Assembly: GCA_024195265.1 (NCBI GenBank)
Contig: JAJLRJ010000010.1
Span: 31,939,945 to 32,003,944 of the forward strand
Direction of reading: 5' to 3'
Source of the DNA: Dendrophyllia cribrosa
Taxonomy: Eukaryota > Cnidaria > Anthozoa > Scleractinia > Dendrophylliidae
Length of the DNA stretch: 64,000 nt
The notes under the pieces are model-generated. The model did not search any database. It was not told where the DNA came from and saw nothing but the letters and a program-made list of their open reading frames with translations. The translations under genes and the position numbers were made by a program. Shown here piece by piece: positions 1 through 64,000 of the stretch (its first letter is position 1; each line of letters begins with the position of its first letter).

Positions 1-1154
1 CAGTTAAGTTCTGCTCCGTAGCTTCCATTTGAATGTTTACTTTTTAGTAGTGCCAATTAAGTGACAATAGACTGCTTATTCTTAAAACTCAGGGAGGAAG
101 GCGCGGAGCTGCGAAAGCGGCCTGGATGCTAGCACAGTTTTGTGACCGCTCGAGTTCGTAAGCAGATAAAAATGCGGACTTTTGGGAGTGCAGTCAAAAT
201 GGGACTCTTTTTTATCACTGCCCCCTATTGAGTAGCCTGCAAAATAGTCGCATTTTTTGCGTTGATCATACGAATGCGCGCGCACTTTGAACGAAAGGAC
301 TGGAGCGAGTGTTCGTCGCTTTCGGCGCTTCGCGCTTTTGCGAGCGAGCAGCGGAAAACACCGACTGTTTTGCAGTCCGGCTACCTTTTCAGATGAAACG
401 AAACACATTTTGTAGTTAAAAAGAAAAGTGGTGCCTTACTTAAGGCATTGGATGATGAATTCTACTTAAAAAAAAATAGAAATAAGGGTAATCCACGTTT
501 GATATATCAAAAGTAAATTTAAATCAGGAGCCCATTAATTTTCTGTGAAAAAGGAATCTTAAAATAATTGAGTCTGTAAAAACGCCGTGACAAGAATTAA
601 TCAGTTGCACGCTCCAGGTTATGGACTCCTGTTCAAATCTATTTATATAAACTTCGAAGCGAAAAGGACGATATATGGAACAGATTATCTTTCTTTGGTA
701 CAGATAACCAGACTAAATTACTATTACAATGGTTAAGTTAGACTCGGAGTCAGGTTTGACGCAAGTATTGATATCAGTACATGTATGAATTCCAAGTCAG
801 AGGATTATTGTCAGTTTTGTATTACAAACTTGTGAATAAGTGAATATTTGTAGAGAAACTGAAGTCAAATTAAAGGTTATTAAAACTGGTACATTGAGGT
901 GTTGATTGAGCATTTTCACAGAGGACGCCGACGAATACAAAACGACCACGGTCATGGATCACCCCAGTAGATTCACTCCAGACCCCATCTAATTTTTGAA
1001 GATATTTCCATAATTATGAAAAAATATATTTTGCGGCATCGTATTTGGTCGTCAGTTCGTTCTTTCCTTGGTTCGTTCTTTCGTTGGACCGTCTTGGACC
1101 AAAAGTACTTGCTAGAGTGCAGTAGGGAAAAGTCCCGACAAGGGTAGGGTAATT
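1..1154. other. No recognised gene
   Basis: An open frame at 82-408 (minus, 108 codons) has no recognisable domain, no splice context and a composition typical of chance or repeat-derived frames, so it is not called. The rest is AT-rich sequence with no domain or RNA signature that I can see. Confidence 0.5.
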
Positions 1155-1455
1155 AACAACTATTCACCGAAGTGGAGGTGGGTAGTGGTGGATATTTACG
1201 AGCCGCGAAGCGGCAAGGTAAATATCCACCACTACCCACCTACACTGAGGTGAATAGTTGTTTTAGTATATACTGAAACAGTGAGATAATATAAAGAAAA
1301 TGATGCTTTTTAACTCATTTATTCCTGTCAACGATTACAATTTTCGCGCGCAAATGATTCGCGAGTTGCTGGGAGGAGAATAGCACTTGCTATTCCCAGT
1401 TTCAGTAGCCAATCAGAGCGCGCTAACAATGCTATCCACTGTTTCAGTATATACG
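1155..1455. mobile_element. Inverted-repeat element, copy a
   Basis: Positions 1155-1262 form a hairpin with arms of about 45 bp starting AACAACTATTCACC. It is followed by an interval bounded by the inverted words GTATATACTGAAACAGTG (from 1266) and its complement (ending 1455). The same combination returns in opposite orientation at 18751-18990, so this is a dispersed non-autonomous element. No ORF is present. Confidence 0.65.
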
Positions 1456-1699
1456 ATAATATATATGTGATATTGAAATTTCTTTATCATTTCTGAGGAG
1501 AAATAATCACTCACTTCATGTTTATAGCAAGTAAATCTCGCCTAGTTAGTCCGAGGCGAGATAAAACTGGTTAATGTATCTGAAAGACACAGACATTCGT
1601 TTTCTAGGAGAGGGCAAAGTTTTGTCGCTCTGACCAGGAGATCTCATTTTAAACCAAATGGCGTTTCGTTTACTCCATGCACTGATGACAAGACGTCAA

Positions 1700-2035
1700 C
1701 CCGGGGGGGGGGGGGGGGGGGGTACTCAACAAAGTTTGGTACGGGGATGCTCCGCCCCGAGATCCAAACCCTTACCCTTTCATATACCGTTTTTGACAGA
1801 AAAGGTATCCCTTTCATACACCTTTCATTGAAAATGCTACCCCTTTCATATACCTTTCATTAAAAAGTGGTACCCCTTTCATATAGCCTTTACGTTTCAT
1901 AATTATCCTTTTGAAAGGCCCTTTTTATAATACTTAAATGGCAGTTTTCCCTACCCTTTTGCATATTTCAACTCGTGTTTTCCCTAGCCTTTCCTATACT
2001 TCGTGAAATCCTTACCCTACACGTTGCATGACTTC
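1700..2035. mobile_element. G-tract repeat, family A copy 1
   Basis: A run of about 20 G leads into GTACTC and then several degenerate repeats of CCCTTTCATATACC. The same arrangement is seen at 14608-14826 and 25176-25639 on the other strand. It is non-coding. The ladder of short internal repeats is the family hallmark. Confidence 0.6.
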
Positions 2036-4328
2036 AAAATGGAAAGAAAAAGGCCTAAATAATATTTGTTCGCTTTAAAAGTAGATTTTAACAAGCTGAA
2101 AGCGATAATACCGATCGGATCGTGTGCCATGTCTGCAATTGAAGCGGCGAAGCAAAGAAGCGACGTTTTAAGAATTTTCAAACAGCCTAGGAACATTACG
2201 GTAAAGGAAGTCATGTGAATTTATGTCGATATAAATGTTTCATTGACTTTTTTGTGTGTTTAAATTCTAAGCTTTTTAGGAATGTTTATAAAACGTGCCC
2301 AAATTCAGTCGAATAAAATCTGGAATTTCCTCCATGCTCAGCCAATTTTGCTTGCGAGAACAGTTTACCGATGTGTTAATGGTGTACGCATTTTGCTTTT
2401 AAAGATAAACTAATGGGTATTTGAACGCAAAATTTTTCAAAACAATTATTGACCTCGATAAATTCTCGTGCGTGCGTTAGTCTTCGGCACAACTTCGTAA
2501 TTCCCAAGAGACTAGCTTCGTAGGATTGTCGCTTCGTAGTAAGATCGGGATATGTCGTATCAGCTTATTTTGAGCTTTCCGTTACGTTTGTACCTGTACA
2601 CTGAGTTTGTTGAAAAATAAGTGTGCTAGTCTATTTTGGTGACGATGAAGGGAAGGGAACGGTGCCTATTAAAAAATTGGACACATCACGTGTCGTACGA
2701 AAAAATATTGCACCCCAAGTTAAAAGCCGCTAAGGAAATAAAAAAAAAAAAACTCGCATGCCCGAGGGTTAATAAAAATTCCCCCCTCTCGGAGCGCTAG
2801 GTAAATTCGACAAACGGTGCACTGCGTCAAAATGCAAAAAAGATTATGTTCTTCTCTCGCAGTACTGTTTGGAAGCATCTTAAACTTTTCTGTTGTGATC
2901 ACGTGCTTTTCTTTGTTTGTTTGTTTGCGCTTTCATAACTGAAAAGCGTGCAAACGTTGTATACCCCAAAATTTTTCACGTTTTTGTCAGCGATTGGCTT
3001 AATTGGCTTAATCAATATTCATGAAAAATTAGTAGCCCTCGGAGCAAATCAAGCAGGTCGTGTTTGTGTGAAGATGTCTCGCAAGTTGTAAAACTTTTTG
3101 GCGCTCTAGAAGCAACTTGGAAGACTCCGGGAAGACGTACCGCCAAGGGAAAAGTCGCCTTACAACTCCAACCGAAGGTGAGAGTCGCTTCGCAAAAAAT
3201 TGCATTTGTTCAGTAAAAGAGTATAAAATTGTGCTCGATGAAGTGAACACGTGCGTTGAGCTTCTTCGTCTTGCGACGTCTCTGCGTTTTGGTATTGCGC
3301 TTACCTTGCAATAAGCTAAGGAGTTGTCTTTCAAAAAAGTCTCTGGCTGGTTAATTTCGTTCAAGCTACATATACTTTCAAAGAACATTTTATAGTTAAA
3401 ATTAAAGAGCTAAGGCTTTGAGACAAATGTTAAAAACAATATTGGAATTCCTGTTGGAAATCGTTTATTCTTTCATTGTATACCATTAACTGTTGAATAA
3501 AACTAGGTCTAATGCACCTAAAATTCAACCTTAGTCGTCTTTAAAAATTACAAAAATTAAACATTTTATCTTATTGATCGTTCATTTATATTTTCAGGAA
3601 CTTCAAAGAGCATCAAAGTCAGGAACATGGAGGACTGAAGAAACAATTCAAGAGGACAAACTGGAATGGACAAATCAGGAGTGATCTCTTCAAAGATAAG
3701 AATTTTGTTTAGTTCATATATTATTTTGCACAAATGGTGGCTGAACATGGGCAAATACTTTAGTTTGTGTTAGTATCAAATATATTGATCCTGAGGAACA
3801 GCGAATCGGATCTGACTGCTAATTGACTGAATCTACCCATCAAATTGACATAAAGAACCGGGGGGTGGGGGGTGGGGAATTGAAGTTTATTCATTTGCTG
3901 AATCGCGTACTGGCTGCTTGTTGTCTGAAATGTCAAATTAGCATAGGTTTTGCAATGGGAAGAAAGTCTTAGGTCCTAGGAAAAATAACTTCTGACAATT
4001 TTAGTCTTAGCCACGATTTGGACGTTAAGCGATCGTTTGATTTATATGGTTGATAATTTGACGATTCAGTTTACGGCTTGTTTTGGTGAACATATCTCTA
4101 TGCAAAACAAATCAGTGTCAAAATGTAATATAATTGCATACAAAACTTCACTTACAAAAGAAATACGATTTTTGTTCGTCGATCGCTTAGCGTGTAGGTA
4201 TAAACGTTACAATAATTATCTCAGTTGATGTGGTGGGTGTTTGTATTTTTTAAGGTGGCACTGACAGTTAATCAAATGCAAATTCCTAATTTGGAAACGT
4301 TAAATTATTTGTTTCCATGGTCACATAC
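2036..4328. other. No recognised gene
   Basis: Overlapping open frames at 3029-3388 (minus, 119 codons) and 3117-3314 (plus, 65 codons) have no domain I recognise. Neither has convincing splice sites. A GGGGTGGGG run sits near 3860. Nothing else is supported. Confidence 0.4.
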
Positions 4329-4732
4329 ACCAATATCACGCTAGCATGGCATGGAAATATATTTAATTTAATGGGGGAAAGAGTCCAGTATCAAAATCAG
4401 CACTTCAATATTAGTAAAACTGTAAAGTTTCGTAAAGATTGCTCGTATACTGACGGAGATATGAGCTTTTGAAACTTAGTACTCTGGCCTAATTTTTACA
4501 AAGAAATGTATGGGAAAAACACGAAAACGAGGCTGGACGGGCAATCTATGCCCGTCCACCATACATTTCTTTGTAAAAATGCTCAGTTTCAAAATTTCAT
4601 ATTTTCGTCAGTTTTCTAGCAATCTTTACAAAACTTTGTAGTTTTACTAATATTGATATGCTGAATTTGATGCTGGACTCTTTTTCCCAATAAACCAAAT
4701 ATATTTTTGTGCCATGCTAGCGTGATATTGGT
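4329..4732. mobile_element. Foldback (long inverted repeat) element
   Basis: The ends are reverse complements: CCAATATCACGCTAGCATGG at 4329 matches the end at 4732. The pairing continues inward, imperfectly, for most of each half and meets around 4530 at a GGACGGGC/GCCCGTCC stem. No ORF. It is a non-autonomous element of about 404 bp. Confidence 0.7.
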
Positions 4733-5560
4733 CTATTGACTGGTATAGAATGACTTTTTTCAAAAAAAAATTCATATCAACGTGGCAGGGACAGTTTCTC
4801 GAAACTTCTTTTTTGTCAGTGCCTGACATCAAATTTTTAATAGTTGATCATATTGTCTGTTAAAAAAAAACTTACTTTTTCCAAATATTGTTTCGATTAA
4901 AAATATTTCGGTTATTTTAGGAGGGCAAATGTTTATTCAATCTAACCAAAGTCTGGTATTGCGTAAAACATTGAATGTTCTAAATTGAATCACTTGCTCC
5001 AATCTTAGTAAATGGTAATTTTAAAAAGAAAGATTTTAATAAATTAGGCTCGTGCACAATTCGACAAATTGGCTGTTATAAATTAAATAAATTTACTTTT
5101 CAAAATTGTTTCAGTTAATTTAGAAGGCAAATTTTATTCAATTATTTTTCAATTTAACCAAAGTCAGGCATTGTGTTAAAAATAGAATCAATTGGGAATA
5201 TTTTAGCCTGTCAGTGCGTCCTAACAATTATTCACACATCCCCTACATCAACTGACCGACAAGAGAACAAATTAAAGGCCTTTACAAGTTGTGTTCTCTC
5301 CTTTTCACGTGTTTTTTCTTTTATATACGGAAAATTATTCTCAGTCGCCCATGCTAAAAAATAAGGAAGCTTATACTTGAGATTGAGTGCAGGCCTGTGT
5401 TCTCTTGTCAATCGTACGTACAGTATTTAGAAGCTTAGTTTATAAAGCCCTAATGTCTGGTGTTGAGGAAAGCCGGTATTTTCGGTGATCAGTATAGACC
5501 TTGTAAATGGTATGAACCCAGGTTCAATAGTCTGTCGAGTGTGATCGTCTAGGTTAGTGT
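4733..5560. repeat. Degenerate dispersed repeats, no gene
   Basis: Words such as AATTTAACCAAAGTC (about 4940 and 5150), TGAATGTTCTAAATT and GGCTCGTGCACAATTCGA recur here, and again at 7330-7590. This indicates an old tandem or dispersed repeat family of roughly 130-200 bp. No coding region is recognised. Confidence 0.4.
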
Positions 5561-5562
5561 AG

Positions 5563-5640
5563 TTCTGAAAAGAACTGTTGTGTTGTTGACAATGACGGAC
5601 GTTTCTACAACCTGAGCGGAAGTCATCTTTAGAGTCATAT
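5563..5640 (+). pseudogene. Inverted partial copy of the secreted-peptide ORF
   Basis: The plus strand reads a frame SEKNCCVVDNDGRFYNLSG and then stops. This is the same peptide as part of the minus-strand ORF at 6259-6486. The upstream signal-peptide sequence is not preserved, so this copy looks dead. Together the two form an inverted pair flanking the G-tract element at 5928-6245. Confidence 0.5.
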
Positions 5641-5741
5641 GAATTGTAAAGTACTGCCGTTTACGACAACCACTAACAAATGTTAAAGACTAAGACGAAC
5701 TTAGCGACAGACAAGGACTAGCAGTATACAAGATTAAATGC

Positions 5742-5860
5742 TGCGAATGTCAGAAATTTGAACATACGACTGGCTGAACACAAACGGGCGACGAAAAATG
5801 ATGTCAACAACGACAGTACCCACAGTACGGACTACAGAGAACAAACACCACTGAACTAAT
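5742..5860 (+). pseudogene. GIY-YIG-like / Penelope tail fragment
   Basis: A short frame starting NVRNLNIRLAEHKRATKND and ending at a stop resembles the RLxEHKRA segment seen after the GIY-YIG domain of Penelope-like elements and related C-termini. Only this fragment survives; the catalytic GIY and YIG motifs are not visible. The identification is tentative. Confidence 0.3.
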
Positions 5861-5927
5861 ACCAACAGCTACCTGCGGCCTACAAACGACTTTTCACTAG
5901 AACAGACAAAACTTACACTATCAATGC

Positions 5928-6207
5928 CCGGGGGGGGGGGGGGGTACTCCCGACAATTTAGGATAGGTTCTCAAAAGAAAATCGAGATTTGATACCCTTT
6001 TTAAGGCCCAATTCAGGCGTGTAGTACAGTTTTAACAGACCATATCTTTTTCGTTTTGCGCGTTGGGGTGAAAATTGCAATTTAGTGACCCTATCTTAGG
6101 ATCACAATACCAAAAATACCAAAAAGGATACCCTATTTAAGGACTGAGCACCTCAAAAACCCTATCCTATCGGGCGGCACATACCTATATAGCGTATATA
6201 TGGGAGT

Positions 6208-6245
<38 letters not shown>
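5928..6245. mobile_element. G-tract element, family B copy 1, 8-bp TSD
   Basis: A G run plus GTACTCCC at the left mirrors GGGAGTAC plus a long C run at the right. The element is flanked by an exact 8-bp direct repeat ATCAATGC (5920-5927 and 6246-6253). An 8-bp target duplication with short inverted ends suits a hAT-like non-autonomous transposon. No ORF. Confidence 0.75.
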
Positions 6246-6258
6246 ATCAATGCACGGA

Positions 6259-6486
6259 TCAATTGCAACAATCACTGTATTGATTCTCAACAGCCAGTGA
6301 CATCATGGTAAAACTGACCAATGACAGCTTACAATTCTCATGGCTCTGAAGATGACTTCCACTCAGGTTGTAGAAACGTCCGTCATTGTCAACAACACAA
6401 CAGTTCTTTTCAGAACTACAATGTAGACCTGTTATACAGATCAACAGAAAAAAAACTAAAACATAACGTTTCGAAGTCGACTGCAT
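6259..6486 (-). CDS. Small secreted Cys-containing peptide, candidate
   Basis: A 75-residue frame opens with a classic signal peptide: a short basic start, then VLVFFLLICITGLHC. It continues SSEKNCCVVDNDGRFYNL and ends with a CC pair near the C-terminus. There are about five cysteines after the predicted cleavage site. The frame is continuous, but an intron around the GTCTACATTGTAG segment cannot be excluded. It lies directly beside the G-tract element, and an inverted broken copy sits at 5563-5640. I do not recognise the family; anthozoans have many small secreted Cys-rich peptides. It may also be an expressed-looking fragment of a larger gene. Confidence 0.4.
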   Translation of the reverse strand: MQSTSKRYVLVFFLLICITGLHCSSEKNCCVVDNDGRFYNLSGSHLQSHENCKLSLVSFTMMSLAVENQYSDCCN

Positions 6487-6489
6487 AAA

Positions 6490-7004
6490 ACTTCAAACAA
6501 ATCATTTATAGTTTAGTCAACCAAGTTTTACTTCGTAGCTCAATTTAAATTCAAGTTCTCAGAAAATGATATTTCGGGTTTATAAATATCGTTTTATACT
6601 TCAAAGTCAATTTTCAGATCATTTTAGGAGGATTTTTTGTAAAATGAAATGGAAACTCAAAACGTCTGGCACATCTTTTCCTATGATCTCAATTTTTGGA
6701 ATTGTTTGAACAAGTTCAACATACTAAAATACTGAAATATTAATTCAGACGCACAGTTTCTTAAAAAGAATAACGTGGCGTTAACTTATGAGATTGCAAA
6801 TTGTGTTTTTTAGTCTACAGGTAAATTTTCTGTTGTTTTGATGCTGCCGGATATTTTATTAAACATCCAATTACCTCAATTTGGACAAGAGATACAAAAC
6901 CGATTATAAAAAGATGAATTGTTTCTACTTTGGTTCCGTATATTATTCTCATGGTCTGTATAATTCCTTGATTTGATTTAGGCCATTTACGTTTGTCGAG
7001 GTGG
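6490..7004. other. No recognised gene
   Basis: AT-rich sequence upstream (on the minus strand) of the small secreted ORF. It contains TTTATAAATATCG near 6577, a possible TATA-like word, but no firm promoter call is made. Confidence 0.3.
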
Positions 7005-7141
7005 TTTGGTTTTTCATGGCGATAGTGCAAAAATCCCGCGGGGACGGGTTTTGGGGGCGAGGGAGCGGAAAAATAGTTCGCGTTCGTCTCCCCGGGATTT
7101 TTGCACTCTCCCAAGTTTTCGCTTGCCATCAAAAACCAAAA
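7005..7141. mobile_element. Short inverted-repeat element
   Basis: TTTGGTTTTTCATGGCGA at the left pairs with the complement ending at 7141. Inside, AGTGCAAAAATCCC pairs with GGGATTTTTGCACT. About 137 bp, non-coding. The minus-strand ORF at 6815-7144 merely crosses it. Confidence 0.55.
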
Positions 7142-7324
7142 CAAAACTGATCACACGGAAAATAAGGGAACTGTGAATAGTCTTACTGACAAAAATAAAC
7201 GTGTTTAGGGTAAACCTAAAAAATAGACATTGGGTATTATAAATGGGCTCTCTTAAATTTAGTTTTTAAGTGAAGGAAAAGACGTTTATCTGTTGGCATT
7301 CGATGTAGCACAGAATGAAACATT

Positions 7325-7590
7325 TTAGTTTGATTTTGATAAATTGATCTCGTGCACTATAAGATCTCTAGGAAGAAATTGGAGCGAAGCAATTGTTTGT
7401 TGAATATACATGTTCTAAATTATATGACTTGCTCCAATCGTAGCAAACAATGATTTAAAATATGATTTTGATAAATTGGACTCGTGCACAATTCGATCTA
7501 TCGCTAGAATGCCGAAAACGGAGCCATGCAATTGTCTGTTGAATGTTCTAAATTATTTTACTTGCTCTAAACTTAGCAAAAGGTCATTTT
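7325..7590. repeat. Two tandem copies of a ~130-bp unit
   Basis: GATAAATTGATCTCGTGCAC ... TTGTTTGTTGAAT ... TGACTTGCTCCAATCGTAGC is followed by a second diverged version from about 7463. Related sequence occurs at 4900-5060. Non-coding. Confidence 0.5.
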
Positions 7591-7925
7591 TTTCTGTGCT
7601 ACAAAGGAAACTGGCGAACAGTTAAAGGTCTTGTTATTAAAAGCAACATGGCAAGCTATGAAAAATATTAAAATGTCAAGTATATATCGAATGAAATCAG
7701 AAGCCAAATGTACTTGATAAATAAACAATAAAAGATCTTACACTTTGATTTTCGTTATCCAAAACGTTTTATCTACTATACAAACAATGTTCATGATTTT
7801 TTTAATAGCTTGCCATGTTTCTTCTAATATCCTTCATGTATACACTGTCTCGTGCAAGAATCTTGAAGATTTAACGGTGGTTTTCATCGGCGACAGAAAT
7901 ATTCGTACAAAGATATAAAGAATGA

Positions 7926-8600
7926 ACACAGTTTGTTCTTCTTATGCCGTCTTCTTAGGAATTGAGACGGCATAAGCACAAGGGAAAAAACTTGGTTATT
8001 TTTTCTTGTGATTATGTCGCATTTAATTCCTAATGAGGACAATATAAGAAGAACAAGTATGTTTTCTTTTTCTTATATTTGTGCTTATACTTGTGTCGCT
8101 TGTGAAAACCAGCGTTAAATTGTGATTTTCGTTACACGAGATGTTTTATACTTTTTTGATAAAAAATTTTCAAGGTGTTCCCCGGGGAAACGCTGTGCAA
8201 ATTTTTCAAAATTTTCCCGCCAAAAGACTTGGTATATATAGGAAGATAAAAATTGTCACACCTTTTAATTAGATAATGATTTTTACTAAATTAATAAAGT
8301 TATTAAAAAAGTATTGTACAATATAAATAAGAGAGAGAATAAAGAATACTATGAAACTGAAATAACTTTTTATTGTTGTTGAGTTTTCTAATTATTTATT
8401 AAATACAATATAAAGTAGCTTTAAAATTTAATAAAATAAACGGCGCATGCGTATTTTAAGCGCCCGTATTTTTCTAAGTCTTTTGGCGGGAAAATTCTAG
8501 ATTTTCAAACAAAGATTAAAAAAAAACTGGCGCATGCGTATTTAACGCGCCGGTATTTTTCTAAGACTTTTGGCGGGAAAATTTTACAAATTTGAACAGG
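7926..8600. repeat. Inverted and direct repeats, no gene
   Basis: 7926-8062 is an imperfect inverted repeat (TTGTTCTTCTTATGCCGTC with its complement). The word TTTTCCCGCCAAAAGACTT at about 8212 recurs inverted at about 8480 and 8570. The last two sit in a direct duplication that also carries GGCGCATGCGTATTT. These are likely ends of non-autonomous elements. No coding region. Confidence 0.45.
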
Positions 8601-8671
8601 GTTTACCATGGAAAACCATTGTACATGCAAAGTAAAATAAGCTTTTTAATGAGCAATAGACAATGAAATAT

Positions 8672-10029
8672 TAGCCTGTGAACAGGCTCTCTGTTGGGAT
8701 ATAGGGCGAAAAAAAAAAACGACGAACGGGGAGGGGGTGGGTAAAAGGAAAAGGGAGGGCGAGAGCCTGTCGACAAATTATTGAGGCCGCCGTTCCACCC
8801 CTTTGTAATTAACCTGTCGATTATCTGTCAACAAGATCATTATCAGTGGTTGGTTGCATTGGAATGTAAATAGTCGCGCACGTGAAAATGACAAGTCGCG
8901 GGAACGAATAATCACGGCATGAGAAATTAACGATCCTTACACTTTCAAAGCGATAACAAACTTTAGCCGATTAGTATTTATCTTGCAACAAAAGTGAGCC
9001 AGAGAAACCACAGTGTATGCTGGGCCACCGTAGTATGCAAATTAGAGCTAGCACAAAACAACGGCATAAAGAAATATAATTCTAACGGCTCTGTACAATT
9101 TCAGAGATATTCCGCCGAAATCAAAAGATCAATATCATCGAAGAGAACAAATTCCTAACTGTGATCTAATAGCGCATTTCTCTCTTAAGTCTTACTGGAA
9201 AAGCTTCATGCTTTTTAAATACTTTTTAGCGATGAGTGATACTAGTTTTTAGCCTGTCTATTTTTACAGAGAGTCGCTTAAAGACATGCAGTGAAGGCTT
9301 AAAACAATACAATGGTCACACAACAGGAGTCGCGCGTGTAGGTCTGTCTACCCCTTTTAGTTTTATAACCATGCGCATAGTTCTTTCTCAGCTTCTTCTT
9401 CCCCTAAACCAATAGCAAATGCTTTGAGTCCCAAACGTGTCATCTCCTCGACTTGATCCTTCATAATGGAAACTAGTGGCGTTACAACAATAACGGTCGT
9501 TCTTTCCAACTTCCACAGCTCTTTCAGGACACGAGGGAGAATTTGAAAGATTGAACTTTTTCCAAATCCAGTCGGAAGAATGCCAAATACATTCTTTTTC
9601 TCCGCTTAAGACTTCAGGAGCGTTTCTGCTCTTCTTTTAAAACCGGTAATATGAGGGAAATCCCTCAGAGACTCAGATAATGGCCCAATGCTTTTTCAAA
9701 CTGATCGATTGAGAACCGGCCGTCAGACATCAGACATGTTTCTATTTTGCAGTGCGATATGCAAATTTTGATCGCATGTCGGCGGATATCATGACCGCAA
9801 ACTTGTCAACAGAATGTGTCAACAGTCGGTGATCTGACCAATCAGCATTTGCACTAGAATCTAGTGCACAGTTGGTGATCTGGAACGGCGGCATCAATGG
9901 TTTGTCTACAGGCTTCCCCGCCTCTTCCCCTCTCCCCAGTTTTCCCGCGGCTCGCTTCGCTCGCCGAGTTTTCTTTTCGCCGCTATCTACTTTCGTCATA
10001 CCCCCACAAGGAGGCCTGTTCACAGGCTA
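8672..10029. mobile_element. DNA transposon remnant with TAGCCTG ends
   Basis: The left end TAGCCTGTGAACAGGC at 8672 is matched by its complement ending at 10029. Similarity continues inward for about 130 bp in each arm, including a second AGCCTGT and a GCCGCCGTTCCA block. The interior contains a broken RecQ-like helicase segment on the minus strand. I see no clear target duplication. The minus-strand frame at 9742-10023 is only the right terminal repeat read through. Confidence 0.7.
9363..9676 (-). pseudogene. RecQ-like helicase fragment inside transposon
   Basis: The minus strand encodes NVFGILPTGFGKSSIFQ, a Walker A motif of the RecQ type, then TTVIVVTPLVSIMKDQVEEM, the motif Ia region, and terminates soon after. 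An in-frame stop interrupts the conserved segment just upstream of NVFGILP. Only about 100 residues of a normally much longer helicase remain. Its position between the inverted ends at 8672 and 10029 says it is cargo of that element and not a host RECQ gene. Confidence 0.75.
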
Positions 10030-11344
10030 AAAGAATTGTACTGAATGGTTACATATTTTCTTCCAAAAGCGTAACATAAAGGTCTAGTTGTTTTCCGAGC
10101 TATACATTGTGTATTTGTTTATGTTCTTGAAAACCTTGTACATGCCAAGTTTTCACGTTACAAATTGCTTATGACTGCTAAAAACAACACGAGAATTTAC
10201 GTGGATTTGGAAACATTGATTTTTAACTCTTCAAACAATTGTAAATCGATTAGAAATATCTACGATTTTGCACTTTGCTTTATACTGAAATGCTGCATAT
10301 AAACGTCTGTTGTAAGCAAACTTTGTACCGTGTAAAGTATTAAGTACTGATACAGTGCATCACAGATACAACAAACGTATTTGAACGCAATATGTAGAAC
10401 GTTTATCTACAGAAAGTTAAGGAAAATATTGCTGATCGTTAATAACCACAATTCCTAACAGGGAAAGCTGATAAACCGTCAAACGTACGCGAGACAGAAA
10501 CGCAATGACCCCCAATCAACATGAAAAAATGTATTGCAAAGTGAAAAAGGTCCGCAATAATAACTCAGTGTAACGGCCTAGTATTTACACTGAGAAATCT
10601 TTCAAGGTCAGGCTTGAACTTGAAACCTTTAAAGACGAATTTTCCCCAATATCATTGTTTACATTATCAAGGTACCGTGCTAAATATGAATTGACTTCAG
10701 TTAATAATCCATGAAATTTTTAGAAGCTCTTTGCATCTAATGTTAGCGAAATATCAGCCACTAAAAACTGCAAAGTTCTTGGGTAGGAAAAGCGCTAATG
10801 AGCCACACATTCTTTGTAAAAGTTTGAGTTTGTAAACGGCATAGGGAAAGCTAATTGTGTCATACCCTTTCAAAATTCTGAGTTGATCTTTTTGTATAAA
10901 TTAGAGAATGATGCAATAATTGTAAACAAAGATTCACCTATTGATAACAGATAATGGGCTTCATTGTGGTTATTCTTGTCGATTTTCACGACTTAAAACT
11001 TCATTTAAAATCCTTGTTGACAATTGGAAATTGGAGCTGACAAAATGACCGTCTATTTCCAATAAGAAATCTATTCATAGCCTTTAGCCTTGAACCTCTA
11101 ATTGTAAACTTAACCTGGCCTTCTAATTTCAGGTGGTATCTCTTGGAAACAGCAAAAAACTATAAACGAATTGCTTTTTATTTTCAAAACCCTACTTATT
11201 GAAAACTCTCGAACAGAAAAAATGGCCTTAGTATTGATAACTGGATAACTTTAAAGATAACAGGGAACTTTAAAGATAACAGGGAAAACCCTTAACTGAC
11301 AAATGAACTACAATTTCCAAAAATCAATTGCTCGTAGACCTAAA
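10030..11344. other. No recognised gene
   Basis: AT-rich non-coding DNA. The word ACTGAAAAC and near variants begin to recur from about 11.2 kb and continue to 15.2 kb between inserted elements, suggesting an old degraded tandem repeat. No ORF or RNA gene is supported. Confidence 0.4.
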
Positions 11345-11784
11345 CCCCCCCGGGCGGGGGGGTACTCCCATATATGAGCTATATAGGTATGTGCCGCTGT
11401 GAAGGGTATGGTTTTCAAGCAGTTTAGTCTGGGATAGGGTATAGTAATCAGAGGTTTTTGGTCTAGAATAGGGTATCATTTTCCGCGAAACTGACCAGTT
11501 GCGTGAAGAATTTAGTCTAGACCGTGAGGTTTTACTGGCAAATGGCATTTATAAATCGGTACGGCGGGCCGTTTACGGCATTTTTACTGACCCCTGGCAT
11601 CTTTGATTATCATTGTGAACGAGTTTCTGGAAAATAGCGAGTCTGGAATAGGTCTAGGATAGGGTAGGGTTTTTCGGTGTTTAGTCAAGAATAGGGTTGC
11701 AAAATTCAGCTAAAATGGTCTAGAATAGGTTAAGGGTCTCAGAGTCCCAGCGCAAAAATTGCCCCCCCCCCCCCCCCCCCCCGG
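11345..11784. mobile_element. G-tract element, family B copy 2
   Basis: Starts with C/G runs and GGTACTCCCATATATG, ends in a run of about 20 C. It is flanked by GACCTAAA (11337-11344) and GACCTAAC (11785-11792), a near-perfect 8-bp duplication. The interior carries repeated GGGATAGGGTA/TAGAATAGGG motifs. Non-coding. Confidence 0.7.
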
Positions 11785-12219
11785 GACCTAACCCCCTTAC
11801 TGAAAACTTGACAAACAGCCATTATCAAGGGCAAAACAAAACAAATACCTAACATAAAAGTGACTTGTGACAAGATCTAAACTGAAAACAAATACAGTGA
11901 CCTTCTAATTTTACACTGACGAACAAATAAAATCTTGTCTCAAAACAGAGAAAAAATCTATAAGACAAAATGTCCATAAATATTCACTGTAAAAACGTTC
12001 CGTAACCTTAAAAGCTCTATTGAAATAAAAAAAAATACTGCCAAAAAGCAATACAGAACAGAAACCAACTGAAAACTCACGTTAGAGTTTCTCTAACTAG
12101 TACTGATTTCGCAATAATAATAGAATTTCTTTCAACGTAAAAAGCCGTGCTCAAAACACATATTCAGTAGACAAAATTCAAAAATAATCACTTAAAATAA
12201 GAGACAAGACACTAACTAG

Positions 12220-12559
12220 GGTTGTGCCTAAATCATACCGTCCAGAAGGACGTCGGACACCTTATTGAGACTTATATAACGTAATGTCGACACTTAGAAT
12301 TTTATTTTCAATAAATTTTTAAGTGTAAAAACGAAAATCTAAAATCCCCACTCAGGATTGAACCTGTGACCTCAGCTAGGCTTAGGCTTACATGGCCTAC
12401 CGTACCTCTGTACCACCTTGCTTCTCGGGTTGCTTAGTCTTAAATTTAACTACATAAACTGCAACCCCCAACCTCAACTGAAAGCTAACCAGATACTCCG
12501 TTATATAAGTCTCAATAAGGTGTCCAATGTCCTTCTGGACGGTATGATTTGGGCTTGAC
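12220..12559. mobile_element. MITE with ~45-bp TIRs and 10-bp TSD
   Basis: AAATCATACCGTCCAGAAGG near the left end pairs with its complement near the right; arms extend about 45 bp to TTATATAACG. The direct repeat CACTAACTAG flanks it at 12210-12219 and 12560-12569. A 9-10-bp duplication points to a Mutator-like family. The interior holds a tRNA-like segment. Confidence 0.7.
12347..12424 (-). pseudogene. tRNA-like sequence inside the MITE
   Basis: The minus strand has an A-box-like TGGTACAGAGGTAC and a B-box-like GGTTCAATCC at tRNA-like spacing. The acceptor stem does not close properly and I cannot assign an anticodon. It is best read as a tRNA-derived segment captured in, or ancestral to, the surrounding element. 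Confidence 0.4.
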
Positions 12560-12639
12560 CACTAACTAGTCTGCAGTGCAGACGTATTTTGTGGCGATCG
12601 AGTGCTTAGTCAGCTTTGTATTTTCTTCGCGTCGTGTCT

Positions 12640-12860
12640 GGGCGCCATCTTGGAATATGAAATTGGAGGAGGATTGGGGAGAGTATAAAATGCGGCCAAC
12701 GGGGTGGGTGTCAGGCACAGACGAAGGAAGGGGGAGGAGAGGGGGAGGGGAAAGAAAAATATTTTTCTCCTTCGCGCCCCGCCCCCTCTACCGCACCCCT
12801 CCCCCCTTCCTTTGACTCGTCCCAACTCCCTACGTTTTGGGAATCCAAGATGGCGGACGA
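12640..12860. repeat. Purine/pyrimidine-rich dispersed repeat
   Basis: A G/A-rich stretch (GGAGAGGGGGAGGGG) is followed by a C-rich stretch, embedded in sequence resembling 24820-25060 (AAAATGCG.CCAA.GGG.TGG..TCAGG). The ORFs on both strands here are low-complexity artefacts. Confidence 0.45.
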
Positions 12861-12964
12861 GCTTACAAACTGAAAGCTACCGAATTTAAATAATTCTTTC
12901 TTCGATACTACGATTCTATGTATGAATTTAAATTGAAACTCTTTCAACTTAATTTCCTTGCAGA

Positions 12965-13335
12965 CCTGTCTCAGTGACTTCTTAATAATCCTACTCCACG
13001 AGTCTTTGCTTAGAGAAAGATTTTACTCCATCGTTTGGGACCAGTTTGGTTCTCTGTCTGGGTTTTATCATTAAGCAATTTATAGAAGTCTCTCGAGAAA
13101 GCCTTACCTAAATTGATCTGTGCAGTGTCATTCAGGAGAAAGACAATATCCCTACTGGTAAAGAAGAATTTGTAAAGGAGTCAGACATTTTGGCTTTGAA
13201 CATTTGGTTGATATCAGTCATGCGTATTCCACCATCTTCTAGGTCTTGATACAAGCCAGATCTTTTTATTTTATTCCTCCAGAGAAATTTGAAAGATTTC
13301 ATTTTCAAAAAGTCCGCAATGATGCTGAATAAAAT
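12965..13335 (-). pseudogene. LINE reverse-transcriptase C-terminal fragment
   Basis: The minus strand reads KSFKFLWRNKIKRSGLYQDL followed by EDGGIRMTDINQMFKAKMSD. This FLW..K....QD.EDGG.RM.DI pattern is typical of the region after the RT domain in L1/Tx1-type LINEs. Further on, after at least one break, comes FYKLLNDKTQTENQTGPKRW. Stops and frame breaks show it is dead. It matches the type of the LINE at 23.5-24.6 kb. Confidence 0.7.
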
Positions 13336-13690
13336 GAAGCTGTGATAGGCCCAAGGTTTTAAGTGTCATGACTATTCCGAATATTGTCAGGTCTCTTGTG
13401 CTCCATAAAGCTGACTCAACCAAACACTCCATTAATTCATTGTAACAGAAAAAGGACTAATTATAACTGAAAACTAAACGTTAAAGCTGAAAAAACCCAG
13501 ACATGTCACGAAATAAAATAAGCCGGAATAGATGAACTGCAACCTGTTCCATCCTTGTAACAACCCTGCACCGTTATTCTGTTTTGCTCTGGAGAATCTT
13601 TTAATTCAATAATTTAGTTGTATATTTGGTGGTATTTGGCAATAAAACATGAAAATCAGGAAAGAGAGTTTGCAATATTTTTGCGGGACA

Positions 13691-14109
13691 CCACAGGTAG
13701 CCCAAGCTATATGTGTCACAGTAACCGTTACGAGCGAAATTATAAGGATTTGTATGAGAAAAAACGGTCCATTCTAGGAGCAAAAAAATACGAACACGAT
13801 TTCAATAAAAATTGCTTACCTTACTTCGCTTGTGTGTTTCCTTGTCTCCTGTGTGGTTTTTGGGGCGATTTAGAGCGTTTCCAGTGAGTTTTATTTCCAT
13901 TGCTTACTAAAACTCACTGGAAACGCTCTAAATCGCCCAAAAACCACACAGGAGACAAGGAAACACACAAGCGAAGTAAGGTAAGCAATTTTTATTGAAA
14001 TCGTGTTCGTATTTTTTAGCTCTCATAATGGACCGTTTTTTCTCATACAAATCCTTATAATTTCGCTCGTAACGGTTACTGTGACACATATAGCTTGGGC
14101 TACCTGTGG
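13691..14109. mobile_element. Near-perfect 419-bp palindrome (foldback element)
   Basis: CCACAGGTAGCCCAAGCTAT at 13691 and its complement ending at 14109 are the outer ends of arms of about 200 bp, separated by roughly 20 unpaired bases near 13900. The two arms differ at only a few positions by eye, so the copy is young or is kept homogeneous. The ORFs on both strands are mirror images of each other and not genes. Confidence 0.85.
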
Positions 14110-14607
14110 GAAAACTGTACCCTTTAACGAACCTTATAACAGACGGATAAAATAACCTAACATCTTCCTTGAGAAATCGTTTCCTAAACTCTGAACCCCT
14201 CCCCCACCCCCTCTCCCCCCCCCCCCCCCCCCCCTCCCTCCCGTGAAAATTTCCCAATGAACCGAGAAAAAACTATTGGGATACCTAACTGAAAACTAAC
14301 AAATAAACCAGCAGAATAATCCACGATTTCCACTGAGTATAACAACTGGCCTGATTTTTCAATTTAAACAAATGTTTTCGTAACCGTAGAGGCTACAATC
14401 GGCGTCAAAATTACTTGAGACACTTGTCTGAAAGTTTTTTTTTTTTTTTTTAAAGTCATACAATAACTTTCTCTGCAAAACGTATCTCCATTCCCCCACC
14501 CGCTATCCAATGTTGTACCGCTGGTCAGGAAGTCTGCGGGCAACCACAAACGCAACTTTGGTTGGGGGGGGGGGGGATGGGGACATTGGGTGCGATATTT
14601 TCCAAAA

Positions 14608-14826
14608 TATTTTCCGAAAAGGGCCTTTCAAAATACATCAAACAGACGCACGTTAAGGCTACATGAAAGGGGTACCATTTTCAATGAAAGGTATATGAAA
14701 GGCTTACCTTTTATGTCAAAAACGGTATATAAAAGGGTAAGGGTTTGGACCTTGGGGCGGAGCATCCCCGTACAAAACTTTGTTGAATACCCCCCCCCCC
14801 CCTTCCCCCCCCCCCCTCCCCCGGGG
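14608..14826. mobile_element. G-tract repeat, family A copy 2
   Basis: GCCTTTCAAAATACATCAAA, AGGTATATGAAAGG repeats, CTTGGGGCGGAGCATCCCCG and ACTTTGTTGA followed by C runs match the copies at 1700-2035 (inverted) and 25176-25639. Non-coding. Confidence 0.6.
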
Positions 14827-14829
14827 CTC

Positions 14830-15430
14830 TCTGTTCGTCGCTTTAACCCTAAGCAGGCAAAATTTAACAGAAAGGAGGACCAAAATTACACGGTATAGCA
14901 TAACACATACTGATAACTGTAAATTGTAGTCCCTAATATGACATAAATCGGACCCTAAGACAAACCGCGTCCCATGATATTCACTGAGATATTCCCTAAA
15001 TTGAAAACAGCAAAAGAAACCCTTCTAGTCAATTTCCTATGAGAAAAAAAAACTAAAAACGTTGACTGAAAACTGAAAAACCATGTTGAATTACATGACC
15101 TAACGGCTTTTACTGAGAGGTCGTTTTAAAACATTAAAATCCAGTCTTCACTGAAAAATTGACATGTTAAATAGGCAAAATGGCTTATAATTTTGACTGA
15201 AAACTCAACACGAAGTACGATTTTCACGAATAAATTGTTCCATAAATGAATTCCTTGTTGACTTTTTACATTGTACGTCTGGTATTGTTAGGGCAAAAAC
15301 AGCATTGCATCAATAAGAAAACTAGGTCCGCAATGAGTACATGTGTCTACCCGAACGGTTATACCTGTTAATTTGTTTGGTTTATTCTAGACAATTCTCA
15401 AGCATGGAGCATTCTTCGGACGTTTTTTTT
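14830..15430. other. No recognised gene
   Basis: AT-rich sequence with several ACTGAAAAC words (for example near 15070 and 15195). Nothing codes. Confidence 0.35.
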
Positions 15431-15435
15431 TTTAC

Positions 15436-15845
15436 AGCCATAGGTATGCTTGAGAGCAGTAAATGGCCTGATATATTTCCACTTGGAAAATGAGTCTTAT
15501 CTACTCCCATTTACTCTTGATGAAAACCGTGAAACAAATTTTTGCCATGGCCAATTCGACTCGATTTTAACGTCCTGGCTAACGAGATACTATGGACGAC
15601 ATGAAGACGGTCAAATGTTATTATACAGCGGGGCCTGTTTGTGGAACAACTTGCCCCAAGATTTAAAAAGCGTTTGTTCTATTGGGCAGTTTAAACGGGG
15701 TATTAAGAAAGTATCTGAGATATCGGATTCCCACACGGCAATCATGTAAAGCAGTTGTACAAGTTTTAATTTTTAATTATTAACTTAACTGATGATTCTC
15801 CGTGTTTAAATAAAGATTTACATTTACATTTACATACATTTACAT
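15436..15845 (+). pseudogene. LINE 3' end (CR1/L2-like)
   Basis: The frame ending at 15749 contains GACLWNNLPQDLKSVCSIGQ followed by FKRGIKKV. This is the W.LP..(I/L)K...S...FK..(I/L)K terminal signature of CR1/L2-type LINE ORF2. It is followed by a short 3' UTR and a tail of TTTACA repeats (about 15815-15845), as in that class. The element is heavily 5'-truncated. Confidence 0.7.
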
Positions 15846-15849
15846 TCTA

Positions 15850-16333
15850 CTTTAACTTTAGCCCTTAAAGTTAAAATTGCCTAACTGTTCCCTGGATTTT
15901 TATATAGTTTTCTTTTCCTGTTAACGAGAAATGTATGGATGAAATAATGCAGTTATTCGATTTGGGTTTCATTCTCTTTATTCTATCATATATCAATTGG
16001 CACTGGAATTTGTTCGTTAAACCGCACGGCCAAGTTTTGTTATATCTGTGTTGCACTGTATCTCGACTGGACTAAGAAAATTGTGTTTGAATTTGGCGAC
16101 GATAAAAAAAAATAAGAAAGGTAATCTTTGAGCTGCGCTTAAAGTAAAACTAGTTTCTCTACCTCTTTCTTTGTCTAAGTTGGTTGTCTTTCTTCCTTGC
16201 TTGCTTGCTTGCTTGATTCTGACATTTATAGTTTCCTTGTATCCTGCATAGAAATAAAACCAAATATATCAATGAATGCCATCACGTTTTGGATATCAAA
16301 AAGGTAGACACGAAATATGTTTTATCGACTGAA
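15850..16333. other. No recognised gene
   Basis: Contains a short CTTG repeat near 16200. No coding or RNA feature is supported. Confidence 0.35.
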
Positions 16334-16337
16334 TTAA

Positions 16338-18274
16338 AGTGCCTATGAAATGAATTTTTTTTCTTCGTTTTTCATTAGTTTATTATGTCCAAAGAACGAA
16401 AACAATAATCATTTCCCGAGGAAAAGAAAGAAAATCGGTTTTTTAGCCCCTCGAAGATGCGTCACTTCGGTTGAAAAGTGGCTCCAATTTTTGGAGAGCC
16501 TGGGGGCCAGTGGGCGTGCGTGATGACGTAAATTACGTAAATAGTATGACACATTGGTTTGTTTACGCTATAATTCCCTTGGAATCCTTTAGCGTGATGG
16601 TCATTTTGCCAACGTTTTTGGCTGTACAAATGTCAGACAGCACCTAATTTGTTTCTTTACAGTCCTCTGAAGGTGAAGAGGATCAGTTTCGGATCACTCT
16701 TGATGAACTGAAATGATCGTGTCCACTGTAGTTTTGCCGTAGCGAGACGAACCGACTGTGCCGCTTGAGCGAAGAAAGTGAACATGAAGAAGACGGACTT
16801 TGATCATTTAGATTATTGAACGTGAAAGGTATACATTTCAGTAGCACAGCGTCTCAGTGGTTCGCCAGTTGAGTTGTAAGCTTATTGAACGCAGAGGCGT
16901 TTTTGTTATTTCTTTTTAGTGGCTCGTTGACTAGCGTTTATCGAACGCGAACGATATATTTGTAGTACAAACAATCATGATATTAGCGCATTAGCGACTC
17001 GGCCGGTCTTCTCTGAAGTTCATTGATCGCGCGTGGAGGTTATGAACTTATTTTATCGGCTTGGCAATTCGCTCGTCTACTTAAAGTTCTTTTTTCAATG
17101 CGAAGGATATGTCTTGGCGGCTTGCTAGTTGAAAGTTTCTAAATTATACTGATATGTTATAGCATAACATAACATAACATAACATATTTTATTTGCATTC
17201 CCATATAACATTAATGGTTATGCATATCCGAGGTGGTGTTTTTCAGGCGGCTTGCTGAATTGAATGTAAATGGTGTATTTTTAGCGGCAAGGTGCCTTGA
17301 TAGCGTATTTTTTTATTTATTTATTCAAAATGTTTGAACTCAAGTATATACGTAATAATTATGCTTCTTAGTTCAGTGTCTTGCCAGCAATTGATCGTTT
17401 CTGGAAATTTTAACCACTTGGCGGCTTGTAAGTGAGTTCAAAGTATCGTGTTTACATTTATGTCTGATTTATATTTCATTGTATAAAAATTGATCTGATC
17501 GAACACGCAATGATTCAGCGATGTGTTTTGTTTCGAATAGCATTTGTACGTGTAGATTTTTGATAGATGTTCCGTAGAATAGACGCCTTCCAGTGAACAC
17601 TTGCGCAGCACTTTGAATTTTTTAATTCGGAATACCGTATAAACATTTATATTACTCGCCAGTCAGTGCCGATCGAGTCAGTATATTTTTGTAGGCCTCA
17701 CTGACTTCGACAGCTCTCCAGTCGAGCCGAGGTTTGAAGGAACTTCCAAACAGGATATGGATAGGAAATTGATTAAACGGCCTCACCGGCCGGAATGTTA
17801 TTTTCTTTTGCAAAATAATATTAATCTTAACAATAAGCGCTTTCATTGAAAACAACATCGCTTGACGTACCCTTTCCGATGTCGACGAACAAATTTCGTG
17901 TATTTCGCCGGCCTATTTTCCTCTGGAGCAAAATAAAGCTTTGTTACACCCTCTGTTATCGAAGAATTCTAATATCTCGTATGTTTGAGGCCGCTCGCCA
18001 CATAATATTGGTCCACCTCTAGCGAAGTCTCTTGTCAGCGCTCTTGTTCTCTATATTCCCGCAGCAGTTTGTACAACTATTTACGTCACAGTGTAATATG
18101 ACACTGGTTTTGGCCGCGCACAAATTGGAGCCACTTTTTAGCGCCAACAACCTAACTTTGAGACCATAAAAAAAGCATTTCGCATCGTCCCTAACACTTT
18201 AAACCTTTTATTCCAAGGTCTAAAAAGGTGAAACTTTCGATACATCAAAAAATAAATTTCATTTCATAGGCACT
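16338..18274. mobile_element. TTAA-flanked 1.9-kb non-autonomous element
   Basis: AGTGCCTATGAAATGAA at the left is inverted at the right end (GGCACT at 18269-18274), and TTAA flanks both sides (16334-16337, 18275-18278). Further inverted blocks lie inside each end, such as AGTGGCTCCAATTTTTGGAG and GGAGCCACTTTT. TTAA targets are the piggyBac hallmark. No transposase frame is visible. The middle (16840-17430) holds degenerate repeats built on GGC(T/G)(C/T)G(C/T)... TTGAACGC words. Confidence 0.75.
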
Positions 18275-18400
18275 TTAAAAAAGTAAAAAGATTCAAAAGT
18301 TGACGTTTCGAGCGCTAGCCCTCCGTCAGAGCGAATCGCAAAGGCTGACGCTTCATGAATGGAATGAAATAGAAAGCGAATGACGAATGGCCAGCGCTCG

Positions 18401-18722
18401 ACCCGTCCACGCGTACACGTTTATGTTCGTAAACGCATAAGTTTTTCATGCGTTTAGGCCTCCCGTCCACACGTAAATGATAAAAACGGTCACCCTAATC
18501 GGATATTTTCGAAAATGCTCTCCAAAGTGGATATTTTCGAAAACACTGTTTACCCGTTTACGTGTGGACAGCGTAAACGGATATTTTCGTAAACGCTGAC
18601 GTAGATACAACTTAGCTACGCATGCTCAATGCAGACTTTTAGCGTTTATGTGTGGACAGGAGGCCTAAACGCATAAAAACTTATGCGTTTACGAACGTAA
18701 ACGTATGCGTGTGAACAGGGCC
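18401..18722. mobile_element. MITE with ~75-bp inverted ends
   Basis: CCCGTCCACGCGTACACG at the left pairs with CGTATGCGTGTGAACAGGG at the right. The arms share AACGCATAAGTTTTTCATGCG-like sequence. The centre has GGATATTTTCG repeats. Non-coding. Confidence 0.7.
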
Positions 18723-18750
18723 TGAATCTCCTTCCAGTGGCTAATTTACC

Positions 18751-18990
18751 TTAGTATATACTGAAACAGTGGATAACATTGTTGGCGCGCTCTGATTGGC
18801 TACTGAAACTCGGAATAGCAAGTGCTATTCACCTCCCAGCAATTTGCGCGCGAAAATTGTAATCGTTGACAGGAATAAATGAGTTAAAAAGCATCATTTT
18901 CGTTATATTATCTCGCTGTTTCTCACTGCTTCGCGGCTCGGTAAAAATATCCACCACTACCCACCTCCACTTCGGTGAATAGTTGTTAAT
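18751..18990. mobile_element. Inverted-repeat element, copy b
   Basis: This is the reverse-oriented relative of 1155-1455: TTAGTATATACTGAAACAGT at the start, CGCGCTCTGATTGGCTACTG inside and CGGTGAATAGTTGTTAATTA at the end. Confidence 0.65.
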
Positions 18991-19033
18991 TATCAACTCA
19001 GTTTTCATTCTTTTTTCTAATCCCCCGCTACAG

Positions 19034-19168
19034 AAGTTACGAAAGATATCTATTAAAGCTTATCAATCAACTCACCTCTTTAAACATTATCATGTCGAAG
19101 TTGATGGAAGCTCTGCTATGATTTCTCATCATCAGTCTGTGTTGAACCTAAAAAAGGAAAACTATCAT
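19034..19168 (+). CDS. Isolated candidate exon, unknown protein
   Basis: A pyrimidine-rich CCCCCGCTACAG acceptor is followed by 135 bp that is open in frame 0 (KLRKISIKAYQSTHLFKHYH at the start, NLKKENYH at the end). It finishes at a strong GTAAGTAT donor. Both ends are phase 0. I cannot find partner exons on the plus strand within reach and do not recognise the sequence. It may be an exon of a gene with very long introns or a chance combination. Confidence 0.35.
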
Positions 19169-19747
19169 GTAAGTATACGTATTCGCTGGGTAATGTGTCT
19201 ATCTAACTAAAGGATCGCAGGACGGAAGTTAATGAAACGGGGCTGAAGCCTCCACCCACACCCTCCCTAGCTGGTCCAAATTTCTTTAAAGGAGATTTGA
19301 TGTCTTAAAAACTTATTTACTGAGACAAAAGATAAGGTCTTTTTTTATCCGATTTTTTCCAGACTACGATTAGTTTCAATTATTTCTTCCGGGGATAGTC
19401 GCGAGAACGAAACACCCGAGCGAATCCCGTCTACTCGTTGGAGATGATTTCAGGCGGAGAGTTGTCGCCTATTTTTTCCGCACGGAAAGTCGCGCGAGTG
19501 AAACACGCGGGTGAGTCACGTCTCCTGGTGACAAACGATATTTTCGCGCTTTCGCGTATTTTGAAATTGTAAATATCTGTATATGTATCGTAAGTAACAC
19601 ATTGTATGGCTATCACATGTAATTGACCTATTTGTAACATATTTGTAATCTACTTGTAACATATTGTACTCCTCGATAAAAATTATATATATTAAAAAAC
19701 AACTATGCGTTGTCTTTTTAGACACGAACCCATAAATGAAATCTCAC

Positions 19748-20866
19748 CTCCTGAAACGATTCATGATGAGGTTAATGATGTCTGCCACATTCTTCCATTC
19801 CGCGTCCGTCTGACATTTACCTGGAGAGAGAGAGAAAGAGATAAATTATTATGATGATGAGTTATGTCGGTTATAAGCGCTCTTACGATTAGTCGCTAAT
19901 TAGAGACTACGCCTAATCAACATTTATGGCGGCGCTTATGATTAAGACTGTCGCTAGTCATACAAGGACCAGTGGAGGATCTAGGGGAGCCGCACCCCCA
20001 CCCCCACCCCCACCCCCACCCCCACCCCACGCCCCTCTTATTTGTAAAACAATAAGACCCTGGGGGACGGAAATTGTTTTCAGTCTCTGACATTTTCAAT
20101 CCGCAACTCCCCTCCCCCACCCCCCTCCCGACCACTGAGAATAGACTTGCACTGATACGAAGCAATATTGCAAAAGAAGTGGTTATTCTTATCATACATA
20201 CGTACCTTATGAATTGTGTGCGTAAAGACAGATTACCAGGTAAAAGACCATGTCTCGGTTGTTCCAACGCGCTATTCCTCCAGTCAACCAAACTTGCGAG
20301 GACACCTAAATGAACGGCGCAAAGGGGAAATAATTATGGGCATTAAACTTAAAAAATAAGCTCATGCTGACCCTGTGAGCTTAAAGCCACACAAAAATTG
20401 AGTAGAAGTAACTTTAATAAACAAACTGCAATTAATGTTGTCAAACTTTACAAGGACAACACATCAGATACTGTGAACCAGACAGATAAAATTGCTGTAT
20501 ATCGCGTCAGTCTGTGTGTATCTCAAACTGTGTGCGACGGTAATATTAGTATTAAATGCATGATTACTGTAAGAGGCAATTGTTAAATTTGGCGGCTGAA
20601 ATTTTAGTTGCGGACTAACAAAGTAGGATATTAATAGTGTTGAGTGTAAACTGAACCACCAAACCGTTTGCTTGAAAACAACCCTCAATAAATGCTGCAA
20701 GGAAGCGATATAACAATATCATATTTTTCTCACCTAAAGTGCGTACGTAGTTGTAGAAGAAGTTACCGTCATTCATCCACGTGTTGACAAAATAGATCTT
20801 CGCTGCAGAAAATGTTCTGGTCTGCATACTGGGGCAGATGACTTTGTTCCTCATCTCAAACAACAT
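19748..20866 (-). CDS. Two linked candidate exons, unknown protein
   Basis: On the minus strand, the first piece (about 20734-20854 or to 20866) reads NKVICPSMQTRTFSAAKIYF and then VNTWMNDGNFFYNYVRTL, ending at a GTGAGA donor in phase 1. The second (19748-19820) has a CTCTCTCCAG acceptor in matching phase 1. It reads GKCQTDAEWKNVADIINLIM and ends at AGG-AG followed by GTGAGA. The matched phases and the ordinary amino-acid composition argue for a real gene. The 5' end and downstream exons are not identified. I do not recognise the family. Confidence 0.5.
19992..20030. repeat. (ACCCCC)n microsatellite
   Basis: About six repeats of ACCCCC. The frames crossing it are low-complexity artefacts. 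Confidence 0.9.
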
Positions 20867-21368
20867 TAAAGTTATTAAATTTTCGTTTGCAATCTAGAAT
20901 TATCAGTCAACATGAATATAACTCCTTCAACCTCCTTCGCTTTCCTCGTGGTGAAGGTGCGAAGAAAAAAATGAATAATTAACTGTTAATTTATCTTGAA
21001 TTTGAAATTCAAATAGGAATAAATATTAAAAAAAAATTTCAAAGCCAGACAGTTGGCGGATCTGTAGAGTAAAATTCGGACCGCTCAGGGAACCATCGTA
21101 AAAAAAAATCATTATAAGATGCGAATTAATTGGAGATGGATTTGAAGCTGTCGTAAGCGACCACCTCGTGGATTTGGAACTGATGTGGTTGTAACTAGCT
21201 TGCTGCTTAAACATAACCATTTACTGTTAACAGACGAACGAATTTGATTAAGTTTTATTCCATACTGCTGATCCTGATCTACACCAAGATCCGGCTTCAC
21301 TTCGCCGTGCTGTTTGTCCAAGTGGTCCTTGCTTTATTTTAGAACGAATTTGAATTTTACAGTTATAC

Positions 21369-21789
21369 CCCGGGAGGTACTCTGTCTATGTTTGGGTGGG
21401 GGTGTGCCGCTGTGACTCTGAAACCCTTACCCCCTATACCAGACCATGTTCAGCTGATTTTGCAACCCTATACTAGACTAAACTCCGAAAATCCCTTCCC
21501 TATCCCAGGCTTACTATTTTTAGAACTGTATTACTATTAGTGTTTTTAATGGAAACCAGCTGTTAGCAATGTTGCCGCGATGATTTATTTCCGTTTAGGG
21601 AAGCCTCTTTTTCTTCCGAGTTTTAATTCCTATTCTAGACTTAATTCTTCATACCACTGATCAGTTCCCGGCAAATGATACCCTACTCTAGATCAAGACT
21701 CTCTAATTTCTATACCCTATCCCAGACTAAACTGCTTGAAAACCATACCCTTCGCAGCGGCATACCCCCCCCCCCCCCCCCCCCCGCTG
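21369..21789. mobile_element. G-tract element, family B copy 3, 8-bp TSD
   Basis: CCCGGGAGGTACTC at the left and a long C run at the right. Exact 8-bp flanks AGTTATAC at 21361-21368 and 21790-21797. The interior has CCCTATACCAGAC-type repeats shared with copy 2. Non-coding. Confidence 0.75.
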
Positions 21790-21799
21790 AGTTATACTC

Positions 21800-23497
21800 C
21801 TGAATAAATTAAACTGATCAAAAGCCTTGATAAACAGAATTGATGTCAGCAAGAAACTTTGTAATGTCCTGAGTTGTATTTCTATTTTCAAAGCAAACAA
21901 TACAAACCTTCTATTGACACAAATTTGAGATACTCCGCTAAAAGTACTTTGTTCCAGTTGTGTTCACATTTATGTCCAAAACAGATATATGCGCTGTTCG
22001 TTTAATTTATCATTTTTCGATCAAAATTGCCTTAATTCCAAAGTATTTGTTATTTAAAGCACCCGAGACTTTACAAAAACAGTTAAGAAAGTTAAGACTG
22101 AAAGATAAATGAATTGGCATTTTCTCATGCTTGCGGACATAGATATTTCCCTTAACGTAAAATCAAGACTGGTTAAACATCCTTCAAAAGGAATAAAATG
22201 CATTCCGCAAAGAATGGACAAAACGTATATCTTAACACAATGTAGGGTACTTGACATATAGGAACTACAGAATTGTAGAGCACTTTTAATATAAAAGAAA
22301 TCCTTTCCACGGATGGCCTCCTTAACTTTACACTTGAAGTCCGCTGAATCCTCATCTAGGATGGTGGTGTTATTCCACTGCTACACAGAGTGCCGTTAAA
22401 GAACCAACATCTCCATGGAAATTTTGTCCTATTTAAAATGTATCATCCGAAATAGAATCAATATTGCTGCTAAATAATAATAATAATAATAATAATAATA
22501 AACTTTATGTAAGTGTCAGAGTATTTAGCTTACTAGCTAATTGTGGACACTACATACGTAAAAATAAATATAAGTTATGCTAAGATGGGTTTAAAATTTA
22601 CAATTGTTCTCTATCTAAAATTTTTACATTTAAAACGTGACATAAAATAATCGATCAATATACAAAGCCATTAAGAAGATGAATTAACTTACGCTAAGAT
22701 AGGTTTACAATTGATATTGAGGAACAGGTGGTAAAATGGAACTGATATGCCATGTTTCAAAAGGGAACGTGCCATGTTGCAAAAGGAAACATGGCATGCT
22801 GCAAAAGGGATGAAGTCGAACATGCAGAGAGCGTTTTCCAAAATTATCTCTTGATGACAAGAAATTCGGTCTTATGTAAAATAGGAGATGACATCATTAC
22901 GTTGCTATGGCAACTTCGATTTCGATTTCACTAGTGAGCTGTAGCAATCGATTTTCCGTTAGATTGTTTATGGTGGTACACAAGTTTCTCAAAGTTGAAA
23001 GGTATCGTCACTCAAAAACCCAATCGAGCCACCTTAAGCTTAACGGTTTCTCCGTGAAAGCACTCAAAACTCCCGGGAATCAATACTGCAATGGGTTGAG
23101 ACGCCACGAGTTCAAACTGTGTACAGCTTCTTGTTGTTTAGTTTTCGTCTTTCGTTTGTTACACTTAGTATAGAACTGCAGATGTATCAGTCTTTATAGA
23201 ATGAAATGAAAAAATGATCGTTTTTTTTGTGTCTTGTGTGTTTGTTACCTGAACTGATGAAGTTACGTGTGTGTTAATGAAGTGATTTCGATCCCTTCTC
23301 GCGTGCCATGTTGACTATTTTTACTATTTAAAACATCCAAATAAGGTTTCTATGAGCGAACATTTGTTTGATACTTATCACTTTTGCAAGATAAAGACCA
23401 TTAAAATATTAATTAACATATCGTTTGCAGTCACTGTATTAGGAAGCTCAAGCTGTGATGCAGAGTTGTAGAACATTGCAAAATGGATTGGTTCGAT
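21800..23497. other. No recognised gene; (TAA)n at 22471-22501
   Basis: Contains a (TAA) run of about ten units and a short repeat of GCCATGTTGCAAAAGG near 22760-22800. The ORFs on either strand show no domain or splice support. Confidence 0.4.
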
Positions 23498-24601
23498 ACG
23501 GTGGAAGATTTTTTTTTTTGTATTTTATTGCTTTTACGTTTTTACACAAAAAATACATTTTGAAACACAGGATACAAATTAGGTAGTTACAAAACACACA
23601 TACATACAATAAAAATAAAAATAAATAAGAAAAGATAGATTTAATTACTTGTATCGTAAACGTAAGAATCTCTCCCACTTTTTGTAATGGCTTAAAAGCT
23701 TCTTTTTTTTTTTTTTTTCAATTTTAAAAATATATTTGAGTTTGGCTATCAGCAATGAAATATTAGGAATAACGGCGTTACACCTACATTGGTAAATAAG
23801 TTGTTTCCCTAATAAAATGACATGATTTATTGACATAATTTCTTTGTTATTGTTCCAATATCCAAACATAATATCTGTTTCACTAAAGTGTCCAATAGAA
23901 GGTTCAAGAATTGTATTGAGCCAATTAATTACTGATAGCCAAAACGAGTCTCTAACATGAGTACAGCGGTACAGTAAATGCTCGAGGGATTCGTCGTTCT
24001 CCTTACAAAAATTGCACAGCGGGGTTTCTACCAGCTTCATTTTGAATAGTATTTTCGATATTTTATTAGTATAAAGTATTCGATTAAGGATTTTATACTG
24101 AAACTCTCTAGTTTTACAATCAATTGTTGTCTTGTAAGGGCGTGTGTATATTTCGTTCCATCTAAAATCAAAGTTTTGGTATAGTTCTTGAAATTTAATT
24201 TGCGCTGTTGGTTTGAGAGCTATAGTGTCAACTTCATCCAAAACGTTTTCTTCGATACTGTTTTATTTGAAGTGCCTGGGTTTAAGGGAGATCCATTTGG
24301 TGGTGTATTTAAAACGTTTTCCATATTGCGACAACGCAACGTACGTTTCCAGTGTGCTGGTAAGGCGTTATACATTCTTCCTAAAAGAAAATAGTCTTAG
24401 GCGCTCAGTGCAGGATAGCGGTTTTTTAGATGGTCCATTTGCATAAATTTCCACTGTTTTGTATTATGTCAACAATATTTATAATTCCAATTTTAACTAG
24501 CTTGTCATTGTAAACCGATTTGCCACCAATACAAATGTGCTGATTGTTCCAAAGTATTTCTGGCTTCTCCAGGCTCTGATATATTCATCACGGTGGAAGA
24601 T
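23498..24601 (-). mobile_element. 5'-truncated LINE (L1/Tx1-like) with 12-bp TSD
   Basis: The insertion (23510-24589) is bounded by the exact direct repeat ACGGTGGAAGAT at 23498-23509 and 24590-24601. On the minus strand a 198-codon frame ends near 23645. It carries a zinc-knuckle-like LCNFCKENDESLEHLLYRC followed by a W, the zf-RVT region at the end of LINE ORF2. Upstream, in a broken frame, is ILWNNQHICIGGKSVYNDKL. The 3' end has AATAAAATAC and a poly(A) tail at 23510-23521. This is a canonical target-primed insertion of about 1.08 kb. Confidence 0.9.
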
Positions 24602-24819
24602 GATAGCAAGGAAATAAATCACTATTATTTAAATTGGGGACACTGATAAATCATTGAAATTAATATCTAAAGTAAACTAAACATTGTTAAGAATCCCAAC
24701 TGGTTGGAGGCTAACCAGTTACCTATTTACATAGTGTGGTTGAAGATTTGAAAAAGAGACTGCGGAAAATGTTCATTGAAATGGTTCAGATGGCCTATGA
24801 AGGTGGCAGATACGTTGAT

Positions 24820-25060
24820 AGCCCGCAAAGCAGGCGTATTTGGGGGGCGTACGAGTGCTGCGTTAAAAAAACCGTAGACTGAGGCGAGTCAAAAAATGCG
24901 ACCAAGGGTGTGGCAGTCAGGATGGAAGGCGAAGGAGGGGCGAGGGGAAAAGGAGGAAAATCCACCCCCTCGCCACCTCTTTCACTCCTCCCAGCCCCCG
25001 ACGTTGTGCAAAACCAAAATGTGCGCGGGCCAAATAATAAATTCAAATTCAGGCTAACAC
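24820..25060. repeat. Purine-rich dispersed repeat, second copy
   Basis: Resembles 12640-12860: AAAAAATGCGACCAAGGGTG, GGCGAAGGAGGGGCGAGGGG, and a matching C-rich block. The 94-codon minus-strand frame is an artefact of this repeat. Confidence 0.45.
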
Positions 25061-25175
25061 GTTGAAGACTCCGTTTCACTTATACTAAGATTGCCAATCT
25101 CAACTTAAAGATGGATGTTTCGTTCCGTTGTATCAGCGCGGTTTTCAATTGTGTGAAGTGAAACTAAAACTAACC

Positions 25176-25607
25176 CCCGGGGGGGGAGGGGGTACTCCCT
25201 ATAATGGGCTGTACGGGGATGCTTGGACGAGTTGAAGTGTATGAAAGGGTAGGGATTTCACGAATTGAAGTATATGAAAAGGTAGGGATTTCACGAGTTG
25301 AAGTATATGAAAAGGTAGGGATTTCACGAAGTATAGGAAAGGGTAGGGAAAACACAAGTTGAAGTATACAAAAGGGTAGTGAAAACTGCCATTTAAGTAT
25401 TATAAAAGCGCCTTTCAAAATATATCAAACAGACGCACGTAAAGGCTATATGAAAGGAGTACCGTTTTCACTGAAAGGTATATGAAAGGGGTACCATTTT
25501 CAATGAAAGGTATATGAAAGGGGTACCTTTTCTGTCAAAAACTGTATATGAAAGGGTAAGGGTTTGGACCTTGGGGTGGAGCATCCCCGTACAAAACTTT
25601 GTTGAGT

Positions 25608-25639
<32 letters not shown>
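25176..25639. mobile_element. G-tract repeat, family A copy 3 (longest)
   Basis: Begins CCCCCGGGGGGGGAGGGGGT, followed by a ladder of GAAGTATATGAAAAGGTAGG units, then AGGTATATGAAAGGGGTACC units, and ends in about 30 C. The translated ladder gives the repetitive YTSTREIPTFS frames on the minus strand, which are not genes. Confidence 0.7.
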
Positions 25640-25850
25640 AGATTACAACAGACGCAGACAATCCAATAAACGAATCTGATAAGAGCTGGAAGCAAACACA
25701 TGTAATCAGCGCCAAGCACACGGTTGGTTTTGGATTGACCTCTGATTGGTTGAGAAGGTGGTCCGTATTGTTTTGCCGAATCACAAAGCGTAGCAATGCA
25801 AAACCACAGTAATCGCGAAATTACCTCCGACAAATGAACTATTTTAATTG
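25640..25850. mobile_element. Mariner-like MITE, partial copy
   Basis: ATTACAACAGACGCAGACAA, the TCTGATTGGTTGAGAAGGTG block and AATCACAAAGCGTAGCAATG match the complete element at 54992-55276. The left end is replaced by the adjoining C-tract element. Confidence 0.6.
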
Positions 25851-26590
25851 TTTCTTCCGCGATCGTGGGACTATGATCTGAGCATGCATATATACCTATG
25901 TTATATACCGCACCGAGATAAACAAGGACTCCAAAGCGACTTTTGGTTGCATTGGAACTTTATTGAAAACCCAAAACAAGACTCAGGACTGATGTTTGAT
26001 GCCGTTTAAGTTTTATTTATTTCCCACTCCAGTAGTTCTTTATGAACTTTAATATCCCTCATTTTGCCCCCTTCGTTTTTGCCATCGCTTCACTTAGTCA
26101 GCCTGTGAAGAAAAATTAAAACGGGAATTAATTAGTTATTAAGCAGTATTTTATGGTGGTAATGTTTATTATGCGGTGAAAGATTTTTCTACCATTTCAG
26201 TCTGTCTTTGGATGACTCATGAACACGAAAATGAAAGCAAAAGAGCATTTCTTTTTACTGCTGCTGTAGTTTATTTTCCTAACAAGGTGATTCTATGTCA
26301 AGTTTTTTTTTATTTGAAGATGAAAACAAAATATGTTTTACTTCAAAATAATTATTCCTTACAAGGTGGTTCAGTTCTTTTGCGTCTGTGGATGAAATCC
26401 TGAAGTGTGACCTTTCAAATGAAAGCTACTTTACTGTAGTGAACGTTTCAGTATGAATGACTGGGATTCTTAAAGTGATATTATTTAGCGTTTGAACATA
26501 GAGGGCAGAGAATAGCTTTGGAAACGTGATATGCAGTTATGATATTTGCACCTGATAAGTAACGGGATGTCAAATATCCGGTTGAGCTTA
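25851..26590. other. No recognised gene
   Basis: AT-rich. The 75-codon plus-strand frame at 26176-26403 has no domain or splice support. Confidence 0.35.
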
Positions 26591-26730
26591 TCAACGGCCG
26601 TTAAAGCACCATGGTACGTCAGATACGTTGTCATCGAAACAGCAGCCATTGTTCTCGCACTCTTGGCGTGATATTCCAAGATAGCCACAGTCTGTACGTT
26701 CTTGTGGATTAATTCCGTGGCATTTGTGAT
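26591..26730 (-). CDS. Trefoil (P-type) domain exon, terminal
   Basis: After an AACAG acceptor in phase 1, the minus strand reads HKCHGINPQERTDCGYLGIS, RQECENNGCCFDDNV, SDVPWCFNGR and stops. The six trefoil cysteines, the GCC(F)D core and PWCF are all present. Trefoil domains are secreted, disulfide-knotted modules found in mucosal peptides and in glycosidase-type proteins. It lies downstream of the larger trefoil exon at 26922-27193, whose AAG-G/GTGATA site could splice to it in the same phase. Alternatively it is the last exon of a separate tandem copy. No signal-peptide exon was found for either. Confidence 0.7.
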
Positions 26731-26921
26731 CTGTTGATGAAATGTATAACTATAAGCACATCAAATTTATTTCCCGTCTTCTTCAAGCAGACTTATAATG
26801 TTAACCATGTTTTACCACCTTGTAAACGTTTTTCTAAATTACATTGTTTGATCAAAATCGTAACTTCAAACTGTGTTGCTTTTATCAGATTCCTATTCTG
26901 AGACTGTTTTAACATCATGTA

Positions 26922-27193
26922 CTAACCGGTTGGAAAAAAGCACCACGCAGTATCAGGATATGTGCTGTCGTGGCAACATCCTCTCTGCACGCATTTTGTC
27001 CCGCCTATCCCAGGCCATCCGCAATCGGTACGGTCAGCGGGTGCAACAACACACTTATCACCCTTGAAGCACCATGGTACGTTAGATACGTCATCATCGA
27101 AACAGCAGCCTTTGTCCTCGCACCCTGCGCGTGATATTCCAGCATAGCCACAGTCTTCGCGGTAATGTGGGTTGATTCCGTAGCATTTGTGAT
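26922..27193 (-). CDS. Exon with two tandem trefoil-type domains
   Basis: The CGTTCAG acceptor (phase 1) is followed by HKCYGINPHYREDCGYAGIS, RAGCEDKGCCFDDDV and NVPWCF, a full trefoil domain. It runs without a break into GDKCVVAPADRTDCGWPGIG, TKCVQRGCCHDSTYP, TAWCFFPTG and a stop. The second module keeps the C..CC..WCF pattern, so the exon encodes two P-type domains and a C-terminus, 89 complete codons plus the stop. The second half and its 3' flank are duplicated at 28198-28335. It is probably secreted, but the upstream signal exon is not seen, so this could be an incomplete or decaying gene. Confidence 0.7.
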
Positions 27194-27302
27194 CTGAACG
27201 AAAAGGTAAATATCATGTATAAATAAAACGGTACGAGTTATTTTAATAATTAAAATAATAATAATGAAAATATGTATAATAACAATAACTAATTTATATA
27301 GC

Positions 27303-27435
27303 CATATACAAGCAAAAACTAACGATAAAAGAGTCCGACGTTTCGGCGACATCTTGGCGCCATTGTCAAGGGAAACTAAATTAAACAAACGGACAAACGT
27401 CGGACTCTTTTATCGTTAGTTTTTGCTTGTATATG
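27303..27435. mobile_element. Short inverted-repeat element
   Basis: ATATACAAGCAAAAACTAAC at the left end is inverted at the right; arms of about 40 bp include GAGTCCGACG. Spacer of about 55 bp. It lies between the two trefoil blocks. Confidence 0.75.
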
Positions 27436-27589
27436 TTTATCTAAATCACTGCTGATTAGAATTTATATAGCGCTATTTTTATTTAGTTCAATAGCGCTTT
27501 ATAATGAAAAATTATAATCAAATAAACTGTTTGAAACTTCTATGACGTATTAAAAAACAATAACTATGCTAACTAATACTAATAACTAA

Positions 27590-27868
27590 TAACTATATGG
27601 TTGATCAAAAAGGAATGTCTCTTTAAATTTGGTTATAAGTTCCAAAGATTTAGTGCAGAAACTGGAAAGATATTTCGTCATAGTGCTTCAGTCTTGCAAG
27701 TGAGACTTGTAGAAGATAACGCGTAGAGGTGCGTGGTTTTCCACCAAGCATATAACGCTTTAGAAGGTTTGCAATGTACTCTGGTGTCAAGTACAGTTTT
27801 GCACGGCCAAGGTTAAACAGCATTTGTTTATTGCCTGAAGCAGAAATAGAATGTTGAATCTTAAACAT
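27590..27868 (-). pseudogene. LINE C-terminal fragment
   Basis: The minus strand reads RAKLYLTPEYIANLLKRYML and then RYLLQVSLARLKHYDEISFQ. After a frameshift it continues with SALNLWNL, matching the Y+..LL..Y.P...LRSS..LL.V and AP.LWN.LP end of LINE reverse transcriptases. Broken and 5'-truncated. Confidence 0.6.
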
Positions 27869-27896
27869 CTTTTTGCGTTCGACGAAGGGGACGCAT

Positions 27897-28003
27897 CCTA
27901 ATTTTCAATGTCTTCTCCTTCTCCTCGCACTCTTCGCGTGATACACCGGCATAGCCAGTCTTCACTTCACGTTCGTAAGGGTTAATTCCGTGGCATATGT
28001 GAT
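27897..28003 (-). pseudogene. Decayed trefoil exon copy
   Basis: After an ACAG acceptor, HICHGINPYEREVKTGYAGV and SREECEE follow the trefoil pattern, but the DCG cysteine and the GCC core are lost. The flanking intron matches that of the exon at 26591-26730, so it is the duplicated counterpart of that exon. Confidence 0.6.
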
Positions 28004-28197
28004 CTGTTGATATGATATATAAATATAAGCAGTTCAAATTTATTTACGCGGTTTCTTCAAGCAGACTTTTAATGTAAACCATGAATTATCACCTTGTAAG
28101 CGTTTTTCTAAATTACATTGTTTGATCAAAATTGTAACATCAAACTGTGTGTTGCTTTTATTAGATTCCTATTCTGAGACTGTTTTAACATTATGTA

Positions 28198-28335
28198 CTA
28201 ACCGGTTGGAAAAAAGCACGACACAGTATTAGGATATGTGCTGTCATGGCAACATTCTCTCCTCAGGCAATTTGTCCTGCCTATCCCAGGCCATCCGCAA
28301 TCGGTACGGTCAGCGGGTGCAACAACACAGTTGTC
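28198..28335 (-). pseudogene. Duplicate of the second trefoil module
   Basis: CVVAPADRTDCGWPGIG is followed by TNCLRRECCHDSTYP, SCFFPTG and a stop. It has lost the W of WCF and the first G of GCC. Its 3' flank matches that of 26922-27193. No first module precedes it, so it is probably non-functional. Confidence 0.6.
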
Positions 28336-28439
28336 TAATATATCGGAAGAGACAATTCGTTATTAAATATATTGTTTATTCGTAATTTAATTTATATATC
28401 TGCTGTAAAAACCCGATTTCAAAATGTTAATTCGTCTTC

Positions 28440-28690
28440 TTGTCTTTCTAAATAAGGTATAAAATTTGACAGGTTCTACTCCAAAACGTAGCGGACACTG
28501 AAATATTAATCAAAGGCTCCTGTGAGCCAACCCGCCTTGTGAAGAAGAAATGCTCTACACATCGCTGGCTCATGTATGAGCGACCCTTTCTTACAATAAA
28601 AGGCTCCTCAGTGAGCCAACTCGTAAACATATCAAAGGCTCCTAAGAGCCAACCCGTGAATAAGAAATGCTAACACGCAACGCAATATTT
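28440..28690. repeat. Three GGCTC...GAGCC mini-hairpins
   Basis: AAAGGCTCCTGTGAGCCAAC near 28512, AAAGGCTCCTCAGTGAGCCA near 28600 and AAAGGCTCCTAAGAGCCAAC near 28634 share the same frame AAAGGCTCCT..GAGCCAAC(C/T)CG. Small local repeat of unknown role. Confidence 0.45.
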
Positions 28691-28840
28691 CGGTAAGCTT
28701 ATGCTTTCACACTGACACGGTTCGATATATTTTTTTAAAAAATTAACCGTAAGGATTTTTGACACGAGTCACGGGCGAACGCAAAAAAAAAAGGAAATCA
28801 CTTTCATAATGTCCAGTTCGAGGAAAAAAAAGAAGGAAGA

Positions 28841-28912
28841 GTCACGCGCGTGAATTGAACCCGGGCCTACCGAGTGCAAATACGGCGCCTTAGCCCACGA
28901 GGCCATCGAGGA
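28841..28912 (-). tRNA. tRNA-like gene, Ala(TGC)-like, probably pseudo
   Basis: The minus strand has an A-box-like TGGCCTCGTGGG, a possible TGC anticodon in TTTGCAC, and the B-box-like GGTTCAATTC. The anticodon stem has two mismatches and the acceptor stem is poor. It is more likely a tRNA pseudogene or the head of a tRNA-derived SINE than a working tRNA. Confidence 0.35.
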
Positions 28913-29583
28913 ACATACGCTCGATTAAGACTAAATTTTGTTATTTAAAGGTAGATACGCATCAAAACGCGTGTCTTGATTAGAAAATCCTTTTAGATCG
29001 ATTTTATGTCGGTTTTATTGTTATCGCTGGATTCACGCTGTTCTTGTTACGAAACGCATTCGTAACAAAGCATTACGTCACTAAGTTTACAGCTGATGGA
29101 AGGAGTGAGCGAGTGAGCGAGTGCTCATTTGCATATCTGTCTCCGTTACCGATAACCCGTTCACTACGCGTGCGCGTATTCACGTTTTAAAAACGCTCTA
29201 AATAAAAGATTCTACACCAATAGTCCATTTTACAGTTGTGTGCTTGGTGACCGTGCCTTTGAGTGAAAGCGAGGCTGGAGGTGACCTTGCTTTGACACAA
29301 ACCTTTTTGCCTTTCATATGTTAATAACGCTTTTCTCATGCTAACTAGCTAAATTTACATCTGAAAAGCTCCAAGGTCTGTATCATAACAAGGTCAACTG
29401 CAGCCTCCCTTCCACTCAATGGCCAGGACACTAAGAAGACAACTGTGAAATGATCTATTGTGCAGAGGATATGGCTGTTTTCCATTTACCCAAAAAATCC
29501 GGAAATTTCGGTTGGAATGTAAATGAAAGGCTAATTTGGTCTTCCCAAACGGAAAATTTCCGGAGAAAATGGGATTTCTTGAA
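28913..29583. other. No recognised gene
   Basis: The 95-codon minus-strand frame at 29394-29681 lies in the 3' region of the discoidin-TSP1 gene and has no domain. A GAGCGAGTGAGCGAGTG repeat is at about 29107. Confidence 0.35.
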
Positions 29584-30446
29584 AGGTAGTTCAAAATAAC
29601 AAATAAATAACAAGAGTTTAAAGTGGCGTTTATTTGCCTTTCAGAGTGGAACAAAGACAGTTTTGATTGGGAGGAGCTCACTGAGCTTTATAATTATAAC
29701 CCATGTTGCGCAATAAAGCTTGGCTAAATGACATCAATCAAACCTGGACAACTCTGGTTGCCGCATAATTTATTTTCCACTCTTTCTTTTTCATCACATG
29801 GTCGACCACGATTCTGAGGTTTGGGTGAGTCGCATTTCCGCTCACGTGATCGTTTTCCAACTCCACAAGTCACGCTGCATTCTGACCAATCGCTCCACTC
29901 GCCCCAGCCTCCATCGACCGAAAGGAAGTAAATGAACAGTCATGACATTTTTGACTCCTTCAAAATTCAACTTAACGCGTACATCTGGGAGCGATTTATT
30001 AAAACAATCTAAACAAGAATCGTTTTTTCACTTACCTGCCAGTGCTGAGCACCCATATAGCTCCAATCTGAGACACGAGACATTCTTTAAAGAAGAGTCT
30101 TGATCCACACCATTCCAGGCCTTGGGGTAGATTCGAATCTTGCGTGTTATGACTGGTGGCTGTAGAATATTCTTCTTTAACCTGCGGCTTGCTATATTCC
30201 CTTGAAGATTCTGCATAAAGAAGCAATCATTTACTAACGAAAGCTTCACTTTACATGTAAAAGATAAAGTTTATTGTGCATAGTACGGCCGCCTTTTTTA
30301 GGGAGTCCCATTTACTCGCTTTTCGTTAAAAATAAAATGTCCAGTCAATTCAAAGTCCAGTCGGACGACGGTGCCGGTGTCAAGCTCTGGTTCTTGAAGT
30401 CCATGACTACGTTCATTACTCATTCTATAGGAATTGCCCAGTAACC
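29584..30446. repeat. 863-bp segment duplicated at 36407-37269
   Basis: From AGGTAGTTCAAAATAAC to GCCCAGTAACC the two segments have identical length and about ten substitutions by eye, offset exactly 6823 bp in direct orientation. It contains exons 3 and 4 and the polyadenylation signal of the gene at 29724-32320. Confidence 0.9.
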
Positions 30447-32320
30447 CTCCCCCCCCCCCCCCCCCCTCCTCCCCCCCTGGCTGGGATGCTAGTCTTGATA
30501 GGGTTATGGCCCGGCCCTGCTCGGTGCTGTTTCCTGGTTGGGATGCTGCTCCATAACAGGGTTATAAACCGACATTACTCCGTACCCTCCCCTGGTTGGG
30601 AAACTAGTCCATCACAGGGTTATAGCCCAACATTACTCAGTACCCTCACCTTGTTGGGATGCTACAATTACAGACAAAAGTAGTTGGGAAGGTTGTGAAA
30701 ACGAATAGCATCAGTGGGGAATTACATCAATGTTCTCCTTATATAAAATAGAAATAATTAGTTAAATTTCTGAGTCCCCCTCCCCCCCCCCCCCCCCCCC
30801 CCCCCCCCCATCCAATGTTGGGATCTCAGCGAACAATTACGCACTAAACATGTCCCGTTATACACAACATCGTAACAGGGGGAGGGGAGAGAAAGAGAAT
30901 GATAGTGAAAACTACTAATCTTCCCAACACTTTTGTTTATGATTGTAGTCTACCACAGGGTAGGTAATAAGCCAATATTACTTTACATCTGGGTGGAGAA
31001 GATAATGTAGGTTGGGTGTTGTGTGAAGAAAGAATATGAAAAAAAAAGGGACTTGAGCACCCAACAAAATATCACCATGATCAAAATATACCTGGCTGCC
31101 ATCTGCCTTGTCATAGGTCAACCATTTTCCTTCCTTTAGGTACTTGATTTGAAATTGCGTTACCCATCTCAATTCCCGATGGCTTCCTTGGATTGTAATC
31201 GCTGTTATTGATTTTTCCTCATCCAATACGATCTGTATAAATGGCGACTGATCTTTTTTAGCTGAGCACCAGGCTCCCACCCCGTCCAGTCGTGCAAAGG
31301 CAGGGGTACTTCTATTATTTAGGCTGGATGATGCCGTAATGTTCTTATCTGGGATTGTTTTTATTCCAAGTTCGGATTTGCAGTCACCTGTCAAAGTAAA
31401 ATCATTTTGTCTTTTAGTGACTTGTGGCTAAGGGAGTTCTCTGGTGGCGAGAGTGAGTAACAAACCCTGTTTTCTCCACCCAGTGATAGTAATCATTTTG
31501 TTTTTCCAATCATCTAATAACACAAATAATGCTCAGTCTTTACTGATTTAAAAGGACATAAATGGGTCGAGCAGTGCATCCCTCCTTTCTTGTAGGATTC
31601 TCTCGTGGCTGCATGACAAACATATCCCGAGCATACATGACAATCCATTTTAATTGGTTCATTACATTGAAAAGTAAGTGTCTAATTTCCATTTATTTAT
31701 AGATTTTTTCCAAATTGCAAGAGCAGGGTGATAAGTGGATGGGAATTTTCCCGTTTCGTTGTCTTGTATGACAATGGACATTTAGAATCGCCGGGCAGCA
31801 AAATCACCGCTAATAAGGCCGGTCAGGCTTAAAGAACGCGAGAACGTGCTTGAATCACCCTGACTTCTTGCAACTTCCTGTTTTGGAGGCTTTATAGCTT
31901 AGCAAAACTCAAGGGGTATAACTATGATTTTCTTTTCATATGCATCACAGCTTTTTGTTGCTTTATTCAGTAACACATACGATTTAAACGATTAATCTAA
32001 TTTAACCCATCTAACTTAGGAAATGAAGCCCTCATACACTTATCTAAATGCTATAAGGCAACACTCGCATGTAAATTAATCGAAGACCATTGATGCTGAG
32101 CGTTAGCTACGAATAAACTGTGTAATTTGCAGGATGTTAAACCGACATTTAATCGAAAGAAGAAAGCATTGTTCTCTCTTCGCCGACGAAAATTTACCAT
32201 ATACTACAACCTTAAGTTTGTAAACATGATTAGAACACGAAAAAAAAAGCGAAACTTACCTTCAGCTCTACTGCTGAGTGATGAAATCCCTAGAAACCAC
32301 ATAAAAAGTGTACCCTTCAT
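29724..32320 (-). CDS. Secreted discoidin (F5/8C) + TSP1 protein
   Basis: Four exons give exactly 239 codons with consistent phases: 32260-32320, 31092-31387, 30036-30210, 29724-29908. Exon 1 encodes a start Met and signal peptide (MKGTLFMWFLGISSLSS). Exons 2-3 encode an F5/8-type-C domain, from CKSELGIKT through FARLDGVGAWC and IQIVLDEEKSITAITIQG to NILQPPVITRKIRIYPKAW and CLRLELYGC. Exon 4 is a TSP1 repeat, WGEWSDWSECSVTCGVGKRS, with RGRPCDE and LCGNQSC, then a stop. The exon 4 acceptor is ATGGAG/GC, required by phase. A minus-strand AATAAA lies at 29629-29634. The family suggests a small extracellular matrix or adhesion protein. The partial copy at 36407-37269 lacks exons 1-2. Confidence 0.85.
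30447..30810. repeat. 58-bp minisatellite and poly-C tracts (intron 2)
   Basis: A C tract at 30447-30470 is followed by about three copies of a ~58-bp unit starting GG(C/T)TGGGATGCT and containing CAGGGTTATA (30478-30655). A second C tract is at 30780-30809. All lie inside intron 2 of the discoidin-TSP1 gene. Confidence 0.7.
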
Positions 32321-33500
32321 TTGGCAGCTTGTTTTGTGTGTATTGAGACTACTCTTTTGTGGCAAATAGAAAATATCCAGGTACCCGAGGTTCTTCAATG
32401 AGGTTCGGCTTAAATGGAGATAAACCGACGTCACAGGGCCTGTTCAAACGTATCTAAAATTGCTAATGATAACATTGGCTTTATATAGTTTGTGGGGTCA
32501 TCAGATCGTGTCTTCCGCTATAGCGTTACACGTCTTTTGAGCTGTCTCTTTTTACCTGTTTATCAATATTGAAAGTGCTTTTGAAGCACCCTGGCTTCTT
32601 GCAACTTCCTGTTTTGAGGGCTTCAGCACAGCTTTGTAGTTCAGCTCAACTTAGGGGGTATAACTATGATTTTCCTTTTCATATACATTACAGTTTTTTG
32701 TGGCTCTCTTCAGTAGCACTTTAGATTTTAACGATTAATCTTAATGCGGGACTTATGCCCCATTCACACCAACAGTTAAACATGTTTAAATGTTGTTTAG
32801 TTTAACTACGTTTTAGCCTCTATCTTGAACGTTTTGAAATGTATATGACTCAAACTACCTGGAATGGTAATAAAGTCAATAAAGTTTCTTTTAGTAAAGA
32901 TTTCACTCCAAATATTACGGGAGGTTAGGAGGTATTTTTCTAAACCTGTTTTAAACTAAACAACATTTAAACATGTTTAAGCGTTGGTGTGAATGGGGCA
33001 TAAACCTAAACGCCATTTTTCCGCCACTTGACATGGCTTTAATGGAAATATCTCGTTCACGTTTCAAGCAATCCAAAACCTCTATACTCATCCCATGAAT
33101 CTATGTTGCGGAGTGTTTTGTAAATTTTTGGGTGATTTTTGGGTATGTTTGGGAGGAAATAGTTCTCTCAAAGGATTGGTAAAATTTAGAGAAATAAGAA
33201 ATATTGAAGATTTAGTGGAGTTTTAAAATTAGAATTTGTAGTTAATAATTAATAGGCGGACACCAAGTTAGTCCATCAGCAACCTGGGGTACTCTTGCGT
33301 GGGTATCAACTGTCTGTTGGTGTTCCAAAAATCATTTTCTTTCTCCTATCCCTTCTTTAAACCTCCTAAAATTTCATTCAAATTTAGGTTGAGTCCCGCC
33401 TTAGTCTAACCCATCTAACCTAGGGAATGAAGCCCTTATACACTTATCTAAATGCTATAAGGAAACACTCGCATGTACGATTAATCGAAGACCACCAGTT
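31850..33500. repeat. Direct duplication around the first exon, with insertion
   Basis: CTTCTTGCAACTTCCTGTTT, AGGGGTATAACTATGATTTT and CACTTATCTAAATGCTATAAGG occur in order at 31860-32095 and again at about 32588-32740 plus 33402-33500. The first copy is in intron 1 and the second lies 5' of exon 1. The second is interrupted by about 660 bp (32741-33400). Confidence 0.75.
32741..33400. mobile_element. ~660-bp insertion with GCGGGACT ends
   Basis: GCGGGACT at the left is inverted as AGTCCCGC at the right, and the uninterrupted duplicate at 31860-32095 supplies the empty site. TTA(A/G) at the borders may be the target duplication. Within it, 32753-33003 is a second element with TIRs TTATGCCCCATTCACACCAA of about 47 bp including AAACATGTTTAAATGTTG. 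Confidence 0.65.
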
Positions 33501-34163
33501 GTTATATAAGGCTGAAATTAACCTGGTTATGGATTTCCATTGGATTTCCCTTGGATTTCCGCAAATTTAATGAGCACCCAGGACTGACGTCACAATTTAG
33601 ACTTCCTGCATATAAATTTGGATTTTCCGCGTACTTTTCAAACAATGATACAATAGTCTTGCCTTGACGTGCCCGCTTTATATAATAACAAGCTTGAACC
33701 GATCATTGTTCCGTTTGAGGAGAAGGGCAGCTGTAGGAAACAAGAAAAATAACAGCAATCTGAATTGAATTATTACTATTACAGTATGTCAACTCTCTAA
33801 GCATGTTGCGCCACCAGCTTTATTACAGTTATTAGGCTCTCTGTCAAACTGCGGTTCACATTTTATCGAATGGCCCTTTCCATATTTCACCCTTGCCTCT
33901 TAGGGACTGTGCAATAATTATCAGGAGGGGGGGTTGAAAAATGAACTTCAAGTAGGAAAATATTAGGTAATCCCCCCCCCCCCCCTCTAAAGGAGTGAAT
34001 TTACTTATTGCCCCCCCCCCCCCTCTGATCAGTCAGAAACTTTGTATGAACCCCCCCCCCTTCACACACCTTTTATATACAAATACCCAGCATTTTCTTA
34101 ATATACACCCACCTGTTATTGCTACGAGGTAATGTTTGTTCCAGACGTGGATTTACAGCAATA
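33500..34163. other. No recognised gene; C-tract repeat
   Basis: 33930-34065 holds several C runs separated by short unique words and a G run (ATCAGGAGGGGGGG), a coral-style dispersed repeat. 34131-34205 contains an inverted ATGTTTGTTCCAGA. No gene. Confidence 0.4.
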
Positions 34164-34971
34164 CTACATGTTTACTTGTTGGACATCAGCATCTGGAACA
34201 AACATGACCTCGAAGCAGTGCTCAACAAAGCCATCCGATTCCACTTCTGAATCACTTGATTGCGAATCCGAATTGCTTGCACTGGAACTCATTTTCTCGT
34301 TAACGTTCTCTTGGGTTTCTCGTGGGATGCAAGAATGATCACCACGAGCGTACTGGAGAACTCGTGCAACCAGTGCCACTTTACCTCCACTGATCTTAAG
34401 ACCATTCTGGTTGAGGTACATCTTCAATCTGTTGCAATATGATTATCTTTGTTGTAGTGAAATTATGAGTTTGGTGCAATTTTGTCTGCACTGGTTCAAC
34501 GGATGTTCCTCTATTGAAACAATGTAGCATACAAAATACATTATGAATATTATATTAATTATCCCTTTTTCTCACCACAACATTCAGTTTTCATAAGTAT
34601 TAATACGAGTGACATTTTAGATTTCAAGGCATATCCACCTAAATATTAGCAAATTATCAATTCAGTTGAAATACTCTGTTGTTACCATCAAAGAAATTAA
34701 GCAAATTTTTAAAAAACGGGTTGCATTTACATGGTAGTCAATGACCCAACTTCGAACGGGTTTACAAATCTCGAGTGTCCTCTGCCACATAGGCTGAAAG
34801 ATTGAAAAATTTGTGTTTATCGCTCGTGCCTACCTTGCACTTTTTTACCGCTTTATTCCCTCTGATAAATTGTATACATTCTTCTGGGAAGAGTCCCATC
34901 GCATCTTCCTCACTGCTGATGTTACGAGCAGGAGGCACTTTGCCGATTTCTTTCCTTTGGGTCACGCTGTC
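34164..34971 (-). pseudogene. Broken recombinase-family copy with a SAP-like exon
   Basis: Minus-strand 34834-34971 corresponds to exon 10 of the recombinase gene at 37774-43966 (VPPARNISSEEDAMGLFPEE, with an upstream frameshift) and ends at a GTAGGC donor. The intron that follows is alignable. After a TTGCAACAG acceptor, 34164-34428 encodes LKMYLNQNGLKISGGKVALV, a SAP-type DNA-binding motif, then an acidic Ser-rich tail (SNSDSQSSDSEVESDG) and a stop. Where the main copy continues into C2H2 fingers, this one has a SAP-like module. Upstream exons are absent, so it is a fragment. Confidence 0.65.
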
Positions 34972-35084
34972 CTTACAGAAGGAAACATCATTTGTTTAAT
35001 TAAATTAATATCATTGTGGTCCAGTTGATGTTGTCTAAATTTTCTGCAGTCACAAGCTGCGGATCAATATTTAAGAGTGGAGCT

Positions 35085-36181
35085 ATCATTTATACTATCT
35101 AGGATAGATATTCTCATCCCGGCCACGAGGCGTCAAATTCATATCATCTTTTGTTATTTCATCCACACAAGGCATTTGACTGTTTAGTATGGTTTTGCTT
35201 CTGTTTATATGATATGAAAAATACGATGCTCTTACTCCAGAAATTCGGTAGAATAATGTAAAGTCTGTGCGACTCTTTCTTTATATGTGCACGGTCGCGC
35301 CGCCACCATCTTAATTTTTTTAACCAAAATATTCAAACCTAGGAGACACGCTTCCAATGCTATTAAATGCAGCGATTCCATCATTGTCCATGAGACAAAA
35401 ATATCCGCCTTTTTTCGTTTGATGTTCGCTGTTTTATTTTTCATATTTTCTTTGTTTTGTTTTTGTTTTGTTTTTTGCAGGAAGGCCGGACACGAGAGAG
35501 CGGCGGAATGCGAGCCCAAAGGCCAAAAAGGAATGGTCTAATATTAAGCGGGAATCAATCTTGTAAACTGGTAAGATGTGTTACATGATGCCCCCCATAT
35601 CAGAGTTTCAGTCCCGTTTATAATATGCTTTAATTCTGCGCGATTATTTATTTCACAATGTCGAGTCAGTCAATATAAATAATGCTGTCCTATTATTTTC
35701 GAAAAAAAAAATGCCCGATTATCATCCTTTCTGTATTTATTTTCACTACAGTGATATCTGAAAATTATATTAGTCATCCAATGCAAAGTGCATCGATTCC
35801 ATCATTTTGACTGTTCCTAGACGACGCACCATAAATTTCCCGCTATTTTGCTCATCACTCGTTAACTGCCATGTGTTTTTCTTTTTCATATTTAATCATT
35901 TTATTTTGGAGAAATTAGAGTGGATTGCACGCAAATTAAATATGGAATCAATCATACTAACTGGCAAGAGGCATTACTCGGTAGCTTTTGCCGTCGACTG
36001 GCTTAGAAATATGCGAGCAATCGCCTTTTACCGTCATCTTTTTTTTATCAGGGTTTTGCAAAATAGTCATGAAAGACACATGCTCAGTACATGTCTCAAT
36101 AACATTTTAATGTGTAAGAGTGAGTTGATAAAATGTTTACACATACTTTACACAAGTAGACAATTGGTTTCACCTTTATAT
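35085..36181. other. No recognised gene
   Basis: Two roughly similar stretches (GCGATTCCATCATTGTCCAT near 35372 and ATCGATTCCATCATTTTGAC near 35790, each followed by a TTTTATTTTTCATA-like stretch) suggest a local duplication. The frames at 35232-35519 and 35807-36184 show no domain. Confidence 0.35.
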
Positions 36182-36406
36182 TAGAGCAGTTTTCAATTGA
36201 GTGTCGTAAAACCAAAACCAAAGTAATTATTCTGACCAATCAGAGCAGTCGTAAACAATCCAATGAACCAATCAGAACTCGAAGCAATTACATGTCGCGG
36301 GCGCCAAGCGCGGGAAAACGCGTGCGAGCAAGTCACGATTGGTTTTGGTTTTACTTCTGATTGGTCGAGAAAGTGGCGCGAGAATTTTTAGCCAATCACA
36401 AAGCGT
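36182..36406. mobile_element. Mariner-like MITE, truncated at duplication breakpoint
   Basis: TAGAGCAGTTTTCAATTGAG through AATCACAAAGCGTA matches 54992-55276, but the right end is missing. Sequence passes directly into the duplicated 863-bp block at 36407. Confidence 0.8.
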
Positions 36407-37269
36407 AGGTAGTTCAAAATAACAAATAAATAACAAGAGTTTAAAATGGCGTTTATTTGCCTTTCAGAGTGGAACAAAGACAGTTTTGATTGGGAGGAGC
36501 TCACTGAGCTTTATAATTATAACCCATGTTGCGCAATAAAGCTTGGCTAAATGACATCAATCAAACCTGGACAACTCTGGTTGCCGCATAATTTATTTTC
36601 CACTCTTTCTTTTTCATCACATGGTCGACCACGATTCTGAGGTTTGGGTGAGTCGCATTTCCGCTCACGTGATCGTTTTCCAACTCCACAAGTCACGCTG
36701 CATTCTGACCAATCGCTCCACTCGCCCCAGCCTCCATCAACCGAAAAAAAGTAAATGAACAGTCATGACATTTTTGACTCCTTCAAAATTCAACTTAACG
36801 CGTACATCTGGGAGCGATTTATTAGAACAATCTAAACAAGAATCGTTTTTTCACTTACCTGCCAGTGCTGAGCACCCATATAGCTCCAATCTGAGACACG
36901 AGACATTCTTTAAAGAAGAGTCTTGATCCACACCATTCCAGGCCTTGGGGTAGATTCGAATCGTGCGTGTTATGACTGGTGGCTGTAGAATATTCTTCTT
37001 TAACCTGCGGCTTGCTATATTCCCTTGAAGATTCTGCACAAAGAAGCAATCATTTACTAACGAAAGCTTCACTTTACGTGTAAAAGATAAAGTTTATTGT
37101 GCATAGTACGGTCGCCTTTTTTAGGGAGTCTCATTTACTCGCTTTTCGTTAAAAATAAAATGTCCAGTCAATTCAAAGTCCAGTCGGACGACGGTGCCGG
37201 TGTCAAGCTCTGGTTCTTGAAGTCCATGACTACGTTCATTACTCATTCTATAGGAATTGCCCAGTAACC
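36407..37269 (-). pseudogene. Partial duplicate of the discoidin-TSP1 gene
   Basis: This block repeats exons 3 and 4 of the gene at 29724-32320. The discoidin half-exon is open (one change makes ITRKIRIYP into ITRTIRIYP) and so is the TSP1 exon, with splice sites and the AATAAA retained. No signal peptide or first discoidin half lies upstream within reach, so on its own it cannot make the secreted protein. It could serve as alternative 3' exons only if transcribed from elsewhere. Confidence 0.85.
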
Positions 37270-37773
37270 TGGTATTGATAACGATCACTTAAATTTCTGC
37301 AACGTGTTGTATCCTTAGAAAAAAATGTCATTGCCCCACATTGCCTCTATCCCCATCCAGATTGGTAAGGCAATACAATGATCAAAGGCATATGGCAATG
37401 CTAAATAAATATGTTGTTGTCAAAAACCCCCCGCCGCCCCCGCAAAGTTGAAATTGATGACCCCTCAGGTCTATTGTTACCCACCCCAACCCCCCATATT
37501 CCCCAAATCCAAAATGGTGACATAAACAGAAAAAATGTCATGTTCCTTGTAGACAGTTCACTACCAGATTCGATTGTTACGTCGTCTAATGAAGTTAGGA
37601 GTCTGTGAACAAAATGAGGTGGTGTGGCCATTCAATTGAAACCTACATGTATTCTGCTGTAACTTTGCACGGTACAATTTGTTCGTGAATATAGTACACA
37701 AGCAAATTGGAATGTATCTCTCATTACGACTTTTAGCTCTCTTGGGAGTGAAAGTTTTTAGGAACATAATATT
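37270..37773. other. No recognised gene
   Basis: 3' flank of the recombinase gene. A CCCCCGC...TTGAAATTGATGACCCCTCAGG segment near 37430 is similar to one near 57728, indicating a shared repeat or shared flank. Confidence 0.4.
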
Positions 37774-40700
37774 TCACTGTTCGTGTCTCCATTTCTTTTG
37801 GGAAGGGACGTCCCGATCATCATGTGCCCTCGCGACATGTCGTTTCAAGTGCCCCCCCTGGGCCGTTGCATATGGACACCATTCGCATTGAAACCGTTTC
37901 GGCAGATGCGATGAGTTAATGTGGTTCCGTAGCCCATCCAAGGTTGGGAATGCTTTGCCATCACCTGTGTAAGACAAAATGTTAGAGGTTTCGAGTTTCA
38001 ATATGCTACATTTTTTCAAATCAAAACTTCTCTATCGTGTCATCATCTGCGTGTTTAGGAAACATACCATTTGTATTTGTCTTGCACTTTTGAAAATGTC
38101 TATTTGTTTCTCTAGCAGTATAGATAAAAGGGAACAAGACATGACTAGGCCATTGAAATATGTGTAGTAGTTGTCATATGTCAATTCTTCATCTGACCAT
38201 GTGATGGCATGTTCGATGTTGTTGTTAATTTCATTGTAGCAATTTATTAACATTTATAAGAATTCTTAAACAAAACTCAGAAACACATACAATCCTTTTC
38301 GACCAGGTAAATGTCTTAGTTACCTGCGCATATCCAATTTTTGCCACTGCCATCATTTCGCTTTTCGTGTCTTGTTGCGCAGACATGTGAATTACATTCC
38401 TCGGCAGTCGAGCAAAGTACGCCGCACCCCCTGTATGGGCAACAGAATTGAGTGGGGAATTGATGCCCAACAGGGGGGATCCACCGCGACCGGGGATCTT
38501 TATGAGTTGGCGGTTGGTGATTCGTCCACTCGGCCACGGTGGCAGCGACGTCAATGGTTCTTGTAGTGACCTGTGTCAGGCAAAAAGTGAATGTGAACAT
38601 TTAGTACGCTGAATTCACAGTGGTATTTTCATCCAATGGAAAAAAGACATACGGCACAATATCCATTTAATCTGCATGACACCTTATAATACTGCATTGC
38701 TGCAGCATGATTTAAAAAACTCACAGGCTTATGCGGACCCGGTGGTTGATTCCGCCTCTCCTCATGTTGCTCTCTGTTTTTCTTGGCACAAAATCTTCTT
38801 ACTGCGCATTTGCGTGCCTGGCTAACCTTTTTAGCGTCGTTGGGATTTTTCTCTATTGAAACAATGTTGCAAAAAAGAAACCGATATTAACTGACATTTA
38901 AAGTAATGTAGAATTTTGATAAATTGTAAAATTTTCCATGCATCAACGACGGGTCCTCTGCTTGCATGGTACATAACTGTTTTTTAACTCTTCCTGAAGT
39001 TCTTTTCCCTTTCTTGTCACAACATTCTCTTCCCAATAGTTATTAACACGAGCGATCTTTTAGATGGCAATGAATATCCACCGATAGTAGCAAATAATCA
39101 ATGTAAGTGATGTACCCTGGTTTTTTTTCAAACTAAGAAATGAAATAAATTTAAAAAGGTGTCTCATTACACAGGTTAGTTGACGACCCGATTGTAAATG
39201 TGTTTTCCAACCTCTAGCGTTAACTCCCATATCAGAAAGGACAGACTTTAGTATTTATCTCAAGTGCATGCCTTGCTCTTTCTGGAATGCTTTATCCTCC
39301 CCAATGAAGTGCGCCAATTCTTCTGGAAAGAGTTCCACTGCATCTTCTTCACTTTCAATGTTTCGCGCTGGGAGTACTAGTCTATAATGATACGCGCTTG
39401 GTATACTCCTCAGTCTCTTTGCCCTTTCCTCGGGGTCTCGCAGTCCTTACAGAAGAGAACAGTGTTAGCTTCTTTCATTGACATAATACCCTCGTAGACC
39501 AGTTGACGTCGGCCAAATGTTACGCAGTGACTTGATGCGAATCACTATTTTTAAGTTGAGCAAGTAGATTAGTTGAGAGAAATTTCTTATATACATCGGA
39601 AATCATGTTGTGCGATTATGTCCTTAATTCTTGCAAACTTTTGATTGACAAGGCATTGATATTTCATTGATATTGCGATGAGAAATTTTATGCTAAAAAC
39701 TCTAAAGGGTAATTTTCGTTTTATGTTATGTCTTTCATGTTATTTTGCTTTACCTACCCTCAGTGACAAGACCACAAGTGTCTGAATATTTCTCTATGAT
39801 TCTCTTTATGTATATGTGCACGACAGCACTTCTGTCGGCCCACCCGCCAAGACGCTTCAGTTGGTCAACTGAGTTATTGTCCCAATTGCCACCATGTTCC
39901 AGTGTGTGCCTTAGAACAAACCTGGTGGCAAATCCCTGGAACATAAACATTGTTAATTTCAGCAGATTTCGCTCATAAGACAATGCAATTTGTACTTTTC
40001 ATTTCATGTAAATATATGTCTGCTCTGTTCAAAGAAGTCTCTACATTTTAATTCCATTTAGTTCAACATTCATCAAAAGAAAAGTATAATCTTCCTTGTA
40101 TAATCTGCCTTCCTTGGAGTTGACTAAATCCTCGTTTCCAATATCTAATTTTGAATTTCTTTGGTAGTGAAAGACATACGTGCCCTTTAATTTTTACATT
40201 TTAAGGATCAACATCATATAATGTACATTATCAACTTACAGATCGAAATGAACGATGCGACAGCAGTGTTGCATCTAAGCCGGCCTTTTGTATGGAGGCT
40301 TTCAGTTGTATTCCAAGATGTTGAGTCGTCATTGGTTTGCACTGAAATAGTACAAATAAGATTAGCAATAGGAATATTGTTTGTTCTGGTAGACTGTTCT
40401 TCAGAGTATAGGGATTTAAAGATGGTATATACAGTAAACGCTGTAGGACCCCATTTTCCTATATCCATGGAACAATGGGCCTGGTAAACGGCGAGTGGCA
40501 TAAAAATACAGTGGGAAGCGAGAGCAAATGTGTCTATTCCCAGTCATCACTTTTGTCCAATCCGTAGTATTAACCGTAACTTAAAGTCCCTTTTGAATGA
40601 AACATGGTTATTTTTTTTTCTTTGCAAAATTTATGCAGGTGTCAAGGTGATGTGTCATTGACATCGATATTGTAAACATCATAAGGACACTTGGTAAGTG

Positions 40701-43700
40701 GACTAGACATATCCGGAAACGCGATAAGCTAAATTGGGGTTTCTACCAACCGTCAGTGTTTGCGTGGACGTGTCCGTGATCCTGAAAACAGGCCAGTCCT
40801 TTGCATCTTCCTTAACTGCGAAATCTGGCGTGTTCCACGCCTCCAGGGGTGGCAACTTGAAGACGCCCATCCTTCCAAGGTGAAGAAATCCTAAAACCAC
40901 GGGGCAATAACGGCTACCACGGGACAGAGGCGTGAATGTGAATTCCCGTCTGAAAAGAGGCATGGATTTTCGTAAATGAATGTGGCATGCTTGGCAGTGT
41001 GTACGTTTTGTGTGGTAGGGGTAGGGGGGTAACCTGCAATAGTGCAGCTTGTTTTGCCCAAATTTAGCAGTCAATCTTTAAAAATTGTTGGGTTCAATAT
41101 CTTTGAAGTTTTAATGTTCAACTCATTGACATAGCTATAACTTTTTTTTTCATGTCTTCAGGTTTTCTTGTTCAGATGATTTTCCAGTTGCAACCAGTGA
41201 AAATCTATCAAGCCAGCATCCGATTCTACAAACCGACATTACCTGTGCATACGATTGGACGCATCGGCCTTCTCGTGAGTTAGTGTCAGTGTCATGACCA
41301 CATTGAGCGTCTCATCTGATCTGGAGATTTGAAAATTTCAAAAGTGTAGGCGATGTAGGTATCATACTATTATTTTCTATTAATGATATAAATGGCACAC
41401 GTCTTTACTTATATTTTAAACGCGTGGTAATGTATCTTACTTGTATTAACGACATACACCTTATTCCAAAATGGCGGTCAATTTATGATTCTTTTATATG
41501 CATGTTAATTAGCCCTCTTGGCCTCATTTTCGCTTGAAAATTCCTTTGTATTTTGCACATGCTGACGAGGCCATGAGGGCTAATTAAAATGCATATAAAA
41601 GAATAATAAATTGGCCGCCATTTTGGAATAAGGTGTATAAATGTGTTGCTTGTAAAACATCTCAATATGCCATTTCTTTTCAACGTGATTTTGCCAAAAT
41701 GTGCAAGGCTGGTGAATTCATTAATTGAATTGGTATCTAGCAAGATGCCCTATCTACCAAATATTTATATATGGTAGTTGAAATCCACGTACTCGAACTT
41801 CACGTCCCGTACTCTTAGTCCTTCGTAATCGGGAGGCGGCTGCAGCCCAATGTCATTTCGCAGTTGAATCAACTCCTGGCTGGAATATGGTTTAACAATC
41901 GAGCCGGCCCGTGCCCCGCAATGAGCGGATAAGCTACACATGAAGGAAACTAGAGAAAAGAAATATTTCAATATTATTGAATTAATATGGTATGATTACA
42001 AAATGTAATCATATTTTTGTTACAGTTTGTTGTGTTGCTTTGGTTTTTATGCGGTGGGGTGTGTAACATGGTCAATGGCCTCCCAAAAAATACCAAAGGA
42101 CTATTACTATGACATTTGCATTAGTCTACTTTATCAGTTTATCATAAGTTACAACCTGAATCTCAAGTGGAAATATGGCACCAGGAAGAGAGAGGATACG
42201 TTCTTTTCAATTAGTAGTGTAACGCTACTTACGCTGAAGTGAAGACTCCGACTCCATCCCTATTATGTCCAATAGGTGCTCGGTGTCTTGTTGCATTAAC
42301 GCGTTTTTTGGTGCAATGGGATAGTCCCCCACTTCCTTTCGCACAAACTTCGCAAGGGTCGATCCCAACTCGGGGAACATTTTTCCTGGGCTCTCGTGAT
42401 TGTTGGACATTTGCTGAAAAGTAGAGAACAAATCGTTTTTTGCCGGGATGTTTGCATTGCTCGATTAATGGATGTTCTTTATTAGGGCACAATACCGCAT
42501 TTATAGCAATATTTTTTACATTGACACGTGCAGCGTTTAAAACATGTAATGCAATATCGGAATATTTATATATAACAATGTAGACCGGAAATAAAAACAA
42601 GAAATTAAAATATTTTGACATGGTAAATACTTTAGTGAATGATCAAATGATAACGATTTGTTTCTTTAACCTGAGAAACAAAAAGTGGTCTTACCCACAT
42701 GCACACTCCTTTGTAGAGATTGTTCATAATACGGGCATAAGAGTAGCCGGCTTGCGCCAGAGAGACGCAAAATCCTTTGATATCTAATTCTGGGATCGGA
42801 AACGCCACTGCTCTTCCCGGGTGTGCATGCTGCTGCCACACCAAGAACAGCTTCCTGGCATCTACCAGCGATCTTAACTAGACGTGAATAAAAATAATGT
42901 AACATCAAACAGAACAAAGATTGATAGCACATGAGATGGTCGTAGCACATTTCGACAGCAATTATAATTCTAATTTTGTGATCTGCAAAAGGGATATTGA
43001 CAACCCATCACAGCAGATGTGCAAGTGGGCATAACATAATAACAACGGTAATAATGGAATGTCAATATTGGAGTACTAAATGTTTGTTTAACCACTCATT
43101 CATTTTTAGTCTTTGGGCAACGTTACATTTGTCCCGGTGGGTGCTTCTTTGCAGCACGGCTGAACTGAGTGAAATGGAAAAATAGATTTTATTTTCTTCC
43201 CCTTTGGGAGAAACAATATTATGGAAGTGTATGAGTCAACGTTACGAGCTATTTGATACTACTGGAAGGAGGACGCTTCAATCGAGTGGATGACTTGAAA
43301 AGGCTTCACAGAGGCTTCCATCAATACCAATTTGTACAAATTTGTAATGTTTTTCATGTAGCGTTTTGATTGTTGTCGAGCAATGTTGTTTTGACGATTT
43401 TTAGAAATGTCCGTTCCATGTTCTAAACATGATACGGACACTGTATTTGAAGAGCACTATATTAACTTTAAATAAAGCTAACCGCCTTAACATATATGCG
43501 TGTATTGGTTATTTTCTTGTATTACTTGATTTTGAAGACTACGCTTAATAGTTTTCAGAGTGGACGAAGGAACTATGTAAAAAAAAAAACACTTCTTACC
43601 GTAGTCAAACTTAGAGTTTCAATATACATTTTTTTGGCCCTATCCAAATCTCTTGTTACATCTCCTATGGAGTTGTGAAATCTTTCAACCATTGCTCCTT

Positions 43701-43966
43701 CTACTCTCAGTCCCATTACTCCAAAAATGTCCTCGTCGGGGATAACGCCTGCGAATCGTTAAGATCTGTTAAATTTGAAATGATGACTTTCTCTTTAACA
43801 AAAAAACGAGTTATACAAGCAGTAATATGGATAGACATTAGCTAAAAATAAATAATTAATGTGGAACAAAGGATGGTACTCTGAGAGGTGAGACATAGGG
43901 AATGGACGTTTCAATAAACTGAAAAAAGTACTTACTCTCAATTTCGGATAGTCGTGGTTGGTCCAT
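37774..43966 (-). CDS. Tyrosine recombinase-like + C2H2 zinc-finger gene
   Basis: Minus-strand exons: 43936-43966 (MDQPRLSEIE), 43600-43748, 42695-42877, 42233-42413, ~41789-41949, 41243-41320, 40751-40949, 40240-40341, 39758-39935, 39272-39445, 38725-38852, 38324-38570, 37774-37964. Phases agree at every junction except 5/6, whose donor is unresolved. Exon 3 resembles the helical core-binding domain of phage-integrase-type enzymes. Exon 5 has GARAGSIVK (first catalytic Arg), exon 8 HRSFRS (HxxR), exon 9 RLGGWADRS then HIYIKR (Trp and Tyr). Exons 12-13 hold FCCPYRGCGVLCSTAEECNS..H..H and FQCEWCPYATAQGGHLKRHV..H fingers, then a stop. Exon 10 needs a GC donor to join the finger exons (related copies have GT); otherwise translation stops at 39255. 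About 665 residues. It could be an active or domesticated mobile element. Confidence 0.75.
41456..41636. mobile_element. TA-flanked MITE in intron 5
   Basis: CACCTTATTCCAAAATGGCG at one end is inverted at the other, with arms of about 70 bp and a TA on both sides. The equivalent intron of the plus-strand copy (around 60440-60500) lacks it, so it inserted after the copies diverged. Its ends and TA target fit Tc1/mariner derivatives. Confidence 0.8.
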
Positions 43967-44510
43967 GGTGAAAAACATGAGGGGACTGAAGAAAGCTGTT
44001 GGTTATACAGGTGTTTTATTGCGCTTTTTTGCGCGGGTGGCAAACACGAATGACGTGATTTCGCGCCAAAATCATTTTCCCGCCAGAAGTCCGGGCCACT
44101 CGCACACGCGGCCGTTCTTTTCCCGCCTTTGTATCTCCCCGTCATGTAGATGTCAATGCAATGTCGCGGCATTGGTGTCATGTTTTGTATCTAAGAGGGG
44201 AGGGGTATTGGACTGACATCATTGTGCTGTCCAGAAGGAGTACCCCGAGGGCCGAAGAAACAAGAAAAGTTTCAAGACACTCTGTTTTAATGATAGTATC
44301 AGACAAGAAAGATTTTTTTGTTATTAATCTGTATTCCTGTTCGCAAAAAAAAGAAATTCCGCTCACTGCCTATTACATGAAATTTTGGCGACGCGTTAAT
44401 TTAACGATTTTCACAAATCCGTATTTAGCGGCACTTTAATTTAGTGATTATTCGTAAATTTTGGAACTTAAGTCACTTAATTTTTGCGATTTTACAAACT
44501 GAAACTTTGG
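43967..44510. other. 5' flank of the recombinase gene
   Basis: The minus-strand ORF at 43795-44181 runs through exon 1 and its upstream region and is not an independent gene. No clear promoter element is identified. Confidence 0.35.
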
Positions 44511-46803
44511 CGAATGATGGGAATTGGGATATGATGGAAATGGAGGTATGATGGGAATGGGGGATATGATGGAAATGGGGGTATGATGGAAATAGGGGTA
44601 TGATGGAAATGGGGATATGATGGAAATGGGGGTATAATGGAAATGGGGATATGATGGGAATGGGGATATGATGGAAATGGGGATATGATGGGAATGGGGA
44701 TATAATGGAAATGGGGATATGATGGAAATGGGGATATGATGGAAATGGGGGTATAATGGGAATGGGGATATGATGGAAATGGGGGGTATGATGGGAATGG
44801 GGATATGATGAAAATGGGGATATGACGGAAATGGAGATATGATAGAAATGGGGGTATGATGGAAATGGGGATATGATGGGAAATGGAGTATGATGGAAAT
44901 GGGGGTATGATGGGAATGGGGGTATGATGGAAATGGGGGGTATGATGGGAATGGGGATATGATGAAAATGGGGATATGATGGAAATGGAGATATGATAGA
45001 AATGGGGGTATGATGGAAATGGGGATATGATGGAAATGGGGATATGATGGAAATGGGGATATGATGGAAATGGGGGTATGATGGAAATGGGGGTATGATG
45101 GAAATGGGGATATGATGGAAATGGGGATATGATAGAAATGGGGATATGATGGGAATGGGGATATGATAGAAATGGGGGTATGATGGAAATGGGGATATGA
45201 TGGAAATGGGGATATGATGGAAATAGGGATATGATAGAAATATATGATGGAAATGGGGATATGATGGAAATGGGGATATGATGGAAATAGGGATATGATA
45301 GAAATATATGATGGAAATGGGGATATGATGGAAATGGGGATATGATGAATATGGGGATATGATGGAAATGGGGATATGATGGAAATGGGGATATGATGGA
45401 AATGGGGATATGATAGAAATGGTGGTATGATGGAAATGGGGGTATGATGGAAATGGGGATACGATGGAAATGGGAATATGATGGAAATAGGGATATGATA
45501 GAAATGGGGATATGATGGAAATGGGGATATGATGGAAATGGGGATATGATGAATATGGGAATATGATGGAAATGGGGATATGATGGAAATGGGGATATGA
45601 CGGAAATGGGGATATGATAGAAATGGGGGTATGATGGAAATGGGGGTATAATGAAAATGGGGATATGATGGAAATGGGGATATGATAGAAATGGGGATAT
45701 GATGGAAATGGGGATATGATGGAAATGGGGATATGATGGAAATGGGGATATGATGGAAATGGGGATATGATAGAAATGGGGGTATGATGGAAATGGGGAT
45801 ATGATAGAAATGGGGGTATGATGGAAATGGGGATATGATGGAAATGGAGATATGATAGAAATGGGGGTATGATGGAAATGGGGATATGATGGGAATGGGG
45901 ATATGATGGAAATGGGGGTATGATGGGAATCGGGATATGATGGAAATGGAGATATGATGGAAATGGGGTTGTGATGGAAATGGGGGTATGATGGAAATGG
46001 GGGTATGATGGAAATGGGGGGTATTATGGAAATGGGGGTATGATGGAAATGGGGATATGATGGAAATGGGGATATGATGGAAATGGGGATATGATGGAAA
46101 TGGGGGATATGAAGGAAATGGGGTTATGATGGAAATGGGGATATAATGGAAATGGAGATATGATAGAAATGGGGGTATGATGGAAATGGGGATATGATAG
46201 AAATGGGGGTATGATGGAAATGGGGATATGATGGAAATGGAGATATGATGGAAATGGGTATAATGGAAATGGGGATATGATGGGAATGGGGGTATGATGG
46301 AAATGGGGGTATGATGGAATTGGGGGTATGATGGAAATGGGGATATGATGGAAATGGGGATATGATGGAAATGGGGGATATGAAGGAAATGGGGTTATGA
46401 TGGAAATGGGGATATGATGGAAATGGGGATATGATGGAAATGGGGATATGATGGAAATGGGGATATGATGGAAATGGGGGATATGAAGGAAATGGGGTTA
46501 TGATGGAAATGGGGATATAATGGAAATGGAGATATGATAGAAATGGGGGTATGATGGAAATGGGGATATGATGGAAATGGGGATATGATAGAAATGGGGG
46601 TATGATGGAAATGGGGATATGATGGAAATGGAGATATGATGGAAATGGGGTATAATGGAAATGGGGATATGATGGAAATGGGGGTATGATGGAAATGGGG
46701 GTATGATGGAAATGGGGGTATGATGGAAATGGGGAAATGATGGAAATGGGGTTATGATGGAAATGGGGTTTGATGAGAATTGGGATATGAAGGGAGTGGT
46801 GAT
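44511..46803. repeat. 17-bp minisatellite, ~2.3 kb
   Basis: Tandem units of ATGATGGAAATGGGGAT with variants (GGGAATG, GGGGGTATG, TAGAAATG), roughly 130 copies. There are a few higher-order blocks, for example GATATGAAGGAAATGGGGTT repeated near 46110, 46380 and 46490. It begins about 550 bp upstream of the recombinase start. A short array of the same unit in reverse complement lies at 59143-59385, beside the plus-strand copies. Confidence 0.95.
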
Positions 46804-47300
46804 ATAATTAGTGATGGTAATCGTATCAATAACAAAATTTTCGATTGTGATTGGCCATCGGCACGCCTATTTCTAACGTAATTGGCATGCGATCACATGG
46901 GTGTCCAATTACAGCTATCCAATTTTGAACTTGTTGTAATTGGCTAGCTGTAATTGGACACCTAAGTTGCGCTCACGTCAATTAGTTGCACCTCCGTGGG
47001 TTCTTTTTTGTTGTTTTCCTTCTACTTTGAAACTGATGAAAAATATACAAGACGTTTTTAGTACAAAAGAGTCGACATCGACTGGTTATTGATGTGATTA
47101 ATTCGTAATTGAACTTTGTGTCGTACAATTCAGGGGTCATCGCGCTCGTAATTTCAAATCATCCTCGTGCTATGTGATTGGCCTATTTGAAATTACTTTC
47201 CCGATTACTCCTTGAATTGTACTCCACTCAGTCCATGAATTACTATTACAAATTGGGTTACAGTGGGAATGGTGATATAATGGGAATGGGGCCACGATGG
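46804..47300. repeat. Two inverted repeats, no gene
   Basis: GGTGTCCAATTACAGCTA near 46910 pairs with TAGCTGTAATTGGACACC near 46948. GTACAATTCAGGGGTCAT near 47123 pairs partly with the sequence ending near 47221. Non-coding. Confidence 0.5.
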
Positions 47301-47539
47301 GAAAGGTGACATTGGAGCACGGCTTTCGGGGAAGATAAAATATCTAGGGTGTAAATTTGAGGGGGGGGGCATAATTTTATACTGAAAGAACAAACCCGGG
47401 GTTGCCTGTATTACTGCACTGCATATAAAAGAAAAAAGAAAAAAATAGTACCAGATGAAAAACAGATAAGTCTGCAAGATGTTTAGTTTGATCGCGTTCG
47501 AAGAACGCAATCCTAATTTCGTGTTGGTTGTCCTGTGGT

Positions 47540-50369
47540 TTATGTGCAGTAAAATTTACGATTTTTTGGTAGACAGTCTTCCAAATGGCCACCCCTATTG
47601 GGTTTTCTTTTCAGGGACTCATTTCCGCCGGAAATTCCTTCAAACGCGTCTCCATTATCTGTGATAACTGCCAGTTTTATTTTTTAAATTACCAAGGGGA
47701 AAATGTTTTATACTTTTGTCTAATTGATTCCAATGTTAATGATGTCTTTAGTCTTATAAAAAGTTTTTACAAAGGAAAAAGTTACCTGATTTTCTGGGCA
47801 TGGTCTTTTTGCTGAAGATGGCATGATGTTGGAGTTCATGTTTAACAAGTTTCTGGCATTGGTGTAAATTAAGGAAGGACAGTAAGCATAAGCTATGTTT
47901 GAGCTAAAATGTTGTATAAACACTACAAGCAAAGATTTTTTGAAATAATTACCTTTCTCATGATTAACTGGTAAAACATCTTGAAGGACTACTGCTTTAA
48001 TATCTAGCATATCTTATATAGCTTATCTATCTGCTTATTTCAAATATTATATTATAAAGCTCGATTTGTGTCAAGTTTGTAAATGGCTCGCTTAATTATT
48101 AAGCGAGCCATTTACAAACTTGACACAAATCGAGCTTTAAATTTATAAGACGTTAGAAAAGGATAATGGGGAAGAATACATTGCTAAATCTGGACAAGTG
48201 AACGTGCTGGTAATGAGACCAACAACAATGATACCAAAAAAAGGAGACAAGAGCTTTAAATGAGCAAGCTATAATTTTGGAGTGGATGCAGGATTGCAGA
48301 CAATTAATTCAGTTTGTTTTTAGAATGAAGCATGATACAATGGGATGTATTGTTATTCAATGAGATAGAAATATGATTTCCATCTCATTAAACTAGTTTT
48401 CTGCAAATATTATCCCGCACTTTAGTGTAATTTTGGAGAGATGCATGAAGGAAATAGTAGATGGGAGACTGGAACTGCTTTCTTCTGAAATAAAAGTGTT
48501 GAGAACCAGAAATAGAGGAAATCCTATCAGCAAAACCCAAGAGAAAAAAATGGAAAAGAGGAAATCTAGTGTACAGTGGGAAAAAAATAAAAAGTTAAGC
48601 TTATACGAGACTGTTAAAAAGAAAGGGAGGAGATAATTCATGAGGAAACTAAGCATAGGGATCTTAGGACCCGATTATATGGGCCGGGCTGGCCCGCTTA
48701 GCCGAGCTGGCCCAGTTTGCCAAGATCTCAGCACGCCTGTTAAACGCAACAAAAATCAACTTTGCGATTATGACAACCGGGCCAGCCCGGTTTAGCCGGG
48801 ATTCCGGTATCGCGATGCCGGGATCCCGGCTAACCGGGCTGAAAATTTTCCATGTAATCGCGTTTACCGGGGCAGCCCGGCTTACCGGAACAGCACAAAA
48901 ATTTGCCTCTGAGCAAACCTGCTCGTCTGTAAATGGCCCTTTTTCTCTTTAAACGATTAAGAGTTGCACAAGAGTGCGTATTAAAGCACAAAGTAAATGA
49001 ACTAAAATGCAGAAAAAATCCTTAATTGAAACATTCTACACTTTGCGCCATTTTCAAAACAACAACTTTATGCATGGTTCAATTCCTACAGTTACCATCC
49101 CCCCCCCCCCCCCCCGGGCAACCCCCGGGACAAAGTCGGCCCTTGTGGCCCAGGGGTGGGGAATTTTGCAAGTAGTCTTGTCCCGGGGGTAGGGTGGGGA
49201 TAATCTAGGTGCGCAAGAAATTATGGGGCGAAAATTTCGTCGAAGCACATGGCGGACGACATGACTCAACAAGCGGACTTCTTTGCTGGGAAATCCCTAC
49301 AATTTGTTAGTAACTGGCTAGAAAACAATTTGGCAATTTGTATTTGAAGGAATGTTGCCTGTCAGTGGATGATGTGAAGTGTTGGGAAGAACACATCCTC
49401 AGTACACAAAACAACCGCAAGAGAGGAGCGATGAAATCCAAAGAAACGCGAGTAAGGAAGAAAAACAATGGGAGAGATGATTCCTGATCTTTGTAACCAT
49501 ACGAGTCTAGTCCAGTTCATGTCTATTTTGTAAACTGTTCGGTGGTTTTATATAATAAATATTTCTGTCTTCTTGAGAAACGGTGCAGCTTGCTGTTGAG
49601 TGTCCCCGGGGTGGGGAATTACCTCTTTCTTTGTGCCCGGGGTTGGGGAATAGGATGCCAAGTGAAGAAAAAATGGCAAATCCCCGGGGGTGTGCCCGGG
49701 GGTGGGGGGGATGGTAACTGTAGGAATTGAACCATGCATTAGGCCAAAACCGTTGATGCTAAATTTAGTTGTCGCCCGGGCTGGCTCGCTTCATGTAATA
49801 CCGGGCTGAAAGTCATCTCGGCAAAATGGGCCATCTCGGCTAACCGGGCCAGTCCGGCTTATATAATCGGGCCCTTAGGAAAGCTAGCCATCCCTGTATA
49901 AATAGCAATTATTATTAAAAGCATCACGTTTTCATAGAAGCACATGGTTTTGAACGCGTTTTGTTGGCAATTCTTTTGTGACAAGGCATAAGCTTGCGAC
50001 CAAAGGTGGCAAGGAGTTAAAAGAATAAAAGCAAGAAATAAAGGAGAAATATAAAATTCTAACATTTTTCATCATTAAGCTTAAATGTATTTCATTGACT
50101 TCATTTACCTTGTTATCTTTTGCCGCGAGTAAACCTTCTGAAAATTCTCCCCGTCTGGTAAGAAGCAAATGTGGTGTAAATAAAAAAACATTCCCGAAAT
50201 AAAGGGAGGAAAAGTGTGATGTTTTCAAAGTAATGTTTCACCTTGTTTGTTGAGCAACGGATGAGGGCAAAGACGAAGAACTTTTTGACCGAAGACAAAA
50301 GTTTTCACGTCCGTTTTCACAAGAACGATGCAAAGCGTCGTGTGAACCGGTTGTTTTCCGCCTTTTCAT
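47540..50369 (-). CDS. Candidate five-exon gene, unknown function
   Basis: Minus-strand exons with matching phases: 50242-50369 (MKRRKTTGSHDALHRSCENG ... SSLPSSVAQQT), 50109-50154 (GEFSEGLLAAKDNK), 49928-49972 (NCQQNAFKTMCFYEN), 47786-47852 (KLVKHELQHHAIFSKKTMPR), 47540-47658 (NGDAFEGISGGNESLKRK ... PKNRKFYCT and stop). The product is about 135 residues, polar and basic, with no domain I recognise; it is probably disordered or nuclear. The third exon is the weakest. An alternative small exon lies near 47954-47992. The long intron before exon 4 contains the transposon at 48667-49874. The gene points away from LAMTOR4, with the tRNA between them. Confidence 0.4.
48056..48138. repeat. Perfect 83-bp palindrome
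   Basis: Two perfectly complementary 41-bp arms (starting AAAGCTCGATTTGTGTCAAG) around a single central T. It would extrude as a cruciform or form a hairpin RNA. No terminal features identify an element. Confidence 0.9.
48667..49874. mobile_element. TTA-flanked 1.2-kb DNA element
   Basis: GG(A/G)CCCGATTATAT(G/A)(G/A)GCC ends are inverted over about 50 bp. TTA lies on both sides (48664-48666, 49875-49877). Repeated GGGCC(A/G)GCCCGG words occur inside each end. It contains a nested element (49070-49739). No transposase frame. Confidence 0.7.
49070..49739. mobile_element. Nested element with C/G-tract inverted ends
   Basis: ATGCATGGTTCAATTCCTAC at the left is exactly inverted at the right. Next to these are runs of C and G and CCCGGG blocks. 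The interior has short frames (MADDMTQQADFFAGKSLQFV near 49250, WEEHILSTQNNRKRGAMKSK near 49390) which may be remnants of element coding sequence. I do not recognise them. Confidence 0.7.
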
Positions 50370-50452
50370 GATGGTAGCCGCTACATCCCTTGAACGGCGG
50401 CCGCGCCGGAAATGGCGGGAAAATGGAAAACTTCTGGCAACGCACGGGCGAT

Positions 50453-50509
50453 GGGACTCGAACCCGCAATCCGTTCCTCCGTTCTTCTGCGATTGTGGGT
50501 TCGAGTCCC
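50453..50509. repeat. Inverted pair of tRNA T-arm sequences
   Basis: GGGACTCGAACCCGCAATC (B box on the minus strand) is followed 19 bp later by GATTGTGGGTTCGAGTCCC (B box on the plus strand). The first matches exactly the T arm of the tRNA-Arg at 51151-51252. No acceptor stem or A box accompanies either. Confidence 0.8.
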
Positions 50510-50519
50510 CATATTTATA

Positions 50520-51150
50520 TTTGACATTATTGCCTCCTCTAGTTCAATAAATTGGCCCGGAAAGCTATTTTATGTGCAGGCTATTTACCAACAGATATTC
50601 AATTTTCGTTCGTTTTGAAAGCTGTTAAAGTTGACGAGAAACGTTGCACTGGTTTTCGGGCCAAATTTCGGGCCCGAAAAGTCTTCTGGAGTTTTGAGAA
50701 ACGCACGCCTGGATCAACGCCTGGATTCAAATTAAAGTCGTGTTAGAAATCTAGAAAATAAAACTAACAAGCCCGCCGAAGCGCGAAAACAAGTGTATGT
50801 ACTGGAGAAAGACGTTTTTTAAACCCCCGATTCAATGTTGACTGGGGAGTTTTATTTTCTGCCTGAGAAAATTAAATTTGATTGGGTTATTTTATTTTAA
50901 AATGTCGCAAATCTCACCCTTTTTTACCCTCAGAAAAACTCAGAAAATAAGACGTTTAAAAAAACAACACAATTCACGAGATCGAGAAGACTCTCGAACC
51001 CAAGGTACATGTACGTACTCTTTCTCTTCCTGTTTTTTTATTCATTCTTTTCCGGACGAATACTTAGACTTTCACCTTAAGTTTTTAGTACGTTGATTCT
51101 AGAAGGGAAGAAGAATAAAATATTTGAGACGAAAAAAGAAAAAGAAAAAA
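50520..51150. other. No recognised gene
   Basis: Non-coding DNA 3' of the tRNA on the minus strand. The small ORFs lack support. Confidence 0.35.
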
Positions 51151-51252
51151 CACCTCCGACGGGACTCGAACCCGCAATCTTCGGCTGTCCAGGACGTGCT
51201 CACCAGGCACTCCGATAGGAGGCCGACGCCTTATCCATTAGGCCACGGAGGC
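51151..51252 (-). tRNA. trnR-CCU: tRNA-Arg(CCT) with 29-nt intron
   Basis: The minus strand gives acceptor GCCTCCG/CGGAGGT (one G-U pair), a D arm in GGCCTAATGGATAAGGC, anticodon stem TCGGC/GCCGA, loop CTCCTA(A) with anticodon CCT, and T arm GCGGGTTCGAGTCCCGT. A 29-nt intron follows position 37, the canonical place, so 73 + 29 gives the observed 102 nt. A T6 run just past the 3' end is a Pol III terminator. It lies 119 bp upstream of the LAMTOR4 start, transcribed away from it. Confidence 0.92.
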
Positions 51253-51371
51253 GAGCTGACTATTTCGGCGAAAAAAGAGCTTTAGATCTGTTTTCGCAAC
51301 AACAATAGGCAACAAAAGGCGCGGTCACCAAGCTTTCCGAATCTCGTGATTTTTGTAAGGAAGAAAGCAGA

Positions 51372-52985
51372 ATGGTGAGTATGAACATCTACAAATTTAA
51401 AAAAATTTAAAAAAACAGATTAACAAATGCATTCCAATGGGATATTTTCCCTGTAGCAAGGTTAAAAAAGCAAACTTTATGTTTATTGCAATGGAGATCG
51501 TGTAAAAGAATTGAATAGAACAGTGATGTTCCTTTCAGGTTCTTTCAGATCGATATAAACTTCTGATTGATCGAACCTTGAAACCGCCGATCTGTTATGA
51601 AATCTTCTACAGAAAAAACAACTGTTCATGTATTTAAGATTTTTGCACTGTGTGCTTGTCACCATCTATTTCATTTCTGTAACGTCGTTTATAAGCTTTC
51701 TTGCAGTTTTGCCGAATGAAAATGTGAAAGGTCCAAACATTCTTCAAGTAATGTGACAGCACACTTTGTCTTTTCTTTCTTCTTGTCCAGACTGCTCCTC
51801 TGCCTCACGGTCTAGACAAGATACCAGATGTACAGGGATACCTTGTGATTAATTCTGATGGAGCAGTGCTTGCTGTAAGTGTTTAGCTGAGAGATCAGAT
51901 GACTTTCCATGGCTCCACTACATTTATTAGTGAATCAGCATTTGAAAGACGCGTGGAAATGGTCAAAAAAGATGTGCCTCTGCAAATTTGCTAAGCCTCA
52001 GAATCTCTCTATATATTTATGATAGTCTTGTAATCTTGGTGTTTTAAGTATCAGTGGCCGTCTGAGATGGTTACCCTGTGATGTAGGCCGGGGCATTCTT
52101 TGGGATTTGCACTTTTTTGTAGCTAGATAAGTTTTACATGAAATAAATAAATAATAATATGCATTTGTATAGCGCAAATTCTATATACATATTCAAATGC
52201 ACTTCACAATCAATCAGACCCACCCCACCCATGAACAAGTAACACTGAGGGTGGTCACAGCCAGGGTTTGTTACGTCCTCAGTGGTTCTTTTACGTCCCC
52301 ATGGGAGACGGGACCGCCATTTCTACGTGGTCATCCGAGCCACGTGAAGGTCTAACCATTTGCCGATGCCATAGCAAAGGCAGCACCTTCGTCCTTAGTG
52401 ATCTCCTCAGAGTCCTGGTCTGATTTTGTTTTTATATCCTTTGTTGCAGTCATCTGGTGACCTTGAAAATGATGAGAACATAGCAGGAACTATCACCAAG
52501 ATGCTTCAAACAGCAGCCAAGATTCCAATATCAGGGGACAGAACACAGACTTTCAAAAGAATGTCTGGTAAGTCTAGTTTACATAGAATAGCTGGCTTCA
52601 TACTGCAAGTTCAGACCTATAATTACACTTAGGTAGCTTACCATTTGTCAGAACTAGCTGGCCGGACTGCTCAGTTTGTAAATATTATAACATTATTTGT
52701 CAGACCTGGTCGGCCAGACTGGTCAATTCGAATATGGTATGCACTCTTTTGATGGACTTGTAGAAACAGGTCTTCAAAAATCTGTATTCTAGTTACTGAC
52801 CAGTCTGGCCAGCCAGTTGTTACAAATGGTAAGTGCCCCTAGTAATGTTACAAACAACAAAGTAAAAGAAAAACATTCACTGATCTTCCAGCAAAGTGAA
52901 GTAAATATGTAGTATACAGTAAACTACTGCTTATAAGCCCCGGCCTTATGCAACTTCATAAGGGGTTTTAGATGGCTTTATAAAT

Positions 52986-53027
<42 letters not shown>

Positions 53028-53598
53028 CTTATATCCAAGGGGGCTTATAACTGGAATAAAACAAACCTTTTGAAACAAGCTACAGTAGTGTTGATCGAAA
53101 TACGTTTTTTCATTTACTGGTTTCTAATTAAGTTTAAAGACGTCATAATAAATCATATTAATTTCAATATTTGGAAACAAAATCAAAACTAACAACATGA
53201 ACGTAACTGTAACGCAACAAAGTGGAAGCTCAGGCTTTTCCTTGAAATTATATGTATATAAAGATAGATAATAAAAAGGTAGTAATAAACTTGTTGTTCC
53301 GCAATTTTTTTTTCCTAATTTTCTGTTTGAAGCAGTACAGAGTTCTGTGAGTGCTTAATATCAATAAAACAAGGAAAACAAGAGGGGGGCTTATATCTGG
53401 GGGAGGGGGCTTATAATCGGAAGTCCCTGGTTTGGTCAGACAAGTTGTAATGTTATTGGCTGTCAAATTTCAAAAGAATGTTAATTCAACATGTATTTCT
53501 ACTTTGCAGTGTATTTTGAGGACTTCACCCTGATGGCAACAGTGTCCAATCAAAAAATATTTGTGGTTAAAAGACCCTCGAAACAGGACAGTGAATAA
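51372..53598 (+). CDS. LAMTOR4: Ragulator complex protein LAMTOR4
   Basis: Four coding exons give a 97-residue protein: 51372-51374 (only the ATG), 51791-51874, 52450-52567, 53510-53598, with GT-AG introns and phases 0, 0, 1. Recognisable LAMTOR4 blocks are GLDKIPDVQGYLV, GAVLASSGDLENDE, FKRMSVYFEDFTLMATVS and IFVVKRP. Length matches the roughly 99-residue animal protein. It is a roadblock-fold subunit that pairs with LAMTOR5 in the pentameric Ragulator, which anchors Rag GTPases on the lysosome for mTORC1 amino-acid sensing. An AATAAA at 53995-54000 is the likely poly(A) signal. Introns 2 and 3 hold repeats, including a run of about 40 G. Confidence 0.96.
52145..52430. repeat. Dispersed repeat in LAMTOR4 intron 2
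   Basis: Starts with AAATAA repeats and TAATATGCATTTGTATAGCG, and contains GACCGCCATTTCTACGTGG, CACGTGAAGGTCTAACC and GGCAGCACCTTCG. It reads like a LINE or SINE-type 3' region. No ORF. Confidence 0.45.
52920..53430. repeat. GGGGGCTTATA repeat with ~40-bp poly-G
   Basis: CTTATAAGCCCC at about 52930 is inverted relative to GGGGGCTTATA(T/A) words at about 53020, 53040, 53385 and 53405. A G homopolymer of about 40 lies at 52987-53027. Lies in LAMTOR4 intron 3. Confidence 0.6.
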
Positions 53599-53599
53599 A

Positions 53600-54991
53600 C
53601 AAGCATACAAAGTGCTTAATGATGTTATGACATATCAAGCTAATTTAGTCACTATTTGACAAAAAGAAAAGAAAATGAAAATATTTAGTGGTGGAGAAGA
53701 TGCAAATTGCAAGCTCCATCGATTTCAATTTGATCAAGAGACTTATGCATTCGAATAATCAGCCAAGGAGCATCACATATTAACAGCCATGTCCCACTTT
53801 GCAGGGGATACTGTACCTCTTTTCCCATGCTCCCAATCCAATTCCCCTTGCTAGCCACTCAAATGCAAGACTGCCAGCAGGTTTCTAAGTAACAGGTTAT
53901 GGTGCTTTGCATTCATGTACATCATCGCATAAAGGATCAAATTGATTATTTATAACAATGTTATTTTCTGTAAAAGTATTTTGTACCAAATGGAAATAAA
54001 AAATAGTTTAATTACTTGTGTGCAGAGTGGCATAAGTTAAGGTTTGCCCTTAAGGTTTCTCTTGTGTCACAATTATGCACTTCCAGTTTCTTGACTTCCG
54101 GCTACTCTCACTTTCAGTTCTAAACAATGTTAGCAAAACAGCATTACTGAAGTGTCACAACACCGTCTCCTACAACCCTTGTTACATTGCTAATGTTCAC
54201 GTCAGGTATATATAACACACAAGAATCACTGAGTTCCTTGTGGTACAGCCTTCATTTAAAAATCATTCATTAGTAACATTACATTTACATATTATTAGGT
54301 CGGTAAAATCGTCAAGATATCACACCAACCGTAAAAATAAAACAACAAATAAATAAAACATGGTTTGCAGGAACAATGACTGAATGAAAGGAGTAACTCT
54401 TCTCCATGTCAGACATCTTATCTTGTTTAAAATATACCATAAAACATTCTTATGCATGGACACGAGTATAAGCTACTTGGAGCCTCTTGTTCTTTGGTAA
54501 CAAGTGCTTTTCCATTTGACTGATCAAATATAACCACTACTGTAAACGTTTGTAAAACGTTGTATTGAAGAGTACCCTATATTTTTGAGTATCCGGTCTA
54601 GTATTGCCATCCTCAAGACTGAAATTAAAAAGGCAGAATATTAACTAAGTTCCGTCTCCAGCCAAGTCTCAGAGGGCCCGTGATTCTCCGGGGGCGGGGG
54701 AGAATTATGGGTGCATTGAGACACCCACGGCTGGAGACTGAGCCCAGATATTAACAGAAGAAAGCAAATTTCACCAACAAGACATTTCCTTTTTGCGAGT
54801 CCATTCATTTGCTTGCACAAACAATAGAAAACTACTTTTTTTTGGAAACTGGTGAAAAGCCATTTTGTTTTTCTTCAAATGTTATTGTGAGCTATGCTAA
54901 GGTCTTGTTCAGAAATGACTCATTCCTCCTTCAACACTTTAATTTTATTTCAGAGTAATAAACTATTATAAAATATTGTAATAAGCAGAAT
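53600..54991. other. LAMTOR4 3' region and intergenic DNA
   Basis: The presumed 3' UTR runs to about 54020. Near 54650-54745 TCTCCAGCC and GGCTGGAGA form an inverted pair around a G-rich stretch. No gene. Confidence 0.45.
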
Positions 54992-55276
54992 AGAGCAGTT
55001 TTCAATTGAGTGTCGTAAAACCAAAACCAAAGTAATTACTCTGGCCAATCACAACAGACGCAGACAATCCAATGAACCAATCAGAACTCGAAGCAAATAC
55101 ATGTAGCCGGCGCAAAGCACTGGAAAATGTGTGCGAGTAAATCACGATTGGTTTTGGTTTTACTTCTGGTTGGTTGAGAAAGTGGCGTGAGATTTTTTTA
55201 GCCAATCACAAAGCGTAGCAATGCAAAACCAAAGCAATTGCGAGATTACTTTTGACACTCAATTGAAAACCGCTCT
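54992..55276. mobile_element. Complete TA-flanked MITE
   Basis: GAGCAGTTTTCAATTGAGTG at the left and its complement at the right (ending GCTC), each next to TA. Internal CCAATCACAA/TTGGTTGAG blocks are mirrored. Partial copies lie at 25640-25850 and 36182-36406. Tc1/mariner-type TA target. Confidence 0.85.
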
Positions 55277-56228
55277 AACAATAAAGTAATAATATGTACA
55301 AAATTAATAATAAAGGGGTTAGTTTCTAAACAAACTGTTGTGCTACGTTACATTGTAATGGGGGAGTAAAAAAAAAATTTGGTTTATTAACTGAGATGCT
55401 TTTAGGAAATTGACCACAATAAAGAGATTCAAAATACTAGTGAAATGGTGAAGGCCTGGCCCTCGAAACATTAGCTTTTGAATCTCTTTACAGTGGCCAA
55501 TTTACCCTAGTTATCAACAACGTTTACTAACCGAGTATAAAAGAATACTCTATAAAGGTGATATAAAACCTTTTTTTATACCTCAGTTTTTATTTTCCAG
55601 TCAAGAGTACATTTTATTACAACAAATATATTAAATACTATTTTTGAAAATTTACACTCAAATTTCATTACCAGTATATTATATCATAATATTAATACCA
55701 ATAGTACGAGATTGCAATGAGCCAAATGCTGTAATTCAGATCATTAATATTGTACACCACGCCACTCCCTTTTCCTACTCAAATTTCATTACCAGTATAT
55801 TATATCATAATATTAATGCCTAATAATTATCATTGTTCACTTAAATTATTATTAAATATCTGTCAATTATATGTTAAAGAAGGAGTGATACATCTAAGTG
55901 CGTGGAGATAAGAAATTTCTCTTTGAGTGTCTAACTTCAATGATATTATTGAGTAAGCGTAATGAAATATCGAGTTATTAAAAAGATGAAGACAAGAAAT
56001 AAAAATTTAATATCTTTACGAGCCATGTACTATTCTGTGTATTATATAAATGACACTAACTACACTGTACATGTAAAAATGTAAGTGATTTTTTTTCTGA
56101 ATAATTATTTCCAACTACTTTCTAAAGATTGTGCTGTGACTCATACAAATGTTTTCTGAAGAATGCTACGGTTTACTTGCTAAAGATAACCAACTGAAGT
56201 CAAGATGGTTTGAATGTATATCAACAAT
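55277..56228. other. No recognised gene
   Basis: Very AT-rich. The word ATTTCATTACCAGTATATTATATCATAATATTAAT is present twice (near 55663 and 55783). A short inverted pair GAGATTCAAAA/TTTTGAATCTC is at 55425-55490. Confidence 0.4.
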
Positions 56229-56521
56229 GGCCCACTTCGAAAAATACCATAATACTCTTTAAAGTGCAGGTTTGGGTGGTGCTTGATGTAAGCCGGATTT
56301 TTTCAATATCTTTTGTTTTCAGCACGAACTATGCTATGCTTCAACTTCTTGGCAATTTGCATACAGTGAACATTTTTATCTGAACACACAATGCTACGTC
56401 CTAGCATTCCTACATGAACTCTGAATTGCATTGTGCCACTCTAACAAAAGAGACTCGAATAATTACACCCCGGTGAGGCTGAGCCTGCACATAAAAGATT
56501 ATGGTATTTTTCGAAGTGGCC
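56229..56521. mobile_element. MITE with CACTTCGAAAAATACC ends
   Basis: CACTTCGAAAAATACCATAA at the left pairs with ATGGTATTTTTCGAAGTG at the right, about 27 bp. About 290 bp, no ORF. Confidence 0.75.
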
Positions 56522-57236
56522 TATTTAAAGCTCATTGGTAAAAAGATGTTGGCAATCATGATATCAATAATTTTGCACAAAAACTTATCACAATTTGTTT
56601 TTCAATTAGTATAGTTCTCTGTTGTTGGAATCCTTAGAAAACACTGTGGTTTATTAAACAACACTTTGCCCTGTATTTTTATTCATAATGGCATTTAGAA
56701 GGGTCTGCCAGACAGGAAGGTAGAGGGTATAACACTGACGTTTTGGATGTTAGATTTTCCCCCAGGAAGCCTCATATATTTGTTTACACCCTTAATTCTG
56801 TGTCACCCTAGCAACCATTACCCTTTACTAACCATCATCATCATCATGATAATCTTTGCAACTTTGGTGTCAAAACCAATAGTGCGAGATCAAGTAACCA
56901 TCTAAAGTTATGAAATCTTTTTTAAAAGATATATATTTGTAAAACAGTGGCATACTTAGAATCTCTTGAAAGCAACCTTCTCCAGTCACTTACACTGTAC
57001 AAGACTGACTGTCCTATTGAATAGTTTTTACTTAAAAATGGTCATGCTGTAAATTTTTTTCTATAAATTTTATATTAAAGTTAATGCATGAGTCAATTCC
57101 AGTGGTGCCCATTCCCACCTGGGCATTAGTTGGCATTTTCTCACGTTTAGTTTCTGGGGGTTGGGCATTAATCTAACCCCAGGGCATTTGACACCCTTGT
57201 GTGAATCCTGATTTAATTTCCAGTGGTGAAGTTTAT
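56522..57236. other. No recognised gene
   Basis: AT-rich non-coding DNA with a (CAT) cluster near 56833. Confidence 0.35.
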
Positions 57237-57447
57237 TAACCCTTAGTAAGCCCTAGGAGTGATCAGCATCAAATTTCTCCTCGTAATATCAATGCCTTAT
57301 CAATCAAAAAGGTCACGAGGATTAAGGACATGATCACACAAGATGAATTCTCTTGATATCTAAACAATTTCTCCCCTATATATTATAGGAAATGTATAGG
57401 GACAAGAAATGATAATTAAAATTTTGATAGTAGGGCTTAAAGGGTTA
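57237..57447. mobile_element. MITE with TTAACCCTTTAA-type ends, copy 1
   Basis: TTAACCCTTAGTAAGCCCTA at the left and TAGGGCTTAAAGGGTTAA at the right. The interior TATCAATGCCTTATCAATCA is shared with 58097-58315 and with remnants at 62031-62130 and in intron 9 of the minus-strand gene. Confidence 0.75.
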
Positions 57448-57882
57448 ACTGGAAATGACTGAAGCATAAAATCCACAATATGACTTTGACTGTGACTGTG
57501 ACCATAAAAGATACCCCAGTAAAGAAAATAATAATATAAATTATTATAATTACACATTTCAAAAACATGACACAATGAGACTCCCCATGAACGAAATTCT
57601 CGAAGGAAACATTTGAGTTAAACAGGAATAAATTCAAGCAACAACTACGACTAAGACGGTACCCAAGCTTTTCAAGAAAAGTGCTATCAGGAGTCAAACT
57701 CTCCTTTAGCCAAACCCATCCCTGCCCCCCGCAGAATTAAAATTGCTGACCCCTAAGGTACAGGTCCATTGTCACCCCCCTTTGAATTTCCCGTTCAAGA
57801 ACTTATTTGTATTTCTATTTTAACAAGTTTATTGAATAAATAATTGTTATGATTATCAAAATTCACAATGTTTATGTTCCAG

Positions 57883-59142
57883 GGATAATTTTGCCACCAG
57901 GTTTGTCCTTACTAGACACACCCTCGAACACGGGAGAAATTAGGACATCAATGTGGTGGACCAGCTTAAGAGTCTGGGCGGCTAGGCCAATAGAAGCGCG
58001 GTTGTACACATCTACATAAAGAGGATAATTGAAAAATACTCTGACACTTGTGCTGAAGGTAGCTAAAGTGAAATGAAGTGTCATAAATAACACAGCTAAC
58101 CCTTTAAACCCTAAGAGTTATGAGCATCAAATTTCTCATTGCAATATCAATGCCTTATCAATCAAAAGGTCACGAGAATTAAGGACCTGATCACACAATA
58201 TGATTTCCAATGATATGATCTATTATCTAACAAATTTCTCTCAACTACTTGTATAGGAAATATAAAGGGCCAAGAAATGAGAATTTAAATTTTGATATTA
58301 GGGCTTAAAGGGTTAAGAAGTTCAAACCTGTTTAAACTTATTGGAAAATGACTGATTGGTATAAAGTATAGCTGACTCTAAAATACCGGTACTGATTCGC
58401 ATCAAATGACTGCATAATATTTGGACAACATCAACTGGACTACAAGGATATTATGTCAATGAAACAAACTAATGATGTTCCCTTCTGTAAGGACTGCGAG
58501 ACCCCAGGGAAAGGGAAGAGAGGCTAAGAAGGATCCCAAGTGCTTACAATTACAGACTAGTGCCGCCAGCGCGTAACATAGAGAGTGAAGTAGAGGCAAT
58601 GGAACTCTTTCCCGAAGAATTGAGACACTTTATCGGGGAGGATAAAGCGGTTCAGAAGGTGCTAGGTAGGCACTTGCGATAAATACAAAAGTACGTCCTT
58701 TTCCAATATGGGAGTGAACACTAGAGGCTGGAAAACCCATTCAAAGTCGGGTTGTCATTTACCTCGCGTAATGCAACACCTTTTTTAAAATTTGCTTCAT
58801 TTCTTAGTTTGAAAAAACAGGGTACATCAATTGCATTGATTATTTGCTAATATCGGTGGATATTCATTAAAAATCTAAAAGATCACTCGTAATAATTATT
58901 ATTGAAAACAGAATGTCGTGGCAAGAAAAGAGAAAAGAACTTCATTAAGAGGTCAAAGACACTTGTGATGACTCTGAAACAAAAGACGTGAATTTATGTG
59001 CCATGCAAGCCGAGGACCTGTGTTAGCAAACAGAAATATTTAATTAGGCAAAGTTAATAGTGTTTTTTTTGTATGCCACATTGTTTTAATAGAGGACAAT
59101 CCCAGAGACAGGAAGAAAGCTAGCCAGGCACAAAAGACTTCG
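57883..59142 (+). pseudogene. Recombinase-family copy 3, 3' fragment
   Basis: Counterparts of exon 9 (57883-58058, frameshifted; but AVVHIYIKRIIEKYSD with the Tyr is readable), exon 10 (58492-58665, fully open, RIPSAYNYRLVPPARNIESE) with an intact GTAGGC donor, and exon 11 (from 59093, SQAQKTS...), which runs straight into a minisatellite. Upstream exons are missing. It sits head-to-tail with the copy beginning at 59642. Confidence 0.75.
58097..58315. mobile_element. MITE with TTAACCCTTTAA-type ends, copy 2
   Basis: CTAACCCTTTAAACCCTAAG at the left and TTAGGGCTTAAAGGGTTAA at the right, in the intron between exons 9 and 10 of copy 3. Decayed remnants occupy the same intron in the other two copies, so it predates the duplications. 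Confidence 0.75.
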
Positions 59143-59385
59143 CATTCCCATCCCCATTCCCACCATACACCCCATTTCCATCATATCCCTATTCCCATCA
59201 TACCCCCATTTCCATCATATCCCCAATCCCATCATACCCCTATTTCAATCACATCCCCATTCCCATCATATATTCCCATTTTCCATCGTACCCCCATTTC
59301 CACCATATCCTCATTCCCATCATACCCCTATTTCAATCATATCCCCATTCCCATCATATTCCATATTCCCTTTTTTCCATCATTT
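59143..59385. repeat. Short minisatellite, same unit as 44.5-46.8 kb
   Basis: CCCCATTTCCATCATATC-type units, the reverse complement of the large array. It interrupts exon 11 of copy 3 and abuts the truncated 5' side (intron 3) of copy 2. Confidence 0.9.
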
Positions 59386-59641
59386 AAATCATTATTTGTT
59401 TATTCACTGCAGTAATTACCATGTCAAAATATTTTAATTTCTTATTGTTATTATTTTTACGGTCTACATTGCTAAATATAAATATTCCGATATTGCACTA
59501 CACGCTTTAAACGCTGCACATGGCAATATAAAAATGTTGATATAAATGCAATATTGTGCCCTATAAACATCCATTAATCGAACAATGCAAACATGCTGAC
59601 AAAAAACTGTACATCACAATGATTTGTTCTCTACTGTTCAG

Positions 59642-62600
59642 CAAATGTCCAATAACCATGACAGCCCAGCAAAAATGTTTCCTGAGCTGGGATCAACCAT
59701 AACAACGTTTGTGAGGAAGGATGTTGGGGACAGTCTACCCCATCGCGCCAAAAAATGTGATCATGCGACAGGACACAGAGCACCTATTAGATGTAATAGG
59801 GATGAAGTCGGAGTCTTCACTTCAGCGTAAGTAACGTTACACTACTAATTGAAAAGAAAGTATCCTCTTTCTTCCTGGTGCCATATTCCCACTTGAGAGT
59901 CAGGTCGTAACTTATGATAAACTGATTAAGGAGACTAATGCAAATGTCATAGTAATAGTCCTTTGGTATTTTTTGGGGCCATTGAACATGTTACACACTC
60001 CACCGCAGATAAACCAAAACAACACAACAAATTGTAACAAAAATATGAGTACATTTTGTAATCATACCACATAAATTCAGTAATGTTGAAATATTTCTTT
60101 TCTCTAGTTTCCTTCATGTGTAGCATGTCGGCACATTGCAGGGCACGGGCCGGATCCATTGTTGAACCCCTGACTAGCTACGAGTTGGTTCAATTGTATA
60201 GTGACATTGGGCTGCAGCCACCTCCAGAGTATAAATGACTGAAAGTTGGGGACGTGAAGTTCGAGTACGTAGAATCAAAACTACCATATACAAATTTTTG
60301 TTGATGTAATTGTTTCATTCCATTACATTCTCATCAAATTTGGTAGATAAGGCATCTTGCTAAATACCAATTAATTTAAAAAATTGACCAAACTTGTTCA
60401 TTTTTGCAAACTCACATTGAAAAGAAATGAAATGACATGTTGAAATGTTTTACAAGCAACACATTTTTGGCATGAAGCCATGTAACAATTACCACACATT
60501 TAAAAGATAATTAAAGACGTGTGCCATTTATGTCATTAATGCATAATTATTATGATGCTGACATCGCCTACACTTTTGAAATATTTAAATCTCCAGATCA
60601 GATGAGACACTCATGGTGGTAATGACAGTGACATTGACTCATGAGAAGGACGATGTGTCCAATTGTACTGATGCACAGGTATTAATGCCAGTTTGTAGAA
60701 TTCGATGCTCGCTTGATAGATTTTTACTGGTTGCAACTGGAAAATCATCTAAGCAAGAAAACCTGAAGACATGAAATGAAAATAGCTATGTTAATAAATC
60801 AAACTTTAAAACTTCAAAAATATTGAACCCGACAATTTTTAAAGATTGACTAAAAAAATTGAGTAAAGCAAGCTGCATTATTGCAGAAAACCAACCTACC
60901 CCTCCCACAGAAAACGTATACACTGTCCATCATGTCACATTCATTTATGAAAAACCATGCCTCTCTTCAGACGGGAATTCACCTTCACACCTCTGTCCCG
61001 AGGAAGCTCGTATTGCCCTGTGGTTTTGGGATTTCTACACCTTGCAAAGATGGGCGTCTTCCAGTTGCCACCCCTGGAGGCGTGGACCAGCCCCGATTTA
61101 ACAATGAAGGACGAGTCAAAGAACTGGCCTCTTTTTAGGATATCAGACACGTCTATGCAAACACTGACGGTTGGTAGAAACCCCAATTTAGCTTATCGTG
61201 TTTCCGGATATGTCTTGTCTACAGACCAAGTGTCCTTATGATGTTTACAATATCAAAGCAAATGACATCACTTCGTCACCTGCATAAATTTTGCAGAGAA
61301 AAAAACAATAAACATATATATTTCATTCAGAAGGGACTTTAAGATACGGTGAATATGGACTATGGACTGGACAAAAGTGATGACTGGGAAGAGACAAATT
61401 TGCTCTCACTTCCCACTGTATTTTTATGCCACTCGCCATTTACTCAGCCCAGTGTTCCATGAAAATAGAAATGTGCATCTTACAGCTTTTACTGTATCTT
61501 TAAGTCTCTATACTCTGAAGAACAGTCTACCAAGACAAACAATATACCCTGAATATACCTATTGCTAATCTTATTTATTCTGTTTCAGAGCAAACCAATG
61601 ACAGCAAGCAATCTTAGAATACAACTCAAAGCCTGCATTCAAAAGGCCAGTTTCGATGCCACACTGTTATTGCATCGTTCATTTCGATCTGTAAGTTGAG
61701 AATGTCGATCCTTAAAATGTGAAAATTGAAGGGCATGTATGTCTTTCATTACCAAAGGAATTTAAAATTACCTATTGGAAATGAGGTTTATGTTCCAGGG
61801 ATTTGCCACCAGGTTTGTCCTTAGACACACCCTCGAACACGGTGGGAATTGGGACAGCAATGTGGTGGACCAGCTGAAACGTCTTGGCAGATGGGCCAAT
61901 AGAAGTGCGGTGGTACAAATCCACATAAAGAGGATATTTATTGAAAAATACTCTGACACTTGTGGTCTAATTATCACTGAGGGTAACTAACGCGAAATAA
62001 CATAAATAACATAACATAAAAAACACAATTAACCCTTTAGAGTTATGAGCATCAAATTTCTCATTGCAATATCAATGCCTTATCAATCAAAAGGTCACAA
62101 GAATGAAGGACATAATCACACAACATGATTTCAACAACATCATCTGGACTACGAGTGTATTATGTCAATGAAACAAACTAATGATGTTCCCTTCTGTAAG
62201 GACTGCGAGACCCCAAAGAAAGGGAAGAGAGGCTTAGGAAGATCCCGAGTGCTTACAATTACCGACTGGTGTCGCCAGCACGTAACATCGAGAATGAGGA
62301 AGAGGCAATGGAACTCTTTTCCGAAGAATTGAGACACTTTTTCGGGGAGGATAAAGCGGTTCAGAAGGTGCTAGGTAGGCACTAGCGATAAATACAAAAC
62401 TCCATCCTTTTCCGATATGGGAGTGAACACTAGAGGTTGGAAAACCCATTCAAAGTCGGGTATTCAACTACCTTGCGTAATGCAACACCTTTTTAAAATT
62501 TGCTTCATTTCTCAGTTTGAAAAACAGGGTACATCAATAATTATATTGCATTGATTATTTGCTAATATCGGTGGATATTCATTAAAAATCTAAAAGATGG

Positions 62601-63304
62601 CTCGTAATAAAAATTATTATTGAAAACAGAATGTCGTGGCAAAAAAAAGGGAAAAGAACTTCATTAAGAGGTCAAAGACATTTGTGATGACTCTGAAACA
62701 AAAGACGTGAATTTATGTGCCATGCAAGCCGAGGACCCATGTTAGTAAACAGAAAAATTTAAATAGGCAAAGTGTTTTGTGTTTTTTGTATGCCACATTG
62801 TTTCAATAGAGGACAATCCCGGAGACAGGAAGAATGCTAGCCAGGCAGATTCTGTGTAAGGAAAAACAGACAGCAACACGAGGATAGGAAGAAACAGCCA
62901 CCGGGTCCGCATAAGCCTGTGAGTTTCTGAAATCATGTTGCAGCAATGCAATATTAAAAAGTGTCGTGCAGAGGACATCTTTTCCCGTGGACAAAATTCC
63001 CACTCTGTGAATTTCGGGTACTAAATGTTCACATTCACTTTTTGCCTGACACAGGACACAACAAGAACCATTGATGTTGCTGCCACCGTGGCCGAGTGGA
63101 CAAATCATCAACCTGCAACCCATAAAGATCCCTGGTCGCGGTGGATCCCCCCTGTTGGGGATCAATAATTCCCCCCTCAATTCCATTGCCCATACAGGGG
63201 ATGTAACATGCTTTGCTCAACTGCTGAGGAATGCACTGCACACGTCAACGCAATGAAACACGAAAAGAGAAAGGATGGAAACAGCAAAAATTGGATATGT
63301 GCAG
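59642..63304 (+). pseudogene. Recombinase-zinc finger family copy 2
   Basis: Plus-strand counterparts of exons 4-12: 59642-59826 (4-nt insertion, frameshift), 60108-60238 (in-frame TGA), 60597-60678 (4 nt longer), 60971-61169, 61589-61690, 61799-61982, 62201-62374, 62810-62918 (19-nt deletion) and 63055-63304 (stop after VGDQ). Exons 7-10 remain open, with HRSFRS and RLGRWANRS, but the nucleophile position reads QIHIKR, so Tyr is replaced by His. Exons 1-3 are missing; homology stops in intron 3 near 59415 next to the minisatellite. A dead relative of the minus-strand gene. Confidence 0.8.
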
Positions 63305-63537
63305 GTAACTAAGTCATTTACCTGGTCGAAAAGGACTGTATGTGTTTCTGCCCTTTTGTTTAGTAATTACTATAATGTTAAGCCGAATTGCTACAATAAA
63401 ATAACAACAACATGGAACATGCCATCACATGGTCAAATGAAGCACCGACATATCACAACTACTATGCATAATTGAATGGCCTAGTCATGTCTCATTCCCT
63501 TTTATCGATACTGCTAGAGAAATATTGCACTGTACAT

Positions 63538-64000
63538 CTTTTTCCCGTGGACAAAATTCCCACTCTGTGAATTTCGGGTACTAAATGTTCACAATCATTT
63601 TTTGCCTGATACAGGACAGAACAAGAACCATTGACGTTGCGGCCACTGTGGCTGAGTGGTCAAATCATCAACTTGCAACCCATAAAGATCCCTGGTTGCG
63701 GTGGACCAACACCCCCCACCCCCCCCCCCCCCCCTCCCGTTGGGGATCAATACACCCCTCAATTCTATTGCCCATACAGGGGGGTGTAACCTGCCATGCT
63801 CAACTGCTGAGGAATGCACTGCGCACATCAACACAATGGGACACCAACAGAGGAACGATGGAAACAGAAAAAATTGGATATGTGCAGGTAACTTAGCCAT
63901 TTACCGGGTCGAAAAGGACTGTATGTGTTTCTGAGTTTTGTTTAAGAATTATTATAAATGTTAAGAAATTGCTACAATAAAATAACAACAACATGGAACA
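63538..64000 (+). pseudogene. Tandem repeat of exon 12, runs off the window
   Basis: CGTGGACAAAATTCCCACTC starts both 62984 and 63547. The following exon-12 copy (TRTIDVAATVAEWSNHQLAT) has a C tract and frame breaks in the middle, and ends at GATATGTGCAG/GTAACT near 63887. Confidence 0.75.

Follow-up and report, generated by a model that had tools for sequence, protein, structure and literature searches.

A multi-exon animal gene encoding a protein with remote similarity to tyrosine recombinases and C-terminal C2H2 zinc fingers

The DNA analysed here, a single 64-kb stretch referred to as the window, includes a set of short exons that the original prediction had read as a tyrosine recombinase fused to zinc fingers. 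The locus raises the question of whether these exons constitute a real gene, whether the product is related to tyrosine recombinases, and whether such a gene would belong to a mobile element or to the host. All 13 of the predicted exons were located on the minus strand and, when spliced in silico from position 43966 to 37776, were found to form a single open frame of 665 residues (gene A). For comparison, the 13-exon pattern was shifted to 5000 random offsets; those falling in the satellite or beyond the end were dropped, which left 4717. Each of these placements included at least 3 stops, with a mean of 34, and a placement with zero stops never occurred. The introns of gene A have GT..AG boundaries in 11 of 12 cases, the exception being the GC..AG intron that follows exon 10, with its donor between 39272 and 39271. 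With this GC donor used, 12/12 junctions are in phase, so that the in-phase assembly predicted from the sequence was upheld, but the one junction said to be an exception was not. In the three paralogs described below (B, C and D), the same donor position is occupied by GT, and the exon 10 boundary is therefore probably right, with A being the copy that changed. A protein ending after exon 10, as would arise if the GC donor were left unused and consist of the recombinase without fingers, was also considered, but the GT in the paralogs favours splicing.

The start codon of gene A lies in exon 1 (43936-43966, 31 nt), which is followed by exon 2 (43600-43748) and exon 3 (42695-42877). For these exons and exon 13, which have no paralog in the window, the model is drawn only from the frame and the splice consensus. 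The frame and the splice sites kept in paralog D both support exon 4 (42233-42413), exon 5 (41793-41949), exon 6 (41243-41320), exon 7 (40751-40949), exon 8 (40240-40341), exon 9 (39758-39935) and exon 11 (38725-38852). Exon 5 carries the predicted Arg I (R195, in GAR), also seen in the HMMER alignment, exon 6 a candidate catalytic lysine (K251) assigned by position only, and exon 8 the HRSFR motif with the predicted Arg II (R359), to which Pfam and HMMER alignments extend. W392 and the candidate nucleophile Y402 are encoded by exon 9, where hhalign adds to the support, and a basic linker by exon 11. Exon 10 (39272-39445), which ends at the GC donor, is supported by the frame and by the GT in B, C and D. 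The first C2H2 finger and the start of a degenerate finger lie in exon 12 (38324-38570; frame, Pfam and D), and the end of the degenerate finger, the last C2H2 finger and the C-terminus in exon 13 (37776-37964; frame and Pfam).

Three stretches related to gene A, absent from the original prediction, were found within the window. Paralog D (59391-64000, plus strand) extends from intron 3 to exon 12 and continues past the end of the window, the exon 12 region being present twice in tandem (62967-64000). Fragment C (57237-59136, plus strand) comprises exon 9 with stops, exon 10 and the first part of exon 11, along with a repeated segment of intron 9, and fragment B (34559-35095, minus strand) comprises part of intron 9, a partly deleted exon 10 and part of intron 10. 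Paralog D is decayed and has at least five frame lesions, of a kind absent from A: exons 4 and 6 each have a four-base insertion, exons 5 and 12 contain in-frame stops, and exon 11 has lost 19 bases. The splice sites of exons 4-12 are all kept in D, with AG at 9/9 acceptors and GT at 9/9 donors (18/18); the insertion in exon 6 lies directly before the donor, where the donor region has three extra bases.

Comparison of A with D across 474 codons of exons 4-12 gave 68 differences at first, 43 at second and 151 at third codon positions. The dN/dS ratio of the pair, calculated by the Nei-Gojobori method with gapped codons and D-inserted columns excluded and the one remaining in-frame stop codon skipped in the rates, is 0.19 (bootstrap 0.13-0.25), and 0 of 1000 replicates reached 1. 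Purifying selection has therefore acted on the protein during much of the interval after A and D split. Chance assembly of the gene A exons is ruled out by the random offsets, the splice sites of D and this ratio, and the structure of exons 4-12 is established.

A comparison of A (37776-43966) with D (59391-63304) also revealed introns that are more similar than exons. Differences were found at 54 of the 162 four-fold degenerate sites and at 291 of the 2099 aligned intron sites, and 6 of 8 introns are more similar than both flanking exons. CpG explains only part of the excess likeness (with CpG sites removed, differences at 29/121 four-fold degenerate sites versus 245/1984 intron sites), which could arise from gene conversion limited to the introns or from constraint on them. 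The five copy ends that are visible (two each in B and C and one in D) each lie at a different place in the gene, and this suggests segmental duplication.

The core of A was compared with known protein families. The sole Pfam match was DUF3435 (PF11917), with an E-value of 0.016 and 14.6 bits (E 0.019 for another version of the core), and DUF3435 was likewise the sole match for the core of D (E 0.0016, 17.9 bits); both scores are below the curated cut-off of 25.8 bits. Phage_integrase and DUF3504, the Pfam families named in the original prediction, gave no match at E-values up to 5 and 10, a range in which the HMMER filter discards most matches above about 0.1. The whole 665-aa protein matched no recombinase family in Pfam, giving weak zinc fingers and, in the N-terminal part, Propep_M14 (E 0.03-0.17), which was taken as chance. 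NCBIfam and the PHROGs integrases included no recombinase match to the gene A protein, and there was no recombinase among the PDB matches of either the whole protein or the core. Ten protease chains matched by the core in PDB (E 0.15 or worse) and eight matches in phage records (E 2 to 4, five of them annotated as tail fibres) were taken as chance, and two PHROGs families of unknown function (E 0.1 and 0.3) were set aside. Relatives sought by pattern yielded 1 and 7 matched stretches in viral contigs and 26 in prokaryote genomes, 0 of which were confirmed.

A catalytic-domain profile was built separately from E. coli XerD together with 78 frames taken from 80 loci in viral contigs (84 aligned stretches). 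With HMMER, this profile scored 9.8 bits against A in two stretches, covering the Arg I and Arg II regions in order. The best control score was 6.3 bits among 2001 sequences (the reversed sequence plus 2000 shuffles; scores were reported for 1286) and 6.7 bits among 5000 block shuffles (3521 reporting a score). Paralog D scored 4.7 bits, with -1.9 for the Arg I stretch. An hhalign comparison using the alignment of A and D gave a score of 31.5 (P 0.00035), and the highest score among 300 block shuffles was 24.5. The hhalign probability is low at 37%; an initial run under a different setting, in which the alignment covered the entire domain with Tyr on Tyr, gave 11%. The full-length XerD profile reached 4.5 bits against A, and 4 of the 3000 block-shuffled sequences and 1 of the 3000 fully shuffled ones did as well or better. 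No match was obtained with the profile of the XerD N-terminal domain (-0.0 bits, with shuffles up to 7.9). The core of A is remotely similar to the catalytic domain of tyrosine recombinases, and on these alignments is very probably tyrosine-recombinase-like. The predicted recombinase was therefore borne out as a remote catalytic-domain similarity, seen with DUF3435, the XerD/phage profile and hhalign, but not at the level of full-length XerD.

R195, R359, W392 and Y402 of A fit the recombinase positions, with Arg I, Arg II and Tyr in order, as in the R...HxxR...W...Y layout that had been proposed. The HxxR part of that layout did not stand, as HRSFRS is not an HxxR motif and the histidine in HRSFR is displaced; hhalign placed R356 on the XerD histidine, and HMMER aligned H355 with it by means of a one-residue insertion. 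Arg I and Arg II are 164 residues apart in A, and Arg II and Tyr 43. At the position of Tyr402, the tyrosine is kept in C and the codon is changed in D.

The displaced histidine and the loss of Tyr in D would be explained if A and its relatives were a tandem host family of sequence-specific DNA-binding proteins in which the recombinase domain is catalytically dead, comparable to the Crypton-derived ZMYM2 and QRICH1. A precedent is provided by Crypton-derived animal genes, which are described as lacking most of the catalytic tetrad, with many serving as regulators (PMC3212892). However, A has all four of Arg I, Arg II, Trp and Tyr, C also has the Tyr, and DUF3504 was not matched. Catalytic death is considered doubtful; it is a sub-case of the explanation preferred below, and the likelihoods of the two overlap.

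By Cys/His spacing, one C2H2 finger is present in exon 12 and one in exon 13, as originally predicted, and an additional degenerate finger, with one Cys missing, spans the exon 12-13 junction. The Pfam finger scores are under the curated cut-offs (zf-C2H2, 19.0 versus 25.2 bits). In PDB, 51 sequences that are zinc-finger proteins by name matched the C-terminal part of the whole protein, the zinc-finger chains having E-values down to 5.7e-6.

The surroundings of gene A were examined for signs of mobility. Open frames of at least 150 aa are absent from 25960-44447, and therefore no intact reverse transcriptase accompanies gene A, in agreement with the original prediction. The frames present at 26-37 kb, with their trefoil, F5/8C and TSP1 domains, mark the genome as that of an animal. 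The only two inverted repeats of at least 16 bases found in the 36500-44510 region lie within introns, namely a 19-base palindrome in intron 2 and a repeat with 72-base arms in intron 5 (41454-41638). The latter may be a small inserted element, and intron 5 of D is shorter by 140 bases.

Several other features were recorded in the window. A 17-base tandem repeat of ~135 copies (44514-46805) begins ~550 bases upstream of the gene A start codon, and between fragments C and D lies an array (59150-59370) whose unit is similar but on the opposite strand. A direct repeat of 863 bases, 98.8% identical, is found at 29584-30446 and 36407-37269, with a TSP1-like frame in each copy, and the second copy ends ~500 bases past the last exon of gene A. 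Sub-threshold matches were obtained to zf-RVT for a frame at 23645-24262 and to SAP (E 0.0004) for a minus-strand frame at 34167-34442, ~120 bases downstream of fragment B. A further minus-strand frame at 9366-9605 matched DEAD/DEAH helicases (E 3.6e-8), and is possibly a RecQ-like fragment.

It could be argued that gene A encodes the recombinase of an intron-bearing mobile DNA element, Starship- or Crypton-like, that would move via Tyr402, with B, C and D as its dead copies. Four copies, three of them decayed, lie within 30 kb, and the separation of 164 between Arg I and Arg II is near the 167 given for the Sanctuary captain, and far from the 119 given for Cre. However, direct or terminal inverted repeats of at least 16 bases that would bound gene A were not found in 36500-44510, the visible copy ends differ, and the introns are at the same places in the copies. 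In addition, the nearby frames resemble host gene exons and no cargo gene was recognised among the frames scanned in the window. We consider a mobile element unlikely, and the 'undescribed mobile-element class' of the original prediction finds no support inside the window. With no bounding repeats of that length and copy ends like those of segmental duplications, the 'domesticated recombinase' offered alongside it appears to be the better half of that proposal.

Captain recombinases are described from fungi, where very large elements are moved by them, and many fungal DUF3435 proteins carry C2H2 fingers. DUF3435, the only Pfam match of the core in A and D though below the cut-off, is the recombinase family of Starship elements according to two reports (PMC12134995, PMC12506042). 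The Sanctuary captain resembles gene A in having a middle recombinase domain and a C-terminal DNA-binding domain, represented in A by the C2H2 fingers, and in its Arg I-Arg II distance. It differs in the distance from Arg II to Tyr, given as 31 (32 in Cre), which is longer in A, and in that the Sanctuary captain and HhpA are described as having Tyr in place of the HxxR histidine (PMC12506042), where A has Arg or a shifted His. Gene A is further set apart from Starship captains by its animal host and 12 introns, and no giant element is seen at the locus.

Animal Cryptons (CryptonA and CryptonI) and DUF3504 genes are like gene A in their animal host, recombinase domain and lack of a reverse transcriptase, and some domesticated genes bear other zinc fingers (ZMYM). 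Unlike these, gene A has no DUF3504 match, and animal Cryptons have no C-terminal domain (PMC3212892), whereas gene A has C2H2 fingers. The DIRS/Ngaro/PAT retrotransposons also bring a recombinase domain into animal genomes, but no long frame for a reverse transcriptase or Gag is found at the gene A locus, and the zinc finger of DIRS-type elements is described in Gag (PMC4157794). XerD and phage integrases match gene A collinearly at the Arg I and Arg II regions and Tyr, but the similarity is remote, their N-terminal domain is unmatched, and gene A has zinc fingers and introns. Among the matches listed from the open-licence literature (titles and beginnings of abstracts), none describes an animal recombinase gene that is rich in introns and bears C2H2 fingers. 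As evidence of novelty this is weak, and the novelty of gene A is provisional.

That gene A is an unrelated multi-exon zinc-finger protein with recombinase motifs by chance is improbable, for although every profile match is weak and below curated cut-offs, the hhalign probability is 11-37% and 5 of 6000 shuffles equalled or passed the full-length XerD score, Pfam and the separately built catalytic profile agree on the superfamily and on the Arg II region, and 0 of 7001 control sequences and 0 of 300 shuffled alignments scored as high. The explanation that we prefer, and to which we give about even chances, is that gene A is a real and intact multi-exon animal gene, belonging to a small local family formed by segmental duplication, and a host-resident, domesticated derivative of a recombinase. 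Domestication is the most likely history as judged from one 64-kb window.

The product of the domesticated gene would consist of an N-terminal region without a recognised fold, a tyrosine-recombinase-like catalytic domain and C-terminal C2H2 fingers, and the neighbouring copies would have decayed while A stayed whole. A recombinase fold and DNA binding are predicted, with the fingers and the recombinase clamp together binding a specific DNA site. The product is possibly still catalytic. If the predicted active site (R195, K251, R359, W392 and Y402) works, Tyr402 would cut one strand via a 3'-phosphotyrosine, and strand exchange would follow.

A bolder reading, which we regard as rather unlikely, is that the captain-like (DUF3435) recombinases have a branch in animals to which gene A belongs, with its target set by the fused C2H2 fingers and its activity kept by selection, whether it is a domesticated gene or drives a Starship-like element that has gone unrecognised. 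If true, an intron-rich relative of the captains with zinc fingers and under purifying selection would extend the captain family to animals. Gene A would then also exemplify the natural fusion of a recombinase to DNA-reading C2H2 fingers, and would show that tyrosine recombinases can be domesticated along a second path, in addition to the one that led to the Crypton-derived genes.
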